The translations under genes were made by a program, and so were the position numbers. A stretch of DNA of 64,000 nt. Origin: Acidovorax sp. Leaf78 (GTDB lineage: Bacteria > Pseudomonadota > Gammaproteobacteria > Burkholderiales > Burkholderiaceae_C). Within the stretch, counting starts at the first letter, position 1, and each line of letters starts with the position of its first letter. The stretch spans positions 62,001 to 126,000 of the forward strand of contig NZ_LMLZ01000002.1 in assembly GCF_001422735.1 (NCBI RefSeq), read 5' to 3'. This document shows, in pieces, positions 1 to 64,000 of the stretch. The notes under the pieces are model-generated. The model was not told where the DNA came from. It was given only the letters and a program-made list of their open reading frames with translations, and searched no databases.

Positions 1-1215
1 GTGCGCGAGAACCAGCGCGCGATGGCCCGGCGCCAGAACCCCGGCTCGGCCCCCGCGCCGCGTCGCACGCCCGAGGAAGAGCGCCATCGCAAGGAAACCC
101 AGGACGTGCGCCGCACCCAGGGCGTGGAGCTGGCGGTGGAGACCTTCGAGGCGCTGACCTCCGAGCGCGGCGACAGCGGCAAGATCTGGGCGTCGGTCCT
201 CAAGGAAGCCATCAAGCGCCGCAAGCCCGATTTCAGCGAGAGCTATTACGGCTTTCGCACCTTTGGCAACCTGCTGGAGGAAGCGCAAGCACGCGGCCTG
301 CTGGAGTTCGGCCGTGACGAGAAGTCCGGCGCGTATGTGTTCCGCTCGCTGGGCGGCGGAGTGGGCGCAGGCAGTGCCGATCCCTCGGGCCGCGCCGACG
401 CACCGGCCGAGCGGCAGGGGGGCGCAGCGGGTCACGTCCGCCACGATTTCCATGCCGTGGCTTCGGTGCCGGACACCTCGGCAGGCCAGGGCGAAGGCGG
501 CGGCGGCAATGGCCGCGGTGGCCGCTCGCGCGGGCGCCGGGGCGAAGGCGCTGGGCGCTCGTCGGCACCGCAGCACGCAGAGATGCGCCGCGATGGGCAG
601 GCAGAGGACCATGGCGACCAGCAGCCCGACTTCGGCGTGGATGCTCACGATGGCCGTGATTCGCGTGACTCCCGCAATTCACGTGAGGCTCGAGATGCTC
701 GTGACACGCGGGACACGCGCAATGCGCAGGATGACGATCAGCCGGAGCGTCCGACCCGCAGCTACTTCAGTCAGCCGGCGGCCGCACCAGCGCCTGCACC
801 CGCTGCGGTCGACGCCCCGCCGCGTCGCGATGCCGTGTTGAATGATGACGACTACCAGTCCGGCGCTCCAGCTCAGCAGTGGGGTGCCGACGATGACCAC
901 CAGGCCTCAGCGCCCGCGATGGTCGAGGCACCCGATGAAGCAGCCGAAGAGTCCAGCGCCCCTGCACCCCGCAGCCGCCGCGCCGGATCGGCAGCGCGCA
1001 AGACCAGCGGGCGCAAGGCAGCAACGGGCGACTCGGAGGCACCGGCGGCCGCATCGCAACCCGCGCCAGCGCCCAAGCCACGAACAGCATCGGCCAAACC
1101 CAAGGCCGCCGCGGCTGCTGCAACAGCAGCAACTCCAGAGGCCGCTGCAAAGACCCCAGCGCCCCGCGCCCGCAAGCCGCGCAGCACAGGCAAAACCACC
1201 AAGCCCGCTGAGTGA
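1..1215 (+). CDS. C-terminal part of a NYN/LOTUS-domain RNA-associated protein (5' truncated by window edge)
   Basis: The frame is open from base 1, so the true start is probably upstream. About 45 residues in lies a winged-helix segment (residues ~45-115, around GKIWASVLKEAIKRRKPDF and SYYGFRTFGNLLEEA) typical of the OST-HTH/LOTUS domain that follows the NYN ribonuclease domain in many proteobacterial proteins. The remaining ~290 residues are low complexity: an Arg/Asp-rich tract with a three-residue R-D-x period (residues ~218-245), then Ala/Pro/Lys-rich sequence like a disordered, RNA-binding tail. The NYN catalytic domain itself is not in the window, so the family call rests on the LOTUS segment and architecture. 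Role by family: RNA binding or degradation. Confidence 0.6.
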   Translation: MRENQRAMARRQNPGSAPAPRRTPEEERHRKETQDVRRTQGVELAVETFEALTSERGDSGKIWASVLKEAIKRRKPDFSESYYGFRTFGNLLEEAQARGLLEFGRDEKSGAYVFRSLGGGVGAGSADPSGRADAPAERQGGAAGHVRHDFHAVASVPDTSAGQGEGGGGNGRGGRSRGRRGEGAGRSSAPQHAEMRRDGQAEDHGDQQPDFGVDAHDGRDSRDSRNSREARDARDTRDTRNAQDDDQPERPTRSYFSQPAAAPAPAPAAVDAPPRRDAVLNDDDYQSGAPAQQWGADDDHQASAPAMVEAPDEAAEESSAPAPRSRRAGSAARKTSGRKAATGDSEAPAAASQPAPAPKPRTASAKPKAAAAAATAATPEAAAKTPAPRARKPRSTGKTTKPAE

Positions 1216-1290
1216 ACGGTGCCAGCCGCCGGCCGGGCTGAACGCCTGCCGCACGGCTGACACGCGCCGCCAGCCAATGCAACCCTGGCC

Positions 1291-2415
1291 TTATGCGGCG
1301 GCTGCCTGTACGGCGGACGCGCCCGCCTGCGCGGCGAGCCGCTGGCGCACCGTGTCGTAGCGGGGCGGCACGCAGCCCACCTGCTCCACGCAATGGCTGG
1401 CACTGGCGAGCGCATGCCACAGCACGGCGTGCAGCCGCTCGGTAGCCAGCGGGGCCACCAGGCCCCCGGGGCGCTCGCACAGGGCCTCCTGCCCCCGCTC
1501 CGGCCCCGCCAGCAGCGCGGTGATGAGACCGGCCAGAAAACAATCTCCCGCCCCCACGGTGTCGGCCACGGCCAAGGGCGCGTGCTCTTGCGCATGCACG
1601 GCCTGGCCGTCGCGCTGCAGCAGCCACGCGCCGCCGGGCCCCAGCGTCAGGGCCAGCCACTGGGCGCGGGTGTGGTCCAGCAGGTGCCGGGCGCGCTGCA
1701 GTGCGGTGCCGCCCGGCACGGCCAGTGCCTCCAGGTCGTCGTCGCTCACCTTGATGAGGTGGGCGTGCTGCAGCGCGGCCATCACGTTGGCCCGGTAGGC
1801 GGGCACGTCGTCTACCGCTGACAGGCGCAGGTTGGCATCGACCACCACCATGCGCCCGGCGGCACGCTGGGCTGCAAGCCACGGCAGGTAGATGCCTGCG
1901 TCCTGCGCCACCAGCGCGAGGCAGCCGGTGGCCACCACCTGCAGGCCGGGCAGGGCGGTGCAGGCGGCGATCAGCGCGTCGCCCGTGGCCTGGCGGTCGG
2001 CCACGCCATCGCGATAGAAGCTGTAGCTGGCCTTGCCCTCGGCATCCAGCGCGGCCACCGCCAGCGCGCTGGGCGCGCGCACGGGCACGGGCGATGCCAG
2101 GGCCACGCCGGCGTCGTGCAGGCCCTGCAAAAGCTGTCGGCCCAGCAGGTCGGCCGACAGCGGGTTCAGGTAAATCGTGCCCACGCCCTGCAGGCCCAGC
2201 GCACGGGTGAGGTTGTAGACGGCCCCGCCCGCGCAGGGCCGCAGGCGTCCGTCAGCCTCCTGGATCAGGTCGAACAGGGCTTCTCCGGCGGTGGCCACCC
2301 GCAGGGCTGGTGCTGCGTCGGTGGGCGTGGAGGCCGTTGGTTCTAGGGGAGCGCGCGACCCTGGGAGCGGTGTGAGGGTGGCGGTGTCAGGTGCTGATCG
2401 GCTAGGGAAAACCAT
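1291..2415 (-). CDS. PfkB-family carbohydrate kinase (fructokinase-like)
   Basis: A 374-aa ribokinase/PfkB-type sugar kinase. The N-terminal ATAGEALFDLI motif opens the fold, and near the C-terminus DTVGAGDCFLAGL is the PfkB signature 2 with the catalytic Asp and anion-hole glycines. It is transcribed divergently from a sugar ABC transporter, with 133 bp between the two starts. This fits phosphorylation of the imported hexose or pentose, as FrcK does in rhizobial fructose loci. The ATG at 2415 was chosen because the frame upstream runs through the neighbour's promoter. An internal start nearer residue 35 is possible, since the first ~35 residues are low complexity. Substrate is inferred from context only. 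Confidence 0.85.
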   Translation of the reverse strand: MVFPSRSAPDTATLTPLPGSRAPLEPTASTPTDAAPALRVATAGEALFDLIQEADGRLRPCAGGAVYNLTRALGLQGVGTIYLNPLSADLLGRQLLQGLHDAGVALASPVPVRAPSALAVAALDAEGKASYSFYRDGVADRQATGDALIAACTALPGLQVVATGCLALVAQDAGIYLPWLAAQRAAGRMVVVDANLRLSAVDDVPAYRANVMAALQHAHLIKVSDDDLEALAVPGGTALQRARHLLDHTRAQWLALTLGPGGAWLLQRDGQAVHAQEHAPLAVADTVGAGDCFLAGLITALLAGPERGQEALCERPGGLVAPLATERLHAVLWHALASASHCVEQVGCVPPRYDTVRQRLAAQAGASAVQAAAA

Positions 2416-2427
2416 AACTAAATCCAC

Positions 2428-2457
2428 TTGATTTATTAAATTGCAACGCACTATAGT
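2428..2457 (+). promoter_or_regulatory. Predicted sigma-70 promoter of the sugar ABC operon
   Basis: TTGATT (2428-2433), an 18-bp spacer, and TATAGT (2452-2457) form a good -35/-10 pair about 92 bp upstream of the GTG start at 2549. The AT-rich near-palindrome ATTTATTAAAT (2431-2441) overlaps the -35/spacer and is a plausible operator for the ROK regulator at the end of the operon. That link is inference. Confidence 0.5.
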
Positions 2458-2548
2458 TCGATCCCATCCACCCGACAAGAGTGGTGTTCCCGAGGTGCCG
2501 CACCGTGTGGCGCCCGGGGTTTCAGCCATCCGTTCCAAGGAGACAACC

Positions 2549-3559
2549 GTGATCCAACGCGCCCCTGCTTTCGTGCTGTCCGCCATTGCCTTGTCTGGCG
2601 CCCTGGCCTGTAGCCTGGCCCAGGCTGCCGAGCCCGTGATCGGCCTGATCACCAAGACCGAGACCAACCCCTTCTTCGTGAAGATGAAGGAAGGCGCCAC
2701 GGCCGAAGCCAAGAAGCTCGGCGCCAAGGTGGTGTCGGCCGCGGGCAAGACCGACGGCGACAACGCCGGCCAGGTCACGGCCATGGAGAACCTTATCGCC
2801 GCGGGCGCCACCACCATCCTGATCACGCCCAGCGACGCCAAGGCCATCGTGCCAGCCATCAAGAAGGCCCAGGCCAAGGGCGTGATGGTGATCGCGCTCG
2901 ACAGCCCCACCGAGCCGGCCGACGCCACCGATGCGCTGTTCGCCACCGACAACTACAAGGCCGGCGAGCTGATCGGCCAGTACGCCAAGGCGGCGCTGGC
3001 CGGCAAGAAACCCGTCATCGCCATGTTGGACCTGCACCCCGGCCACCCCGTGGGTGCCCAGCGCCACAACGGCTTCCTCAAGGGATTCGGCCTGCAGGCC
3101 AACGATGCCAAGAGCAACGAGCTGTCGCGCCCCGCCGAGGTGGTGTGCATGGCCGACAGCTTCGGCGACCGCGCCAAGGGCCAGACCGGCATGGAAAACT
3201 GCCTGCAGAAGAACCCCGACATCAACCTCGTCTACACCATCAACGAGCCTGCTGCCGCCGGTGCCTACAACGCGCTGAAGGCCGCCGGTAAGGACAAGGG
3301 CACGATCATCGTGTCGGTGGACGGCGGCTGCGCCGGCGTGGCCGACGTGGGCAAGGGCGCCATCGCCGCCACCAGCCAGCAGTACCCGCTGCGCATGGCC
3401 GCGCTGGGCGTGGCGGCCGGTGTGGAGCACGCCAAGACCGGCAAGAAGGTCAGCGGCTACACCGACACCGGCGTAACGCTGATCGCCGCCAAGGCCGTGC
3501 CCGGCGTGGACAGCAAGGACGTGAAGACCGGCACGGACCTGTGCTGGGGCGCGAAGTAA
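2549..3559 (+). CDS. Periplasmic sugar-binding protein of an ABC importer (FrcB/RbsB-like)
   Basis: A 336-aa Peripla_BP_4-type solute-binding protein. A signal peptide covers residues ~1-25, ending near ALACSLAQAAEP. The mature start EPVIGLITKTETNPFFVKM is typical of fructose/ribose-class binding proteins. The GTG at 2549 follows an AAGGAG ribosome site, while the longer frame from 2441 would overrun the promoter. It is the first gene of a run binding protein - permease - ATPase - RbsD/FucU - ROK regulator, most like the frcBCA fructose system of rhizobia. Actual sugar specificity cannot be read from sequence; fructose, ribose and related sugars are all possible. Confidence 0.88.
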   Translation: MIQRAPAFVLSAIALSGALACSLAQAAEPVIGLITKTETNPFFVKMKEGATAEAKKLGAKVVSAAGKTDGDNAGQVTAMENLIAAGATTILITPSDAKAIVPAIKKAQAKGVMVIALDSPTEPADATDALFATDNYKAGELIGQYAKAALAGKKPVIAMLDLHPGHPVGAQRHNGFLKGFGLQANDAKSNELSRPAEVVCMADSFGDRAKGQTGMENCLQKNPDINLVYTINEPAAAGAYNALKAAGKDKGTIIVSVDGGCAGVADVGKGAIAATSQQYPLRMAALGVAAGVEHAKTGKKVSGYTDTGVTLIAAKAVPGVDSKDVKTGTDLCWGAK

Positions 3560-3644
3560 ACAAGTCGCTGGCGGCTCCGCTGCCGGCTGACACCCTGGCG
3601 CCGGGCCCACTGCCCGGCGCGTAGACGAACGACCCCCGAATGCC

Positions 3645-4604
3645 ATGAACACCACCGCCTCCAAGCTCCCCCCGCTGGCCACGCTCGGGCCCTTCATCGC
3701 GCTGCTGCTGGCCTGCGGCTTCTTCGCGCTGCAGAGCGACCGCTTCCTGTCAAGCCAGAACTTTGCGCTCATCCTGCAGCAGGTGATGGTCGTGGGCGTC
3801 ATCGCCATCGGGCAGACGCTGGTCATCCTGACCGCGGGCATCGACCTGTCGTGCGGCATGGTCATGGCGCTGGGCGGCATCGTGATGACCAAGGTGGCGT
3901 CGGACTATGGCCTGTCGGCCCCCGTGGCGATCGCCTGCGGCATGGCGGTGACCACGCTGTTCGGCATGGTCAACGGCCTCTTGGTCACCAAGGTCAAGCT
4001 GCCGCCGTTCATCGTGACGCTGGGTACGCTCAATATCGCGTTCGCCGCCACGCAGCTGTACTCGGGCGCGCAGACCATCACCGACATTCCGGGTGGCATG
4101 ACCATGCTGGGCAACACCTTCCAGGTCGGCGGAACGGCCGTGGTGTGGGGCGCGCTGCTGATGCTGGCGCTGTACGTGGCGATGTGGTTCTTCCTGCGCG
4201 AGACCGCGCCGGGCCGCCACATCTACGCCGTGGGCAACAACCCCGAGGCCACGCGCCTCACCGGCATACCGACGGACCGCGTGCTGCTCTTCGTCTACAT
4301 GCTGGCCGGCGTGTTCTACGGCATCGCCGCGCTGCTGTCGGTGGCGCGCACCGGTGCGGGCGACCCCAATGCGGGGCAGACCGAGAACCTCGACGCCATC
4401 AGCGCCGTGGTGCTGGGCGGCACCAGCCTGTTCGGCGGGCGCGGGGTGATCCTGGGCACGCTTGTGGGTGCGCTCATCGTGGGCGTGTTCCGCAACGGGC
4501 TCACGCTGATGGGCGTGTCGTCCGTCTACCAGATACTGGTCACCGGCATCCTCGTGATCCTGGCCGTGGCCACCGACCAACTCTCGCGCAAAGGAGTGCG
4601 TTGA
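3645..4604 (+). CDS. Sugar ABC transporter permease (FrcC/RbsC-like)
   Basis: A 319-aa inner-membrane permease of the BPD_transp_2 family with about 8-10 hydrophobic helices. Recognisable features are the Gln/Thr-rich ALGGTSLFGGRG-type loop, here VVLGGTSLFGG near residue 265, and the NPEATRLTGI segment near 200, where the cytoplasmic loop contacts the ATPase. It sits 85 bp after the binding-protein gene, and its stop codon overlaps the start of the ATPase gene (TGATG). This is the expected partner order in sugar importers of this class. Confidence 0.88.
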   Translation: MNTTASKLPPLATLGPFIALLLACGFFALQSDRFLSSQNFALILQQVMVVGVIAIGQTLVILTAGIDLSCGMVMALGGIVMTKVASDYGLSAPVAIACGMAVTTLFGMVNGLLVTKVKLPPFIVTLGTLNIAFAATQLYSGAQTITDIPGGMTMLGNTFQVGGTAVVWGALLMLALYVAMWFFLRETAPGRHIYAVGNNPEATRLTGIPTDRVLLFVYMLAGVFYGIAALLSVARTGAGDPNAGQTENLDAISAVVLGGTSLFGGRGVILGTLVGALIVGVFRNGLTLMGVSSVYQILVTGILVILAVATDQLSRKGVR

Positions 4605-5419
4605 TGATGAACGCCGCTCAACAATCTTCTCCATCCGCGGCACCGCTGGTGATGCAGGCCAAGGGCCTGGTCAAGCGCTACGGCCAGGTCGTGGCGCTCG
4701 ATGGTGCCGACTTCGAGCTGCGCGCCGGCGAGATCATGGCCGTGATCGGCGACAACGGCGCGGGCAAATCCAGCCTGATCAAGGCGCTGTCGGGCGCCAC
4801 CGTGCCGGACGAGGGCACCGTGCTGCTCGACGGCGTACCCGTACAGTTCAAGAGCCCCATCGATGCGCGCCGCGCGGGCATCGAAACCGTGTACCAGGAC
4901 CTTGCCGTGGCCCCGGCCATGACGATTGCCGAGAACCTGTTCCTGGGCCGCGAACTGCTGCGCCCCGGCATGGCCGGCCGTGTGCTGCGCATGCTGGACA
5001 AGAAGCGCATGCTCGAAGAAAGCGTGGCGCGCATGAACGAGTTGAAGGTCGGCATCCGGTCCATGACGCAGGCGGTGGAGACGCTGTCGGGCGGGCAGCG
5101 CCAGTGCGTGGCCGTGGCGCGCGCCGCGGCCTTTGCGCGGCACGTGGTCATCATGGACGAGCCCACCGCCGCGCTGGGCGTGAAGGAGGGCAACATGGTG
5201 CTGGAGCTGATCCGCCGCGTGCGCGACAAGGGCCTGCCCGTGATCCTGATCAGCCACAACATGCCCCACGTGTTCGAGATCGCCGACCGCATCCACATCG
5301 CCCGGCTGGGCAAGCGTGCTGCCGTCGTCAACCCCCAAAAGATCAGCATGAGCGACACCGTGGCCGTGATGACCGGCGCCATGGCGGCGTCGGAGCTGCC
5401 TGCCGAATGCCTGGCCTGA
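4604..5419 (+). CDS. Sugar ABC transporter ATP-binding protein (FrcA-like)
   Basis: A 271-aa single-domain ATPase that energises the importer. It shows Walker A (GDNGAGKSS, residue ~50), the ABC signature LSGGQRQ (~165) and Walker B with catalytic Glu (VIMDEPTAALG, ~190). Unlike RbsA/XylG it has one nucleotide-binding domain, as FrcA does, so it should act as a homodimer. The start at 4604 overlaps the permease stop and follows AAAGGAG, which indicates translational coupling. An alternative ATG lies one codon downstream. Confidence 0.88.
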   Translation: MMNAAQQSSPSAAPLVMQAKGLVKRYGQVVALDGADFELRAGEIMAVIGDNGAGKSSLIKALSGATVPDEGTVLLDGVPVQFKSPIDARRAGIETVYQDLAVAPAMTIAENLFLGRELLRPGMAGRVLRMLDKKRMLEESVARMNELKVGIRSMTQAVETLSGGQRQCVAVARAAAFARHVVIMDEPTAALGVKEGNMVLELIRRVRDKGLPVILISHNMPHVFEIADRIHIARLGKRAAVVNPQKISMSDTVAVMTGAMAASELPAECLA

Positions 5420-5438
5420 ACGGGCCGCGAATCTACCC

Positions 5439-5891
5439 ATGCTCAAGAACATCGACCCCCTGCTGACCCCCGACCTGCTCAAGGTGCTGGCCGAGATGGG
5501 CCATGACGACGCCATCGTGCTGGCCGACGCCAACTTCACCGCCATGAGCCTTGGGGCTGGCAAGCCCGTGCTGCGCCTGCCCGGCATCGGCATGGCCCGC
5601 GCCGTGCAGGCCGTGGCCAGCGTGCTGCCGCTGGCGCAGGACGTGCCCCACCCCGTGGCCTACATGCAGGTGGGCGGCACCGAGGCGCCGTACCGCTCGG
5701 CCCTGCAGCGCGACACCCTGCAGGTGCTGGCCCGCGAAGGCGTGGCCAGCGAGCAGGCCGAAGGCGTGGAGCGCTTCGCGTTCTACGAACGCGCCCGGCG
5801 CGCGTACGCCATCGTGGTGACTGGCGAGCTGCAGCCCTGGGGAAACTTTCTGCTGCGCAAGGGCGTCATCGGCGACACTTTGCAGCCCTGA
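5439..5891 (+). CDS. RbsD/FucU-family sugar mutarotase
   Basis: A 150-aa protein of the RbsD/FucU family, which interconverts anomers of ribose or fucose so that the kinase or isomerase receives the right form. The family N-terminus (IDPLLTPDLLKVLAEMGHDD) and the C-terminal WGNFLLRKGV segment are clear. The conserved His of GHDD is the likely catalytic base. It starts 20 bp after the ATPase gene and belongs to the same operon. The length and the C-terminal 'YANFLLRKGV'-like motif favour the FucU branch slightly over RbsD. Confidence 0.85.
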   Translation: MLKNIDPLLTPDLLKVLAEMGHDDAIVLADANFTAMSLGAGKPVLRLPGIGMARAVQAVASVLPLAQDVPHPVAYMQVGGTEAPYRSALQRDTLQVLAREGVASEQAEGVERFAFYERARRAYAIVVTGELQPWGNFLLRKGVIGDTLQP

Positions 5892-5919
5892 TCCCGCACA
5901 TTTTTCTGCCACCACCACC

Positions 5920-7179
5920 GTGATCCCTCTCGACTCCGCAGACCTGCCTGACGCCATTGCAGACGCACCTGAGCCCGCAGCCGCCGGGCCGGTGCGGCTG
6001 CGCCAGCGGGGCTCCAACCACGTGGGGCTGCGCCAGTTCAACGAGCGGGTGGTGCTGCAGGCCCTGCGCACGCACGGCAGCCTGGCCAAGGCCGAGATGG
6101 CGCGTGTCACCGGGCTCACCGCGCAGACCATCGGCCTCATCACCGCGCGGCTGGACGAAGACCAGCTGCTGCGCCGCGAAGCCCCGGTGCGCGGCCGCGT
6201 GGGCCAGCCCTCGGTCCCCATCGGCCTGAACCCGGACGGCGCGTTTGCCATCGGCATCAAGATCGGCCGGCGCAGCGCCGACTGGCTGCTGGTCGACTTC
6301 ACCGGCCACGTGCGCGAGCGCGTGGTGCTGGACTATGCGTTCCCCGACATCGATGTGCTGCTGCCCGCCATCCGCCGTCACCTGAACCAGCTGCTCGACG
6401 GCCTGGGCCCGCTGCGCTCGCGCGTGGTGGGGGTGGGCGTGGCAGCCCCGTTCCAGCTGGGCGGCTGGCACCGCATGCTGGGGCTGACCGAGGCGCAATC
6501 GGAAGCGTGGAACAACATCGACCTGGCCGAGCAGGTGCAGCAGATGACCGAGCTGCCCGTGAGCTTTGCCAAGGACACCTCGGCCGCCTGCGTGGCCGAG
6601 CTGCTGCAGGGCCGCGGGCGCGACATCCCGAGCTTTCTGTACCTGTTCATGGACACGTTCATCGGTGGTGGCTTGGTCATCAACTCGCACCTGCACCGCG
6701 GCCTGCACGGCAACGCAGGCGCGGTGGCCTCGCTGCCTCTGACCCCAGCGCAGCCGGGCCAGGCACCCGCGCAGCTCATCAGCCAGGCATCGCTGTGGGA
6801 GCTGGAGCAGCGCTTTCGCGCCCACGGCCTGGACCCCATGGCCGCCTACGACAAGCGCGTGCTGCAGGCCCCCTGGCTGGCCCACAGCCGCGCGTGGATC
6901 GACAGTGCGGCCACGGCGCTGGCGCACTGCATCGTGTCGGCCACCGCCTTCCTCGACCCGGACGCCGTGGTGCTGGACGGCGCCTGCGCGCCCGAGCTGC
7001 TGCAGGCGCTGTGCGAAGGCGCGCGCCGTTCGCTGGCCGACTACAACTGGGAAGGCCTGCACCAGCCGCCACGGCTGGAGCTGGGCAGCATCGGCTCGGA
7101 TGCGCGCGCGCTGGGCGGTGCGCTGCTGCCGCTGCACGCTTGCTTTGCGCCGGACCACGAGATTTTTTTGAAGGCTTGA
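5920..7179 (+). CDS. ROK-family transcriptional regulator of the sugar operon
   Basis: A 419-aa NagC/Mlc/XylR-type protein. Residues ~35-95 form a winged helix-turn-helix (VLQALRTHGSLAKAEMARVTGL), followed by the actin-like ROK domain. FAKDTSAACVAELL (~205-220) matches the sugar-kinase Asp motif. The usual CxCGxxGC zinc motif of ROK kinases is not obvious, consistent with a regulator rather than an enzyme. It begins with GTG 28 bp after the mutarotase gene. Probable role: sensing the imported sugar or its phosphate and repressing the divergent 2416-2548 promoter region. Confidence 0.85.
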   Translation: MIPLDSADLPDAIADAPEPAAAGPVRLRQRGSNHVGLRQFNERVVLQALRTHGSLAKAEMARVTGLTAQTIGLITARLDEDQLLRREAPVRGRVGQPSVPIGLNPDGAFAIGIKIGRRSADWLLVDFTGHVRERVVLDYAFPDIDVLLPAIRRHLNQLLDGLGPLRSRVVGVGVAAPFQLGGWHRMLGLTEAQSEAWNNIDLAEQVQQMTELPVSFAKDTSAACVAELLQGRGRDIPSFLYLFMDTFIGGGLVINSHLHRGLHGNAGAVASLPLTPAQPGQAPAQLISQASLWELEQRFRAHGLDPMAAYDKRVLQAPWLAHSRAWIDSAATALAHCIVSATAFLDPDAVVLDGACAPELLQALCEGARRSLADYNWEGLHQPPRLELGSIGSDARALGGALLPLHACFAPDHEIFLKA

Positions 7180-7229
7180 CGCTCTGCGTTCTGTGCTGCG
7201 TGCTCTGCGGTGTGTGGTGTACAGCGTGG

Positions 7230-7290
7230 GTTTGCTATGAATTAAATAGCTACTTGCGATTGCCTATCAAGCGGTAGAGGCCATTTTTAT
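7230..7290 (+). repeat. Dispersed TTTGCTAT / CAAGCGGTAG repeat, copy 1
   Basis: Runs from TTTGCTAT to CCATTTTTAT. Two arms (ATAGCTACTTGCG and CAAGCGGTAGAGGCC) are imperfectly self-complementary. The same element recurs at 17945, 28951, 32901, 39098 and 43169, and a diverged form is at 35338. It lies between convergent genes here and could act as a weak terminator. Confidence 0.7.
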
Positions 7291-7398
7291 TCAGTAAAAC
7301 CTTGGGTGGACGGTCTGAGGGATTTGGTGGGCTGGAGGTTTTGCCCGCCGACATCCCTTGAACGCCCCGCCAGAGGCTTCACCTCCAAGCCCGTTGTT

Positions 7399-8187
7399 TT
7401 ACCGGCCCGCCAGAATGGCCCGCGCCACTTCAGCAAACCCCGCGCCCCGTTCACCCTCGGTCACGTACCGCGGCAAGTGCTGCAACTGCGGCACGAACCG
7501 CGCAATGTTGGCCACCCCTACGCTGTGCGGGAAGTGCTGGAACATGAGCTGGTCGTTGGTGGAGTCGCCCACGTACACCCAGCGGTCGATCTCGGCATCC
7601 AGGTCACGCCCGAACAGCTCGCGCACGATCCACCGCGCGCCTTCGAGCTTGTTGTGCGTGCCGTACCAACCGTTGATGTGGATGCTGCTCACGGTGGCGT
7701 TCATGCCCGCCGCCTGCATCAGCGCAACGCATTGATCAATGTGCGCCTGCGGCATCTGCGTGAACTCGCTGTGGTCGATGGCGATGTCGCACTCGCGGCC
7801 CGCGGAGTCGGTGGCGCGGCGCGCGCCGGGGACTTCGTGCTCGATCTGGGCCAGCACCTGTTGCATGCGGGCGAAGTTGGCGGTGCGGGTGGTTGCGTCC
7901 TGCTGGTAGAGCTTGTTCAGCGAACCATCGGGTTGCCGGACCAGCGCGACCGCGCCGTTCTCGGCCACGATGGCGTCCACGGGCCAAGACAGTGCGAAAG
8001 GTTCGCTCCAGCCGACGGGGCGGCCGGTGATGGGGATGATGGGTAACCCTGCTGACTTCAAACTCTTGAGCGCCCGGACAGCATCCGTCGTGACGGCGCC
8101 ATCCGTCGTGAGGGTGTCGTCGATATCCGTGAGAAGTCCGACTATTTTCGAAAGGTCGGGCGTACGCTGAAGGTTAATCAATTGCAT
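7399..8187 (-). CDS. HAD-IIB hydrolase (Cof/sucrose-phosphatase-like)
   Basis: A 262-aa haloacid-dehalogenase-fold phosphatase. Motif I is LLTDIDDTLTT (nucleophile Asp and acid/base Asp, residues ~20-25). Motif II is the IPITGRP Thr. Motif III/IV is the Lys before VYVGDSTND near residue 215. The IIB-type cap lies between residues ~90 and 190. Substrate is not predictable; sugar phosphates are common for the family. It stands alone, convergent with the sugar operon. Confidence 0.82.
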   Translation of the reverse strand: MQLINLQRTPDLSKIVGLLTDIDDTLTTDGAVTTDAVRALKSLKSAGLPIIPITGRPVGWSEPFALSWPVDAIVAENGAVALVRQPDGSLNKLYQQDATTRTANFARMQQVLAQIEHEVPGARRATDSAGRECDIAIDHSEFTQMPQAHIDQCVALMQAAGMNATVSSIHINGWYGTHNKLEGARWIVRELFGRDLDAEIDRWVYVGDSTNDQLMFQHFPHSVGVANIARFVPQLQHLPRYVTEGERGAGFAEVARAILAGR

Positions 8188-8288
8188 TGCGGTGGAAGGC
8201 TGGTGGGTTAGTATCGGAAGCTCAGCCTTGATTCAGGTTGATGAGTGTAATGAGAAAGAAAAACGCCCGTGTCTTTGACTGAAATTGT

Positions 8289-10370
8289 ATGAAATCCTGG
8301 AATGCCTCTACCGCCCCGGCTGCGTCCTGGCGAAGAATAATGACTTGGACTTGGTTGCTGTTGGTAAGCGCCGTTGCGGTCCGCGGCCTGTACAAGGTCT
8401 ATGTCAGATCAGTTGGAATGGTGAATGGCGACGCAGAATGGATTTATCTGCCAGGCGGAAGAAAACTTCTGGGAGATCCATTGGAATTTATAGCTACAGA
8501 TATATTGAGCTATAGCGTGGCACCGCTAGGCTATGTGTGGAGTGCTGTCTGGGGTGTGAATGAGTTGGCTATCAAGCTCGCGAATTGCGGGCTTTTCATC
8601 ATTTGCATATTCCTGGTGTGGCGTATCGCGCTACGGTTGGGCGGTGCCGTAGCTGCCGTTTCGGCCACTGCCATATGGGTGACAACCCATACGCTGCTCC
8701 ATGCAATACCTCAGGTATTGACAGAGGCCATGTACATGTTCGGGTTTTTGCTGTTCGTCTTTGGGCTGGTGGAGGCAATTGTGTCAGGCAATCCGAGGAT
8801 CCGCTGGTTTGCGGCAACCTCGCTGGGTTTGACCATCACCCTGCTATCGCGACCAGTGCTGCAATATGTCGTGCTGGGAGTACTCGCTTTGATGGCTGCA
8901 GCATACGCCGCTTGGCGGATCGGCGCCCTTAAAGACACTGCACCTCATGTCAAGGTGATATTTCGCCGTGCAACGTATGCCTTGTTGTTGGCGTTGGTGC
9001 TTCCCCTGCTGGTGATTGCCAAAAATGGCATCTATTTCGGCAGTTGGAGCATTGGCACAGGCGCGGGAGCGGGGCTGTATTATGGCGTACACCCCTTGCA
9101 CATGGGGGAGGAACCGTACTACACCAATTTTCAGTACGATGTCGGGCACACTGCCTCAACCATCAACCCCGCCACGCGGGGAAATCTTGAAATTGAGGCT
9201 GATCGCTGGCAAAAACAAATCGCGGTCCACATGATTACGCAGACCAGTTTTCTGGATAATTTGCGGTTTTTTGCCAGCAAGGCGCGCGCATGGCTTCTGT
9301 ACAGTCCAGTCGAAAATCACTTTGATCCCGAATGGCGCGAAAAACGGCAGTTGCAAGTGATTTTGCTTTGCGCAGGCATTGGGTTGCTGTGCCAGACGGC
9401 GCTGTTCCGAGGGCGTCGGGCGGTTGTGGAAATTTTTGAACAGCTGATACCAGCTCCCCATGCAAGGAGTGGATCCTGTCCCGTAGCGTGGACCCCATCG
9501 GACCAAGCCAAGGGGATGATTTTTTGTTGCGTCGCCTTGGTATTATTGACGGGTGGAATGATTGCCCAGTTTCTTCCGATACTCTATAACGCGCGTTACA
9601 ACGGTGCGTTTCTGGATCCATTATTCGTCATTCTTGGGTCCGTAGCATTGGCCATGCTGACCCGGCACGTTCGCCTATTGTTCGCAGGTAATGAAGCAGG
9701 ACAAGGCAACCTGCGCAACCTGCGCAAGTGGCCCAGGGCGGCCGGACAGATCGCCTTCCTCGTGCTGCTTCTTTTTGTCCACAGGGCTGCTGGCGACTGG
9801 GCGTTGCGCCATGAACGGCTCTCCCTCGACCCCCACCGGCTGGGCCCCGCTGCCGTCGTATTGAACGGTGACGCATTTGGCCCGGCACGGGTGTCCGGCA
9901 TGGAGGCCAGGGGTGACAACCGATGGGTCACACGCGACTATCTGTCCGAATTGGCTATACAGGTGAACATTCCTCGGGGCTTGAGCCTGTCGAGAGAGAG
10001 CGTGTATGAGGCCATCTGGCGCGTCAGGCTGCAAATGCGGGGGGACATCCCGAGCGCCTGCCGCGATGTGGCGGTCAGCTATTCTCAGCCGGACAGTCCG
10101 ACATCCACTTTGCCTCCTCGGGTTTTTCTTTCACGCGATGGCGAAATGCACAGCTATGCCTTGAGCGCAGGGCAGAGCATGCGCCCGCGAGAGAGCGGAG
10201 AATTGATATTCAAATTCACCTGCCCTGCGGGAATAGAGATCCATTGGGGTGGCGCAGAACTGCTGCGTTCGACGTTGGCTGAGGCAAGCCGAGAACTTGT
10301 CCTCCATGGAAGCGCATTCAGCCCCTATCAGCCTCACGAGCCTCGATTGCCCGACAAGAAGCAACCGTAG
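8289..10370 (+). CDS. Polytopic membrane protein, probable GT-C glycosyltransferase (GT39/ArnT-like)
   Basis: A 693-aa protein with about ten hydrophobic helices in the first ~480 residues and a soluble, probably periplasmic domain after a last helix near residue 510. GDAEWIYLPGGRKLLGDP near residue 37 sits where GT-C enzymes carry their catalytic Asp in the first periplasmic loop. By family it would transfer a sugar from a polyprenyl-phosphate donor to a cell-surface acceptor. GC content and codon use are lower than in the flanking housekeeping genes, which suggests acquisition. It is convergent with a GT2 donor-synthesis gene, so the two plausibly form one glycan pathway. No specific family name is certain. 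Confidence 0.6.
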   Translation: MKSWNASTAPAASWRRIMTWTWLLLVSAVAVRGLYKVYVRSVGMVNGDAEWIYLPGGRKLLGDPLEFIATDILSYSVAPLGYVWSAVWGVNELAIKLANCGLFIICIFLVWRIALRLGGAVAAVSATAIWVTTHTLLHAIPQVLTEAMYMFGFLLFVFGLVEAIVSGNPRIRWFAATSLGLTITLLSRPVLQYVVLGVLALMAAAYAAWRIGALKDTAPHVKVIFRRATYALLLALVLPLLVIAKNGIYFGSWSIGTGAGAGLYYGVHPLHMGEEPYYTNFQYDVGHTASTINPATRGNLEIEADRWQKQIAVHMITQTSFLDNLRFFASKARAWLLYSPVENHFDPEWREKRQLQVILLCAGIGLLCQTALFRGRRAVVEIFEQLIPAPHARSGSCPVAWTPSDQAKGMIFCCVALVLLTGGMIAQFLPILYNARYNGAFLDPLFVILGSVALAMLTRHVRLLFAGNEAGQGNLRNLRKWPRAAGQIAFLVLLLFVHRAAGDWALRHERLSLDPHRLGPAAVVLNGDAFGPARVSGMEARGDNRWVTRDYLSELAIQVNIPRGLSLSRESVYEAIWRVRLQMRGDIPSACRDVAVSYSQPDSPTSTLPPRVFLSRDGEMHSYALSAGQSMRPRESGELIFKFTCPAGIEIHWGGAELLRSTLAEASRELVLHGSAFSPYQPHEPRLPDKKQP

Positions 10371-10501
10371 CACGCGTGAGCGGTTGGTTGCCGGAACCGG
10401 CCGCTTTCCCGACACCACGGGTTCATGGGGGAAAGGGGCACGGCATTGAGCCCCTCATCGACGAGGCCGCCAACTTGCCAGCATTGGGTGCCTGCCGACG
10501 G

Positions 10502-11470
10502 TCAGGATTCAAGAATTTCTTCGTCGAGATTCTGGCTGAGCGGCTCCGTGGGCAAATTGCCAACGTCGTAATGCATGAATGCCACCAAAAACTGGATTCC
10601 TGCCAGAAGGGGCAGTGCGGCCAGCATCACGGTTCCGCTGGTCGCGGGTTGATGATTCTGGCTGCTCATGATCCAGTGTGATACTCCGAAAATCGACCCG
10701 AAGACAAACAAGAGTATGCCGGTGAGGCTATACAAGGTGCCTACATTGAAGTCGCGAACGATGTAGTTGTACACATAGCGTCTCCATAGCCGCGACAGGT
10801 GTTTGCGCAGGAATTCTGGGAGTATCTTGCCGATTTTCAGGTTGGATTCCTCGTCTGCATAGACAGAATCCATGGGAATATCCTTGACCACGGCACGTAT
10901 GGTGTTGAGCCTGAACAGCATGTCAGTCTCGAAAAAATAGCGTTGCTCGAGTTTTTCGAGTGGCAGTTCTTTCAGGACTTGGGTGCGGATTGCCGTATAG
11001 CCGTTGGTCGGATCCATGACGTTCCAATAGCCGCAGCTTAACTTTGTCAGGAAAGACAGCGCACCATTGCCGAACAGGCGCATCGGAGGCATGCCCTGCA
11101 CCGACTCAGGCCGGTAAAAGCGATTTCCTTTGGTGTAGTCAGCCCGTTTTTGCAGAAGAGGGCGGACGAACTTGGGGAGGAGTGTCGGATTCATCTGGCC
11201 ATCCCCGTCGATCTTGACAACGATGTCCATACCATCCGCTATGGCCGCCTGATAGGCCGTCACGATCGCGCCACCCACACCACGATTTTGCGGGTTGTAA
11301 AGCACTCGGACCCGCGGGTCCCTGTTGTTCTGTTCGATGAACCGGCCGCTGCCTTCGGGACAGGCATCGTCCACGGCATAGATGACTTCGACTTCCGAAC
11401 CGATGGCCTCGATGACTCCGAGGACATGCTGCAATACCTTGTAGCAGGGAATGGCGACCGCAATGCGCAT
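10502..11470 (-). CDS. Family-2 glycosyltransferase with C-terminal membrane segments (polyprenyl-phosphate sugar synthase type)
   Basis: A 322-aa GT-A enzyme of the DPM1/GtrB type. The N-terminus MRIAVAIPCYKV begins the nucleotide-binding fold, KIDGDGQMNP (~85-95) is the metal-binding DxD-like motif, and two hydrophobic helices lie at ~240-265 and 278-298. Such proteins load a sugar from a nucleotide donor onto undecaprenyl phosphate at the inner face of the membrane. It starts 10 bp after the EamA-type carrier gene and is the last gene of a minus-strand run. Together they resemble a gtrA-gtrB pair, with a donor synthase and a flippase-like carrier. Confidence 0.82.
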   Translation of the reverse strand: MRIAVAIPCYKVLQHVLGVIEAIGSEVEVIYAVDDACPEGSGRFIEQNNRDPRVRVLYNPQNRGVGGAIVTAYQAAIADGMDIVVKIDGDGQMNPTLLPKFVRPLLQKRADYTKGNRFYRPESVQGMPPMRLFGNGALSFLTKLSCGYWNVMDPTNGYTAIRTQVLKELPLEKLEQRYFFETDMLFRLNTIRAVVKDIPMDSVYADEESNLKIGKILPEFLRKHLSRLWRRYVYNYIVRDFNVGTLYSLTGILLFVFGSIFGVSHWIMSSQNHQPATSGTVMLAALPLLAGIQFLVAFMHYDVGNLPTEPLSQNLDEEILES

Positions 11471-11480
11471 TTTTGTTTTC

Positions 11481-11828
11481 TCAACTGGTGGATGCCAACG
11501 CCACGCCCAGCATGATCAGCGCTCCGCCTGCCAGCGTGCGCCAATGCAGCGGCTCGCCGAGGAACATCCAGGCCAGCGTGGGGACTATGAGGAAGGCCAA
11601 ACCCATGAACGGGTAGGCGAGGTGCAGGGGCACGTTGCGCAGGATCCATACCCAGCCCAGCGTCGTGAGGCCGTAAAGAATCAGTGACGCGATAAGCCAG
11701 CCATTGAAAACGAACGCCTGCCACGTCAGCGGCGCTGCAAACGCGCCAGCCGCCTTCTTGAACAGGATTTGCCCCACGCTGATGGACAGCACACAAAGCA
11801 GGGTGAGCGCGATGGTGAATTTAGGCAT
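11481..11828 (-). CDS. Small EamA/ArnE-F-like membrane carrier
   Basis: A 115-aa protein with four predicted helices and the half-EamA (small multidrug resistance-like) pattern seen in ArnE/ArnF, which flip lipid-linked aminoarabinose. The ATG at 11828 overlaps the stop of the upstream acyltransferase gene (ATGCCTAA), indicating coupling. A longer start at 11849 is possible but would lie inside that gene. Context (GT2 synthase after, acyltransferase/GT-C before) supports a role in moving a polyprenyl-linked sugar across the membrane. This is inferred, not shown. Confidence 0.7.
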   Translation of the reverse strand: MPKFTIALTLLCVLSISVGQILFKKAAGAFAAPLTWQAFVFNGWLIASLILYGLTTLGWVWILRNVPLHLAYPFMGLAFLIVPTLAWMFLGEPLHWRTLAGGALIMLGVALASTS

Positions 11829-14259
11829 TCTCTCTATCCGGTGACCCACAAATGACGGGAAGCAGAACCAACGGCGCGGTGAAGAATGCCAGGAGATACC
11901 GGTACTCGCCCGCGATCGAAAAGATGAATATGGCGATCAGTTGCACGGCGTAGGTGCCTGAGATCAGGGCCGCAATCTTGTCGCGTCGCGCCAGCGAGCG
12001 GCGAAGGGCAAACATCAGCAACACCAGCCCACCCCAGGGGGCCCACAGGAGTGCCCTGTGCTGGATGGAAAAGTCGTACCAGGCGTGAAGATGCTTGCGC
12101 GGCGAGAACTTCAGGGGCTGCACACTCGATACTGATTGGGTCAGCGGCAGTATTTGGGCGGTAGCCGGTGGGCCGGGTATGCCGCCATTGGCCATCGCCG
12201 AGTACAGGAAGATGTTGACACGGCTGGCCATGAAGGCAGGAAAGTTGTGCCACAGGTTGTACTTGAAGAACTCCTTGATGATGGTTCTTTTGGATTTGTT
12301 CGAAAGCGACAGAAGCGCTGGGCCTGCAGGAAAGAAGATCAACGGGTCCCAGTAGTAGTGGTCGTGGAACTCCCGGATCTTGTCCAGCGATTGGCCAGTG
12401 GAGGTGAGCGCGTCGACCGTTTTGGCGGTGACCCGCGGTTGGTTGTGTTCCCACAATCCCATCGGTCTGTCTTCCAGGAATCCCACGGTTTCATACAGGG
12501 CCAGCGGGAATACCGAGCCGATAGGATTCTCGTACTTGTAGACGAACTGGCTACCAAAGCCGACGACGAGCCAAGGAACGATGACCAAGCCCAGGCGAAG
12601 CCTGTAGGGATTGGACAGTACCCACGCCATCGCCACGAGGGGAATCAGGTTCAGCACCCCGTTGGGCCGTCCAAAGATTGCAAACGGTACGGTAACGAAG
12701 AGAATCAGCAGCGACGGCAGATCAACGCTGCGGCGGCGGATGCTCCTCCATGCCTCGAACAGCATGCCGCTCAGTGCAATCGCGTAGATGCCGTCCGAGT
12801 AGAAGCTGCTGGAGTAATACACCACACTGGGTGCCAGAGCGACAAACACGAGGCAGTAGGCAAAGCTCTTCCACATGCGGCGCGTCAGCATCCAGGCCAG
12901 TATGCGGGCGCACACTGCTGCACAAATCAGCATCTGCAAAGCGATGGGTACTTCGACCCGCCCGGTGGCTCCGTAGGTGAGTAGTGCATAGAGATACCAG
13001 AATGCCGGCTTGTTGGCCTGATGCACGCGATCGGTGTCGACCTCCAGCATGATGGCGAGGCTGTCCTGCCCCAGAATTCCGGGCCAGGAGGCAACGAGCC
13101 ATGCGGCATACACGACGCCAATGAACCCCAGGACGATGGCGAAGTACTGCAGCTCGGACAGCGCCAGAAAGCGGGTTTTGACGGCGCGCATGGCAGGCGC
13201 GCCAAACCACGCCTGCGAGGACGACGGCTTGAATCTCAAAGCCTGCTTTTCCACCAGATGCCAGCTGGCGTACGCCAGCGCCACGGTAATGGTGAGCGAT
13301 ATGAACAGAGTCCCTGCGAATCCCAGCTGCGGCCAGCCATACTGAATGACGGTTTGCTGGATGGGAAATGCGAACAGATAAATGCCATAGGAAGGATCTC
13401 CCCACCGGCCAGCGCGCCGGATGTACGCTGTGGTTTGCGTTCCGGCACAGATGATGAAAAACGGCAGCCCCAGCAGCAACGCGCTATGCCGCCAGCCCGC
13501 CGCCCACACTGCGGCGGTGGCAAGAGCGATGGCTCCGCCCCACAGCACTGGCCGACGGCGCCAGTACGGCTCCAGGGTGTAAAGCGCGGCGCCGGCCAAG
13601 AAGAAAGCGCTCAGCTCGCGGCCGTGGTGAACCGTGCCTGTCACGTCAGGATTGCTGCGGACGAGAAACCAGCCGATCAGAACCGCAATGCTCAAAAGCA
13701 GCACGGGCCGGTACTTGAGCAGACCGATCAAACCCGCCAGACCCAACACGATGTAGCAGCGTACTTCGATGGGAATGGTCCACAGCGACCCATTCACGCC
13801 GAGGCGGTAGGGGTTGTTCTCAAACACCCCGGGCAGCACGAAGTGGATCTTCATCCCCAGCGCCTGTAGGTAGTTGGCCGTTGCACGGTGTGTCAGGTAC
13901 TCCTTCAACGGAAGTTGCGTGACCCAGGCGCCCAACACGTAGGCGGTCAATACAACGGCGACGGTAAGGGCAGGCCAGATGCGCAAAAACCGCCGAAGCC
14001 CGAACCGCCAGAAGTTTGGATCTCTCTGCCAACTCGCATTCACCAGATAACCGCTGAGTACGAAGAAGATGGTGACCGCCAGTCCGCCCAGGCTGTGGAT
14101 GCCGAAGAAAGACGGCTCCATCTGGCCCGTGAGCGCGAAGTGGTGGCTGTACAGCACCATCGTCGCGGCCACGATGCGGATTGCGTCGAAGTTGTTGCCC
14201 GGGTGGGTGGCTGGAGAGGATGCCCCTGTGTGAGCCTGCACGGAATTCTCGGCGCTCAT
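11821..14259 (-). CDS. Fusion of acyltransferase-3 domain and GT-C-like membrane domain
   Basis: An 812-aa polytopic protein. Residues ~20-350 are an acyltransferase-3 (OafA/YrhL) domain: FDAIRIVAATMVLYSHHF carries the family's N-terminal Arg and His, and FFVLSGYLVNAS follows. Residues ~385-812 form a second block of about ten helices resembling a GT-C glycosyltransferase rather than another acyltransferase or an SGNH domain. The ATG at 14259 overlaps the prfC stop (ATGA). By family the first half moves an acyl group, often acetyl, onto a surface glycan. The second half may transfer a lipid-linked sugar. The pairing in one polypeptide is unusual. Confidence 0.7.
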   Translation of the reverse strand: MSAENSVQAHTGASSPATHPGNNFDAIRIVAATMVLYSHHFALTGQMEPSFFGIHSLGGLAVTIFFVLSGYLVNASWQRDPNFWRFGLRRFLRIWPALTVAVVLTAYVLGAWVTQLPLKEYLTHRATANYLQALGMKIHFVLPGVFENNPYRLGVNGSLWTIPIEVRCYIVLGLAGLIGLLKYRPVLLLSIAVLIGWFLVRSNPDVTGTVHHGRELSAFFLAGAALYTLEPYWRRRPVLWGGAIALATAAVWAAGWRHSALLLGLPFFIICAGTQTTAYIRRAGRWGDPSYGIYLFAFPIQQTVIQYGWPQLGFAGTLFISLTITVALAYASWHLVEKQALRFKPSSSQAWFGAPAMRAVKTRFLALSELQYFAIVLGFIGVVYAAWLVASWPGILGQDSLAIMLEVDTDRVHQANKPAFWYLYALLTYGATGRVEVPIALQMLICAAVCARILAWMLTRRMWKSFAYCLVFVALAPSVVYYSSSFYSDGIYAIALSGMLFEAWRSIRRRSVDLPSLLILFVTVPFAIFGRPNGVLNLIPLVAMAWVLSNPYRLRLGLVIVPWLVVGFGSQFVYKYENPIGSVFPLALYETVGFLEDRPMGLWEHNQPRVTAKTVDALTSTGQSLDKIREFHDHYYWDPLIFFPAGPALLSLSNKSKRTIIKEFFKYNLWHNFPAFMASRVNIFLYSAMANGGIPGPPATAQILPLTQSVSSVQPLKFSPRKHLHAWYDFSIQHRALLWAPWGGLVLLMFALRRSLARRDKIAALISGTYAVQLIAIFIFSIAGEYRYLLAFFTAPLVLLPVICGSPDRENA

Positions 14260-15914
14260 GCGCTCGCCTGCAGCGACAACCCGGCATGCTCGCGCAGCGG
14301 ATGAAAATGAATCTTTGGAAACCGCTCCTGCGCCAGCCGCACGTCGTACGGTGACGTGCACAGATAAGCCAGCGTGTCCGCCGCATCGTGCGCCAGGCGC
14401 AGTGGATACGCGTCGGTGAACGCACGCAGATCCGCCGGGGAATCTGCAGTGATCCAGCGCGCCCCTGTGTACTGGCAGCCTTCCAGCCGCACGTCCGCGT
14501 CGTACTCGGCCTTCAGGCGGTGCTGCACCACTTCGAACTGCAGTTGCCCCACGGCGCCCAGCAGCATGTTGCCGCCGGCGTCGGGCTTGAAGACCTGAAT
14601 GGCGCCTTCTTCGCCCAGCTGGGCCAAGCCCTGCTGGAGCTGCTTGGTGCGCAAGGGGTTCTTGAGCACCACGGTCATGAACATTTCCGGCGCGAAGAAC
14701 GGCAGGCCGGTGAACTGCAGGTTGGCACCATCGGTGATGGTGTCGCCCAGCTGCACGCCACCGTGGGTGGTAAAGCCGATGATGTCGCCCGCGTAGGCCT
14801 CTTCGACCGCCTCGCGGCGCTGGGACATGAAGGTCACGACGGACGTGGGGCGCAGTTCCTTGGCGGTGCGCTGCACCCGGAGCTTCATGCCCGGCATGTA
14901 CTTGCCCGACGCCACGCGCACGAAGGCGATGCGGTCGCGGTGGTTGGCGTCCATGTTGGCCTGCACCTTGAAGACCACGCCGGCGAAGCCCTCGTCCTCG
15001 GGCTGGATGGTCTTGACCACGGGCTGCTTGTTCACCTGCAGGGTGCTCACGCGTGGGCCGGGGGGCGGAGCCATGTCGACCAGGGCGTCGAGCACCTCCA
15101 TCACCCCGAAGTTGTTCACCCCGGAGCCAAAGAACACTGGGGTCAGTTTGCCGGCCAGGAAGGCGTCGTGGTCCCAGGTGGGCGATGCGCCGACTGCCAG
15201 CTCCATGCTTTCGAGCGCGGCATCGAACTCGGCGCCGAAGCGTGCGCGCAGCGTGGTTTCGTCAGACAGCGGAATGGCTTCGAAGTCCTGCGGGCGGCGC
15301 TCGCTGCCGGACTCGAACACCGTCATGGTCTTGGTGCGCAGGTTGATGATGCCGCCGAAGGCCTTGCCCTGGCCCACGGGCCAGGTCATGGGGCAGCAGG
15401 GCATGCCCAGCTCGCGCTCGACCTCGTCCATGATGTCCAGCGGGTCGCGCACTTCGCGATCCATCTTGTTCACGAAAGTGATGATGGGCGTGTCGCGCTG
15501 GCGGCAGACCTCGATCAGGCGGCGCGTCTGCGCTTCCACGCCGTTGGCCGCATCGATCACCATCAGTGCCGAGTCCACGGCCGTAAGCACGCGGTAGGTG
15601 TCTTCCGAGAAGTCCTTGTGGCCGGGCGTGTCGAGCAGATTGATGACGTGTTCGCGGTACAGCATCTGCATGACCGACGAGGCCACCGAGATGCCGCGCT
15701 GCTTTTCGATTTCCATCCAGTCCGACGTGGCGTGGCGGCTGGCCTTGCGGCCCTTGACGGCGCCGGCGATCTGGATCGCGCCCGAAAACAGCAGCAGCTT
15801 TTCGGTCAGCGTTGTCTTGCCCGCGTCCGGGTGGGAAATGATGGCAAAGGTGCGGCGGCGCCGGGTTTCGGGGGCGTAGGACACAGGGGATTCCAGAAGG
15901 GGGAGTCGAGGCAC
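14256..15914 (-). CDS. prfC: Peptide chain release factor 3
   Basis: A 552-aa translational GTPase that recycles RF1/RF2 after termination. G1 is AIISHPDAGKTTLTEK, the switch region is KQRGISVASS, G3 is DTPGHKD and G4 is VNKMDRE. Full domains II and III follow. Length matches the family (about 530-540) if the GTG at 15884 is the real start; the ATG at 15914 adds ten residues. Its stop overlaps the next gene by 4 bp, so a housekeeping gene heads the transcript carrying the surface-glycan genes. Confidence 0.96.
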   Translation of the reverse strand: MPRLPLLESPVSYAPETRRRRTFAIISHPDAGKTTLTEKLLLFSGAIQIAGAVKGRKASRHATSDWMEIEKQRGISVASSVMQMLYREHVINLLDTPGHKDFSEDTYRVLTAVDSALMVIDAANGVEAQTRRLIEVCRQRDTPIITFVNKMDREVRDPLDIMDEVERELGMPCCPMTWPVGQGKAFGGIINLRTKTMTVFESGSERRPQDFEAIPLSDETTLRARFGAEFDAALESMELAVGASPTWDHDAFLAGKLTPVFFGSGVNNFGVMEVLDALVDMAPPPGPRVSTLQVNKQPVVKTIQPEDEGFAGVVFKVQANMDANHRDRIAFVRVASGKYMPGMKLRVQRTAKELRPTSVVTFMSQRREAVEEAYAGDIIGFTTHGGVQLGDTITDGANLQFTGLPFFAPEMFMTVVLKNPLRTKQLQQGLAQLGEEGAIQVFKPDAGGNMLLGAVGQLQFEVVQHRLKAEYDADVRLEGCQYTGARWITADSPADLRAFTDAYPLRLAHDAADTLAYLCTSPYDVRLAQERFPKIHFHPLREHAGLSLQASA

Positions 15915-16150
15915 GCTGCGGCAGGGACTGCGGCTGGCGGCGCGGCAGGCGCATGCGCCCGAATCGCGGGATTTTAACGGTGTCCGCTACGGCGCTCGCG
16001 GTGGTGCGGTCGCCGGGCCTGCAATGCCGGCACTGGCCAGGCGCAGGGCTGCCAGATTCTCCAGTCTGCAAGGCTGCGGGCGGAGCGCCGCGCTGCCGGG
16101 TTTGTGCCGGGTACGCCGCGCTGCTCTGGCCGCGCCACCACACTTGCTTT

Positions 16151-16156
16151 TATAAT
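16151..16156 (+). promoter_or_regulatory. -10 element of the ahcY riboswitch transcript
   Basis: A perfect TATAAT lies 7-12 bases before the first conserved riboswitch base, so transcription should begin right at the aptamer. The expected -35 region (around 16128-16133) is only weakly conserved. Confidence 0.55.
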
Positions 16157-16162
16157 CCGCCG

Positions 16163-16233
16163 ATCCGAGGAGCGTTGCAGCGTCCCCAGCACAGGCGGGG
16201 CGTGAGGCTCGGAGTCATCCAGCAACGACGCTC
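16163..16233 (+). promoter_or_regulatory. SAH (S-adenosylhomocysteine) riboswitch
   Basis: The 5' segment ATCCGAGGAGCGTTGCAGCG, the internal GAGGCTCGGA (16204-16213) and the 3' segment CAACGACGCTC (16223-16233) match the SAH aptamer. CCGAG pairs with CTCGG, and GAGCGTTG pairs with CAACGACGCTC in the pseudoknot. The element lies ~80 bp upstream of ahcY, its classic location in Burkholderiales. SAH binding is known to raise ahcY expression in this class. Confidence 0.92.
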
Positions 16234-16310
16234 AACCACTTCTCGCGTGGTGAGCCTCCGGCAATCCCCCGACCAGTGGTTTTTTCAAACATGCTTTGGA
16301 GCAAACCATC

Positions 16311-17747
<1,437 letters not shown>

Positions 17748-17944
17748 TCCCGGTAGGGCGCTGCGCGTGGGCTCGGCCTGCGCTGGGCGCTGGGGCTGAC
17801 CGGCTAGGCTGCCGAGCGGCGGGTTGAGGCTCTGCAGCTTTGTTGCATGCCTGCGGCAAGGACCCGTCTGCCATCAGACGGGTCGCCCCCGGCACTTGGC
17901 GTAGCAGCTTGCTGCATCAGTGGCGCGTGCTGGGTGTACTTGGG

Positions 17945-18005
17945 TTTGCTATACAAAATATAGCTGGTAGCGCTTGCTGAGCAAGCGGTAGCGGCTATTT
18001 TTATT
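17945..18005 (+). repeat. Dispersed TTTGCTAT / CAAGCGGTAG repeat, copy 2
   Basis: TTTGCTATACAAAATATAGC through GCGGCTATTTTTAT. The inner arms GCGCTTGCT/AGCAAGCGG form a hairpin. It lies between ahcY and tlyA, 20 bp before the tlyA start. Confidence 0.75.
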
Positions 18006-18024
18006 CATAAGAAGGACGGGCGCG

Positions 18025-19029
18025 ATGCGCGCAGATGTGTATTTGGTAGAGCGCGGGCATGCCGCGACCCGGTCCCAGGCCCAGCGGCTCATTGCTGCGG
18101 GTGTGCAATGGCGCCTGTCGCCGGGCATGCCTTGGCAGAAGGTGGCCAAGAACGGCGACGACATTCCCGAGATCGCCCTGGTCGAACTGCTGGACGGCGC
18201 CGAAGCCAAGTACCTCTCACGCGGCGGCCTGAAGCTGGAAGGGGCGCTCAAGGCCACCGGCCTGGCGGTAGACGGATTGCGCTGCCTGGACGTGGGCCAG
18301 AGCACCGGGGGCTTTACCGACTGCCTGTTGCAGCACGGCGCCGCGCAGGTGATCGGCGTCGATGTGGGCCACGGCCAGTTGCACGAGCGGCTGCGCAACG
18401 ACCCGCGCGTGGTCGGTGTGGAGGGGCTGAACGCCCGCGCCATGACGGCCCAATCGCTGCAGGACGCGAGCGAAGAAGCGCTGTCCGAGCATGTGGAAAC
18501 CGACGTTGATGACAACGACACCCAGCCCGTGGCGCCCTATGCGTGGATGCGCAACGGTGGCGAGGTAGACGAGGAATACGACGACACCGACGACGCCCGC
18601 GAGCAGGACGTGGAGGCCTTCAAGGCCGAACGCGCTGCCAAGGCCCGTGCGCGCGCTGAAGGCATCGTGCCCACCAAGCGCCAGCGCAAGGCGGGGCTCG
18701 AGCAGGTGGACATCACACCCGAGTTCGACGTCATCACCGGCGATCTGTCGTTCATCTCGCTCACGCTGGTGTTGCCGGCGCTGGTGCCGCTGCTGAAGGC
18801 GGGCGGCTCGCTGCTGATGCTGGTCAAGCCCCAGTTCGAGCTGCAGCCGGGCCAGGTGGGCAAGGGCGGTATCGTGCGCGACGAGGCTCTGTACGCGGTG
18901 GTCGAAAAGCGCATCCGTGACTGCTGCGCCGACCTGGGGCTGACGGTGGGCGACTGGCTCCCCAGCGCGATCGACGGCGGCGACGGCAACCGAGAATTTT
19001 TTGTTTCTGCGAGGAGAGCTGCTGCATGA
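18025..19029 (+). CDS. tlyA: TlyA-family rRNA 2'-O-methyltransferase
   Basis: A 334-aa protein with an N-terminal S4 RNA-binding domain (residues ~1-62) and an FtsJ-like Rossmann domain. The SAM site is LDVGQSTGGFTDCLL (~90), with GVDVGHGQL and the later catalytic GDLSFISL (~240). TlyA methylates 16S and/or 23S rRNA. An acidic, low-complexity insertion (~150-225, rich in Asp/Glu/Ala) splits the methyltransferase core and makes it longer than the ~250-270 aa of the family. It overlaps metF by 4 bp. The older name hemolysin A reflects a secondary phenotype. Confidence 0.9.
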   Translation: MRADVYLVERGHAATRSQAQRLIAAGVQWRLSPGMPWQKVAKNGDDIPEIALVELLDGAEAKYLSRGGLKLEGALKATGLAVDGLRCLDVGQSTGGFTDCLLQHGAAQVIGVDVGHGQLHERLRNDPRVVGVEGLNARAMTAQSLQDASEEALSEHVETDVDDNDTQPVAPYAWMRNGGEVDEEYDDTDDAREQDVEAFKAERAAKARARAEGIVPTKRQRKAGLEQVDITPEFDVITGDLSFISLTLVLPALVPLLKAGGSLLMLVKPQFELQPGQVGKGGIVRDEALYAVVEKRIRDCCADLGLTVGDWLPSAIDGGDGNREFFVSARRAAA

Positions 19030-19877
19030 ATGCTGCCAGCGCACAAGGCACCGGCTTTCCGGTGAGCTTCGAGTTCTTTCCCCCCAAGACGCCCGAGGGC
19101 GCCGAGAAACTGCGGGCCGCGCGCCAGCAGCTGTACGCGCTGCACCCGGACTTTTGCTCCGTGACCTACGGCGCGGGCGGCTCCACCCAGGAGGGCACCT
19201 TCGGCACGGTGCGCGAGATCCTGGCCGAGGGCGTGAGCGCCGCTTCGCACTTCTCGTGCATCGGCGCCACGCGCCAGTCGGTGCGCGAGGAACTGGCCCA
19301 GCTCAAGGCCATGGGCGTGAAGCGCCTGGTGGCCCTGCGGGGCGATCTGCCCAGCGGCTACGGTGCCGGCGGCGAGTTCCAGTACGCCAGCGACCTGGTG
19401 GCCTTCATCCGGGCGGAGACGGGGCGCGACTTTCACATCGAGGTGGCGGCCTACCCGGAGGTGCACCCACAGGCGCGATCGCCGGAGGCAGACCTTAAGG
19501 CTTATGTCGCCAAGGTCCAGTTAGGGGCGGACTCTGCCATCACCCAGTACTTCTACAACAGCGATGCGTACTTCCGGTTCGTGGAAGAGGCCAAGCGTCT
19601 GGGCGCCGACGTGCCTGTGGTGCCGGGCATCATGCCGATCGGCAGCTCGACGCAGCTGATGCGCTTCTCGGATGCCTGCGGCGCCGAGATTCCGCGCTGG
19701 ATCCGTCTGCGCCTGCAATCGTTTGGTGACGACACGGCGAGCATCAAGGCCTTTGGCCTGGATGTGGTAACCGACCTGTGCGACCGGCTGCGCAGTGCGG
19801 GCGTGCCGGCGCTGCATTTTTACACCATGAACCAGAGCGCTGCGACCCTGGAGATTTGCCGCAGGCTGGGGATCTGA
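19026..19877 (+). CDS. metF: 5,10-methylenetetrahydrofolate reductase
   Basis: A 283-aa FAD-dependent TIM-barrel enzyme that makes 5-methyl-THF for methionine synthesis. Family motifs: SFEFFPPKTPEG at the start, the catalytic Glu region (EFFPPK), the TYGAGGST loop and ALRGDLP (~110), then TQYFYNSDAYFRF (~175). ATGA overlap with tlyA and TGATG-type overlap with the next gene show a compact operon. With ahcY upstream it covers two steps of the activated-methyl cycle. Confidence 0.95.
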   Translation: MNAASAQGTGFPVSFEFFPPKTPEGAEKLRAARQQLYALHPDFCSVTYGAGGSTQEGTFGTVREILAEGVSAASHFSCIGATRQSVREELAQLKAMGVKRLVALRGDLPSGYGAGGEFQYASDLVAFIRAETGRDFHIEVAAYPEVHPQARSPEADLKAYVAKVQLGADSAITQYFYNSDAYFRFVEEAKRLGADVPVVPGIMPIGSSTQLMRFSDACGAEIPRWIRLRLQSFGDDTASIKAFGLDVVTDLCDRLRSAGVPALHFYTMNQSAATLEICRRLGI

Positions 19878-20506
19878 TGCGGCAGGGGCACCGCGCCGCG
19901 CTGCTGCAGGGCCCGTGGTCCGCGGTCACCGGGCTGTGGCGCCAGCGATGGCCGCGCGCGTTGCTGGCCGTGCCGGTGCTGGGCGGGGCGGTCGCTTTGG
20001 CTGCGCTGTGCGGCCCCGCGCCGGTATGGGCGCAGGGGTTTTCGGCAGAAGCAGATGCTCTGGCGCCCAACCTGCTGAGCGTGCCGGGTGAGGCCATGCT
20101 GATCGACCCGGTTCGCCCCGAGCGTCCCCCGGCCGATGCGCCGCTGATCGTGCCCCTGATCGTCCCGGGCACGCAGTTGGACCTCTCTGCCGATGAAGTG
20201 GGGCTTGCATCCTGGTACGGGGCCAAATTCCACAAGCGGCGCACGGCCAGTGGAGAGCTGTTCGACATGAAAGCCCTGACCGCTGCCCATCCCACGCTGC
20301 CCTTTGGCTCCCTGGTGTGCGTGCGCAGCCAGGCTACGGGGCGCTCGGTGGTGGTCCGCATCAACGACCGCGGCCCCCACACCCGCAAGCGCGTCATCGA
20401 CCTCAGCCGCGGAGCTGCCGAGGTGCTGGGCATGGTGGGGCTGGGGTTGAAGCCGGTGGAGCTGTTCGCGCTGGACGACGGCGCGCGCGACTGCCCGATG
20501 CCTTAA
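19877..20506 (+). CDS. Septal-ring RlpA-like lytic transglycosylase/lipoprotein-family protein
   Basis: A 209-aa protein with an N-terminal hydrophobic segment (~22-50) that ends at a probable signal cleavage near VWAQ. The double-psi beta-barrel of RlpA follows: EVGLASWYGAKFHKRRTASGE (catalytic-type Asp/Glu and His) and VVRINDRGPHTRKRVIDLS. RlpA proteins cleave denuded glycan strands at division sites. No lipobox Cys and no C-terminal SPOR domain are visible. The ATG at 19877 overlaps the metF stop. Confidence 0.82.
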   Translation: MRQGHRAALLQGPWSAVTGLWRQRWPRALLAVPVLGGAVALAALCGPAPVWAQGFSAEADALAPNLLSVPGEAMLIDPVRPERPPADAPLIVPLIVPGTQLDLSADEVGLASWYGAKFHKRRTASGELFDMKALTAAHPTLPFGSLVCVRSQATGRSVVVRINDRGPHTRKRVIDLSRGAAEVLGMVGLGLKPVELFALDDGARDCPMP

Positions 20507-20599
20507 AGGCGAAAGGCGAAGGGCGAAGGGCGAGAGTCGGGGGCCACTTCCCGCCGGTGCACACGGCACCCTGGCCCCCTCCAGCGACATCGTGGGTCC

Positions 20600-20666
20600 G
20601 GCTTTGCCAAGTCACTGCAGGCGTGTTTCCCTTGGGGGGAGGCGCCGTAGGCGACTCCAGGGCGCC
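20600..20666 (-). repeat. GC-rich gene-end repeat (CCCCCTGGGGGG family), copy 1
   Basis: GGCTTTGCCAAGTCACTGCAG, then TTCCCTTGGGGGGAGGCGCC and GTAGGCGACTCCAGGG. The same modules (TTTGCCAGG, CCCCTGGGGGGAAGGCGCC, GCAGGCGACTC) recur at 29899-29963 and, inverted, at 32761-32830. All three copies lie at gene 3' ends. Confidence 0.5.
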
Positions 20667-20674
20667 TTGCTGGC

Positions 20675-21562
20675 CTACCCTCCGGATTCGAGCGTGTGCG
20701 TGGCGTGCTTGTCCTGCGCCAGCAGTTCCACCATTTGGGGCAGCGCGGTTTTCAGCGCGGCTTTCAAGGTGAAGGGCGGGTTGATCAGGAACATGCCGCT
20801 GGCCGGCAGGCCGGGGCGTTTGGTGTCGCCCGCGGCATCGCTGGTGATCTTGCTGGACTTGACGGTGAGCGTGGCGTGCAGCCAGCTCTTGCCCGCCTTG
20901 GTGGCCATGGTTTTCAGGCGGCGCGGCAGGTCGTGCGCCTCGGGGCGCGGGATGATGGGGTACCAGACGGCATAGGTGCCGGTGGCAAAACGCTTGAGCG
21001 AGTCTGCCGCCATGTCGAGCACCTTGGCGTAGTCGGTCTTGATTTCGTAGCTGGGATCGCACAGCACCAAGGCGCGGCGGGCCGGTGGAGGCAGAAATTT
21101 CTTGATGCCTTCGAACCCGTCTTCATGCAGCACGGCCACCTGGCGGCCCGCTTCGAGCTGGGCCACGTTGCCCGCCAGCGAGCGCAGGTCGGTCGGGTGC
21201 AGCTCGAACAGCTTGAGCTTGTCGTGGTCGCGCAACAGGCGCTGGGTGATGAACGGCGAGCCCGGATAGACCCTGAGCGCGTTGCCCTGATTGAAGCCGC
21301 GGATCAGGTCCACGTAGGCCTGCAGTGCGGGAGTGAGGGCGGGGGCCTCGGGCGCGAACAGGCGGACCACGCCGTCGGCCGCTTCGCCGCTGGTGTTGGC
21401 ATAGTCGCCATCGAGCCGGTACAGCCCGGCGCCGGCATGGGTGTCCAGCACGGTCAGGGCCGCGTCTTTTTCGATAAGGTATTGCAGGGCGGCGATCAGG
21501 ACCGTGTGCTTGAGCACATCGGCATGATTGCCTGCATGGAAGGCGTGGCGATAACTGAACAT
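20675..21562 (-). CDS. rlmJ: 23S rRNA (adenine2030-N6)-methyltransferase
   Basis: A 295-aa enzyme. The N-terminal MFSYRHAFHAGNHADVLKH is the RlmJ signature containing the active-site histidines. The SAM-binding region lies around TVLDTHAGAGLYRLDGDYA, and the catalytic DPSYE (DPPY-type motif of N6-adenine methyltransferases) is near residue 165. The start at 21562 was chosen at this signature; the frame upstream to 21598 adds 12 unconserved residues. Confidence 0.93.
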   Translation of the reverse strand: MFSYRHAFHAGNHADVLKHTVLIAALQYLIEKDAALTVLDTHAGAGLYRLDGDYANTSGEAADGVVRLFAPEAPALTPALQAYVDLIRGFNQGNALRVYPGSPFITQRLLRDHDKLKLFELHPTDLRSLAGNVAQLEAGRQVAVLHEDGFEGIKKFLPPPARRALVLCDPSYEIKTDYAKVLDMAADSLKRFATGTYAVWYPIIPRPEAHDLPRRLKTMATKAGKSWLHATLTVKSSKITSDAAGDTKRPGLPASGMFLINPPFTLKAALKTALPQMVELLAQDKHATHTLESGG

Positions 21563-21896
21563 GTCCAATGGTAACGGGTGCGGGTCGCGGTGGCGCATCC
21601 CGCCGGCAGGCCCGCCCCGCCATGGCTGCCAGGAGCTTCAGGTCGCCGGGACGGCTGTGCACAGGGCGTTTCCGTGGCGATGTCATGATCCGATGCCGTT
21701 TCGTCATGGTGTCCGGTGGTGCGGAGAGGCCGGGCGCGGCACAATCGGGTTGTTTGCCCAAGCGTGATGTTTTTTGCAGACAGAAAGCCTTTTGTTTCAG
21801 CAACCGTAACCGCATGCTTCATCATTCCGCCTGCAGCCGCCTTGACCTCAGGGCGTTGCCGATGCAAGCACGCATGCACGCCACGCACTCTTCAAC
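21563..21896. other. Divergent intergenic region, no gene recognised
   Basis: A 334-bp gap between the divergent rlmJ and kinase genes. It must hold both promoters, but no convincing -35/-10 pair, repeat or RNA structure stands out. Confidence 0.4.
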
Positions 21897-23924
21897 ATGA
21901 ACGCAGTCTCCAGCCCCGCCTCTGCCCCTGCCAGCGGTATCAGCCACACGGATGCGCTGCCGCCCGGTACCCGGCTGGCCGAGTTCGAGATCCTGGGGCT
22001 GCTGGGTGTGGGCGGGTTCGGCATGGTCTACAAGGCCTTCGACCACTCGCTGCACCGGGCCGTGGCCATCAAGGAATACATGCCGTCCGCGCTGGCGGGG
22101 CGCTCCGAAGGGCAGTCGCTGTGGGTGCGGTCGTCGTCCGACCAGCAGACCTTCCGCGCCGGACTGGCGTCGTTCGTGGGGGAGGCGCGGCTGCTCGCGC
22201 AGTTCGACCACCCCTCGCTGGTCAAAGTGTTCCGCTTCTGGGAGGCCAACAACACCGCCTACATGGTGATGCCGCTGTATACCGGCATGACCTTCAAGCA
22301 GGCCCGCGCCCAGATGCGCACGCCCCCGTCCGAGGCCTGGCTGCGCAAGCTGCTGTGGTCGATACTGGGCGCCCTGCGTGTGCTGCACGAGGGCAAGACG
22401 CTGCACCGCGACATCTCGCCGGACAACATCTTCCTGCAGGACAACGGCCCGCCGGTGCTGCTGGACCTGGGGGCCGCCCGTCACGCCATCAACGACCAGG
22501 ACCGCAAGCACACCGCCGTGCTCAAGGTGAACTACGCGCCCATCGAGCAGTATTCCGACGGCGACGAGGAACTGCGCCAGGGTCCGTGGAGCGATTTGTA
22601 TTCGCTGGCCGCCGTGATGCACGGCTGCCTGTGCAACGACACGCCCCTGCCGGCCACGCTGCGTTCCATCCGCGACCGCATGGTGTCGTTCTCCCGCGTG
22701 GCCCGGACGGTCAAGCGCCAGTTCGGGGTGGAGTATTCGGCGCCCTTTGTCGCTGCCATCGCCAAGTCGCTGGCGCTGCGCCCCGCAGACCGGCCGCAGA
22801 GCATCGACGAGTTCCTGCAGATCATGGAGATGACCACGGCTCCGGAGGGCAGTGAGCATTTCGATTTCAGAGCCGACCTGGGCGACATCTGGGTGGAGCC
22901 TGCCGACCGGCCCGGCCCCGGTCAGGTCACGCCCACGGTGGATGTGACGTCTGCGTCGGACGCCGTCAGTGAACTGCAGGCCCAGGCCGCGCGCGTTGCG
23001 CTGCCGGACGGCGCCCTGCACGCCGCGGGCCCCGCCCATGGCCACGCTGCGGGCGATGCCGGGGGCCTTGGCACGGACACGACGGTCGACCTGGGCGGCG
23101 ACACGGTGATGATGGGGCCGGACACGGTGGCGGCCGACGCCGGGGACACCGTGTTCATCGACGCGGGCGACTCGGTGGTGGACGATTCGCGCTACGACGA
23201 CCCCCAGACCTACCGCAGCATGGGCGAGCAGGGCCACGGCAAGGCCGCGGCGGAGCCCCGCGCCAAGCATGCCGACCGCGATGCAGGGGCGCGCGCTGCG
23301 GCCAAGCCTGGCAAGAGCGGCAAGCGCGTGCCCATCGTGGCCTGGATTGCGGTGGCCGTCTTTGCGGTGGTGGCCGCCGCTGGTGGCTTGCGCTGGGCCC
23401 AGAGCGACAAAGCGCCTAAAGACGACATCATCACCGAGATGGCCGAACCGGCAGCCCCGGCCCCCGCGGTGGCGGACGCCGCCCTGACCGACACTGCCGC
23501 AGGTGCCCCTGCCGCCGAATCCGCTGCGTCGGACGCCACGGCCAGTGCGGCCGCTGCGACGGCTGCGGCAGCCGCTGCATCGGCCGCAGCGCCGGTGCCT
23601 GCCGTTGCCGCTGCCTCGGCGCCTGCGACCAAACCCGCACGCACCGCCAAACGGCCTGTGGCCGAGCCGGCCCCCGCTCCCGTCGTGGTGCACGAAGAGC
23701 CCGCGCCACCCCCTGCGCCCGTGGTGGCCGAGCCCCGGCCCCGCCCCACGCCGCCCCGGGTGCAGTCGCCGCAGGAAAGCTGTGCGGATGCCAATTTCCT
23801 GTCGCGGCCGATGTGCATCCACCAGGAATGCCAGAAAGCCTCGCACTCCGCGCACCCCATTTGCGTAGAGAGCCGGCGCCGCTACGAGGCCGAAGAGCAA
23901 CGGCGCCGCCAGACCCCCAACTGA
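21897..23924 (+). CDS. Membrane-anchored serine/threonine protein kinase (PknB-like)
   Basis: A 675-aa Hanks-type kinase. The domain covers residues ~25-310: glycine loop GLLGVGGFGMVYKA, VAIKEYMP Lys, catalytic loop LHRDISPDNIF, and DLG (LLDLGAAR) in place of the usual DFG. An acidic Gly/Asp-rich linker follows, with one transmembrane helix (VPIVAWIAVAVFAVVAAAG, ~480-500), an Ala/Pro-rich stretch, and a small C-terminal periplasmic segment with four cysteines (residues ~620-660), probably disulfide-bonded. This one-helix topology with an external Cys-rich end suggests an envelope-sensing kinase. Targets are unknown. Confidence 0.85.
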   Translation: MNAVSSPASAPASGISHTDALPPGTRLAEFEILGLLGVGGFGMVYKAFDHSLHRAVAIKEYMPSALAGRSEGQSLWVRSSSDQQTFRAGLASFVGEARLLAQFDHPSLVKVFRFWEANNTAYMVMPLYTGMTFKQARAQMRTPPSEAWLRKLLWSILGALRVLHEGKTLHRDISPDNIFLQDNGPPVLLDLGAARHAINDQDRKHTAVLKVNYAPIEQYSDGDEELRQGPWSDLYSLAAVMHGCLCNDTPLPATLRSIRDRMVSFSRVARTVKRQFGVEYSAPFVAAIAKSLALRPADRPQSIDEFLQIMEMTTAPEGSEHFDFRADLGDIWVEPADRPGPGQVTPTVDVTSASDAVSELQAQAARVALPDGALHAAGPAHGHAAGDAGGLGTDTTVDLGGDTVMMGPDTVAADAGDTVFIDAGDSVVDDSRYDDPQTYRSMGEQGHGKAAAEPRAKHADRDAGARAAAKPGKSGKRVPIVAWIAVAVFAVVAAAGGLRWAQSDKAPKDDIITEMAEPAAPAPAVADAALTDTAAGAPAAESAASDATASAAAATAAAAAASAAAPVPAVAAASAPATKPARTAKRPVAEPAPAPVVVHEEPAPPPAPVVAEPRPRPTPPRVQSPQESCADANFLSRPMCIHQECQKASHSAHPICVESRRRYEAEEQRRRQTPN

Positions 23925-23975
23925 GGGCATGGGGCCGGTGGCCGGCCCCGTTTGCCGCGTGTGCACGCACGCCGC

Positions 23976-24005
23976 TTGCGTGCACGCGGGGTAAATTCGT
24001 ATAAT
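23976..24005 (+). promoter_or_regulatory. Predicted rplM-rpsI promoter
   Basis: TTGCGT (23976-23981), an 18-bp spacer and TATAAT (24000-24005) precede a ~115-base leader to rplM. The -35 is embedded in a perfect inverted repeat, GTGCACGCA/TGCGTGCAC (23961-23969 and 23977-23985, 7-bp loop), which could be an operator or the end hairpin of the kinase transcript. Confidence 0.6.
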
Positions 24006-24128
24006 CGAGGGCTTCGCAGCGCTTTTGTGGTCCCGCGGCGAGGATTTCATGCCACCTAAGAGGCTTCCTTCAGAGAAGCACCGACCGTGGAAAAGGACCC
24101 GCCAAACCCTCTTCATAGAGAGAATCTC

Positions 24129-24560
24129 ATGACTACTACTTTCAGCGCCAAGCCCGCTGAGGTCGTGCACGAGTGGTTTGTGATTGACGCGACCAATAAG
24201 GTCCTCGGACGAGTAGCCAGCGAAGTTGCTCTCCGTTTGCGCGGCAAACACAAGGCCATTTACACGCCTCACGTCGACACCGGTGACTTCATCGTCATCA
24301 TCAACGCCGCCCAGATCAAGGTGACCGGCACCAAGTCCCTGGACAAGGTGTACTACCGCCACTCGGGTTACCCCGGCGGTATCACGGCCACGAACTTCCG
24401 TGACATGCAAGCCAAGCACCCTGGCCGTGCGCTGGAAAAGGCTGTCAAGGGCATGCTGCCCAAGGGTCCCCTTGGCTACGCAATGATCAAGAAACTCAAG
24501 GTGTATGGTGGTGCAGAGCATCCCCACACCGCCCAGCAGCCCAAAGTGCTGGAAATCTAA
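24129..24560 (+). CDS. rplM: 50S ribosomal protein L13
   Basis: A 143-aa ribosomal protein. [19 protein letters not shown] and YRHSGYPGG are family hallmarks, and [19 protein letters not shown] follows. The ATG at 24129 follows AGAGA. It is the first gene of the universal rplM-rpsI pair, 11 bp before rpsI. Confidence 0.97.
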
Positions 24561-24571
24561 GGAGCCTTGAG

Positions 24572-24964
24572 ATGATTGGTGAATGGAACAATGGCACCGG
24601 CCGTCGCAAGTCCAGCGTCGCCCGCGTGTTTCTGAAAAAAGGCACTGGCAAGATCACGGTGAACGGCAAGGACATCCAGTCCTATTTCGGCCGCGAAACC
24701 TCGATCATGATCGCCAAGCAACCGCTCGCACTGACCAACCATGTCGAAACCTTCGACATCCAGATCAATGTGCACGGTGGTGGTGAATCCGGCCAGGCCG
24801 GCGCTGCCCGCCACGGCATCACCCGCGCCCTGATCGACTACGACGCGACGCTCAAGCCCGCACTGAGCCAAGCCGGCTTCGTGACGCGCGATGCCCGCGA
24901 AGTGGAACGTAAGAAGGTCGGTCTGCGCTCTGCACGCCGCGCCAAGCAGTTCTCCAAGCGTTAA
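24572..24964 (+). CDS. rpsI: 30S ribosomal protein S9
   Basis: A 130-aa ribosomal protein with the family's [14 protein letters not shown] start, [19 protein letters not shown] core and basic C-terminal tail ending SKR, which reaches the P-site tRNA anticodon. Cotranscribed with rplM. Confidence 0.97.
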
Positions 24965-25043
24965 GCTTTTGGTTCTGCCCGGAGGCCGCCTCGCGTGGCC
25001 TTCGCTCTGCAAGGGGGTTCTTCGGAGCCTCTTTACAGAACAG

Positions 25044-25068
25044 AAAAACCGCCTCAGGGCGGTTTTTT
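25044..25068 (+). terminator. Rho-independent terminator after rpsI
   Basis: Stem AAAACCGCC / GGGCGGTTTT with loop TCA, followed by T6. It sits ~80 bp after the rpsI stop. Confidence 0.85.
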
Positions 25069-25105
25069 CGTTTAAGGTGCGCCTTTTTCCTTGCGAACCA
25101 TTCTC

Positions 25106-25252
25106 ATGTTGCAACCCCTGAATGAAGAAGCGGTAGTGCGTAGCCTGCTCACCCGCCCGGTGCCCGCCGGTGAAGCTGTGGCAAGGATGGGCCGGACGGC
25201 CTTGGCACAAACGAGCGCCGCCCAGGGTCAGCGGCTGTTGCAGGAGCTCTGA
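25106..25252 (+). CDS. Possible small protein (48 aa)
   Basis: Reads ATG TTG CAA CCC CTG AAT GAA GAA ... CTC TGA and ends 3 bp before the next gene's ATG. Composition is Ala/Leu/Arg/Gln-rich, with no hydrophobic helix and no recognised family. G/C-ending codons and the tight spacing to the DUF6776-type gene favour a real gene, but no clear ribosome site precedes the ATG. It could simply be a leader for the downstream gene. Confidence 0.35.
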   Translation: MLQPLNEEAVVRSLLTRPVPAGEAVARMGRTALAQTSAAQGQRLLQEL

Positions 25253-25255
25253 GCC

Positions 25256-25966
25256 ATGCGCCTTCGTTTGCTGCGCCGCCGGTTGACCATCAGCGCCCCC
25301 CGGGTCGCCATCCGCAGTGCGCTGCCCTGGCCGTTTCGCTGGCTGGCCCTGGCGGTGGTGCTGGGTTTGTGCGCCGCGGTTGCGCTGTGGGCGTTCGAGT
25401 TCGGCAAATCCATTGCAGGCCTCGACAGCATCTCCCGCGACGAGCTGAACAAGCTGCGCGCCGAACTAACCAGCCTGCGCGATGCGGGGCAGGAGCAGCA
25501 GACCGTGGCCCACACCGCCGACAGCCTGCTGATCGCCGAGCGTGCCGCCAAGGAGAACCTGATGGCGCAGGTGCGGCAGCTCGAGGCCGACAACCGCACG
25601 CTGCGCGAAGACCTGGGTTTCTTTGAAAAGCTGATCCCCGCGGCCAAGACCGAAGGCCTGGCCATCCGCAGCCTGCAGGCCGAGGTGCTGGGGGGCATGC
25701 AGTTGCGCTGGCAGGTGCTGGTCATCCAGGCCACGCGCAATGCGCCCGAATTCAACGGCCGGCTGGAACTGGTGCTGTCCGGCACGCAGGACGGCAAACC
25801 CTGGACGCAGACCCAGCCAGCACAGGGCCAGCCGGTGCAGGTCAAGCAGTACCGGCGCATCGAAGGGGTGCTCGATCTGCCCCCCAACGCCGTGGTAAAA
25901 ACCGTGACCGCGCGCGTGCTGGAAGGCAGCACGGTCCGGGCGGTGCAGGCCATGACCATCGAGTGA
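25256..25966 (+). CDS. Membrane-anchored coiled-coil protein (DUF6776-like)
   Basis: A 236-aa protein with a basic N-terminus, one transmembrane helix (WLALAVVLGLCAAVALWAF, residues ~29-47), a coiled coil (~60-120, with DELNKLRAEL and RQLEADNRTLREDL) and a C-terminal beta-rich domain. This matches a Burkholderiales family of unknown function usually found beside a bactofilin and erpA, as here. An envelope or cytoskeleton-linked role is inferred from the neighbouring bactofilin gene. Confidence 0.65.
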   Translation: MRLRLLRRRLTISAPRVAIRSALPWPFRWLALAVVLGLCAAVALWAFEFGKSIAGLDSISRDELNKLRAELTSLRDAGQEQQTVAHTADSLLIAERAAKENLMAQVRQLEADNRTLREDLGFFEKLIPAAKTEGLAIRSLQAEVLGGMQLRWQVLVIQATRNAPEFNGRLELVLSGTQDGKPWTQTQPAQGQPVQVKQYRRIEGVLDLPPNAVVKTVTARVLEGSTVRAVQAMTIE

Positions 25967-26191
25967 CGCGGGGCAGGGCAGGGGTGCTGCCTGGGCGGCA
26001 AACCCTGTCAGCGGGCGCACGGCGCCTGTGGCCGTGACCCCGCGCTTCGGCTTGAGCGCATTCGGGGCACCATTCAGCATCTTGTGCCATGGTTTTCGTG
26101 CCGCGAGGAAGCCTGAGCAAGGTATCGTCGGCCCCTATTTTTGCTGCGCGCCGGGCCGATTGGGCGGCGCGCTTCTCCAGGAGTTTTGCCC

Positions 26192-26590
26192 ATGTTTTCC
26201 CGTAAAAAGCAGCCCCCCATCAAAAGCCTGATCGCGCAGGGCACCAAGATCGAGGGGAACGTTCACTTCGTGGAAGGCATGCGCATCGACGGCGAGGTGG
26301 TGGGCGACATCCGTGCAGCGCCCGAACAGCCCAGCATCCTGGTGATTTCCGAGACCGCCCGCGTCGAGGGCGCAGTGCACGCCACCCATGTGATCGTCAA
26401 TGGCCAGGTGGAGGGGCCGGTGCATGCCACCGAACTGCTGGAACTCCAGCCCAAGGCAAAGATCACAGGCAATGTGCACTACAAGGCGCTGGAGATGCAC
26501 CAGGGGGCCGTGATCGCCGGGCAGATGTGCCCGGTGGCTGTGCTGGTGGAGGAAAAGCCCCCACTGAAGTTAGCGTCAAACGGGCAGTGA
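26192..26590 (+). CDS. Bactofilin
   Basis: A 132-aa polymer-forming cytoskeletal protein. The IAQGTKIEGNVHFVEGMRIDGEVVG start and regular glycine/valine-spaced turns over residues ~20-110 give the right-handed beta-helix of the family. The short termini (KKQ... and EEKPPLKL) are typical of the disordered ends. The ATG at 26192 follows CCAGGAG; the upstream start at 26141 adds unconserved residues. Bactofilins organise cell-wall enzymes, and an M23 endopeptidase gene lies ~3.4 kb downstream. Confidence 0.9.
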   Translation: MFSRKKQPPIKSLIAQGTKIEGNVHFVEGMRIDGEVVGDIRAAPEQPSILVISETARVEGAVHATHVIVNGQVEGPVHATELLELQPKAKITGNVHYKALEMHQGAVIAGQMCPVAVLVEEKPPLKLASNGQ

Positions 26591-26653
26591 TGTGAATTCC
26601 CGAGCGGTCTGCAGTACTATTACCCGCAAAATTGAAAACCGGAAGGACACCCC

Positions 26654-27019
26654 ATGAGCGCAGTTGCCGAGAATATCCAGACCGAAATGCCAGCCCCCAT
26701 CCTGTTCACGGACAGCGCGGCGGCCAAGGTGGCGGACCTGATCGCCGAAGAAGGCAACCCTGACCTGAAGCTGCGCGTGTTCGTGCAGGGTGGCGGTTGC
26801 TCCGGCTTCCAGTATGGCTTCACCTTCGACGAGATCACCAACGAAGACGACACCACCATGACCAAGAATGGCGTGTCGCTGCTGATCGACGCCATGAGCT
26901 ACCAGTACCTGGTGGGCGCCGAGATCGACTACAAGGAAGACCTGCAGGGTGCCCAGTTCGTGATCAAGAACCCGAACGCCACCACCACCTGCGGCTGCGG
27001 CTCCAGCTTCTCTGCCTGA
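26654..27019 (+). CDS. erpA: Iron-sulfur cluster insertion protein
   Basis: A 121-aa A-type carrier that delivers Fe-S clusters to apoproteins. The three cluster cysteines are in place: GGGCSGFQY near residue 51, and the C-terminal TTCGCGSSF with two Cys. Length and the [15 protein letters not shown] start match beta-proteobacterial ErpA. GGAAGGA precedes the ATG by about 7 bases. Confidence 0.93.
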
Positions 27020-27073
27020 TCGATGCACGGGCATGCCAGCAGGGCACTGCGATAGCTGCCCTGCCGACGACAC

Positions 27074-27096
27074 AAGCCGCCTCCGGGCGGCTTTTT
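27074..27096 (+). terminator. Terminator after erpA
   Basis: Stem AGCCGCC / GGGCGGCT with loop TCC, followed by T5. Confidence 0.8.
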
Positions 27097-27164
27097 CGTT
27101 GGCGCCCTCCTGAATTTGCAGCGACTTTCAGCGCCGCGCCTGCCACCGATCTTGTGAGCCGTCC

Positions 27165-28646
27165 ATGCAGCAGCCATCCTTGACCCCGCCACAGTCCACC
27201 ACGCAGATGCCGGCACCCACGCCGACGCCCTCGCCGCAATCGCTCAAGCTGCTGCTGTGGCTCGTGGCCATCGGCTTCTTCATGCAGACGCTGGACGCCA
27301 CCATCGTCAACACTGCCTTGCCGGCCATGGCGCGCAGCCTGGGCGAGAGCCCCCTGCGCATGCAGTCGGTGGTGGTGGCGTATTCGCTGACCATGGCCAT
27401 GCTGATCCCCGCGTCGGGCTGGGTGGCCGACCGCTTTGGCGCGCGGCGGGTGTACCTGGCGGCCATCGTGCTGTTCGTGCTGGGCTCGGTGTGCTGCGCA
27501 CTGGCGCAGAACCTGGGCCAGCTGGTGGCGGCGCGTGTGGTGCAGGGGCTGGGTGGGGCGCTGCTGCTGCCCGTGGGGCGGCTGGTGGTGCTGCGCACCT
27601 TTCCGCGCGAGCAGTTCCTGCAGGCGATGAGCTTCGTGGCCATCCCGGGGCTGATCGGCCCGCTCATCGGGCCCACGCTGGGCGGCTGGCTGGTGGAGGT
27701 CGCGTCCTGGCACTGGATCTTCCTCATCAACGTGCCGGTGGGCATCGTGGGCTGCATTGCCACGCTGCGCTTCATGCCCGGCGGGCCGGTCACCTTCGTC
27801 GCGCGCTTCGACCTGGCGGGCTACCTGATGCTCGCGTTCGGCATGGTGTCGCTCTCGCTCGCGCTGGACGGCCTGGCGAGCATGGGCCTGCGCCAGGCCA
27901 GCGTGCTGGTGCTGATGGTCTTCGGGCTGGCCAGCCTGGTGGCGTACTGGCTGCACGCCGCGCGCAAGCCGGACCCGCTGTTCTCGCCCAACCTGTTCAC
28001 GGTAGACACGCTGCGCATCGGCCTGCTGGGCAATCTGTTTTCGCGTCTGGGCAGCTCGTGCATGCCGTTCTTGATTCCGCTGCTGCTGCAGGTGAGCATG
28101 GGGTACTCGCCCATGCAGGCCGGCATGATGATGCTGCCCGTGGCCATGGCCGGCATGTCGATGAAGCGCTTTACGACCACGCTGATCACCCGCTTTGGCT
28201 ACCGGCGCGTGCTGGTGGTCAACACGCTGCTGGTGGGCGTCACCATGGCCAGCTTCGGGCTGGCGAGCCCCGCGCAGCCGCTGTGGGTGCACATCGTGCA
28301 ACTGGCGGCGTTCGGCGCGGTGAACTCGCTGCAGTTCACCGCCATGAACACGGTCACGCTCAAAGACCTGGAGCACGCCATGGCCAGCAGCGGCAACAGC
28401 CTGCTGTCGATGGTGCAAATGTTGGCCATGGGCATGGGCGTGGCGTCTGCCGGTGCGGTGCTGGCGGCCTTCACCAACGTTTTTCCGGCGGGTGCTGCAG
28501 GGCAGGCGCTGGCAGCGTTCCAGGCCACCTTTGCGTGCATGGGGCTGATCACCATCGCATCGGCCGCCATCTTCTGGCAGCTGTCGCCACTGGACAAAAC
28601 CAGCAGCCGGGCCGCGGCGTCGGCAGATGCGGCAGAGCCGGGCTGA
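27165..28646 (+). CDS. MFS drug exporter, DHA2 family (MdtD/EmrB-like)
   Basis: A 493-aa transporter with about 14 predicted helices. Family motifs: LDATIVNTALPAMARSLG (motif D1, residues ~42-60), WVADRFGARRV (motif A, ~85), LIGPLIGPTLGGWLV (motif C of the DHA antiporters, ~165). Proton-driven export of drugs or metabolites from the cytoplasm is the family role. No EmrA-like adaptor gene is adjacent, which fits the MdtD branch. It stands alone between terminators, convergent with anmK. Confidence 0.85.
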   Translation: MQQPSLTPPQSTTQMPAPTPTPSPQSLKLLLWLVAIGFFMQTLDATIVNTALPAMARSLGESPLRMQSVVVAYSLTMAMLIPASGWVADRFGARRVYLAAIVLFVLGSVCCALAQNLGQLVAARVVQGLGGALLLPVGRLVVLRTFPREQFLQAMSFVAIPGLIGPLIGPTLGGWLVEVASWHWIFLINVPVGIVGCIATLRFMPGGPVTFVARFDLAGYLMLAFGMVSLSLALDGLASMGLRQASVLVLMVFGLASLVAYWLHAARKPDPLFSPNLFTVDTLRIGLLGNLFSRLGSSCMPFLIPLLLQVSMGYSPMQAGMMMLPVAMAGMSMKRFTTTLITRFGYRRVLVVNTLLVGVTMASFGLASPAQPLWVHIVQLAAFGAVNSLQFTAMNTVTLKDLEHAMASSGNSLLSMVQMLAMGMGVASAGAVLAAFTNVFPAGAAGQALAAFQATFACMGLITIASAAIFWQLSPLDKTSSRAAASADAAEPG

Positions 28647-28708
28647 CAAGGCGGGCGAGAACACTGCGGCTGCAAGGAGCCGCAATCGCTCCCCAGCGCA
28701 ACGGGCTG

Positions 28709-29830
28709 TCAGGCCGGGTAGATGGCGCCCAGCACGCGGGGCCCTACGGCGCCGGTCACGCTTGACAGGTTGCCCGGCTGGCCCATGACCGCCTGGCGTG
28801 CCAGCCAGGCGAACGCGGCGGCTTCCACCTGCAGGGCGGGCAGGCCGAGAGCGTCGGTGGCCACCACACGCAGGGCGGGGCACAGGGCCTGCAGCCGGGC
28901 CATGAGGTGGGCGTTGAGTGCGCCGCCGCCGCACACCGCCAGCGATGCACTATCTTTTTGATAGCTGCTTGCGCTCATCTGGCAAGCGGTAGCGGTGAAT
29001 TCGGTCAATGTCGCCTGTACATCCACAGGCCGGGCGTCGCCCCACGCGTGCAGGTGCGCCGCCAACCAGCCGGGGTTGAACAGGTCGCGCCCCGTGCTTT
29101 TGGGCGCGCTCTTGTGCAGAAACGGTTCTTGCAGCAGTGACGCCAGCAGTCCCGGCAGCACCTGCCCGCTGGCCGCCCAGGCCCCGCCTGCATCGTACGG
29201 CTGGCCCGTGTGCTGCTGGCACCAGTGGTCCATCAGCGCATTGCCCGGGCCGCAATCGAAGCCCAGCACGCTGCCGTCCGCGCCCAGCACGCTGAGGTTG
29301 GAGATGCCGCCGATGTTGAGCACCAGCACCGTCTCGCCAGCCCGGCCGAACACGCCCTGGTGAAACGCCGGCACCAGCGGTGCCCCCTGGCCGCCGGCCG
29401 CCACATCGCGGCTGCGAAAGTCCGCCACCACCGCAATGCCGGTGCGCTCGGCCAGCAGGGCGGGGCTGCCCAACTGCAGTGTGTAGCCGGTGCCGTCGAA
29501 TTCCTGCGGGCGGTGGCGCACCGTCTGCCCGTGGGCGCCGATGGCGCGGATGGCGGTGGCGGGCAGGCCGCTCTGGGCCAGCAGCGTGCGCACCACCCCG
29601 GCATATGCGAGCGACAGCGCATTGCCCGCCAGCGCGGCGCGGTGCAGTTCGTCGTGGCCAGAGGTATTGAGCGCCAGCAGCTCGGCCCGCAGCTCCGGTG
29701 CGAAGCCCGCGCTGGCATGGTGCGTGACCACCATGCGCGGGCCCGAAAAGTCGGCCAGAACCCCGTCGACGCCATCGAGCGAAGTGCCCGACATCAGGCC
29801 GATGTACAGCTCGTTGGTGATGGTGCTCAT
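28709..29830 (-). CDS. anmK: Anhydro-N-acetylmuramic acid kinase
   Basis: A 373-aa enzyme that phosphorylates and opens 1,6-anhydroMurNAc during wall recycling. The MSGTSLDGVDGVL N-terminus (phosphate-binding and catalytic Asp), the IGAHGQTVRHRP motif (~100), NIGGISNLSVLG (~175), and CGGGALNAHLMARL (~295) are all present. A dispersed intergenic repeat lies inside the frame at 28951-28996 and encodes roughly residues 278-293 (…SASSYQKDSAS…), adding family-atypical residues just before CGGGALN. The frame stays open, so activity is probably kept. Confidence 0.93.
   Translation of the reverse strand: MSTITNELYIGLMSGTSLDGVDGVLADFSGPRMVVTHHASAGFAPELRAELLALNTSGHDELHRAALAGNALSLAYAGVVRTLLAQSGLPATAIRAIGAHGQTVRHRPQEFDGTGYTLQLGSPALLAERTGIAVVADFRSRDVAAGGQGAPLVPAFHQGVFGRAGETVLVLNIGGISNLSVLGADGSVLGFDCGPGNALMDHWCQQHTGQPYDAGGAWAASGQVLPGLLASLLQEPFLHKSAPKSTGRDLFNPGWLAAHLHAWGDARPVDVQATLTEFTATACQMSASSYQKDSASLAVCGGGALNAHLMARLQALCPALRVVATDALGLPALQVEAAAFAWLARQAVMGQPGNLSSVTGAVGPRVLGAIYPA
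28951..28996 (-). repeat. Dispersed repeat copy inside anmK
   Basis: TTTTTGATAGCTGCTTGCGC and GGCAAGCGGTAGCGGT match the two arms of the intergenic element found at 7230, 17945, 32901 and 43169. Here it is translated as part of anmK. Confidence 0.65.
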
Positions 29831-29898
29831 GGGAAGCCTGCGAACGGGCGAGGGCGTTTGCTATGGGCGCGGACCCAGCCAGGGACGCCGCGGAACTG

Positions 29899-29963
29899 GC
29901 TTTGCCAGGCCGCTGGCGTCGTCCCCCTGGGGGGAAGGCGCCGCAGGCGACTCAGAGGGGGTC
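29899..29963 (+). repeat. GC-rich gene-end repeat, copy 2
   Basis: CTTTGCCAGGCCGCTGGCGT, CCCCCTGGGGGGAAGGCGCC and GCAGGCGACTCAGAGGGGG. Lies between anmK and the M23 gene, directly after the latter's stop codon. Confidence 0.55.
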
Positions 29964-29966
29964 ACA

Positions 29967-31325
29967 TCACTCTGCGCTGGCTTGCTCGATCAGCGCTGCG
30001 GCATTCAGCTGAATGCGCATGTTGGACGCCAGGCGCTGGAAGACAGGGCGCGATGCGGCCGAGATGGGGGCGGCAGCGTCGCTGGCGGCCACAATGGTCT
30101 GCGGGTCCTGGTGCACGCCGTTCACGCGGAACTCGAAGTGCAGGTGCGGTCCTGTGGCCCAACCGGTGGAGCCCACGGCGCCCAGGGTCTGGCCCTGTTC
30201 GACCGACTGGCCCTGGCGCACGTCGATGCGGCTCAGGTGGGCGTACACGGTGACGTGCTGGTTGCGGTGCTTGACGAAGACCACATTGCCAAAACCGTTC
30301 TGCACGCCAGCGAACTCGATCACGCCGTCGCCCACGGTGCGCACGGCGGTGCCGGTGGGGGCTGCGAAGTCGGTGCCCAGGTGGGCGCGCCAGGTCTTCA
30401 GGATGGGGTGCAGGCGCATCTTGAAGCCGCTGGTCACGCGCGAGAACTCGACGGGCGAGGTCAGGTAGGCGCGGCGCATGCTCTCGCCGTCCAGGGTGTA
30501 GTACGAGCCCTTGCTGCCCGGCTCCTGGAACCAGATGGCCTGGTGGGTCTTGCCGTTGTTGACGAACTCGGCGCTCAGCACGCGGCCGCTGGACAGGGGC
30601 TCGCCGTCGGCCTCCAGAGTTTCGTACACCACGGAGAACCGGTCGCCCTTGCGCAGCGAGCGGCGAAAGTCGATGTTGCCCGAGAACAGCTCGGCCATCT
30701 GCACGGCCACGCCGTCGGGGATGTTGGACGCATCGGTGGCGGCGAACAGCGAGCTGTTGATGACGCCGCCCGACAGGCGGCTGCTGGCCGTCATCTTGGC
30801 GGTCTCGACGCGCGAGGTGAATTTGTTGTCGCCCGTGCGCTGCACGATCAGGCGGCGGAAGTTGCCGCTATCGTCCGGCACCCAGCGGGCCGTCAGGCGC
30901 ACCAGGCGGTGGTCGTCGGTGGTTTCGGCCGACACGACGCGGCCGGTACGGCCGAGCATGTTCTGTCTGACGGGCGTGTCACCGCGCATGAAGGCGGCAG
31001 CGGCCGGATCGGCCACGCCCATGCGCTGCAGCAGCGATTCGGGTGTGTCGCTGCTGCGCACCTGCTCGGAGCGGTACAGCGAGAAGCCGGGGGCATCGAG
31101 CTCGCCCAGCACCATGTTCTCGGCCAGCGATTCGACGGGCAGCGTCACCATGCGCACCGGCATCTCGGCCGGGTCGGGCGCGAAGGACGCCACGGCGAAT
31201 GCGCCGCCGCCGCCTGTCAGCAAGATGGCTGCAATGGCGGCGGTGATGCGCTTGGGGTGTTTCTGGATCGTGTGGGACAGCCGGTCAAGCAGAGCCGTGC
31301 TGGCGGTGGTCAAGCCATGAATCAA
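29967..31325 (-). CDS. M23-family peptidoglycan endopeptidase
   Basis: A 452-aa membrane-anchored LytM/M23 metallopeptidase. A transmembrane anchor (ITAAIAAILLTGGGGAFAVAS) lies at ~25-45. The catalytic domain spans ~320-430: MRLHPILKTWRAHLGTDFAAP contributes the first zinc ligands (HxxxD) and GPHLHFEFRV the HxH pair. The start is unclear: no ATG fits, and TTG at 31325, preceded by GGGGAT, is the best candidate. It cleaves peptide crosslinks for growth or division. It is divergent from tyrS and convergent in sense with anmK, another wall-recycling gene. Confidence 0.9.
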   Translation of the reverse strand: MIHGLTTASTALLDRLSHTIQKHPKRITAAIAAILLTGGGGAFAVASFAPDPAEMPVRMVTLPVESLAENMVLGELDAPGFSLYRSEQVRSSDTPESLLQRMGVADPAAAAFMRGDTPVRQNMLGRTGRVVSAETTDDHRLVRLTARWVPDDSGNFRRLIVQRTGDNKFTSRVETAKMTASSRLSGGVINSSLFAATDASNIPDGVAVQMAELFSGNIDFRRSLRKGDRFSVVYETLEADGEPLSSGRVLSAEFVNNGKTHQAIWFQEPGSKGSYYTLDGESMRRAYLTSPVEFSRVTSGFKMRLHPILKTWRAHLGTDFAAPTGTAVRTVGDGVIEFAGVQNGFGNVVFVKHRNQHVTVYAHLSRIDVRQGQSVEQGQTLGAVGSTGWATGPHLHFEFRVNGVHQDPQTIVAASDAAAPISAASRPVFQRLASNMRIQLNAAALIEQASAE

Positions 31326-31530
31326 AGGTCTATCCCCAGGGTGAACGTGGCTCCATGACACTCCCCCGCTGCGCGCGCTAGCGGGGCAAGGCTGAAGGCA
31401 CAAGCTGTCAGGTGCAAGGTATCGGCTGCGGGCTGAAGGCGTCGTAACACCGGGCCCACTAGAATCCGGCCTTGGCAAGGTGGGCGCAAGTATAGCGGCG
31501 CACGCTGTCTAGACATCCCAAAAAACCCTT

Positions 31531-32769
31531 ATGAATCAATCTGCTGTTACAACAAGCCCGGTGTCCGATGGTGTAGGAAAGGCGCTCGAAATTTCGCTGC
31601 GCGGCGTCGACGAGCTGCTGCCCCAGGACGAGTGGGTCCAAAAGCTCGCGCGCTCCGAAGCGTCGGGCCAGCCCCTGCGTGTCAAGCTGGGGCTGGACCC
31701 CACCGCGCCCGACATCCACATCGGCCACACCGTGGTGCTCAACAAGATGCGCCAGTTGCAAGATTTGGGCCACCAGGTGATCTTTCTGATCGGCGATTTC
31801 ACCAGCCTGATCGGCGATCCTTCGGGCCGCAACAGCACGCGCCCGCCGCTCACCAAGGATCAGATCAAGGCCAACGCCGAGACCTACTACCGCCAGGCCA
31901 GCCTGGTGCTGGACCCGGCGCGCACCGAGATCCGCTACAACAGCGAATGGAGCGAGCCCCTGGGCGCCAGCGGCATGATCCAGCTGGCCGCCAAGTACAC
32001 CGTGGCCCGCATGATGGAGCGCGACGATTTTCACAAGCGCTTCACCACCGGGCAGTCCATCTCGGTGCACGAATTCTTGTACCCGCTGATGCAGGGCTAC
32101 GACTCGGTGGCGTTGAAGAGCGACCTGGAGCTGGGCGGCACCGACCAGAAGTTCAACCTGCTCATGGGCCGCCACCTGCAGCAGGAGTACGGCCAGGAGC
32201 CGCAGTGTGTGCTCACCATGCCGCTGCTGGTGGGCCTGGACGGCGTGGACAAGATGTCCAAGTCCAAGAACAACTACATCGGCATCACCGAAGAGCCCAA
32301 CACGATGTTCGCCAAGGTGCTGTCCATCAGCGACACGCTCATGTGGGACTGGTACACGCTGCTGTCGTTCAAGAGCCTGGCCGACATCGCTGCGCTCAAG
32401 GGCGAGATCGCCGGCGGGCGCAACCCCAAGGACGCCAAGGTGATGCTCGCCAAGGAGATCACCACCCGCTTTCACAGCGCGGCCGCGGCCGAGGCGGCCG
32501 AGCAGGACTTCATCAACCGCAGCAAGGGCGGCGTGCCCGATGAGATCCCGGAGGTGAGCCTGTCCGGCGCGCCGCTGGGCATTGGTGCGCTGCTCAAGCA
32601 GGCCAACCTGGCACCGTCGGGCAGCGAGGCCAGCCGCCTGATCGACGGCGGCGGCGTGCGCGTGGATGGCAGCGTGGTCAGCGACAAGGGCCTGAAGCTC
32701 GACGCGGGCACCTACGTGGTGCAGGTGGGCAAGCGCAAGTTCGCACGGGTGACTTTGGTCGCCCCCTGA
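31531..32769 (+). CDS. tyrS: Tyrosyl-tRNA synthetase
   Basis: A 412-aa class I synthetase that charges tRNA-Tyr. [10 protein letters not shown] (HIGH, residue ~53), the KMSKSKNN loop (~235), and a C-terminal S4 domain (~345-405, [15 protein letters not shown]) are all visible. The last residues VAP and the stop codon are encoded by the first bases of a GC-rich dispersed repeat (32761 on). Confidence 0.96.
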
Positions 32770-32830
32770 GCGGCTGCGCCGCTTCGCCCGGAGGGGGGAC
32801 GCACCCGGTGGCCCGGCGAAGCCGGCTCCA
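32761..32830 (-). repeat. GC-rich gene-end repeat, copy 3 (inverted)
   Basis: GCCCCCTGAGCGGCTGCGCC then GCCCGGAGGGGGGACG, in the opposite sense to the copies at 20600 and 29899. It supplies the tyrS stop codon. Confidence 0.45.
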
Positions 32831-32900
32831 ACGGGTGCACTGGCATCGGGCGCGTCGGTTGTGACCGCTGCGATTTGTCGTTGCGCCTGTTGTATGTGTC

Positions 32901-32957
32901 GATAAAAATGGCTGCTACCGCTTGATGGATAGGCGCTGGCAGCTATTTTTTTGATAG
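32901..32957 (+). repeat. Dispersed TTTGCTAT / CAAGCGGTAG family repeat, copy 4
   Basis: GATAAAAATGGCTGCTACCG, CTTGATGGATAGGCGCTGGC, then AGCTATTTTTTTGATAG. The arms are rearranged relative to the other copies. Lies between tyrS and the lysR-type gene. Confidence 0.55.
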
Positions 32958-33034
32958 CGTTTGCTGGTCAGTGCCGCGGCCCTTGCCCTGCTGCCTTTGG
33001 TACGTCGTTGCCTCGCTATCCGGCGCGCCCACCT

Positions 33035-34030
33035 TCAATCCAGATTGTCATTGAGATCCGGGTCGGGCACATCGCCGATGGCCTCGCGCGTGGCCTGGGC
33101 CTGCAGTTCCAGCCAGGCGCAGAACGCCTTGATCTCCGGCCGGTGGGCGCTGCGCGGGCCCACCACGAGCCAGTAGGTCAGGGGCGAGTCGATGCGGTGG
33201 CCGGGCAGCACCTCCACCAGGTCGCCCGAGGCCAGGGCGTCTGCGATCAGCGGCATGCGGGCCAGGGCGAGGCCCTGGCCTGCCAGCGCGGCCTGCACGA
33301 TCTGGTGCGCGTAGTTGAAGTACAGCCAGCGCTCGGGCTGCAGCTTGGCCAGATCGCGCGCGTCGAACCAGCGGCGCCAGCTCAGGTATTCCAGGTAATG
33401 CGTGCGGTGGGCGTCGCCCGCCTCGATCAGGGTGAACTGCGCCACGTCGGCCGGCGTGCGCAGGGGTTTGCCGCTTTTCAGCAGCCAGGGGCTGGCCACC
33501 ACCGCCAGTTGCTCGCCGAACAGGCGCGTGCCGCCCTGGGTGGCGCCGCCGGGCATGGCGTAGCGCAACGCCAGGTCCACGTCCGAGGTGTCGAGGTCGA
33601 TCTGCACGTCGCTTGCATCGATGCGGATGTCGATGCCCGGGTTGTCGCGCTGGAACTCCTCCATGCGCGGGATGAGCCACATCGATGCAAAGCTGGCCCA
33701 GGTGGTGATGGCCACGCTGCGCCGGCCGGCCGTCTGGCGCACCAGGCGCACGGCGGCGTCCATGCGTTCGATGGCCGGCGCCACGGCGCGCTGCAGCTGC
33801 GCGCCCGCGCTGGTCAGCTCCACCGCGCGCGTGTGGCGCAGGAACAGCGCCACACCCACTTCTTCTTCCAGCGCCTGGATCTGGCGGCTCACGGCCGACT
33901 GGGTGAGCGACAGCTCGTCCGCCGCGGCGCGGAAGTTCAGGTGCCGCGCCACGGCCAGAAACGCGCGCCAGTGGCCGGTGGCCACGGCGCGGGTGCGAAG
34001 GACGGCAGGGGAGTACTCGGCTGAGGCCAT
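33035..34030 (-). CDS. LysR-family transcriptional regulator (GcvA-like)
   Basis: A 331-aa LTTR. The N-terminal winged helix (residues ~20-80) contains FLAVARHLNFRAAADELSLTQSAVSRQI, the classic LysR HTH. The C-terminal co-inducer domain follows (AITTWASFASMWLIPRMEEF). It is divergent from the first DUF2917 gene with 137 bp between starts, the usual place for an LTTR-controlled promoter. Ligand unknown. Confidence 0.88.
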   Translation of the reverse strand: MASAEYSPAVLRTRAVATGHWRAFLAVARHLNFRAAADELSLTQSAVSRQIQALEEEVGVALFLRHTRAVELTSAGAQLQRAVAPAIERMDAAVRLVRQTAGRRSVAITTWASFASMWLIPRMEEFQRDNPGIDIRIDASDVQIDLDTSDVDLALRYAMPGGATQGGTRLFGEQLAVVASPWLLKSGKPLRTPADVAQFTLIEAGDAHRTHYLEYLSWRRWFDARDLAKLQPERWLYFNYAHQIVQAALAGQGLALARMPLIADALASGDLVEVLPGHRIDSPLTYWLVVGPRSAHRPEIKAFCAWLELQAQATREAIGDVPDPDLNDNLD

Positions 34031-34122
34031 GGCGGGTTCCTGAGAAGTTCCAGATTCATGCGTCGATGGAATGAATAGCGTACCGCGTTTTCATTGGACT
34101 GGGTAGGGCGCTTGCGGCAACA

Positions 34123-34136
34123 TTGATGCTCATCAA
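34123..34136. promoter_or_regulatory. Perfect FNR/Anr-type palindrome
   Basis: TTGAT-GCTC-ATCAA matches the FNR consensus TTGAT-N4-ATCAA at every fixed position. It is centred 38 bp before the ATG of the first DUF2917 gene and ~100 bp before the lysR start. Confidence 0.6.
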
Positions 34137-34167
34137 CGCGTATTGAGCGCACCCGAAGGAGCCCGTC

Positions 34168-34734
34168 ATGTCAGCCCGCAACGTTCTGGAATCGCAACAA
34201 TCCGCCCACGCCCCATCGGCTGGCCGACCTGCGGCCGGTTGCTGGAAACTGAACCCTGGCCGTGCCCTGTCGCTGCATCCGCGAGAGCACGGCGTGCTCG
34301 CCATCGCGCAAGGCCGCGCCTGGGTCACCCTGCGGGGCGCGTCGCTGGCCGGGCTGCCGGTGGACCTGCCCCCGGACCTGCCGATGTGCCTGGCCGACCA
34401 TGTGCTGCAGGCCGGCGAGCGCCTGGTGGTCGCGCCCGGCCAGCATGTGGTGATGGAAGCCTGGAGCCCCGCCGGCACGCCGCCTGAAGCCGTGGCGTTC
34501 GAGTGGGCGGCGCAACCCGTTGCACAGGCCCAGCGCCTGTTGCGGCCCGGTGCCGAGTGGGAATGCAGCGTCGCCTTGCCCCTGCGCGACCTGATGCAGG
34601 CCCTGGGCCAGGGCGGCCGTGCCGTGGGCCAGGCGGGCGTGCAGGTGTTGGGCGCAGGCAGCCGGCTGGCGGTCGGAATCGCGCGCTTTGCTCTCTTTCG
34701 GATAGCAGCACCGCGCGCTCGCACAACGGCTTGA
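34168..34734 (+). CDS. DUF2917-domain protein 1
   Basis: A 188-aa protein of unknown function. The DUF2917 core (residues ~28-95: GRALSLHPREHGVLAIAQGRAWVTL, then LADHVLQAGERLVVAPGQHVVME) is a small beta-rich, cupin-like fold common in Burkholderiales. The C-terminal ~60 residues are Ala/Gly-rich. GAAGGAG precedes the ATG. A second DUF2917 gene follows 105 bp downstream, and the two share the 12-mer TTTTCATTGGAC upstream. Regulation by the divergent LysR protein and by an FNR-type protein is plausible from the intergenic sites. Confidence 0.75.
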   Translation: MSARNVLESQQSAHAPSAGRPAAGCWKLNPGRALSLHPREHGVLAIAQGRAWVTLRGASLAGLPVDLPPDLPMCLADHVLQAGERLVVAPGQHVVMEAWSPAGTPPEAVAFEWAAQPVAQAQRLLRPGAEWECSVALPLRDLMQALGQGGRAVGQAGVQVLGAGSRLAVGIARFALFRIAAPRARTTA

Positions 34735-34839
34735 GAACGACATGCAAGAAGAGCATCAATCGACACATTCCTTTTCATTGGACGCCGTGTCTAGCACGCC
34801 GCACCATAGAGTCCATCAAGGGTAAACCCGGAGAACGCC

Positions 34840-35238
34840 ATGAACACCACCTCGCACACCTTCCAAGTCCAATCCACCGCTGCCACGGCAAAGTCCGCCC
34901 AGGGCACCACTACCGTGCTGCCCGGCAGTGCCGTCAGCCTGACCCCCCGCTCGGCCCTGGCCCTGCGCGTTGCCGAAGGCCACGCCTGGATCACGCTCGA
35001 TGCCGGCCCCTATGGCACGGGCGCCGAGGCGGGCGACGTCTTCCTGCACGCCGGCCAGACGCTGCAGATCGCTGCCGGCCAGCATGCCGTGGTGGAGCCC
35101 ATCGGCACCCAGCGCCTGCAGTACCGCGTGGCCGCAGCGGCGCATGCGGAAGGCGCTGCACCCTGGTGGCGCCGCGCGGCCTTCGGCAGCGCTGCAGCCG
35201 CCGACCAGCGCGTGGGCGGGGACGCCTGCTGCGCCTGA
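34840..35238 (+). CDS. DUF2917-domain protein 2
   Basis: A 132-aa protein. The DUF2917 core lies at ~28-100 (SLTPRSALALRVAEGHAWITL, then FLHAGQTLQIAAGQHAVVEP) and is clearly paralogous to the protein just upstream. GGAGAA precedes the ATG. A strong hairpin terminator follows at 35338. Function unknown. Confidence 0.75.
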   Translation: MNTTSHTFQVQSTAATAKSAQGTTTVLPGSAVSLTPRSALALRVAEGHAWITLDAGPYGTGAEAGDVFLHAGQTLQIAAGQHAVVEPIGTQRLQYRVAAAAHAEGAAPWWRRAAFGSAAAADQRVGGDACCA

Positions 35239-35337
35239 AGTACGCCGGCCCGGGGCTGCCCTGCAGATCCCGCGCCACGGTGTCGACCCCGTGCCATCAC
35301 TGGCACTTCATGGGCTGACCCGGAAATCAATGCCCTG

Positions 35338-35383
35338 AGAGCTTCTGCCGCTTGTCCTGCAAGCGGCAGAAGCTCTTTTTTTG
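35338..35383 (+). terminator. Strong terminator derived from the dispersed repeat
   Basis: A perfect 17-bp stem AGAGCTTCTGCCGCTTG / CAAGCGGCAGAAGCTCT with a 5-base loop, then T7. The arms and the trailing TTTTTTTGATAG resemble the dispersed repeat family, so a repeat copy may have become the terminator of the DUF2917 pair. Confidence 0.8.
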
Positions 35384-35434
35384 ATAGCAAGACAAGACGT
35401 GACAAGGCCAGGGCAGCGGGGTGCGCGCCTTGCG

Positions 35435-36031
35435 TCAGCGTGGCGGGGTCTCCAGCAGGTCGATCAGCTGCGCCTGCAGCGTGACCAAAATTTCTTGCGA
35501 CAGGTCGGGCTGCCCCGCTGCCGTGGCCCGCGCCAGCGCCAGGCCGCCGACCATGGTGGCCAGCACTTCCATGGCCCGTGCACGCTGGGCCGAGGGCGGG
35601 GCGCCCGGCGCGTGGTCGGCCAGCAACTGCGTGAAGCGCTGGATGTTGCGCTCGATGCCTTCGGCAAACACCTGCGACAACTCGGGCCCCGCGCGGGCCG
35701 CGTCCACCGCCAGCGCAGCGGCCGGGCAACCGTTGCCGGGTTCGTCGCGGTGCTGTGGCGAGAGATAGCTTTTGATGCGGTCCGCCATGTTGGCGTTGGG
35801 CGTGTGCCCGTCCAGCGGCGCGATCGACCAGTCGAACGCACGCGCGCAGGCCTCGCGCACCAGGGCGTCCTTGGACGCGAAATGCCGGTACAGCCCACCG
35901 TGCGTCAGCCCGGCGTCGCGGGTGATGTCGGCCACGCCCACGCCCGTCAGGCCGCGCTCGCGGTACAGCCGCGACGCCGCGTCCAGGATGCCCTGGCGGT
36001 TCTCTGCGGCCTGTGCTTTGGACACCTTCAT
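35435..36031 (-). CDS. TetR-family repressor
   Basis: A 198-aa regulator. HTH at ~25-50 (VGVADITRDAGLTHGGLYRHFASKD split over the recognition helix), followed by an all-helical ligand domain with GCPAAALAVD, a pattern of the TetR_C_33/AcrR-like group. The ATG at 36031 was chosen at the conserved KAQAAENRQGILDAA start. It is divergent from fabF, with a 28-bp palindrome between them, so autoregulation and control of the fatty-acid gene are likely. Confidence 0.85.
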   Translation of the reverse strand: MKVSKAQAAENRQGILDAASRLYRERGLTGVGVADITRDAGLTHGGLYRHFASKDALVREACARAFDWSIAPLDGHTPNANMADRIKSYLSPQHRDEPGNGCPAAALAVDAARAGPELSQVFAEGIERNIQRFTQLLADHAPGAPPSAQRARAMEVLATMVGGLALARATAAGQPDLSQEILVTLQAQLIDLLETPPR

Positions 36032-36077
36032 GGAAAACCTTTTAATGATTGCGGTCGTACGCAATAAGCTGTTTTGT

Positions 36078-36105
36078 GCTTATGATGACGGCTCCAATCA
36101 TAAGC
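36078..36105. promoter_or_regulatory. Palindromic operator candidate between tetR-type gene and fabF
   Basis: Perfect 9-bp arms GCTTATGAT and ATCATAAGC with a 10-bp spacer, 47 bp upstream of the TetR start. A further half-site ATAAGC occurs at 36064-36069. Size and symmetry suit a TetR dimer pair. Confidence 0.55.
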
Positions 36106-36369
36106 CTCGGCCCCACGGCGGCGTGGCAGGGTGGGGCAACGTCGCTGGCGGCCACCCCGGGTTGCACCGGTCCCCACTGTCCGCAACCGCCACTCGAATG
36201 CCACTCAGACGCCGCCGGACGTACTGAACGCCACCGAACACCCGTGGGCGCCACAACCATCCTCAGCAGGCGCAACCCGCGCCGACAACCAGCGAGATGT
36301 TTTCATGAAGATCACCCCGTCCCACCTGTGCACCTGCGCAGCAGCCTGCATTCACGGAGCCGACCGCTG

Positions 36370-37662
36370 ATGCGCCGCATCGTCATCACGGGCATGGGCC
36401 TGGTCTCGCCCTTGGGCAGCAGCGTGGAACTGGCCTGGCAGCGCCTTTTGGCCGGGCGCTCGGGGGTCACCCGCCTGCCGGAGGGGGTCGCTGAAGGCGT
36501 GCCCGCACAGGTCGCCGGGCGTGTGCTGAGCGTGGCCGAAGACCCCGAGGGCGGCTGGGATGTGGACGCCATCGTCTCGCCCAAGGACCAGCGCAAGATG
36601 GACCGCTTCATCCCGTTTGCGCTGGGCGCAGCGCAGCAGGCGCTGGCGCAGGCCGGCTGGCCTGTCGCAGCTGTCGCGGGCGGCGATGCGGCCGCGCTCG
36701 CGCGCACGGCCACCGTCATCGCATCGGGCATCGGCGGGTTCGGCGCCATTGCCGATGCGGTGCGCACCACCGAAACGCGCGGGCCGCAGCGGCTGTCGCC
36801 GTTCACCGTGCCGTCGTTCCTGGTCAACCTGGCGGCGGGGCATGTGTCCATCCGCCACGGGCTCAAGGGCCCGCTGGGTGCTCCGGTGACGGCGTGCGCC
36901 GCCAGCGTGCAGGCGCTGGGCGATGCCGCCCGCATGATCCGCTGCGGCGAGGCCGACATCGCGGTGTGCGGCGGGAGCGAGGCCGCCATCGACCGGGTGA
37001 GTCTGGGCGCATTCGCTGCGGCCAAGGCGTTGTCCACGTGCTTCAACGACGCACCGCCCGAGGCCTCGCGTCCGTTCGATGCGCAGCGCGACGGCTTCGT
37101 GATGGGCGAGGGCGCGGGCATGCTGGTCATCGAGGCGCTGGAGCACGCCCTGGCCCGCGGCGCGCAACCGCTGGCCGAACTGGTGGGCTACGGCACGTCT
37201 GCCGACGCGTACCACATCACCTCGGGCCCCGAGGACGGCGATGGTGCGGCACGCAGCATGGAGGCAGCCCTGGCGCAGGCGGGGCTGCGCGCAGGCGAGG
37301 TGCAGTACCTCAACGCCCACGCCACCTCCACCATGGTCGGAGACCGGGGCGAGCTGGCTGCGATCCGCCGCGTGTTCGGCACCGAGGGCGGCATCGCCGT
37401 CAGCTCCACCAAGTCGGCCACGGGCCACCTGCTGGGCGCTGCGGGCGGTGTGGCGGCGATCTTTACCGTGTTGGCGCTGCGCGACCAGGTGGTACCCGGC
37501 ACGCTCAACCTGCACACGCCCGATGAGCAGGCAGCGGGCCTGGACATGGTGGCGCTGGCGGCGCGGCCCATGGCGCTGTCGCACGCCATGGTCAACGGCT
37601 TCGGTTTTGGCGGGGTGAATGCCACGCTGGTGCTGCGGCGCTGGCCGCAAGGGCAGGCCTGA
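36370..37662 (+). CDS. fabF: Beta-ketoacyl-ACP synthase II (KAS II)
   Basis: A 430-aa condensing enzyme of fatty-acid elongation. RIVITGMGLVSPLG begins the thiolase fold, the active-site Cys is in VTACAASVQALGDA (~175), and the catalytic His pair is in NAHATST (~315) and SATGHLLGAAGG (~350). It starts 338 bp from the divergent TetR gene and stands apart from any acpP/fabD/fabG cluster, so it is probably a second, conditionally expressed copy. The ATG at 36370 was chosen; the frame upstream to 36049 runs through the operator. Confidence 0.9.
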   Translation: MRRIVITGMGLVSPLGSSVELAWQRLLAGRSGVTRLPEGVAEGVPAQVAGRVLSVAEDPEGGWDVDAIVSPKDQRKMDRFIPFALGAAQQALAQAGWPVAAVAGGDAAALARTATVIASGIGGFGAIADAVRTTETRGPQRLSPFTVPSFLVNLAAGHVSIRHGLKGPLGAPVTACAASVQALGDAARMIRCGEADIAVCGGSEAAIDRVSLGAFAAAKALSTCFNDAPPEASRPFDAQRDGFVMGEGAGMLVIEALEHALARGAQPLAELVGYGTSADAYHITSGPEDGDGAARSMEAALAQAGLRAGEVQYLNAHATSTMVGDRGELAAIRRVFGTEGGIAVSSTKSATGHLLGAAGGVAAIFTVLALRDQVVPGTLNLHTPDEQAAGLDMVALAARPMALSHAMVNGFGFGGVNATLVLRRWPQGQA

Positions 37663-37789
37663 TCCAAAGACCTGAGGGGCAAGTCTGAGTGGCTGCGCGA
37701 GCGCCGGGCGGGTTGCCGTGCAACCGGCCCGGCGCGGCGCGGTGGGACGACGGCCAGCCCGTGGGTGGGTGGCCGGGGGAGGGGTGGTC

Positions 37790-38188
37790 TCAGTAGTCCA
37801 GCTCTTCGCACACGGCGGTGAAGGCGGCCAGCGCGGCCTCGCCGTCCAGCTGCTCCATGCGCGCGAGCGCGTCCACGTCTTCCACGGTGCTGAAGGCCAG
37901 GTTGAAGTTCTGGAACCGCCGGCCTGCGAGCAGCCCGTGGTGCAGGACTTCGACGTTCACATGGCGCGGGTCGTTGCGGATGCGCTCGATGAGCTTGAGC
38001 ACCGCTTTCTTGGGCCCCTCGAACTGCTGGCAAAAGCGCTGGCCGTCGAAAATGAGCAGCCCGGTGATGTCCATCCTGGTGTTGGCCACGCGGGCGGCGG
38101 CGGCGATCTCGGCCACGACGCTCAGGGGTTGGTCGGGCGCGAGCATGCTGACGTACAGCACCTCGTACAGTGCGGGGGAAAGGTTCAT
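37790..38188 (-). CDS. BLUF-domain blue-light sensor (single domain)
   Basis: A 132-aa protein that is essentially one BLUF domain, which binds FAD and senses blue light. Expected photocycle residues are present: Tyr12 (VLYVS), Asn36 (ANTRMDITGLLIF) and Gln54 (FCQQFEG). In the beta-5 strand the usual Trp and Met of 'FPDWSMGF' are Phe95 and Leu97 (RFQNFNLAF), which would affect signal output. No output domain is attached, so it should act through a partner. It is divergent from a Crp/Fnr regulator with 138 bp between starts. Confidence 0.85.
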   Translation of the reverse strand: MNLSPALYEVLYVSMLAPDQPLSVVAEIAAAARVANTRMDITGLLIFDGQRFCQQFEGPKKAVLKLIERIRNDPRHVNVEVLHHGLLAGRRFQNFNLAFSTVEDVDALARMEQLDGEAALAAFTAVCEELDY

Positions 38189-38264
38189 AGGGATGCCCCA
38201 ATGTAGGCCGGGGCAGCGCGGTCGCGCAATGTCAAAAGACATACGCGGCATTGGCGCGTCACTT

Positions 38265-38295
38265 GCGCAACATCTGCGCTCTTGCGGTGTTGCGC
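38265..38295. promoter_or_regulatory. Inverted repeat in the BLUF / Crp-Fnr divergent promoter
   Basis: Perfect 8-bp arms GCGCAACA and TGTTGCGC, 15 bp apart, ending 31 bp before the Crp/Fnr ATG. A candidate operator for autoregulation of both genes. Confidence 0.45.
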
Positions 38296-38326
38296 GCGCA
38301 AGGACCGCTTCTAAAATCGCCGCACC

Positions 38327-39085
38327 ATGAGCGCTGTCCCCCCTGTAGTCCCCGCCTGCCCTCCTGCCTGCCGAGCCTGCGGACTGCGCAAGACCGGCGC
38401 GTTCACGCTGGTGGAGCCGCAGGTGCTGGACTTCATCGAGGGGTTCCGCAGCGACACCATGGCGGTGCAGCCCGGCGACGCGCTGGTGCGCGAAGGGCAG
38501 GGCAACGCGCGGCTGTTCACGCTGTATTCGGGCTGGGCGTTTCGCTACAAGACGCTGAGCGACGGGCGCCGCCAGATCCTCAACTTTCTGCTGCCGGGCG
38601 ACCTGGTGGGCCTGCAGCAGGAGTTCGGCGACGCGTCGGCGCACGGGGTGGAGGCGCTGACCGCGTGCTCGCTGTGCGTGTTCCAGAACGACAGCCTGTG
38701 GGCGGTGTTCCGCGAGCACCCGCGCCTGGGCTACGACATGACCTGGCTGGCCGCGCACGAAGAAGGCCATGTGGACGACAACCTGCTCACCGCCGGGCGG
38801 CGCAACGCCACCGAGCGCGTGGCCATGCTGCTGATGCACCTGTACCGGCGGCTCGACCGCATCGGCATGGCTGAGGGTGGCACCGTGGCGTTTCCGCTTA
38901 CCCAGCAGCACATCGCCGATGCACTGGGGCTGTCGCTGGTGCACACCAACAAGACGCTGCGGCGCCTGTCGATGCTGGGCCTGCACGAGCTCAAAGACGG
39001 GCGGCTGCGCCTGCTCAACACCCGCGCGCTGGCCCGCATCGCCGAGTACTACGACACGCCCCCGCGCCTGCTGCCGCTGCTGTAG
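38327..39085 (+). CDS. Crp/Fnr-family transcriptional regulator
   Basis: A 252-aa protein: a cyclic-nucleotide-binding-type beta-roll (~30-140) and a Crp HTH (~175-235, LTQQHIADALGLSLVHTNKTL). N-terminal Cys11, Cys15 and Cys18 with Cys114/Cys117 could bind an Fe-S cluster, but spacing differs from FNR (C-x2-C-x5-C). The recognition helix has VHTNK where FNR has VETISR, so it should not read the TTGAT box. The divergent BLUF gene suggests a light- or redox-linked pair. Confidence 0.85.
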   Translation: MSAVPPVVPACPPACRACGLRKTGAFTLVEPQVLDFIEGFRSDTMAVQPGDALVREGQGNARLFTLYSGWAFRYKTLSDGRRQILNFLLPGDLVGLQQEFGDASAHGVEALTACSLCVFQNDSLWAVFREHPRLGYDMTWLAAHEEGHVDDNLLTAGRRNATERVAMLLMHLYRRLDRIGMAEGGTVAFPLTQQHIADALGLSLVHTNKTLRRLSMLGLHELKDGRLRLLNTRALARIAEYYDTPPRLLPLL

Positions 39086-39097
39086 CCTGCCGACAGG

Positions 39098-39155
39098 CAT
39101 CAAAAACGGCCTTGCCGCGCATCTGGCAAGCGCCAGGCGCTATGTTTTGCATAGC
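39098..39155 (+). repeat. Dispersed repeat family, copy 5 (diverged)
   Basis: ATCAAAAACGGCCTTGCCGC, GGCAAGCGCCAGGCGCTATG, then TTTTGCATAGCATG. Lies between the crp-type gene and glmU. Confidence 0.5.
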
Positions 39156-39241
39156 ATGCGGCGTGGTGTGCGCTGCAGCCGATAATCCCGTACCGACCTG
39201 CGCACGCACCGTGGCGCGGCCCGCACTCTCCCTCATCGTTC

Positions 39242-40669
39242 ATGACGCAACTCGACATCCTCATCATGGCGGCCGGCAAGGGCACGCGCATGAAAAGCCG
39301 CATCCCCAAAGTGCTGCAGCGCCTGGCGGGGCGCCCGCTGCTGCACCACGTACTCGACCAGGCCGCACACCTGCAGGCCCGCAGCGCGGTGGTCATCACC
39401 GGCCACGGTGCTGCCGAAGTAGAAGCCGCCTGCACGGGGGCCGCGAGTGGCAGCCGTGGTCTGGATGTGAAATTTGCGCGGCAGGAGCCGCAGCTGGGCA
39501 CGGGCCACGCGGTGCAGCAGGCGGCGCCGCTGGTGGCTGACGACGGCACGGCCGTGGTGCTGTCGGGCGACGTGCCGCTCACGCACGCCGGCACGCTGCG
39601 CGCGCTGGTGGATGCGAGCACGCAGGATGGCGGCGGGCGCCTGGCGCTGCTCACCGTCACGCTGGCCGATCCCACCGGCTACGGCCGCATCGTGCGCGAC
39701 GCCGAGGGCGCCGTGCAGGGCATCGTCGAACATAAAGATGCGAGCGAGGCCCAGCGCGCCATCACCGAGGTCTACAGCGGCATCATGGCCGTGCCCACGC
39801 GCCAGCTCAAAGGCTGGCTGGCACGCCTGACCAACGACAACGCCCAGGGCGAGTACTACCTGACCGACATCGTCGCCATGGCCGTGGCCGACGGCGTGCC
39901 CGTGGTGGCGCACCGCATCACCGATGCGCTGCAGGTGGCCGGTGTGAACAGCCCGCTGCAACTGGCCGAGCTGGAGCGCGCGCACCAGCTGCGCGTGGCG
40001 CGCAGCCTGATGGAGCAGGGCGTGCGCCTGGCCGACCCGGCACGCCTGGATGTGCGCGACGACACCCGCACCGGCGCGCGCGGCGAGCTGCAGTGCGGCC
40101 AGGACGTGGAGATCGACGTGAACTGCATCTTCACCGGCCGCGTGGAGCTGGGCGACGGCGTGAGCATCGGCGCGCACTGCTGCATTGCCAACGCCACCAT
40201 CGCCGCGGGCGCGGTGATCCACCCCTACACCCACATCGACGGCGAAAAGGCCGGTGCCAGCGTGGGCGCCGGTGCGCTCATCGGCCCGTTCGCCCGCCTG
40301 CGCCCCGGTGCGCAACTGGGCCGCGAGGTGCACATCGGCAACTTCGTCGAGGTGAAGAACAGCACGCTGGCCGACGGCGCCAAGGCCAACCACCTGGCCT
40401 ATCTGGGCGACGCCACGGTGGGCGAGCGCGTGAACTACGGCGCCGGCAGCATCACCGCCAATTACGACGGCGCGAACAAGCACCGCACGGTGATCGAGGC
40501 CGACGTGCACATCGGCAGCAACTGCGTGCTGGTGGCGCCCGTCACCATCGGCGCAGGTGGCACGGTGGGCGGGGGCAGCACCATCACCAAGAGCACGGCA
40601 CCGGGCGCTTTGAGCGTGGCGCGCGGCAAGCAGGTCAGCATCGCCAACTGGGCGCGGCCGAAGAAGTGA
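39242..40669 (+). CDS. glmU: Bifunctional GlcNAc-1-phosphate uridylyltransferase / glucosamine-1-phosphate acetyltransferase
   Basis: A 475-aa enzyme making UDP-GlcNAc for wall and LPS. The N-terminal pyrophosphorylase domain carries LIMAAGKGTRMKSRIPKVLQ. The C-terminal half is a left-handed beta-helix of hexapeptide repeats, with the acetyl-CoA site near GAGSITANYDGANKHRT, whose His/Tyr region is catalytic. glmS lies 3.2 kb downstream, so the amino-sugar route is split here by regulatory genes. Confidence 0.96.
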   Translation: MTQLDILIMAAGKGTRMKSRIPKVLQRLAGRPLLHHVLDQAAHLQARSAVVITGHGAAEVEAACTGAASGSRGLDVKFARQEPQLGTGHAVQQAAPLVADDGTAVVLSGDVPLTHAGTLRALVDASTQDGGGRLALLTVTLADPTGYGRIVRDAEGAVQGIVEHKDASEAQRAITEVYSGIMAVPTRQLKGWLARLTNDNAQGEYYLTDIVAMAVADGVPVVAHRITDALQVAGVNSPLQLAELERAHQLRVARSLMEQGVRLADPARLDVRDDTRTGARGELQCGQDVEIDVNCIFTGRVELGDGVSIGAHCCIANATIAAGAVIHPYTHIDGEKAGASVGAGALIGPFARLRPGAQLGREVHIGNFVEVKNSTLADGAKANHLAYLGDATVGERVNYGAGSITANYDGANKHRTVIEADVHIGSNCVLVAPVTIGAGGTVGGGSTITKSTAPGALSVARGKQVSIANWARPKK

Positions 40670-40806
40670 GGAGCGCTGTGAGCCGCTGCGCGCCTTCCTC
40701 CGCCCTGATGGTGCGGGGCAAGAATGCGCCCGGTAGCCCGGTGCGGCCGATGGCGCTTTGGCTGGCCCTGGCCCGGGCGTCGCGCCAACTTCAAGGGGTG
40801 TGAACG

Positions 40807-41631
40807 ATGAGCGACAACGACACCGCGCAGACCCTGCTGCAACTGCGCACCGAGCTGGCCCGCAGCCAGCAGCAGGTGGCCGACATGGCCGCGGCGCACG
40901 AGGACTTTCTGCGCGCGGTCTCGCACGACCTGCGCGCGCCGCTGCGGCACTTCACCTCGTACGGCACGCTGGTGCGCGAGACGCTGGGCGACCTGCCTGC
41001 CGCCGTGGTGCAGGGGGCCGAGGTGCAGGAGGCGCTGGGCTTCCTGGCCACCATGGACCAGTCGGCCCGCCGCATGGGCCTGATGATCGACGCGCTGCAG
41101 GCCTTGGCGCGCGCGGGCAAGGCCCCCGTGCGCTGGCAGCCGGTACCGCTGGCCGACGCGGTGGCGCAGGCGCGCGCAACCCTTGCCAGTGCACACGCAG
41201 GGCGTGAGGTGCAGTGGCGCATCGCCCCCGACCTGCCCACGCTGAATGCCGACCCGGAGCTGCTGCAGGAATTGCTCGGGCAACTGCTGGGCAATGCCCT
41301 CAAGTTCACGCGCAATATCCCGCAGCCCGCGCTCATCAGCGTGCAGCCCGTGGCGGCGGATGCGCCGGGTCAGGTAGGGTTCACGGTGACGGACAACGGT
41401 GCGGGGTTCGACCCGGCACGTGCGGGCCAGCTGTTCGGCGTGTTCCAGCGGCTGCACCGCGAGACCGAGTTCGACGGCGTGGGCGCAGGCCTGGCGCTGT
41501 GCCGGGTGATTGCGCAGCGCCATGGCGGCGCCATCACCGCTACGGCGGGCGTGGGCGCGGGCTGCACGGTGCGGGTGCAATGGCCGGCGGCGCTGCCCGG
41601 TGCTGCTGCGGGTGGTTGGGGCGGTGGTTGA
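40807..41631 (+). CDS. Cytoplasmic sensor histidine kinase
   Basis: A 274-aa HisKA/HATPase_c kinase. The phosphorylated His40 is in RAVSHDLRAPLRHF. The N box is LLGNALKFTRN (~165), G1 is VTDNGAGFDPA, the F box is LFGVFQRLHR, and G2 is GVGAGLALCRV. There is no transmembrane segment or PAS/GAF domain; the short N-terminus is a coiled coil. No response-regulator gene is adjacent, so it is an orphan that may be recruited by another sensor. The stop codon lies inside the first unit of a 12-bp tandem repeat. Confidence 0.85.
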   Translation: MSDNDTAQTLLQLRTELARSQQQVADMAAAHEDFLRAVSHDLRAPLRHFTSYGTLVRETLGDLPAAVVQGAEVQEALGFLATMDQSARRMGLMIDALQALARAGKAPVRWQPVPLADAVAQARATLASAHAGREVQWRIAPDLPTLNADPELLQELLGQLLGNALKFTRNIPQPALISVQPVAADAPGQVGFTVTDNGAGFDPARAGQLFGVFQRLHRETEFDGVGAGLALCRVIAQRHGGAITATAGVGAGCTVRVQWPAALPGAAAGGWGGG

Positions 41632-41683
41632 TGCCGTGGTTCAGGCAGTGGTTCAGGCAGTGGTTCAGGCAGTGGTCGAGACG
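41624..41683 (+). repeat. 12-bp tandem repeat (GTGGTTCAGGCA), five units
   Basis: Units at 41624 (GTGGTTGATGCC), 41636, 41648 and 41660 (identical GTGGTTCAGGCA), and 41672 (GTGGTCGAGACG). It starts inside the last codons of the histidine-kinase gene. Confidence 0.85.
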
Positions 41684-41794
41684 GACCCGCGGTGGATCGC
41701 CCCAAACCGTTCGGGTTGAGCCTGTCGAAACCTTGCGCGGCGCTTCTACGCGCTCAGCGTGAAAGGGCTGGGTGCCGTCCCATGTCGGTGGTCA

Positions 41795-42847
41795 TCACAC
41801 CGCAGGCACCAGCTCCGGCTCCATGCACCCCGCCACGCGGTTGCGGCCCGCCTTCTTGGCGGCGTAGAGCGCGGCGTCCGCAGACTCGATCCAGGCGCGC
41901 AGGTTGCTGTGGCGGTGGTCGGCGGGGGCCACGCCGATGCTGCTGGTCAGGCGCAGATCGGGCAGCTCGCGCAGCCGCACGCCTTCGGCCTGGGCCCTGA
42001 TGCGCTGTGCAATGGCCAGCGCATCCTGCGCCCGCATGCCGGGCAGGATGATGGCGAACTCATCGCCGCCATAGCGCCCCGCACAGTCGCCCGCCCGCAC
42101 ATGGCCGCGCACCACGTGGGCCAGCGCACGGATCACCTCATCGCCCACGGCATGGCCGTGCTCGTCGTTGACCTCTTTGAAGTGGTCGATGTCCATCATC
42201 AGCATGCAGGCGGGCTCGTCGGTGGTGTGGTGGCGCCGCAGTGCGGCCTCGGCCTGCTCCTGCCAGTGCCCGCGGCCGAACAGGCCGGTGAGCGAATCGA
42301 TGCGGCGCAGCTCGTCCAGCATCTGGTTCTGGCGTGACACCTGGCGGATGAGCTGGTAGCTCACCACGCTGACCGACAGCGTGTGCAAGGTCATCACCGG
42401 CAGGCAGGCCAGCAGCACGGCGAACGACGTCTCGGGTGCCCAGTGCCAGCCCGTGAGCACCGCGCTGGCCACGCCCGCCAGCAGCATCACCGGAATGGAC
42501 CGCGCCCACAGCCCGCGGATGCCGGTGGTCACCTTGTCCACCAGGGTCAGCGTGAGCAGCAGCACGCTGGGCAGCAGGTTGAAGTGCATCAGCGGCACAA
42601 AGGCCGCCGCCGCCGCCGAATCGACCAGCAGATTGCGCATCTCTGTCCGGTACGGGTCGGTGCTTTGGCGACTCAACAGATAGGCCACGTGCGGCCACAC
42701 GAAGGCCGGCAGCACCATGCCCAACCAGGCGTACACCGAGGCGTGGCGCTCCCACAGCACCACGCCCACCACGGCGCCACCCAGGCCCATGCCCAGCACG
42801 CGCAGCGGGTAGATACGGCGGGGCATCTGGCGTTCGGGCGTCGGCAT
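41795..42847 (-). CDS. MASE2-GGDEF diguanylate cyclase (AdrA/DgcC-like)
   Basis: A 350-aa membrane cyclase making c-di-GMP. Residues ~10-165 form the MASE2 membrane sensor with about five helices (IYPLRVLGMGLGG, then FVWPHVAYLLSRQSTDP, a typical MASE2 loop). The GGDEF domain (~185-345) has an intact active site, GRYGGDEFAIILPG. An inhibitory-site RxxD is not obvious. The protein ends close to the GGDEF domain with no EAL. Closest architecture: E. coli DgcC, which controls cellulose and biofilm. It lies between two 12-bp tandem arrays. Confidence 0.88.
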   Translation of the reverse strand: MPTPERQMPRRIYPLRVLGMGLGGAVVGVVLWERHASVYAWLGMVLPAFVWPHVAYLLSRQSTDPYRTEMRNLLVDSAAAAAFVPLMHFNLLPSVLLLTLTLVDKVTTGIRGLWARSIPVMLLAGVASAVLTGWHWAPETSFAVLLACLPVMTLHTLSVSVVSYQLIRQVSRQNQMLDELRRIDSLTGLFGRGHWQEQAEAALRRHHTTDEPACMLMMDIDHFKEVNDEHGHAVGDEVIRALAHVVRGHVRAGDCAGRYGGDEFAIILPGMRAQDALAIAQRIRAQAEGVRLRELPDLRLTSSIGVAPADHRHSNLRAWIESADAALYAAKKAGRNRVAGCMEPELVPAV

Positions 42848-43062
42848 CGATGGAGAAGGGGTGTGGGCCGCGCCCGCCGGGGGCGGAGTGCGATGGGGCT
42901 GAGGTCTGTGTAAAGAAGGCTGGCGGGGAGCTTACCGTGGGCCGCCGGCGCAGGCCAGAGAGAAATGACCTACATCTGACGCGGGGCGGACAGGCCGACC
43001 CGTCGTTGCACAGATCGGCCGCGGATCGACCGTGAAGCGACCACGACTCAACCGCCACTTCA

Positions 43063-43158
43063 CCACGACTCAAACCACGACTCAAACCACGATTCAAACC
43101 ACGATTCAAACCACGATTCAAACCACGATTCAAACCACGATTCAAACCACGATTCAAT
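43063..43158. repeat. 12-bp tandem repeat (CCACGATTCAAA), eight units
   Basis: Two units CCACGACTCAAA (43063, 43075), then six CCACGATTCAAA-type units (43087-43158). Diverged units extend back to 43041. Read on the minus strand the unit is GTGGTTTGAATC, sharing GTGGTT with the array at 41624. Confidence 0.9.
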
Positions 43159-43168
43159 TGGCGATTGG

Positions 43169-43201
43169 TTTGCTATATTTTGTATAGCTGCTAGCGCTTG
43201 T
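43169..43201 (+). repeat. Dispersed repeat family, copy 6 (half element)
   Basis: TTTGCTATATTTTGTATAGC then TGCTAGCGCTTG. Only the 5' arm is present, and it ends at the stop codon of the Lrp-type gene. Confidence 0.65.
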
Positions 43202-43689
43202 TAATCCAGCGATACAGGCACTTTGGTATCGAATTTGGCCCGCCGCGTGGCAAAGAAGGCCTTCACGTTCCGCACATTCGCGTCGCCGGTAAAAAGCCGC
43301 TGCGACAGCGCCAGATACCCCGGCATGTCCCGGGTGTGCGCCACCAGCACGAAGTCCGGCCCCGGCGACACGCGCCAGCACTGCTGCACTGCGTCGTCGG
43401 CCACCGCGCGGGCTTCGAAGGCATCCAGGTGCTCGGAGCCCTGGCGGTCCAGAGACACCTCCACGATGCACGAGAGGCCGTGGCCCTGGATGGCGGCCAG
43501 CCGGTCCGGCTGCAGGATGGCCACCTGGCGCTCGATCAGCCCGGCCTCCTGCAGCCGCTTGACCCGCCGCAGGCAGGTGGGCGGGGACACATGCACCTGC
43601 TCGGCCAGCGACTGGTTGCTCTGGGCGGAGTCGGTTTGCAACAGGTTCAGCAGCTGCAGGTCCGTGGCATCGAGGGTTATGGATTCCAT
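43201..43689 (-). CDS. Lrp/AsnC-family regulator
   Basis: A 162-aa protein. Winged HTH at ~5-60 (TDLQLLNLLQTD, VHVSPPTCLRRVKRL), then the RAM/AsnC ligand-binding domain (~70-150). The ATG at 43689 is at the conserved start; the longer frame to 43719 overlaps a palindrome. It is divergent from glmS with a near-perfect palindrome between, so it probably regulates itself and perhaps glmS. Confidence 0.87.
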   Translation of the reverse strand: MESITLDATDLQLLNLLQTDSAQSNQSLAEQVHVSPPTCLRRVKRLQEAGLIERQVAILQPDRLAAIQGHGLSCIVEVSLDRQGSEHLDAFEARAVADDAVQQCWRVSPGPDFVLVAHTRDMPGYLALSQRLFTGDANVRNVKAFFATRRAKFDTKVPVSLD

Positions 43690-43706
43690 ATTGATTGCGA
43701 TTATGA

Positions 43707-43745
43707 AACTTAAATTCACATTCGTGGGTGGGTGAAATTTAAGTT
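43707..43745. promoter_or_regulatory. AT-rich palindrome, probable Lrp-type operator
   Basis: AACTTAAATTCAC (43707-43719) and GTGAAATTTAAGTT (43732-43745) are inverted copies differing by one inserted A, with a 12-bp spacer. It sits 18 bp before the regulator's start and ~80 bp before glmS. Confidence 0.6.
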
Positions 43746-43826
43746 CATTTCACTGCAAATATCGATGAGAAATTGTTTTGGAGCGTGCCTACCATCCCGG
43801 CATCCATCTCACACAAAGGCATCTCC

Positions 43827-45767
<1,941 letters not shown>

Positions 45768-45804
45768 GGGGGTTATTGTCGCTATTGATAATATTCCGGG
45801 TAAT

Positions 45805-45897
45805 TAAAGTCGTAAACACGCAAATAAAGTCGTAAACAAGCCTCCAGCATTCACGCGGGTTTGCGGGGTGGTCATTTGTAACAGTAAAGTCGTAAAC
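45805..45897 (+). repeat. TnsB-binding-type end repeats
   Basis: Three identical TAAAGTCGTAAAC sites at 45805-45817, 45825-45837 and 45885-45897, spaced 20 and 60 bp (start to start). They closely match the AAAGTCTTAAACT repeats of the Tn7 ends. Confidence 0.85.
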
Positions 45898-45970
45898 TCG
45901 AACTTGACGGGTACCGGCGACCTAGAAATACGAAGCAAACTGCAGCCCTGTTTGGGCTTGTTGCTATATA

Positions 45971-46004
45971 AAAAAGAGCGCCCAGTTTGAGCGCTCTTTT
46001 TCTT
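45971..46004. terminator. Bidirectional hairpin inside the transposon end
   Basis: A perfect 10-bp stem AAAAGAGCGC / GCGCTCTTTT, followed by T-rich sequence on the plus strand and preceded by an A-run. It would stop transcription across the glmS/transposon border in both directions. Confidence 0.8.
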
Positions 46005-46385
46005 TGGTTTTTCTAGAAGTTCTTGTGGTCCGAGTGGCCCCCAAAAAGGCTCCAATGGCTGCAAGAGGCTGATCTCGGTCGCTCGTCGGCGGGGACCTAA
46101 GCGGCAGCTGGTTCCAGCAGCGGTCCCCCGACCTGACGCGGCCTATCCGGCAGCTTCGCCGAAGGAAGCGGCCGTCGGGCGCATGTGGAGGCGGTTGGGC
46201 ATTTTGAGTTATCGCTGCCAGTAGAGACAGTCCCGTGGCGCATTCCGATCGTGGCGGCCAGGCTGGCTGGCTCGAATCGCTGACGCCAAGCTGGCCCGCT
46301 CGTTGTCACGCAAGGGATGCTCGCCGGACAACGTGGCGTACGAGGCTTGTTGACACACCGAACAACGGCATGGATGCTGTGAATC
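46005..46385. other. Gap between transposon end and first cargo gene
   Basis: About 380 bp. Contains a small inverted motif (CGGCAGCTTCGCCG, near 46149) but no convincing gene, TnsB site or promoter. Confidence 0.4.
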
Positions 46386-47033
46386 ATGCGCATCCCCTCC
46401 GAACGCCTCGCCTTCTGGTTCTTGCGGCTCAACGGCTTTCTCACTATCCCGAACTTCATCGTGCATCCCGAGGGGCCTCGGGACGACGGCGCCTATCCGC
46501 AGCAGACTGACGTCGATGTGCTGGGGGTGCGATTCCCGCTTCGTGCGGAGAACCGACGGCGGCCCATGCCAGACCACCCGCTGTTCATGGCTGAACGTCG
46601 CAGACCGATGGTGGTGCTTTCTGAAGTGAAGACGGGGCAGTGCGGCTTGAATGGGCCATGGACTGACCCAGAGCGCCAGAACATGCAGAAGGTGCTCTGC
46701 GCCGGTGGATTCCGACCAGCCCACCAGGTAGAGGAGATTGCTAGGGCCCTCTACGGTCATGGTGTGTGGCAAGACGAGACCTTGGTCATCCATATCGTGT
46801 GTTTCGGCAATCGGCACAACTCTGGTCTTGCGAGAAGCCATCCATCGGTTCCGCAGTTGATTTGGCATCAAGAAGTGCTGCCTTTCGTCTACCGCCGCTT
46901 TGACGAATACAAGCTGGAAAAGCAAATGCACCGTCAGTGGGACGAGGACGCTCGACAGCTGTTTGCAGTGGCTGGGCAGGTGGCCAACGCGGACGAATTT
47001 GTGGCGTCAGTTGAAGTGGTCGACAAGCTCTGA
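46386..47033 (+). CDS. Putative PD-(D/E)XK-fold nuclease (cargo)
   Basis: A 215-aa protein not assigned to a named family. The first half has a restriction-endonuclease-like core: WFLRLNGFLTIPNF (helix), TDVDVLGVRFP with Asp44, then VVLSEVKTG with Glu80 and Lys82, the D...ExK arrangement of PD-(D/E)XK enzymes. The C-terminal half is helical with no recognised domain. It is convergent with the Bil block, 10 bp from the membrane-protein stop. A DNA-cutting defence role is inferred from the motif and location. Confidence 0.55.
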   Translation: MRIPSERLAFWFLRLNGFLTIPNFIVHPEGPRDDGAYPQQTDVDVLGVRFPLRAENRRRPMPDHPLFMAERRRPMVVLSEVKTGQCGLNGPWTDPERQNMQKVLCAGGFRPAHQVEEIARALYGHGVWQDETLVIHIVCFGNRHNSGLARSHPSVPQLIWHQEVLPFVYRRFDEYKLEKQMHRQWDEDARQLFAVAGQVANADEFVASVEVVDKL

Positions 47034-47043
47034 AGGATGCATC

Positions 47044-47445
47044 TCAGTTCCCCATCAGTCGGCCGATGCCTTTAGAGATGAAACTCAGGAAGGTCATGTC
47101 TTCATCATTGAGCTCGGCTCGGTCGAGGAACTTCCAGACAGCGATGGCCGAGCACACCAACAGGATGGCGATGCCGGCGCATTGGCAAGGCGAGATGAGG
47201 CGGTGCCACATGACCTGGTCCAACAAGCTCGCGAAGGCCGCAGCGGCCGAGCCCTTGAGGCTGGCCTTGCGCTCGGCGGTCCAGGCCATCATGCAAAGCG
47301 GCAACACCGTGTAGAAGACGGCAAAGCCAATCGCGCCCGTGCAAAGGGCACCGACGGGGCCGAACGACGCGGCGAGGTGCGCGGTGTTGTCCACCGCCGT
47401 GGAAAGGCCGCCGCGGCCGTGGCGCCTGTAGCCGCGCCTGCTCAC
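47044..47445 (-). CDS. Small two-helix membrane protein, fifth gene of the Bil operon
   Basis: A 133-aa protein not recognised. It has a basic N-terminus (SRRGYRRHGRGG), transmembrane helix 1 at ~30-54, a loop with charged residues, helix 2 at ~88-106 (containing CQCAGIAILLVCSAIAVW) and an acidic/hydrophobic tail. Its ATG overlaps the bilD stop by 4 bp (ATGA), so it is translationally coupled to the E1 gene. I know of no such fifth component in the described four-gene Bil operons. It could be an effector, a membrane tether, or an unrelated passenger. Confidence 0.7.
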   Translation of the reverse strand: MSRRGYRRHGRGGLSTAVDNTAHLAASFGPVGALCTGAIGFAVFYTVLPLCMMAWTAERKASLKGSAAAAFASLLDQVMWHRLISPCQCAGIAILLVCSAIAVWKFLDRAELNDEDMTFLSFISKGIGRLMGN

Positions 47446-48839
47446 GCCGCCTCCCGCGTCGAGCTGACCGGCCGCTTCTCCGCTTGAACGAAGGCGGTTT
47501 GGAGGCCTTGATAGGTGCTGGGCGCTGCGCCGGTGCGATGGCGCAGGGCTCTCATCTGCACGTCCAGGGCCGCGTAGACCAAGCCGCCGTGTAGCGGGCG
47601 CATCACCTCGGCCAGGGCCAGCACCGCCGCCAGCGCGCCAACGAACGGCGTGGCCACTGCGCGGGAAGCCAGCAGCGTCATCCCGCAGATGTCTTTGCGT
47701 TCGTCGGCGAGCTTTTTGTAGGTATCGTTCAGCTCGGGCTCGGCTTGCGCGGCGGACTCAGCCCTCCAGATTTGGGAAGGCAGGCGCGGCCCCGGGAAGG
47801 TGTGCAGGCGGATGTTGCGGAAGTCGCGGTAGCCGCTGCCCAGCCCGGTCTCGACGACCATTGCGAACGCAGCCGTGTCGAGGTCGCGACGGGCGGCGAC
47901 GTTGTCGACGCCGAAGAGGGCCGTGGTCGGCTCGTCGACCATTACGCGGTGTCCAGGACCGAACCGGCGTTCGACCAGCGCGGTGGTGAAGCCGGCGGCC
48001 TCCAGGCGGCTAGCGAGGGCCCTGACTTTCGGCTTGAGCAGGTCAGCCGCCCAGAGCAGCAAGCAGGTACTGAGGTTGGACTTGGCTGCCTTGTCGAAGT
48101 CTTGAAGCACCAGGTGCGGCCGGCCGTCGACCGGGTAGGGCAGCATGCCCAGCGTCCACGCATATGCTTGGCCAAGGTGGCCCAAACCGACGAGCCACAG
48201 GGACTTCGGCAGATAGGCGAGCGGGGGGCCTTTGTGTGCATCGTCGCGCCAGTCTGCGACGGCCAGCGGATTCCAGAGGGACATGCCGACGGTGCGATGA
48301 CCAGCCTCGACCAGGTCGCCGCGGACGTGCATGAAGGCTTCGTTGACGCCCAGCGCGGCGGCGCCAATGCCGGCGAGTGGGTTGTCATCGACGCAGGTCA
48401 GCGCGCTTTCGGCACCGACTGGCGCAATCTGGAAGCGCCAGTGGTCCCAGCCGAGCTGAACGCAGAAGGCAGGTGCAGCGGCGTCGGGCGCGGCGCCGAG
48501 CACGAGCGTCGGCAGCTCGGTCGTGGTGCAGGTGACCACCGCCGCGCCGAGCTCTTTGGCGACTTCCCGTGCGCTGCGACCTCGATACAGCGGGACATCA
48601 AGGACATGGCTCAGGTCGTCGTAGACCTCAACGCCGCCAAGAAAGGCGCGCACGGCCGTGTTCAGCGCGGTCAGAAAGCTGGCCTGCCCGGCCAGCGTGT
48701 CGGCCCAGCCGTGGCCGAGGTGGATGCGCAGGCGGTAGCGCGAAAACAAGGCTACTGCCTCCTCGGGCGAGTCAACTTCACCGGCGTCCAGCGCCATCTT
48801 GGCCAGCCGGTGCATGGAATCAGCGTTCAACTCGGTCAT
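47442..48839 (-). CDS. bilD: BilD-like E1 (ThiF/UBA) activating enzyme
   Basis: A 465-aa E1-type enzyme. An N-terminal ~200-residue domain precedes the ThiF Rossmann fold: LWLVGLGHLG (GLGHLG at 218-223) binds ATP, LQDFDKAAKSNLSTC (245-259) holds the Asp and Asn that position nucleotide, and Cys385 in KDICGMTLL is in the right place for the catalytic thioester Cys. In Bil, BilD adenylates the C-terminal Gly of BilA and passes it to BilB. It starts 4 bp inside the bilC stop (ATGA). Confidence 0.85.
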   Translation of the reverse strand: MTELNADSMHRLAKMALDAGEVDSPEEAVALFSRYRLRIHLGHGWADTLAGQASFLTALNTAVRAFLGGVEVYDDLSHVLDVPLYRGRSAREVAKELGAAVVTCTTTELPTLVLGAAPDAAAPAFCVQLGWDHWRFQIAPVGAESALTCVDDNPLAGIGAAALGVNEAFMHVRGDLVEAGHRTVGMSLWNPLAVADWRDDAHKGPPLAYLPKSLWLVGLGHLGQAYAWTLGMLPYPVDGRPHLVLQDFDKAAKSNLSTCLLLWAADLLKPKVRALASRLEAAGFTTALVERRFGPGHRVMVDEPTTALFGVDNVAARRDLDTAAFAMVVETGLGSGYRDFRNIRLHTFPGPRLPSQIWRAESAAQAEPELNDTYKKLADERKDICGMTLLASRAVATPFVGALAAVLALAEVMRPLHGGLVYAALDVQMRALRHRTGAAPSTYQGLQTAFVQAEKRPVSSTREAA

Positions 48840-49351
48840 TGAAAAACTCCAGCATTGGTAACTCGTAGGAGGCGGCCGACATCGGAACCCGAGTACGACG
48901 CCCACTGGTGGTTGCCTTGGTAGACATAGAGGCCGAGGTCACGCGGGCGCGGGTTGCCCTTGGCGAACCTGGGCACGATGAGGGCAATGTGGTCTTTCAG
49001 GGCGACCATGGGGTTGGTGCGGTCTGAACGGCTCTGCCCGGGGCCGAAGGGGTGCGTGTGGACGTCGGCCACGACGGTCATGCCGGTGGCGCGGCAGACC
49101 TCCCAGAGCTTGGCGAAGCTGTCGGCCTTCAAAGACACGTAGTCGTTGCTAAAGGCGTCGGGCTGCAGCTGCTCGTATGGCATGAAGCGCTTGACCATGC
49201 GTCCGGCATCGGTCTTGCATCCAAGGAGGAAGGCGCCGCTTTCGCGAACGCCGGCACCTTGCTCGCGCAGGTGGGCCATCAGCTCCGCCCAGAGCGCGGC
49301 CGGCACCTCAAGCAGGGGCGCAGGTGTAGTCGCGACTTTGAAGAAGTTCAT
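48836..49351 (-). CDS. bilC: BilC-like JAMM deubiquitinase
   Basis: A 171-aa Mov34/JAB metalloprotease. Catalytic Glu37 is in VRESGAFLLG. The zinc ligands are His98 and His100 in VADVHTHPFG and Asp110 in QSRSD, a H-x-H-P-x5-S-x2-D form with one residue less than the usual x6. In Bil it processes or removes the ubiquitin-like protein. It overlaps bilB by 44 bp (different frames) and bilD by 4 bp. Confidence 0.88.
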   Translation of the reverse strand: MNFFKVATTPAPLLEVPAALWAELMAHLREQGAGVRESGAFLLGCKTDAGRMVKRFMPYEQLQPDAFSNDYVSLKADSFAKLWEVCRATGMTVVADVHTHPFGPGQSRSDRTNPMVALKDHIALIVPRFAKGNPRPRDLGLYVYQGNHQWASYSGSDVGRLLRVTNAGVFQ

Positions 49352-49766
49352 GGACGACCTCCAGGTAGTGGCTGATGCCCTTGGCGGGGTTCCAGATGAG
49401 CTGCGGGTACTGGGCGAACCAGCAGTCGTGGCCGACGATGCTTTCGCGGTCGCAGGGGATGTAGAGCGCGTCGCCGCTCTTCCACCCAGGCTTGAAGGCT
49501 AGCTGCAGACGCTCGCCGCCCTGGGGCCACTTGTCGAAGGACAGCTTGCTGTTCGTCGACGGGTCCCAGAACGTGCCAGTGGGCGGCGTGGTCGGAAAGC
49601 CGCTGCAGTCCAGGCGCAGCGTGTACTCGCGCCGGTCGCGGGCGATGACGTTGATATAGACGAAAGGCCACTCTAGCTTCTTGAACTGCCAGCGGTTGCG
49701 GTCTTCGCCAGAGAGAAAGCGCGCCGACGCGAGGTCGGCACGAAGCGATTGCTCGTCCGGTGCCAT
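49308..49766 (-). CDS. bilB: BilB-like E2 conjugating enzyme
   Basis: A 152-aa E2-fold protein. The beta-meander contains YTLRLDCSGFPTTPPTGTFWD, the equivalent of the 'YPxxPP.v.F' E2 motif. The likely active-site Cys is Cys105 (LYIPCDRES) with Cys115 (GHDCWF) as an alternative. By analogy with Bil it receives the Ubl from the E1 and attaches it to the target. The ATG at 49766 is 10 bp after the bilA stop; the longer frame to 49889 overlaps bilA. Confidence 0.8.
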   Translation of the reverse strand: MAPDEQSLRADLASARFLSGEDRNRWQFKKLEWPFVYINVIARDRREYTLRLDCSGFPTTPPTGTFWDPSTNSKLSFDKWPQGGERLQLAFKPGWKSGDALYIPCDRESIVGHDCWFAQYPQLIWNPAKGISHYLEVVHELLQSRDYTCAPA

Positions 49767-49776
49767 ACCTCGCCCC

Positions 49777-50280
49777 TTAGCCGTTGATGCGGTGCGCGGG
49801 CACCAGGTCGAAGGCCACCTCGCACTGCGGGCACTTGGTGAGCGTGCCGATGTGGATGTCCACGTCAGGCTGCTCGGTAGCGCCGGCAATCTGGAGGACG
49901 TGCTCGGCGATGTCGCCCGGCGCCATGCCGAACTTCTCTCCGGCCCACAGGCGCACGCGGCCGACGGTAGTCGCCGGGCGGAACTTGTGGTGCACGACCT
50001 CGGCGCCGAAGCGGACCTTCACCTCTACCTGCTTGCAGCGGTGGAGGTGTACGCGCACGCCATGCTCCTTCTTGAGGTGCTTGACGTGGGTAGCGTAGCC
50101 GTGGGCGTCATCGTCATCGTCATCGTCCTCGACCGAGAGGGTCAGGTCGGACGTTTCGGTACCGGGCGGCAGCAGCGCTAGGGCTGCGTGCTTCAGCTCA
50201 GCGACGGTGGCATCGTCGTTGACTTCGACGAACTTGATCTCAGGGAAATACTCAGACTGGATGTAAATGCGGGTTGGCAT
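49777..50280 (-). CDS. bilA: BilA-like tandem ubiquitin-like protein
   Basis: A 167-aa protein with two beta-grasp-like regions (residues ~3-50 and ~84-160) joined by an Asp-rich linker (Asp52-58, encoded by a GAC/GAT microsatellite) and a basic stretch. It ends ...AHRING with a C-terminal Gly167, the residue an E1 would activate. A CPQC motif (150-153) lies in the second half. In Bil, BilA resembles ISG15 and is conjugated to the phage central tail fibre. AAGGAG precedes the ATG; the helicase stop is 100 bp upstream. Confidence 0.85.
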   Translation of the reverse strand: MPTRIYIQSEYFPEIKFVEVNDDATVAELKHAALALLPPGTETSDLTLSVEDDDDDDDAHGYATHVKHLKKEHGVRVHLHRCKQVEVKVRFGAEVVHHKFRPATTVGRVRLWAGEKFGMAPGDIAEHVLQIAGATEQPDVDIHIGTLTKCPQCEVAFDLVPAHRING

Positions 50281-50380
50281 TGCTGCTCCTTACAGTTGGT
50301 TGAGCGGCACGGGATGCGCTGCTCATGCTGGGTAAGTCGCAGGAAGGCCTGGAAATCGGAAGTGCTGGTGCGGAAGCGGC

Positions 50381-53300
50381 TCAAGCCGGGCAGTGCAGGA
50401 AGTGCCTGCACTTCGGGCATTCCCAGGAGTTGGGTTTCGCCTCGAACTTGCTGGCCGCCAATCCTTGGGCAATCGGCACCAGGAAGAAGTCGTCCGGGAG
50501 CCGGCCGTACGGGGAGACGGACTCTTCAGTGCCTGTGCTCAGGTCGAAGATGCGGCCCTGGAACGAGTGCCGCGGGTACGCTTCGGCGAGGTACTTCAAC
50601 ACCCACTTCAAAACCTTATGCTGCCGCGACCACTTGCCGGACGGCTTGATGCGCACGAATTCCAACTTCACCACTGACCCATTGCTAGATTTGGTGGTGC
50701 GATGCGGCGTGACGTGTAGCGGGACGCCCACGCACTCGATGTCAAACGGCTTTCCCATCGCGGCGCGGTTCGTGCCGAGCCACCTCCGACCGTTGCCTCG
50801 CAGCTGGTCAGCGTAGGCCCTTAAGTGCGGTACCGAATCCTTGAAGGCAGGGCCGAGAGAGGCAAGCACTTTTTCCACTTCCGCAGGCGGTTCGCCTGTC
50901 CCTTGGCCATACGGCACGAACAGCTCTCGCATGACCGCGCCTTCGACCAGGGCAGCTGGGTGCAGGCCCGCTGCCGGGCTCAGCTCCTTGATGAAGTCGT
51001 AGTAGTACCGTCGAGGGCACACTCGATACGACAAGAAACCTGCGAGCTCATATGAGGCAGGTGGGGCGGCCACGCTGCCTTTGATGGAAACAACCGGCGA
51101 CTTGGGCAAGGTGGCTTTGCCCTGAATGCGCTCGAGTAGATGCGCGGCGCCGGTGATGGCCGCAACGCATTCAGCGTTGTACATGGCCTTGGTTTCATAG
51201 AGTACGAGGTGCTCGCGGGCTCGTGATAGCGCCACATAAAGCTTGTTCGACGCCTCGCTCTGCTCCTCGAAGTTCTCAATGGGAGCGATGGACTGCAGCA
51301 AGGCCTGGGGCACGAGCTCGGAGTCGGTGCCCATCCGGAAATGCTTGGCGTCGATATCCACAAGGTGGACCGCTTCGAACTCGAGGCCCTTGCTTCCGTG
51401 GATTGTCATGACAGCTACCGCGTCGAGGCTGTCCGCCTCAGGGGGCGGAATGCGAAGCTCACGGTCATCGCCGATGCGCAGACGTCGGCGCAAACGAGTG
51501 ATGAAGCTGCCGACGGTCTGATACGCCCGGCTGCCATCCGGCACGCGCAGGTAGTAGATGAACTGCCAGAGCGCAATACGACGCGTGATGTCGAGGATGC
51601 TGCTACCGCCAAGATGAGCTCGGAGGATGCCCGTCCGGTCGAGGAGCAACTGGCAGGCGACCTCCCAAGGGGAATCCGACGAGTCGAGGTCGGCGAAAGC
51701 AGTTGCCCATTGGCCCAGCGTGGCAATGCCTTTTGCCGAGAGCCCGGAGGGTGGGGCAGAGACCCAGGAGAGCGGTGCCGGTCGATTCGCCTTGCACCAG
51801 CTAAGCAGCTTCTCGACGTCAGCCGGCGGCAGCTCTAGTCCTGGAAGGCGTGCGACTCGAAGCAGGCCGCTCCCGGAGCGGTCAATGAAGAGTTGCAGCA
51901 GAGCCAGCAGGTCTTTGACTTCAGGGCGCTGGAAGATGTCGCCGAGATGCAGCGCAGGCACCCCGACCGCATTCAGGCGGTCGGCCGCAGTGCTGCAGGT
52001 CTCATGAGTGCTCGCGAGGATGACTTGGTCGCGGAACGCTACGCCAAGGCCGTGAATGCGGCGGACGTTGGCTGCGAGTTCGCCGTGGACAACATCGTCG
52101 GTGGGGCACTTCACGTGACGCGGCTTGATGCCGCTGTTTCCCCGCGCCGAACCAACGTCATCGAGCGGAAGCACCATCTGCAGAGGGTTTCCCTCGCGAC
52201 CCGTGTGCTCGAAGACGCGGATGACCTCTTCGAAACTGCGTCGATTCTCGTTAAGACGAAAGGTCTTGTGCGCAGGAAAGTCATCACCGAAACGGACGAT
52301 GTTGCGCATGGACGCGCCGCGAAATCGGTAGATGGCCTGTCGAGCGTCCCCGACGACCCAGAGGGTCTTGGCGTGAGCAGCAAGGGCCTTCACGAGCTGG
52401 GCGCTGGCCCGGTTCACATCCTGGTACTCGTCGACAAGGATGTGCTTGAACCGACCGACGCTTGCGGTGTACTTGGCAAAGTCCTTAGTCAGTGCAATGG
52501 CAGGGAGCATGACGAGGTCTCCCATGTCGACGAGATTGCCATTGGCTTGCATCTTCGACTCGTAGCACCTGTACAGCTTGACGACGTCGTACTGCTTGGC
52601 CAGCGCCTCATCCGAAGTGTCTAGAGCCGACCGGTCCACCGCATCGGCAAACTCAGTTGAATCTGCAAGCTCGTCTTTGGCTCTCTGGATGGCCGAGGTG
52701 ACTTCTTTAAGCCAGTCAAGCGGATCGCCAAGGGGATTGAATGCGGTTAGGCCGAGTCCGTAGATGTGTGGCTCGAGGACCGAAATCTGAGCCATTTTGT
52801 CGGCAACGCCAAAGCGAGCTTGGAGGCCGAACTGGTCATGGTTCTTACGCAGGAACTCCAGGCCAAAAGCGTGAAACGTGCCGACCCAGATGTCATGAGC
52901 ATTCTGGACGCCCAACTGCTGCAACCGGTCAACGAGCTCTCGTGCAGCCCGATTTGAAAACGTGAGCAGTAGCAGTTCCTCGGGTTTGGCTCCCTTGGCG
53001 AGCAGGTGTTGCACTCTCATCAGGAGCGTAGCCGTCTTGCCAGTCCCTGGCCCGGCTACGACCAGTGAAGTCGTCGCAGAGGATGTGGCAGCGGCGAGCT
53101 GTTCTTCGGTCGGTGTGATGGGCTGGGACTGCTCCTCACCGGGCGCAGCTGGTTCGGGAAGAAGCAATCCGTCGAGCAGCTGTTGTCGAACCAGCTCCAA
53201 GGAGAGGTCCAGTTCTTGCGCCAACTGCGTCGCGTTTTTCCCGGTGAGGAACAGGTCGCGTGCCACCGATCGCGGCAGCAATAGCTCTCTGGCGAAGATG

Positions 53301-53704
53301 TTCGCCTGCAGTTCGGCGCGTTCTCGAGCGCCGTAGGCCTCGACTTTCTGGGAACCGAACGTATCGCCGTCCTCTGGCTTCAAGGTCGAATCGACGACCT
53401 TGTGGCAACCCTCGTGGCCTTCGTCATGAAGTTTCCAGTGCCCGAATTCATGTGCGATGAGAAACGCCCGCTCCCCGCTCGGCACGTCGTTGCGCACAAC
53501 GATTTGCCGGAATTTGCGAACCAAAACAGCATCAGCGGTTCCTAGAGCCTCGTCGTCAGGTGCCGCATCCGAGATGTCGAAGTCCTCAGCGTCTTCGGTG
53601 GCTTCGATGACTCGCTTCGATGGGATACCGGACGACGCCTCGTTGCCGAACAGCTGGTGCCTCAGCAGCGTCGCAGCCTCTCTAGCTCTATGGAAGGGGG
53701 TCAC
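50381..53704 (-). CDS. ImmA/IrrE (M78) metallopeptidase - UvrD helicase fusion with C-terminal Cys cluster
   Basis: A 1107-aa protein in three parts. (1) Residues ~60-150: an M78 peptidase with HEFGH at 85-89 and a third ligand Glu in ELQANIFARELLLP (~131). (2) ~195-890: a superfamily-1 helicase with GPGTGKT (218-224), LVDEYQDVN, VVGDARQAIYRFRGA, TIHGSKGLEFEAV and YVALSRAREHLVLYE. (3) ~920-1107: an AddB/Cas4-like end with YRVCPRRYYYDF and CPKCRHFLHC, enough cysteines for a 4Fe-4S site, but without a clear nuclease D...ExK. GTG at 53704 overlaps the previous stop (GTGA). Confidence 0.88.
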   Translation of the reverse strand: MTPFHRAREAATLLRHQLFGNEASSGIPSKRVIEATEDAEDFDISDAAPDDEALGTADAVLVRKFRQIVVRNDVPSGERAFLIAHEFGHWKLHDEGHEGCHKVVDSTLKPEDGDTFGSQKVEAYGARERAELQANIFARELLLPRSVARDLFLTGKNATQLAQELDLSLELVRQQLLDGLLLPEPAAPGEEQSQPITPTEEQLAAATSSATTSLVVAGPGTGKTATLLMRVQHLLAKGAKPEELLLLTFSNRAARELVDRLQQLGVQNAHDIWVGTFHAFGLEFLRKNHDQFGLQARFGVADKMAQISVLEPHIYGLGLTAFNPLGDPLDWLKEVTSAIQRAKDELADSTEFADAVDRSALDTSDEALAKQYDVVKLYRCYESKMQANGNLVDMGDLVMLPAIALTKDFAKYTASVGRFKHILVDEYQDVNRASAQLVKALAAHAKTLWVVGDARQAIYRFRGASMRNIVRFGDDFPAHKTFRLNENRRSFEEVIRVFEHTGREGNPLQMVLPLDDVGSARGNSGIKPRHVKCPTDDVVHGELAANVRRIHGLGVAFRDQVILASTHETCSTAADRLNAVGVPALHLGDIFQRPEVKDLLALLQLFIDRSGSGLLRVARLPGLELPPADVEKLLSWCKANRPAPLSWVSAPPSGLSAKGIATLGQWATAFADLDSSDSPWEVACQLLLDRTGILRAHLGGSSILDITRRIALWQFIYYLRVPDGSRAYQTVGSFITRLRRRLRIGDDRELRIPPPEADSLDAVAVMTIHGSKGLEFEAVHLVDIDAKHFRMGTDSELVPQALLQSIAPIENFEEQSEASNKLYVALSRAREHLVLYETKAMYNAECVAAITGAAHLLERIQGKATLPKSPVVSIKGSVAAPPASYELAGFLSYRVCPRRYYYDFIKELSPAAGLHPAALVEGAVMRELFVPYGQGTGEPPAEVEKVLASLGPAFKDSVPHLRAYADQLRGNGRRWLGTNRAAMGKPFDIECVGVPLHVTPHRTTKSSNGSVVKLEFVRIKPSGKWSRQHKVLKWVLKYLAEAYPRHSFQGRIFDLSTGTEESVSPYGRLPDDFFLVPIAQGLAASKFEAKPNSWECPKCRHFLHCPA

Positions 53705-54342
53705 GAGTCGCCCTCCCTGACTTGCTGTAGCGCGAGCAATCGTCGCTTCTCTTCGTCGCTGACCGACAGGGACTGGACCGCGGCTTTCCAGGTTTCTTGA
53801 GACGAAGCGTTTGGCGCGGCTTTCGACCGATAGCTCTTCGTCCCTGCCAATTCTGGTCCCAAGCATCTTTGGAGCCCGTCAAGCGCAACATCGAGATGCG
53901 CAGCCAAGTCGCTCAGCACCTTGATAGGAACGTCGACGATGCTTTTGGTGAGGACCTTCGTTAACAGCAGCGCAGAAGCGCCCAGGCCCGCGGCAGCGGC
54001 GGCTTGCTTGAGGCGTTTCCCGGCGAGCGACTCGATGGCTTTGCGTGCAGCTTCAGCTTGCGAGTTTGCCCCAGCCCCGTTGTCCAGTTCATGGAGCCGG
54101 TTGAGTACAAAGCTCTGCAGGCGCGAGACAGTCTCCTCAGAGACGTTGGCAATCTCTGCAGCTAGTGTCTCGGGTGAGGCGTCGTGTACTGACCAAAGGG
54201 CTGCAAACTCAAGGATGTCCTCGCGATATTGAGGATGGGCTTCGCAGGCGCGAAGAACCATGGCGGGCGATGGCTTGTCGGCGGAGAAGAAGAACTCGTC
54301 CAGAACTTCCTCGAGCGATAGCCTGCGGGTGGGCGATGTCAT
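53701..54342 (-). CDS. Unknown helical protein between sigma-like and helicase genes
   Basis: A 213-aa protein with no family I recognise. The N-terminus RRLSLEEVLDEFFFSADKPSPAMVLRACEAHPQYREDILEFAALW looks like a regulator found beside sigma factors. A central Ala/Leu-rich hydrophobic helix (AAAAAGLGASALLLTKVLT, ~118-136) is too polar at its ends to be a sure membrane span. It overlaps the sigma-like gene (ATGA) and the helicase gene (GTGA) by 4 bp each. An anti-sigma or a substrate of the M78 domain are the obvious hypotheses. Confidence 0.75.
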   Translation of the reverse strand: MTSPTRRLSLEEVLDEFFFSADKPSPAMVLRACEAHPQYREDILEFAALWSVHDASPETLAAEIANVSEETVSRLQSFVLNRLHELDNGAGANSQAEAARKAIESLAGKRLKQAAAAAGLGASALLLTKVLTKSIVDVPIKVLSDLAAHLDVALDGLQRCLGPELAGTKSYRSKAAPNASSQETWKAAVQSLSVSDEEKRRLLALQQVREGDS

Positions 54343-55070
54343 TGCATGAACTCCTTCCGCATCTCTGCGACTTTGTCAATGGCAGTGTTCTTATAGGTGT
54401 TGATGGTTCGAGGGGTGACCCCCAGCGCAGCTGCAATGTCCTTGACCGGCATGTCTTCGACGAAAAGCATCGTATAGACGTAGTGCTCTTGCTTGGTCAG
54501 CACAGCTTGCAGCCGCTTAGCAACTTCCGCGTGCCATTGCTGGGCGGCCAGGGCGTCAGCTGGCGTATCGTGCTGGCGCAGCGCAGAGACCTTGCGAATG
54601 GTCTTGTCGGGGTCATCGTCCTCGTCAGAGCGTTCCATGGCATCCAGGCTGTCCTGGAGGTTGCGCTTCTTGGCCAGCAGACGGCGCTGAAAATCGAGCG
54701 CGCGCCGTTTAAAAAACTGCCCAAACAGTTTTTCGGCATGCGCTGCGTCGCCTGGTCGCGTAACGAGGCACTCCCAGACGTACTGCGACAGCTCTTCCGC
54801 GGCCTGGTCGATGTTTCCGATGTTCCCGGGGTAGATGCCGCTGCGCACTGCGAAGCCCTTGGCGAGGCCCAGCATGCGCCGCGACAGCACCCTTGAAAGA
54901 ATCCCCGCCCGGCTGGTGTTTTCAGCATCCCGAGCGCGCCTGAACATGCGAAAGACCTGCTCATCAGGGATGAACAGTGGGTCGTGCTCCCAGTCTGTAC
55001 GCGCCAGCCTAGCCAGCAAGGCGCGGTCATCGAGGGCCTCTACGGCCGCGTCAGGTTCTCGTGTGTACAT
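54339..55070 (-). CDS. Sigma-70-family-like regulator
   Basis: A 243-aa protein. Region-2-like helices are at ~55-125 (ILSRVLSRRMLGLAKGF, then QAAEELSQYVWECLV). A Lys/Glu-rich segment follows, and then a region-4 HTH at ~190-235 (LTKQEHYVYTMLFVEDMPVKD, IAAALGVTPRTINTYKNTAI). This is an RNA-polymerase sigma-factor or sigma-derived activator layout. The ATG at 55070 opens the eight-gene minus-strand block and follows two GC-rich direct repeats. Start codons upstream of 55070 would run through those repeats. Confidence 0.75.
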   Translation of the reverse strand: MYTREPDAAVEALDDRALLARLARTDWEHDPLFIPDEQVFRMFRRARDAENTSRAGILSRVLSRRMLGLAKGFAVRSGIYPGNIGNIDQAAEELSQYVWECLVTRPGDAAHAEKLFGQFFKRRALDFQRRLLAKKRNLQDSLDAMERSDEDDDPDKTIRKVSALRQHDTPADALAAQQWHAEVAKRLQAVLTKQEHYVYTMLFVEDMPVKDIAAALGVTPRTINTYKNTAIDKVAEMRKEFMQ

Positions 55071-55092
55071 CGTTGTTTTCCGTTGGTCATGC

Positions 55093-55129
55093 GAACACCC
55101 CCCTCTCGTTTCAGGGGAATGCCCCCCTC
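55093..55129 (-). promoter_or_regulatory. Twin direct repeats upstream of the sigma-like gene
   Basis: GAACACCCCCCTC (55093-55105) and GAATGCCCCCCTC (55117-55129) on the plus strand: 11 of 13 bases identical, 24 bp apart, 22-60 bp upstream of the sigma-like start. Candidate operator or special promoter. Confidence 0.5.
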
Positions 55130-55357
55130 GCATCACTTAGTCGCAAGATGAGCCGGAAATCGGAAGCTGTCGGGGCGTCGCGGGTTGAGATGACCCGCAA
55201 TGCCGAGCCGACGGCGGTCGGTTTTCCACCAGCCAGTATGCAATAACCTTTCGTTACGTGCGCACGCCTCAGGAGCTTTTGGGCGTCGCTCGGTGCTGGA
55301 GTTCGAAGCAACCTAGGCCGGCCGATGCCTCGCAATCCGGTTTGCGAGAATCCGGAC

Positions 55358-56077
55358 ATGCCCCTCACATCCGAAGCCCGTTTCCTCGCGGAAACCCTCA
55401 TCGATGGTGCCCGCAAGACCGTCCAGAACGCCGACGAGCTCTTTGACGAAGCACGCCTTCTGGCCGACGCCGGCCACGTCGCCCGTGCGCTTTTGCTGCA
55501 CCAGATTTCTCTGGAGGAATGCGGGAAGCTGGAAATGCTCTACGTGGCCACTGCGGAGGTCCTTCGCGGGCAGGCTGTAGACATGAAGCGCCTCAGCCGC
55601 GCCTTCAGCAAGCATGCAGCGAAGAACCGAACGAACGCCTACTTTCTGGCCAAATCCGAGGCCGAACTAGCGGCCGAGCAGCAGGACGACATAGGCGCCG
55701 CTCATGAGGCCTTCAACGAGCTGCAGGCCGATTTCCACGAGAAGTCTAACGACCTCAAGAACGCCTCCCTGTATGTTGACTACGACGGTTTGTTCCGCGC
55801 CCCCCGGGAAGTCATCAGCGCGGAGCACCTCGACGAAGTTTTCAATCGCAATGGCACCTTCATGTCGATGGCTTTTGACAAGCTGGCCATCTTGTTGAGA
55901 TGGGGTGCCGATTTGGATGCAGCCGCTGCCGAGATCGCCCAATGGTGGGCGGTGCTGGGCATGGACGATCTCGACCGCGATAAGCCCGATTCGCTCGTCG
56001 CGCTCAAGAAGTGCTTGGCAGAGGTGATGCAGAAGGGTCGGGACGCTCTGAAACCTCAGCCGCCCAGCGCTGGCTAA
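55358..56077 (+). CDS. AbiV/HEPN-type abortive infection protein
   Basis: A 239-aa helical protein. GHVARALLLHQISLEECGKLE (residues ~34-54) is the hallmark helix of the AbiV family (HEPN superfamily), in which lactococcal AbiV blocks phage translation. The rest is helical with no other domain. It is divergent from the sigma-like gene, with 287 bp between starts. The ATG at 55358 is preferred; 55325 adds 11 residues. A classic HEPN RxxxxH motif is not obvious, so RNase activity is uncertain. Confidence 0.72.
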   Translation: MPLTSEARFLAETLIDGARKTVQNADELFDEARLLADAGHVARALLLHQISLEECGKLEMLYVATAEVLRGQAVDMKRLSRAFSKHAAKNRTNAYFLAKSEAELAAEQQDDIGAAHEAFNELQADFHEKSNDLKNASLYVDYDGLFRAPREVISAEHLDEVFNRNGTFMSMAFDKLAILLRWGADLDAAAAEIAQWWAVLGMDDLDRDKPDSLVALKKCLAEVMQKGRDALKPQPPSAG

Positions 56078-56551
56078 CGGGCTTGCTCCTTACCCGCTCC
56101 CAGCTCCCAGCCATGGGCCCCAACTCGAAGAACGGGATTCAAAGCTGCGGGCGCGAGGTCACGACGGCTCATTCAGCCGCCCAGGAAACAGGTTGCGGAC
56201 CAGCGCATCGTGGGGCCTGTCCGTCTCGAACTTGGCGTCGCTCGCGTTTGGCAGCGGTTGACCTGCAGCGGTAAGTAGACATCCGCTGATGTTGAAGTCG
56301 GCTCGCAAGCATGCACGCAAAGAACGACCGGTTCAGCCCCCAGACTAGTTGGTCGAACCTTGTGTCGGCTATTGGCTCGATGACCGAAATTCACTCAGGA
56401 CTCGTCGTACGAGGCACGGCGCGGACCGACCGAGATCGCTGCATTGCCGACACCGAGCCGATCCTTCACCTTGGTGACCAGCGGCGGCGAGTCGCAATCC
56501 GGCAAGGCAAGACACCTTGCGGAGCGACCTCCTTCGGCATAGCCTACCGCG
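56078..56551. other. 474-bp gap before tnsD
   Basis: No gene, TnsB site or strong hairpin seen. It must contain the tnsD promoter. Confidence 0.4.
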
Positions 56552-58294
56552 ATGCCAGAAACGGACAAACTCTTTCCCGAGTACCAGCTCCTGTCCTGGC
56601 TGCCTGATGAGACATTCTTCAGTCTGGTTAGCCGTCATCACCAGCTTTGGGGGCATGTCACATCTGCGCAAACCTGCCAACTGATGTTCGGCAGCGCACG
56701 TGCTGGTGTCCACCATGATCTACCCAACAGTCTTGGTGCCTTCGCGCAGCGCACGAATACACTGCTTGGTGAGGTCGATTCCATTGCGAGAGAGCGGACA
56801 CTGCTCAATTTCTACGCGGCCTTCGCCCCACCAGACGAGACTGCAAACGCCGTCGCGTGTATGTCCGGTGCCAGTGTGGCGCATCTGAAGCTGCGCCTGG
56901 GCATCCTCACCAGCCGATTTCGCGCCAACCATCCCCTTAAGGCCTGCCCGCAATGCATGGAGCAAGACCTCCGCGAGACGGGATGGGCTTATTGGCATTT
57001 GAAGCACCAGTTCCCGGGTGTGTGGATGTGTACGGCACACCAGCAGCCATTGCTTCAATCAGCCCTTAAAGCCAATGGAGTCGAGCGCTTCCAATGGCTC
57101 TTGCCGCGCTTGGCTGACTTGCATTCCGCAAGCGCGAAGTCCCCCGAAACAGCTTCGTGCTCTTTGTTGTTGAGCCTCGCAGAGCTCATTGAGCATCTTG
57201 TTCAATCAGGAGCATTCGAGCCACTGCTGTTGAGAGATCTGTACGAGGTCTACCGTGAAGAATTTCGGGCGCGTGGATGGGTTGCTGGTGCCGCAAGCTT
57301 GCGCACAGGACAGATCGCGACAGCCTTCCTCAGCTACTGCGAGCCACTCAGATGCATTCCAGAGTTTTCGCCGCTCGCCCAAGACGAGGAAGCGATGGCG
57401 ACGCAATTGGGTCGATTGCTGAGACCTCCTCGCTCGGGAACCCATCCCCTCAGGCACCTGCTCCTTATCCATTGGCTATTCGGCACTGCACAACGGTTCG
57501 ATCTCGCAATGAAATCCAAGGGTGTTCACACCCAATCAACCGTCTCAAACACGGTGCTGCCTGGATTTCCCGTCATTGACCCGCGAATGACTCACCTGCA
57601 TCGGCTCATTCAGGAAGAGGGTCAATCAGTACGCAAGGCAGCGAGCCTTGTTGGTGTTGACCCGCAAACAGCGCTCATGTGGGCTGCAAAGGCAGGGATA
57701 GCGATTTCACGTCGGCCACAGAAGCTGTCCACAGATGTGCGTGCTAAAGCCATCCGGGAGCTACGCAAGGGGGCTGACAAAGAACAAGTGGCATCTCGAG
57801 CCGGAGTCTCTGTCGGGACCATCACCCGTTTGCTGCTCAGTGAGGAAAAGCTGCATGCTGACTGGTCCGAAGCGCGAAGCGAAAAAGCGAGGGCCCATGC
57901 TCGAAATCTTTGGCTTGAACTGTTGCAGTCCTCCGGAAATCTCGGGGTCAAGTGGATGCGCACAATGGACCCACGCACCTATGCGTGGCTCTATCGAAAT
58001 GACCGCGTTTGGTTGGACGCTCACAAACCGGATCCACTTCCTGAATCCCAGCGTTCCAGGCCGTCCTCAGTGGATTGGGTAGCCCGAGATGAGCAACTAT
58101 GCATCCTGGTTCGTGAAGCAGCGTTGCGCCTGATGGAGGAGCAGGGTCTCTCGCGCATCCACCTCTGGCAGCTGTGCCAACGAATACCTGACCTGCGGGC
58201 AAAGCAGGCCCAACTGCCCCGATTGCCGCGCACTCTTGAAGCCATCAAAGCAGCTCTGAGTTCCCATCTTCCGTCCCTAGATCTTTTTCGCTGA
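56552..58294 (+). CDS. tnsD: TnsD-type TniQ target-selection protein
   Basis: A 580-aa TniQ/TnsD protein. The N-terminal TniQ domain includes LLSWLPDETFFSLVSRHHQL and a zinc finger (KACPQCMEQD near 130 and WMCTAHQQ near 155). A long C-terminal TnsD region (~330-580) contains several HTH-like helices, such as RKAASLVGVDPQTALMWAA. It should recognise the glmS 3' end and recruit TnsC, explaining the element's position. Shorter than Tn7 TnsD but with the same layout. Confidence 0.85.
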   Translation: MPETDKLFPEYQLLSWLPDETFFSLVSRHHQLWGHVTSAQTCQLMFGSARAGVHHDLPNSLGAFAQRTNTLLGEVDSIARERTLLNFYAAFAPPDETANAVACMSGASVAHLKLRLGILTSRFRANHPLKACPQCMEQDLRETGWAYWHLKHQFPGVWMCTAHQQPLLQSALKANGVERFQWLLPRLADLHSASAKSPETASCSLLLSLAELIEHLVQSGAFEPLLLRDLYEVYREEFRARGWVAGAASLRTGQIATAFLSYCEPLRCIPEFSPLAQDEEAMATQLGRLLRPPRSGTHPLRHLLLIHWLFGTAQRFDLAMKSKGVHTQSTVSNTVLPGFPVIDPRMTHLHRLIQEEGQSVRKAASLVGVDPQTALMWAAKAGIAISRRPQKLSTDVRAKAIRELRKGADKEQVASRAGVSVGTITRLLLSEEKLHADWSEARSEKARAHARNLWLELLQSSGNLGVKWMRTMDPRTYAWLYRNDRVWLDAHKPDPLPESQRSRPSSVDWVARDEQLCILVREAALRLMEEQGLSRIHLWQLCQRIPDLRAKQAQLPRLPRTLEAIKAALSSHLPSLDLFR

Positions 58295-58324
58295 GGCAGA
58301 TTCATTGTCGGATTCTTTTCGGGC

Positions 58325-58354
58325 TTGATATGTATATATGCAATGCGTTATGCT
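58325..58354 (+). promoter_or_regulatory. Predicted promoter of the HTH-tniQ pair
   Basis: TTGATA (58325-58330), an 18-bp spacer, TATGCT (58349-58354). The expected transcription start falls at or next to the ATG of 58361, so the message may be leaderless. The spacer contains repeated ATGC words, perhaps an operator. Confidence 0.5.
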
Positions 58355-58360
58355 TTATGC

Positions 58361-58690
58361 ATGATTGAATTGGAAGTCAAAGCACGCGCAGCAAACGCTC
58401 GTCGTATTTGTTTGGGCCATGGAATAGCCCAAGCGGACATCGCCGCCCACGTAGGGGCCAGTCAATCTCAGGTGAGCCGCATCCTCAAAGGAGAGGGCGT
58501 CAGAGCCTCACGTCTGTTTGAAGAGGTGTGCCTTTTTGTTGAGCGCTTCGAGGGTGGTGTCAGCGCCGATAGCGTTCGCAGCAATCGGGAATTGATTGAG
58601 GCCCTTCAGGCCACTTGGGATGGTTCTGCGTCGCATGCCAAGGCATTGGCTGCCGTGATTCGATCCCTGGCGATTCTCAAACCCGCTTGA
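58361..58690 (+). CDS. Small HTH regulator in the transposition module
   Basis: A 109-aa protein with a Cro/CI-like HTH at ~22-45 (IAQADIAAHVGASQSQVSRIL) and a helical remainder. It sits 19 bp before the second tniQ, so the two are probably cotranscribed. Likely role: control of its own promoter and of tniQ, setting when alternative targeting is on. The ATG at 58361 is preferred because the frame upstream overlaps the predicted promoter. Confidence 0.7.
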   Translation: MIELEVKARAANARRICLGHGIAQADIAAHVGASQSQVSRILKGEGVRASRLFEEVCLFVERFEGGVSADSVRSNRELIEALQATWDGSASHAKALAAVIRSLAILKPA

Positions 58691-58709
58691 TCCGATAGGG
58701 AGACAGCTG

Positions 58710-60092
58710 ATGAACATGCTTGTGCACCCGGCGCCATTCCCAGAAGAGATGGACCGTGGCTACTTGGGGCGGATTATGCGGATCAATGGATACCGCACAC
58801 CTAAGGATACGGTGGAGGCAATGGCTGCGCATTTTGGTGAGGAAGGGCGGTCACGCCGCGACCTCACAACGCACGAGCTTCTCAGCAGGATGGCGGGAAT
58901 GACTACCGAGCACTTCGCGCAGCGTCACACGACACTGCCGTTGCGCAGAGGGATTACCTCCTATCTTCCAAAGCTTGTGCATGGATGTGGTGAACGCACA
59001 AGCCTGCTGTATGTCAGTGGCACCCTGCGAAAGTATCCGGCGGTCTTCTTCTGCGAGGAATGCGTTCAAGCAGATATTCAATTTCATGGGACCGCCTATT
59101 GGCGCAGGGACCTGCAAACTCCAGGTCAGCTGTGGTGTTCCAAACACTCGAAGCCACTGAGCTTCGTTGCCGGAAAAGATCCTTTCCTTGACTCTCCTGC
59201 AGCCTATATCGGGAAATCAGAGCAAATACCCCAAGAGTGGGTAACGCCTGCAGTCAACAATGCACATGTGAATCGGTTCCTGGAACTTGCCTCGGCTCTT
59301 TATGATCGGTCGGTTCCTCTCGATGTTGCCCTCATCGCACCACTTCTTCGCGATACGGGGAGTGCGCAGGGTTTCAAACCTAACGCTTGTTCGAAACAAG
59401 GGACACTGATCAGTGATCGGATAAAGGAGCTGTTTCCAGAGAATTGGCTTGGTACCGTATTTCACGAAGTGGTTGCAAAGGATCCAGGTACCTATCTCCA
59501 CCAGGTGGATGGAACTCTCTACCTGCGCAAATCAGCCTCGTCTGTTATCGCTTACCTGCTCGTGTTGTCTGTCTTGTTTGAGAGCGCTGACCAAGCCTTG
59601 CACGCCTTGGTTGACGCCTGCAACGGGCAAGTAGCGTCGTCATGGCGGCCACGGCTTGCGAAACCGAGTGTTCCAGGAGTAGATGATCTGCTGGCGCAGT
59701 ACGTCGCAGCGAAGGGAGTTCATTCAGCAGTCGCGCAGCTGCTTGAGTTACCGCCTCATACGGTACGAAAGGCTCTGTGTGATCTCGGTTTACCCAGCCT
59801 ACCTGAGTGGGATGAAACGGCTGATGTTGGGCCTGTCGCAGCGTTGAAAGCGTACTACCTAGATAAGCTGTCCTACACGTCCTGCTTGAAGATAGCGGGT
59901 GTAACAGAGGCTCGTTTTGATGCGCTGATGCGTCAATGTAGTCCAAAGATGGCAATAGCCCTCGGGCGGATGAGTCTGAAAACAAGCATCCGGCCAAGGG
60001 CGCGCCAAGCGAAAGGCCGGCTCCCCGTCAGGCTGGAGCAAGAGGCTGTGCTGGCAACCCCTCAGTTCCGCGAAACGTTGCTCCAGAACTGA
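58710..60092 (+). CDS. tniQ: Second TniQ-family protein
   Basis: A 460-aa TniQ protein. The N-terminal TniQ domain contains GYLGRIMRINGYRT and TTHELLSRMAGM. A zinc finger has FFCEECVQAD (~115) and LWCSKHSKPL (~145). The C-terminal half has HTH-like helices (VHSAVAQLLELPPHTVRKAL) and shares layout, not close sequence, with the TnsD just upstream. A second TniQ in Tn7-like elements usually serves a second target class. Its last 31 bp overlap the 3' end of tnsC on the other strand. Confidence 0.82.
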   Translation: MNMLVHPAPFPEEMDRGYLGRIMRINGYRTPKDTVEAMAAHFGEEGRSRRDLTTHELLSRMAGMTTEHFAQRHTTLPLRRGITSYLPKLVHGCGERTSLLYVSGTLRKYPAVFFCEECVQADIQFHGTAYWRRDLQTPGQLWCSKHSKPLSFVAGKDPFLDSPAAYIGKSEQIPQEWVTPAVNNAHVNRFLELASALYDRSVPLDVALIAPLLRDTGSAQGFKPNACSKQGTLISDRIKELFPENWLGTVFHEVVAKDPGTYLHQVDGTLYLRKSASSVIAYLLVLSVLFESADQALHALVDACNGQVASSWRPRLAKPSVPGVDDLLAQYVAAKGVHSAVAQLLELPPHTVRKALCDLGLPSLPEWDETADVGPVAALKAYYLDKLSYTSCLKIAGVTEARFDALMRQCSPKMAIALGRMSLKTSIRPRARQAKGRLPVRLEQEAVLATPQFRETLLQN

Positions 60093-61348
60093 GCCCAAAA
60101 GCTGTGGTCCTGAGGAGAGAGGTCTTCGTACATAGACAGCCGTGCCGGGTCATTGCTGTGCAACGCAGCAACGGCCTGAGCCACTGGTGCCAGATAGGTG
60201 TCTGCAGCCACCTTGAAGTCATCAAGGCGAAGATCGTCATCATTGCGCTCGAACGCCACACGGTGCGCAGCAATCCAAAGCGCAATGATCAGTCGCTGTA
60301 CCCCGGCTGTTCTTTCGAGGATGAGATCACCCAATTCTTTAGTGATAGGCATGGGCCGAGCAACGTACTGGTAGTGCCCAAGCCTTGGCAGAAAGTGCTG
60401 ACTGAACGCCGCATCATGATCTCCCCAGAAGTGCTTGAAGGCGTGATACCCGGAGGTGACGATGCGTTCTGTATTGCTCAAGCGCTTGGTCAACGCGCCG
60501 AAGCCGTCTGGAGTACCCGAAACCAGCAGCGGTATTTGCCATTCGTTCAACGCCGTCAGGATCCACTTGAGGGACTGATCATCAATGATGCGCAGCTCTG
60601 GCGGGGGGTCGCCGAGCTTTCTTTTGCTTCTGGACTTGAGCGTAGGAAGCTTGAACAGGTTCTGAATCTCGTCCAAGTGCAGAAGGCCAAGAAAATGACT
60701 GGAAGCGACTTGCCGCCACTCGTCCAGCATTTGTGGCCCATTGCGCCATTCACCAGCCAGCGTCTTGTCAAAGCGGGTGCTGTCTGTCGCCTTCTTCCAT
60801 GCCGTCATCAGCGCCGCTGCCAGATCGGTGGCTTTGCCCCCCGCAGGAACATCCAGCGAGAGCCAAACTACTTGCTGCAAGCCATTGACCATCCGGAAAA
60901 ATGAAGTGTGCTGGATAGTTTGGGGGAATGTAGAGAGGCCTCTGCGAATCGCTTGGGTCTTGCCAGAGCCGGAAACACCCACAACTGCTGCTCCATAGCT
61001 TGGTGCCGTTATCGGTGGCCTAAAGCGGGCGTCCTCGCCACTGATCATGCTCCACGTACTTGATGACGAGGGTTGCAGGTGGTGGTAGTTCTGACGGATC
61101 ATCATGTCCATCGTTTCGTACAACTGCAGCTCTTCCAAACTGGGTACATGCAGATCGCGCACACTCGTCAGCATGTGTAGGCGGACGTGGCGCGGAATAG
61201 ACGCGATGTCTTTGGGTGGACGAGCTGGGAAATCCACCAATGCCTTGAGTGCGTCGGGCCGTGAACGTATCGGTCCAAGCTGGGCGATGAGTGAATTGCC
61301 TGCGTAAGGGTCGTGCACTGCGACAGTTTCAGGTGCGCGTTTAGTCAT
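60062..61348 (-). CDS. tnsC: TnsC-type AAA+ transposition regulator
   Basis: A 428-aa ATPase linking target selector and transposase. Walker A GVSGSGKT (124-131), Walker B LLHLDEIQ (222-229), and a sensor-type SGTPDGFGAL follow the TniB/TnsC pattern. The ATG at 61348 overlaps the tnsB stop (ATGACTAA), indicating coupling; the frame upstream to 61387 lies inside tnsB. Convergent with tniQ, overlapping it by 31 bp. Confidence 0.9.
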   Translation of the reverse strand: MTKRAPETVAVHDPYAGNSLIAQLGPIRSRPDALKALVDFPARPPKDIASIPRHVRLHMLTSVRDLHVPSLEELQLYETMDMMIRQNYHHLQPSSSSTWSMISGEDARFRPPITAPSYGAAVVGVSGSGKTQAIRRGLSTFPQTIQHTSFFRMVNGLQQVVWLSLDVPAGGKATDLAAALMTAWKKATDSTRFDKTLAGEWRNGPQMLDEWRQVASSHFLGLLHLDEIQNLFKLPTLKSRSKRKLGDPPPELRIIDDQSLKWILTALNEWQIPLLVSGTPDGFGALTKRLSNTERIVTSGYHAFKHFWGDHDAAFSQHFLPRLGHYQYVARPMPITKELGDLILERTAGVQRLIIALWIAAHRVAFERNDDDLRLDDFKVAADTYLAPVAQAVAALHSNDPARLSMYEDLSPQDHSFWAQFWSNVSRN

Positions 61349-63602
61349 GCATGGCCTCCGCATCCATTGCTTGGACCAAGTCGCCAATCATCGCGTCATA
61401 GTTGGATTTGGACTCCGAGCGTGTCTTCGCCGTTCCGCGCACTTCACCCACCAGTTGACCAGCAAACTCATTTTCGATTGCACGAGCTTCACGGATTGTG
61501 GGAGTGAGTCCACGCGCGCGTTGACGTGCAGCGCGCGTCTCCTCAACGGCTTGGTTGCGGATAGACTCCATGCGGTAGTAGCCAAGCACCGCCTCATGCA
61601 CTCGTTGGTGTTCGACGTCGGCAGCCTTGAGTTTTTGGAACGCAAATGCGTCAACCATCTCGTCATGGGTGAGCGCGGGATCGGCCCGGGAATGGTCGGA
61701 GATGGTGAGATCGATCAGGCCATTTCCGCTTTCGTATGGAGTCCAGATGCGTGAAACAGAGCCTGGGTAGTACTGGGCCGGGATTTCCCAACTGCCCCGG
61801 ACTGACCGTGCACGGGTTGTCCATTGCTCAGTTTCTACGATCGGCGCGCTGTAGCGATTCGTGCGAAAGACGACACCGTTTCGAGTGACGCGTGCATCGC
61901 CAGCTGGGAGCAGCTGTGTGATCAAGTCTGCTTGCGACTGCGCGCGAGAGAAGCCAATTCCCATCTCATGCCCCCAACGCCACAGCCCCGCTGGACTGGG
62001 GAACACACCTTGCGCGATCATGTGTGCATCCAAGCGCTTGCTTCTGTCTGCAGTCAGGTTGTAGATGTAGAAGCACTCATGGAGAAACTGCATGTACTGA
62101 CGTACGGACATCGTGGCTGCAGCTGGGTTAGATCGGCGCAAGTCGTACTCTTTGCGTCGGGCATCCATCGCGCCTGGAATGAAGTGGTACTGCACGTTCT
62201 TCATGATGCGGTTCATAACCTCCACGATGCCTTTCAGATCGGGGCGGAAGGGCGCGGTGTAGCTGAGAGTGGTGAGCAGTTTCATGCCCGCAGCCTTTGC
62301 CAGTTTCGACAAATATTCACCTCGATCGCAGAGCAGTCTTGCTGGCAGGGTAGGGGCCGGGAACAGCGACTGGCGCATGTCGTATCCCCAAAGATCGCTT
62401 AGCAGGTTGGACGATGCGACTGTGTTGAAAATGGCGACTTGCGCAGTGTCCCAACTGGGCCCTGTGAGACAGACATAGAAGCCCACGACAGCCGTGGAGA
62501 ACACGTCCACGATGACATACACGATGGGGCGTCCGATGATCCAGTTGGGATCGATTGAAGATCGCAAGTACACGTCCCCGATGGTGGAGTCGATGGCGTA
62601 CATCAGCCCCGGTCCTTCAGATCCCTCCCAGCTGTAGCCTGACAAGCCGCGGAGTGCGCGTTCGAAATGACCGTTGCTGGTCTTTTCGCGGATTCGGTAG
62701 ATCTCCTCGATGTCTTCCGTCAGAACTCGCTTCACTTGTTGGTAGTTGGGGTACTGGCCCTTCTCAAGCTCGATTGCAACGATGTTTCCGTTGTCGTCAA
62801 AGCGCATCGCCGTGGTGAACTGGCTGGCGATGATGCGTTTATGGCGCTCCGGCATCGAAGGCTTTGGCGTTGCGATGCTTTTGTCTGCCATCATTATTTT
62901 TGCGCGCCAGACTGTGCTCATCCCTGGCTGAACTGGTTCACCCCAGCATCCGTAAAGCAGTTTGGAGAGTCGCTGCGCAAATGTCTTTCTGCCAGCTTTC
63001 TTTCTGGTGCTGCTGGCCGACAGATCGCGTCGTTTGCCTGGAGCACCGCATTTGTCCCAACGACTGCGGAGACTTACGCTAGTAAGACCAAAAGTGCACA
63101 GAATGGACCACAGTTTGTAGACGTACGACTTGCTGACTTTGTGCCGTTGCGCCGTTTCGCTCACTAGGTGGCCCAGATTTCCGTGAATCAGGATGGATTC
63201 CTTGAGTGTCTCGTTGTCCAGGAACTGCTCCATCACCCTGCAGCGCTGGTCGAAAGCACTTTGCGCGCTTGGTTGATCAATCGGTTTGTAGTACAGACCG
63301 GGAAGCTCAAGGCTAATGGGGATCAGCTCGTGTGACTCTATGAGTTCTATGAGATCTTTCCGAGAAACTGCGCATAAGGTGCCAACTAACGATTTCTGGG
63401 GGATTCTTTTTTTCCGCTTCAGCTTCTGTTCTTCGATGCGAGCTCTACCTCCTCGAACCTTTGTTCGCGGGGACTCTTGCTTGATCAAAACGCAGTAGGT
63501 GATGCCTGTGGAGGAATCATCCACGACGATCCGAAAGATGCCTTCGGGTAGTCCCAGCGCCTCCGCGGTCAACTTGAACGATTGGTTGTGCATCAAATGC
63601 AT
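61341..63602 (-). CDS. tnsB: TnsB-type DDE transposase
   Basis: A 753-aa Mu/Tn7-family transposase. The catalytic triad is Asp338 (MYAIDSTIGD), Asp426 (LLCDRGEYLS) and Glu461 (KGIVEVMNRI). N-terminal HTH domains (~120-175, VSETAQRHKVSKSYVYKLW) should bind the TAAAGTCGTAAAC end repeats, and a basic C-terminal tail contacts TnsC. Start may be 63602 or the ATG at 63593, which overlaps the tnsA stop as TGATG. Confidence 0.92.
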   Translation of the reverse strand: MHLMHNQSFKLTAEALGLPEGIFRIVVDDSSTGITYCVLIKQESPRTKVRGGRARIEEQKLKRKKRIPQKSLVGTLCAVSRKDLIELIESHELIPISLELPGLYYKPIDQPSAQSAFDQRCRVMEQFLDNETLKESILIHGNLGHLVSETAQRHKVSKSYVYKLWSILCTFGLTSVSLRSRWDKCGAPGKRRDLSASSTRKKAGRKTFAQRLSKLLYGCWGEPVQPGMSTVWRAKIMMADKSIATPKPSMPERHKRIIASQFTTAMRFDDNGNIVAIELEKGQYPNYQQVKRVLTEDIEEIYRIREKTSNGHFERALRGLSGYSWEGSEGPGLMYAIDSTIGDVYLRSSIDPNWIIGRPIVYVIVDVFSTAVVGFYVCLTGPSWDTAQVAIFNTVASSNLLSDLWGYDMRQSLFPAPTLPARLLCDRGEYLSKLAKAAGMKLLTTLSYTAPFRPDLKGIVEVMNRIMKNVQYHFIPGAMDARRKEYDLRRSNPAAATMSVRQYMQFLHECFYIYNLTADRSKRLDAHMIAQGVFPSPAGLWRWGHEMGIGFSRAQSQADLITQLLPAGDARVTRNGVVFRTNRYSAPIVETEQWTTRARSVRGSWEIPAQYYPGSVSRIWTPYESGNGLIDLTISDHSRADPALTHDEMVDAFAFQKLKAADVEHQRVHEAVLGYYRMESIRNQAVEETRAARQRARGLTPTIREARAIENEFAGQLVGEVRGTAKTRSESKSNYDAMIGDLVQAMDAEAMHD

Positions 63603-64000
63603 GCCGACCTCCGCGCCAAGATGGGGTTGAGGGACACGAATTCTTTCTGCGAGATCAAGGTCAGTGGGTGGTGAGGCCTCCAGCCGCGGCGCAAATCTAC
63701 AGGTAGCAATCCGCGCCAGATCGACTGCCAGAGCGCCCGCTGCGCTTGATGGCGATGGCTCTCCCCGCCAAAGCGGTCAGTCAGATGATTGATGACGTCA
63801 GAGTAGGGATGCCAAGGCGCCGAGCGCACCACTGTGCATGCTGTTTGGATGTCCGTAGTCACTGCTGGCTCATCAAATCCCCACGGCGAGCTGCGACGCA
63901 GGGTGAGTCCTACACTTTTCTCGTACTGCTCTGGCGTGATGAGCAGCCAGTCAACGTTACGGATATTCCAATACGTTTTCTCCAAGCGGAGCAGCTCTTT
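63593..64000 (-). CDS. tnsA: TnsA endonuclease, C-terminal part (cut by window edge)
   Basis: 135 codons are visible and the frame continues past the window. KELLRLEKTYWNIRNVDW near the edge matches the junction between the TnsA nuclease domain and its C-terminal helical domain. The catalytic Glu/Asp/Lys of the nuclease are outside the window. With TnsB it makes the element cut-and-paste rather than copy-in. Its presence distinguishes this from Tn5053-type and Cas12k-type elements, which lack tnsA. Confidence 0.85.
   Translation of the reverse strand, partial: KELLRLEKTYWNIRNVDWLLITPEQYEKSVGLTLRRSSPWGFDEPAVTTDIQTACTVVRSAPWHPYSDVINHLTDRFGGESHRHQAQRALWQSIWRGLLPVDLRRGWRPHHPLTLISQKEFVSLNPILARRSACI

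What the first reader, a model, noticed from the sequence alone, without database searches (positions are those of the whole stretch)
50381..55070. Possible undescribed three-gene module: sigma-like regulator, 213-aa unknown, and an M78-peptidase/UvrD-helicase fusion
Seen: three genes overlapping by 4 bp each (ATGA, GTGA) on the minus strand inside Tn7 cargo. The last is a 1107-aa fusion of an ImmA/IrrE zinc peptidase (HEFGH), a complete SF1 helicase and a Cys-rich Cas4/AddB-like end. Known: M78 peptidases (ImmA, IrrE) cleave a partner repressor after DNA damage. Inference: the helicase may sense DNA ends or phage DNA and trigger the attached peptidase to cut the 213-aa protein or the sigma-like protein, switching on transcription of the block. 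I do not know a named defence system with this composition.
Basis: partly seen in the sequence, partly recalled or inferred. Interest (0 to 1): 0.88.

Follow-up and report, generated by a model that had tools for sequence, protein, structure and literature searches.

The report
Sigma-factor switch for bacterial ubiquitin-like defence
Three linked bacterial genes look like an on-switch, made of a dedicated transcription (sigma) factor, a small partner protein and a DNA-motor/protease fusion, that turns on a neighbouring ubiquitin-like anti-virus operon; the same genes and a signature promoter recur next to such operons in several bacterial phyla.

Summary
Of 80 loci found with the peptidase-helicase start, 71 are M78-UvrD fusions; 60 of 67 with enough upstream sequence carry the sigma and middle genes, and 49 of 61 with enough downstream sequence have a ubiquitin-like operon (Bil or multiubiquitin). 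The first protein is a sigma-70/ECF-type factor. Its likely promoter, TTCCGATTT-N11-TGCGACT, occurs exactly twice in the 5.75-Mb genome: before the sigma gene and before bilA. A related two-box element stands there in 51 of 55 loci used to define it and 5 of 9 held-out ones, and was not found before bilA in ten Bil operons lacking the sigma gene. The middle protein has an XRE-like domain; the fusion keeps peptidase and ATPase residues but lost the nuclease acid (58 of 58). Best reading: the helicase senses DNA, the peptidase removes the middle protein, the freed sigma factor turns on Bil. The promoter step is well supported; the proteolysis is inferred. New variant of a known kind.

The parts
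55139..55165 (-). sigma-type promoter element TTCCGATTT-N11-TGCGACT before the sigma gene (autoregulation)
   Evidence: exact, shuffle expectation 0.02 for the window at up to 2 mismatches; only two exact copies in the 5.75-Mb genome (one more with 2 mismatches)
54339..55070 (-). sigma-70/ECF-type sigma factor, 243 aa
53701..54342 (-). middle protein, 213 aa; residues ~97-168 XRE-like HTH fold; candidate inhibitor and peptidase substrate
   Evidence: AlphaFold; VIA; Pfam HTH families in a few of 62 homologs
50381..53704 (-). M78 peptidase - UvrD helicase - nuclease-dead Cys4 PD-(D/E)XK-like fusion, 1107 aa
53177..53518 (-). Peptidase_M78 domain (residues 63-176; HEFGH at 85-89, presumed third ligand E131)
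   Evidence: (H85 and H89 in 58 of 58 rows, E86 and E131 in 57 of 58)
51188..53110 (-). SF1 UvrD-type helicase (residues 199-839)
   Evidence: Walker A GPGTGKT and Walker B DE in 58 of 58 rows
50384..51037 (-). C-terminal AdnA/Cas4-like domain, four invariant Cys, (D/E)xK acid lost
50335..50361 (-). sigma-type promoter element before bilA
50278..50334 (-). leader of the bilA mRNA, predicted hairpin (structured in most homologous loci tested), ending with the bilA ATG
49777..50280 (-). BilA, ubiquitin-like protein
   Evidence: E 4.7e-56
49308..49766 (-). BilB, E2-like (DUF7665)
   Evidence: start read
48836..49351 (-). BilC, JAB/JAMM peptidase
47442..48839 (-). BilD, E1-like
   Evidence: E 8.2e-172
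47044..47445 (-). 133-aa probable membrane protein overlapping the end of bilD; membership in the system unproven
   Evidence: no significant family; membrane character judged by eye

Best explanation
The trio is a control module for a ubiquitin-like antiphage operon (here BilABCD). Step 1 (well supported by sequence, not tested at the bench): the first gene makes a dedicated alternative sigma factor that directs RNA polymerase to a two-box promoter, TTCCGATTT-N11-TGCGACT here, placed before its own gene and before bilA. Step 2 (inferred): in a resting cell the 213-aa protein with an XRE-like domain holds the sigma factor off. Step 3 (inferred): the helicase with its nuclease-dead Cys4 domain binds or translocates on phage or damaged DNA, and the fused M78 peptidase then cleaves the 213-aa protein. 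Step 4 (inferred): the freed sigma factor switches on its own gene and the Bil genes, which conjugate BilA to targets. A structured leader before the ubiquitin-like gene may add control of translation.
For: Gene linkage: 60 of 67 fusion loci with upstream sequence have both partner genes, 49 of 61 with downstream sequence have a Ubl operon within 9 kb on either strand; 0 of 8 UvrD genes without M78 have a sigma, middle or Ubl gene (the ninth non-fusion row, L065, is cut by the contig end and has a Ubl operon). From the sigma side, among 148 relatives, four loci besides the window are intact: 3 have trio + multiubiquitin operon, 1 has sigma + middle + multiubiquitin; two more are broken. Promoter: exact pair unique in the genome; 51 of 55 loci above the 99th percentile of shuffles, total score 820 against 349-393 retrained on six shuffled sets; held-out loci 5 of 9 (L146, L166-L169). 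Specificity: none of 10 Bil operons without the sigma gene has a site >=9.5 within 250 nt upstream of bilA on the coding strand (in L150 bilA was not recognised and a weak site lies 294 nt before the first annotated gene). In 27 Bil-type loci the sigma and bilA upstream regions of one locus resemble each other more than those of different loci (mean 20.3 against 17.3 of 30; 0 of 5000 permutations reach it). Inside multiubiquitin-type sigma genes a further copy overlaps codons: Arg CGG 19 of 19 (background 0.27), Ile ATT 17 of 19 (background 0.28). Sigma. XRE-like fold with DdrO and CapH among the matches. Catalytic residues kept. Precedents (passages only): PprI and CapP are M78-type proteases stimulated by ssDNA that cut the regulators DdrO and CapH (PMC10904395; PMC13373217); a defence protease frees a sigma factor by cutting its inhibitor (PMC10028731). 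Five of ten Bil loci opened from the BilD list have HTH and M78 genes, or an HTH-M78 fusion, upstream.
Against: No direct evidence that the middle protein binds the sigma factor or that the peptidase cuts it. Three loci (L135, L146, L167) have sigma + middle + Ubl genes with no helicase gene in the 14-18 kb examined, so the protease is dispensable there or acts from elsewhere. XRE matches are modest (Z at most 6.1) and the window protein has no Pfam match at 0.01. PprI and CapP sense ssDNA without a helicase. The motif is missing or weak in 4 of 55 training loci and 4 of 9 held-out ones; several loci (L051, L071, L072, L083, L092) show no better match within the locus than between loci. Before the sigma gene it is found by strict regex in only 18 of 77 loci. 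12 of 61 fusion loci have no detectable Ubl operon.
Confidence: 0.55

Rival explanations
1. The middle protein is a DNA-binding repressor (CapH/DdrO style) that sits on the palindromes just below the promoters; peptidase cleavage lifts repression, and the sigma factor is only the amplifier, not the thing inhibited.
For: XRE-like fold with DdrO and CapH among the matches; inverted repeats between promoter and start codon in most loci tested; HTH + M78 genes before other Bil operons.
Against: By eye the repeats have a recurrent mismatch and asymmetric bulges, and in 16 of 32 leaders the Shine-Dalgarno is paired, which looks more like RNA; sigma gene, partner gene and autoregulation in one operon is the usual sigma/anti-sigma layout (general knowledge).
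Confidence: 0.27
2. The fusion is itself an antiphage effector (a Gabija- or AddAB-like helicase) and the sigma gene merely controls it together with Bil.
For: PADLOC GajB and RTasHel profiles match its helicase part; it lies in mobile elements with other defence genes.
Against: Nuclease acid missing in 58 of 58 rows; M78 residues kept; the PADLOC matches cover the UvrD part that many helicases share; linkage to sigma, middle and Ubl genes.
Confidence: 0.08
3. The sigma-like protein is not a working sigma factor but an HTH regulator using the region-4 fold, and the two-box motif is its operator.
For: The window sequence matches only region 4 in Pfam; LuxR/GerE profiles also hit.
Against: Profile matches to solved sigma factors run across regions 2 to 4 (e.g. 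SigL and 2q1z); all 50 rows of the structure list are sigma factors or their region 4, though the two-domain rows have large rmsd; two boxes with near-fixed spacing (13 bases in 71 percent) are what a sigma factor reads.
Confidence: 0.07

Closest known systems
CapH + CapP (HTH repressor + ssDNA-activated peptidase upstream of CBASS and Bub operons)
   Same: M78-type peptidase, small XRE-like protein, position upstream of immune operons; HTH + M78 genes stand before some other Bil operons
   Different: Here the peptidase is fused to a UvrD helicase and a dead PD-(D/E)XK domain, and a dedicated sigma factor with its own promoter is added; control would be positive
Type III-E CRISPR CASP: Csx29 protease / Csx30 inhibitor / CASP-sigma
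   Same: Three-part logic: sensor-activated protease, sigma inhibitor, ECF-like sigma factor (PMC10028731, passages)
   Different: Different protease family (CHAT, not M78), RNA-guided instead of helicase, different operon
CapK + CapS, CapW
   Same: DNA-damage-linked controllers upstream of Bub, CBASS and Bil operons (PMC13373217, section 7)
   Different: Kinase + STAS repressor, or WYL repressor; no sigma factor, peptidase or helicase
PprI(IrrE)-DdrO of Deinococcus
   Same: ssDNA-triggered metallopeptidase cutting a repressor (PMC10904395, passages)
   Different: No sigma factor, no fused helicase, different target genes
BilABCD (bacterial ISG15-like)
   Same: The four genes after the trio
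   Different: No Bil model among the listed PADLOC matches of the trio

Membership tests
Bil system | BilA, BilB, BilC, BilD in one operon | tested here: met
   E 4.7e-56 to 8.2e-172
Bil system | protects against phage | not testable with these tools
   needs phage challenge
sigma-70/ECF sigma factor | region 4 fold | tested here: met
   Sigma70_r4_2 in 41 of 59 members; CnrH Z 11.4, rmsd 1.1, 67 aligned
sigma-70/ECF sigma factor | region 2 | tested here: met
   family profile aligns to whole ECF factors, e.g. 6dv9_F SigL positions 71-256, E 7.4e-6; two-domain structure rows have rmsd of about 11-28; no Pfam region-2 match in the window copy
sigma-70/ECF sigma factor | two-box promoter of fixed spacing before target genes | tested here: met
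   transcription not tested
XRE-family regulator (middle protein) | Cro/C1-type HTH | tested here: inconclusive
   fold matches Z up to 6.1; Pfam HTH_26 or Xre-like-HTH in 3, HTH_31 in 2 of 62 members, none in the window copy
CapH + CapP | separate stand-alone M78 peptidase paired with an HTH repressor | tested here: not met
   peptidase is fused to a helicase and a sigma gene is present
CapH + CapP | ssDNA-activated cleavage of the partner | not testable with these tools
   needs biochemistry
Type III-E CASP | Csx29 TPR-CHAT protease | tested here: not met
   the protease domain of the trio is Peptidase_M78, no CHAT match in the three proteins
AddAB/AdnAB/Cas4 nuclease | catalytic (D/E)xK | tested here: not met
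   no D or E at aligned column 1016 in 58 of 58 rows; 4 rows have E at column 1015, none of them with K two columns on
AddAB/AdnAB/Cas4 nuclease | four-Cys motif (Fe-S in relatives) | tested here: met
   C896, C1096, C1099, C1105 in 58 of 58 rows; a cluster is not shown
Tn7-like element cargo | TniQ/TnsD and AAA ATPase nearby | tested here: met
   the 753-aa presumed transposase had no Pfam match at 0.01 and element ends were not mapped

The most novel reading that the evidence does not exclude
Ubiquitin-like immune operons of several bacterial phyla own a private sigma factor that is released when a DNA-reading helicase drives a fused protease to destroy its inhibitor, so that a motor enzyme, rather than passive ssDNA binding, decides when immunity is transcribed; a structured mRNA leader adds a second gate on translation.
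Probability: 0.4. Interest if true: 0.88.

Novelty: new variant of a known kind. Interest (0 to 1): 0.8.

Why it matters
How Bil and related ubiquitin-like operons are triggered is, as far as I could read, open. This gives a concrete, portable answer to test: a sigma factor, its promoter sequence, a candidate inhibitor and a candidate DNA sensor-protease. It also gives a motif with which to find further genes under this control, and a case of convergence with CRISPR type III-E (a protease frees a sigma factor).

Tried and rejected
Free-standing three-gene defence system: rejected, since a Ubl operon is near in 49 of 61 loci. Active nuclease at the C-terminus: rejected on the missing acid. Leader RNA as a known family: Rfam gave one match at E 0.46, below its gathering score and elsewhere, for 49000-56000. 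A MAFFT alignment of 27 leaders was too poor for covariation counting and was not used further; the folding-energy test was used instead. Strict regex for the promoter before the sigma gene caught 18 of 77 loci (shuffle mean 1.2, largest 6); many multiubiquitin-type loci have the copy inside the sigma gene instead. Divergent Bil loci (L072, L074, L083, L084, L085, L092, L153-L155) have no convincing canonical motif; by eye some have matched variant pairs, so their boxes are not claimed. Nothing is claimed for the first 60 residues of the middle protein: Foldseek and VIA gave nothing convincing there. L094 (Chloroflexota) has the trio next to genes that look like type I restriction genes (judged by eye from the translations) with no motif site >=13 before them; whether it controls them is unknown. 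Literature: the listed rows of the searches (several had hundreds of hits and only the top 15-20 were shown) gave no paper describing this trio; three Bil/Bub papers that I asked for by id are not held, and no preprints are held, so prior description cannot be excluded.
Full report
What is there. The three genes exist at the stated coordinates, with the stated four-base overlaps. Pfam finds sigma-70 region 4 in the first protein, only a weak match (0.046) in the second, and Peptidase_M78 plus UvrD helicase in the third. The next genes on the same strand, 100 bp further, are BilA, BilB, BilC and BilD, then a 133-aa probable membrane protein. So the finding is the front half of a Bil operon beside Tn7-like genes (TniQ/TnsD, TniQ and AAA ATPase proteins).

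Is it a unit? In plasmids the fusion has 89 records at E 1e-60. I opened 15 of them; 14 have a ubiquitin-like operon or its remnants next to the fusion (Aquincola, L010, keeps only remnants; in L022 the operon is divergent), and one (L021, Pseudomonas koreensis) has a transposon gene there instead. The gene before the fusion and the one before that were taken as 'middle' and 'sigma' by position in these 15 and the window, and profiles were built from them. 71 of 80 are fusions; 67 of these have at least 1.7 kb upstream, and 60 of the 67 have both the sigma and the middle gene; 61 have at least 2 kb downstream, and 49 of the 61 have a Ubl operon within 9 kb on either strand, 17 of Bil type and 32 of multiubiquitin type. 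Of 9 non-fusion rows, 8 are UvrD-type genes without M78 and have no partner gene; the ninth, L065, is cut by the contig end and has a Ubl operon. Some loci repeat plasmid strains (L073 and L043, for example). Fusion loci come, by record title, from Pseudomonadota, Myxococcus, Gemmataceae, Acidobacteria, Verrucomicrobia, Chloroflexi, Armatimonadetes, Gemmatimonadetes, an Acidimicrobiaceae bacterium and Manganitrophus, and from a cyanobacterial plasmid; not all of these have the partner genes.

Seen from the other genes. A search of 148 related genomes with the sigma-family profile gave 7 genomes with clear members (best E 5e-92 to 2e-43, the last in two pieces), then a gap to matches of 4e-17 and weaker, presumably ordinary ECF sigma factors. 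Of the six besides the window, three have trio + multiubiquitin operon (L166, L168, L169), one has sigma + middle + multiubiquitin without a helicase gene (L167), and two are broken (L170, L171). From the Bil side, 34 plasmid records have BilD; 15 of these accessions also appear among the 60 listed rows of the fusion search. Of ten Bil loci opened from that list, three have the trio (L153, where an IS256 gene lies between the sigma and middle genes, L154, L155), one has sigma + middle only (L146), five have HTH and M78 genes or an HTH-M78 fusion upstream (L147, L148, L149, L151, L152), and one has a transposon upstream (L150). Among whole genomes, 3 of 399 of the order have a BilD match below 1e-100: the window, one with sigma + middle but no helicase gene (L135), and one with neither (L136). 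Three further Bil loci from a phylum sample (4 of 398 genomes including the own) have no trio gene (L143-L145). So trio and CapHP-like genes look like alternative controllers at one place.

The promoter. The gap before the Ubl gene holds two conserved boxes. In the window TTCCGATTT-N11-TGCGACT is found exactly twice, before bilA and before the sigma gene, against 0.02 expected, and these are the only exact copies in the 5.75-Mb genome, with one further copy at 2 mismatches. A two-box model trained on 55 loci gives TTTCCGGTT (or TTACCGGTC), 13 bases, GCGATTA; 51 of 55 exceed the 99th percentile of shuffles, and the total score is 820 against 349-393 on six retrained shuffled sets. Over the window and 95 loci, 102 sites score 13 or more: 44 before Ubl genes, 18 before sigma genes, 40 elsewhere, many of the latter inside sigma genes; one site appeared in shuffled copies of 40 loci. 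In held-out sigma-bearing loci that keep a Ubl gene in place it is found in 5 of 9 (L146, L166-L169); the misses are L135 and L153-L155. Of ten Bil operons without the sigma gene (L136, L143-L145, L147-L152) none has a site >=9.5 within 250 nt before bilA on the coding strand (in L150 bilA itself was not recognised and a weak site lies 294 nt before the first annotated gene). L146 is telling: no helicase gene, an opposed gene between the halves, yet the motif stands before both the sigma gene and bilA. In 27 Bil-type loci the two upstream regions of one locus match each other better than those of other loci (0 of 5000 permutations), though L051, L071, L072, L083 and L092 show no such preference and in some loci the best-matching stretch is not the promoter. 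In multiubiquitin-type loci a further copy lies inside the sigma gene, roughly 200 bases before the middle gene; 19 of 60 sigma genes have the peptide searched for there, and their Arg codon is CGG in 19 of 19 and the Ile codon ATT in 17 of 19 (backgrounds 0.27 and 0.28), which points to selection on the DNA. Some of these loci are close relatives.

The proteins. The sigma model (pLDDT 88) matches sigma factors in all 50 listed rows; region 4 fits CnrH at Z 11.4, rmsd 1.1 over 67 residues, while rows that span both domains have large rmsd. The family profile aligns to whole ECF factors. The middle model (pLDDT 85) has an XRE-like domain at about 97-168; best Z 6.1 (3kxa), DdrO and CapH at 4.6, values that can also come from common helical arrangements. 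In the fusion, of 58 aligned rows (57 from loci and the window), H85 and H89 are kept in 58, E86 and E131 in 57, Walker A and B in 58, four cysteines in 58. The C-terminal domain matches PDDEXK_1 in 28 of 31 members and AdnA in the PDB; where AdnA has DLKTG these have RRVRTG-like residues, and no row has an acid at that column, so the nuclease is probably dead.

The leader. Between the promoter and the Ubl start, 39 leaders (those of the 55 with a good site and 38-75 bases) fold with mean z -2.77, 28 of 39 below -2, against -0.04 and 6 of 156 for random windows of the same loci. The Shine-Dalgarno is paired in 16 of 32, so sequestration is not general. It may be an RNA element or a DNA palindrome for the HTH protein.

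How it most likely works. Supported here by sequence: linkage, sigma identity, shared promoter, conserved active sites, lost nuclease. Inferred: the middle protein inhibits the sigma factor, the peptidase cuts it, the helicase senses DNA. The inference rests on PprI and CapP (passages of PMC10904395 and PMC13373217) and on Csx29-Csx30-CASP-sigma (passages of PMC10028731).

Novelty. PMC13373217 (section 7 and passages) reports CapW or CapH+CapP at 219 and CapK+CapS at 59 of 544 Bub operons; the word helicase does not occur in its main text, but its datasets were not open to me. The listed rows of ten searches showed no description, and three main Bil/Bub papers are not held. I therefore call it a new variant of a known kind, with that reservation.

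Noticed in passing
window 55325-56077 (+): AbiV-family HEPN abortive-infection gene directly beyond the sigma promoter, divergent to the operon; the promoter pattern was not found before it at up to 2 mismatches.
   Followed up: no
window 50278-50334 (-) and same place in 38 further loci: Structured leader before ubiquitin-like genes; recurrent 1x1 mismatch in the inner stem seen by eye; no Rfam match there.
   Followed up: partly
L094 (Candidatus Chloroploca), 8491-17401: Trio followed by genes that look like type I restriction-modification genes instead of a Ubl operon.
   Followed up: partly
L151, 9487-15434: An annotated PD-(D/E)XK nuclease protein and UvrD-helicase protein follow a Bil operon that has HTH + ImmA/IrrE genes upstream.
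   Followed up: no
L010 (Aquincola plasmid): Bil genes reduced to remnants while the trio and both promoter copies remain.
   Followed up: partly
L015 (Klebsiella plasmid): Trio + multiubiquitin operon next to annotated TnsD-like and ATP-binding transposition genes, so Tn7-like carriage recurs.
   Followed up: no
window 61341-63602 (-): 753-aa presumed Tn7-like transposase without a Pfam match at 0.01.
   Followed up: no
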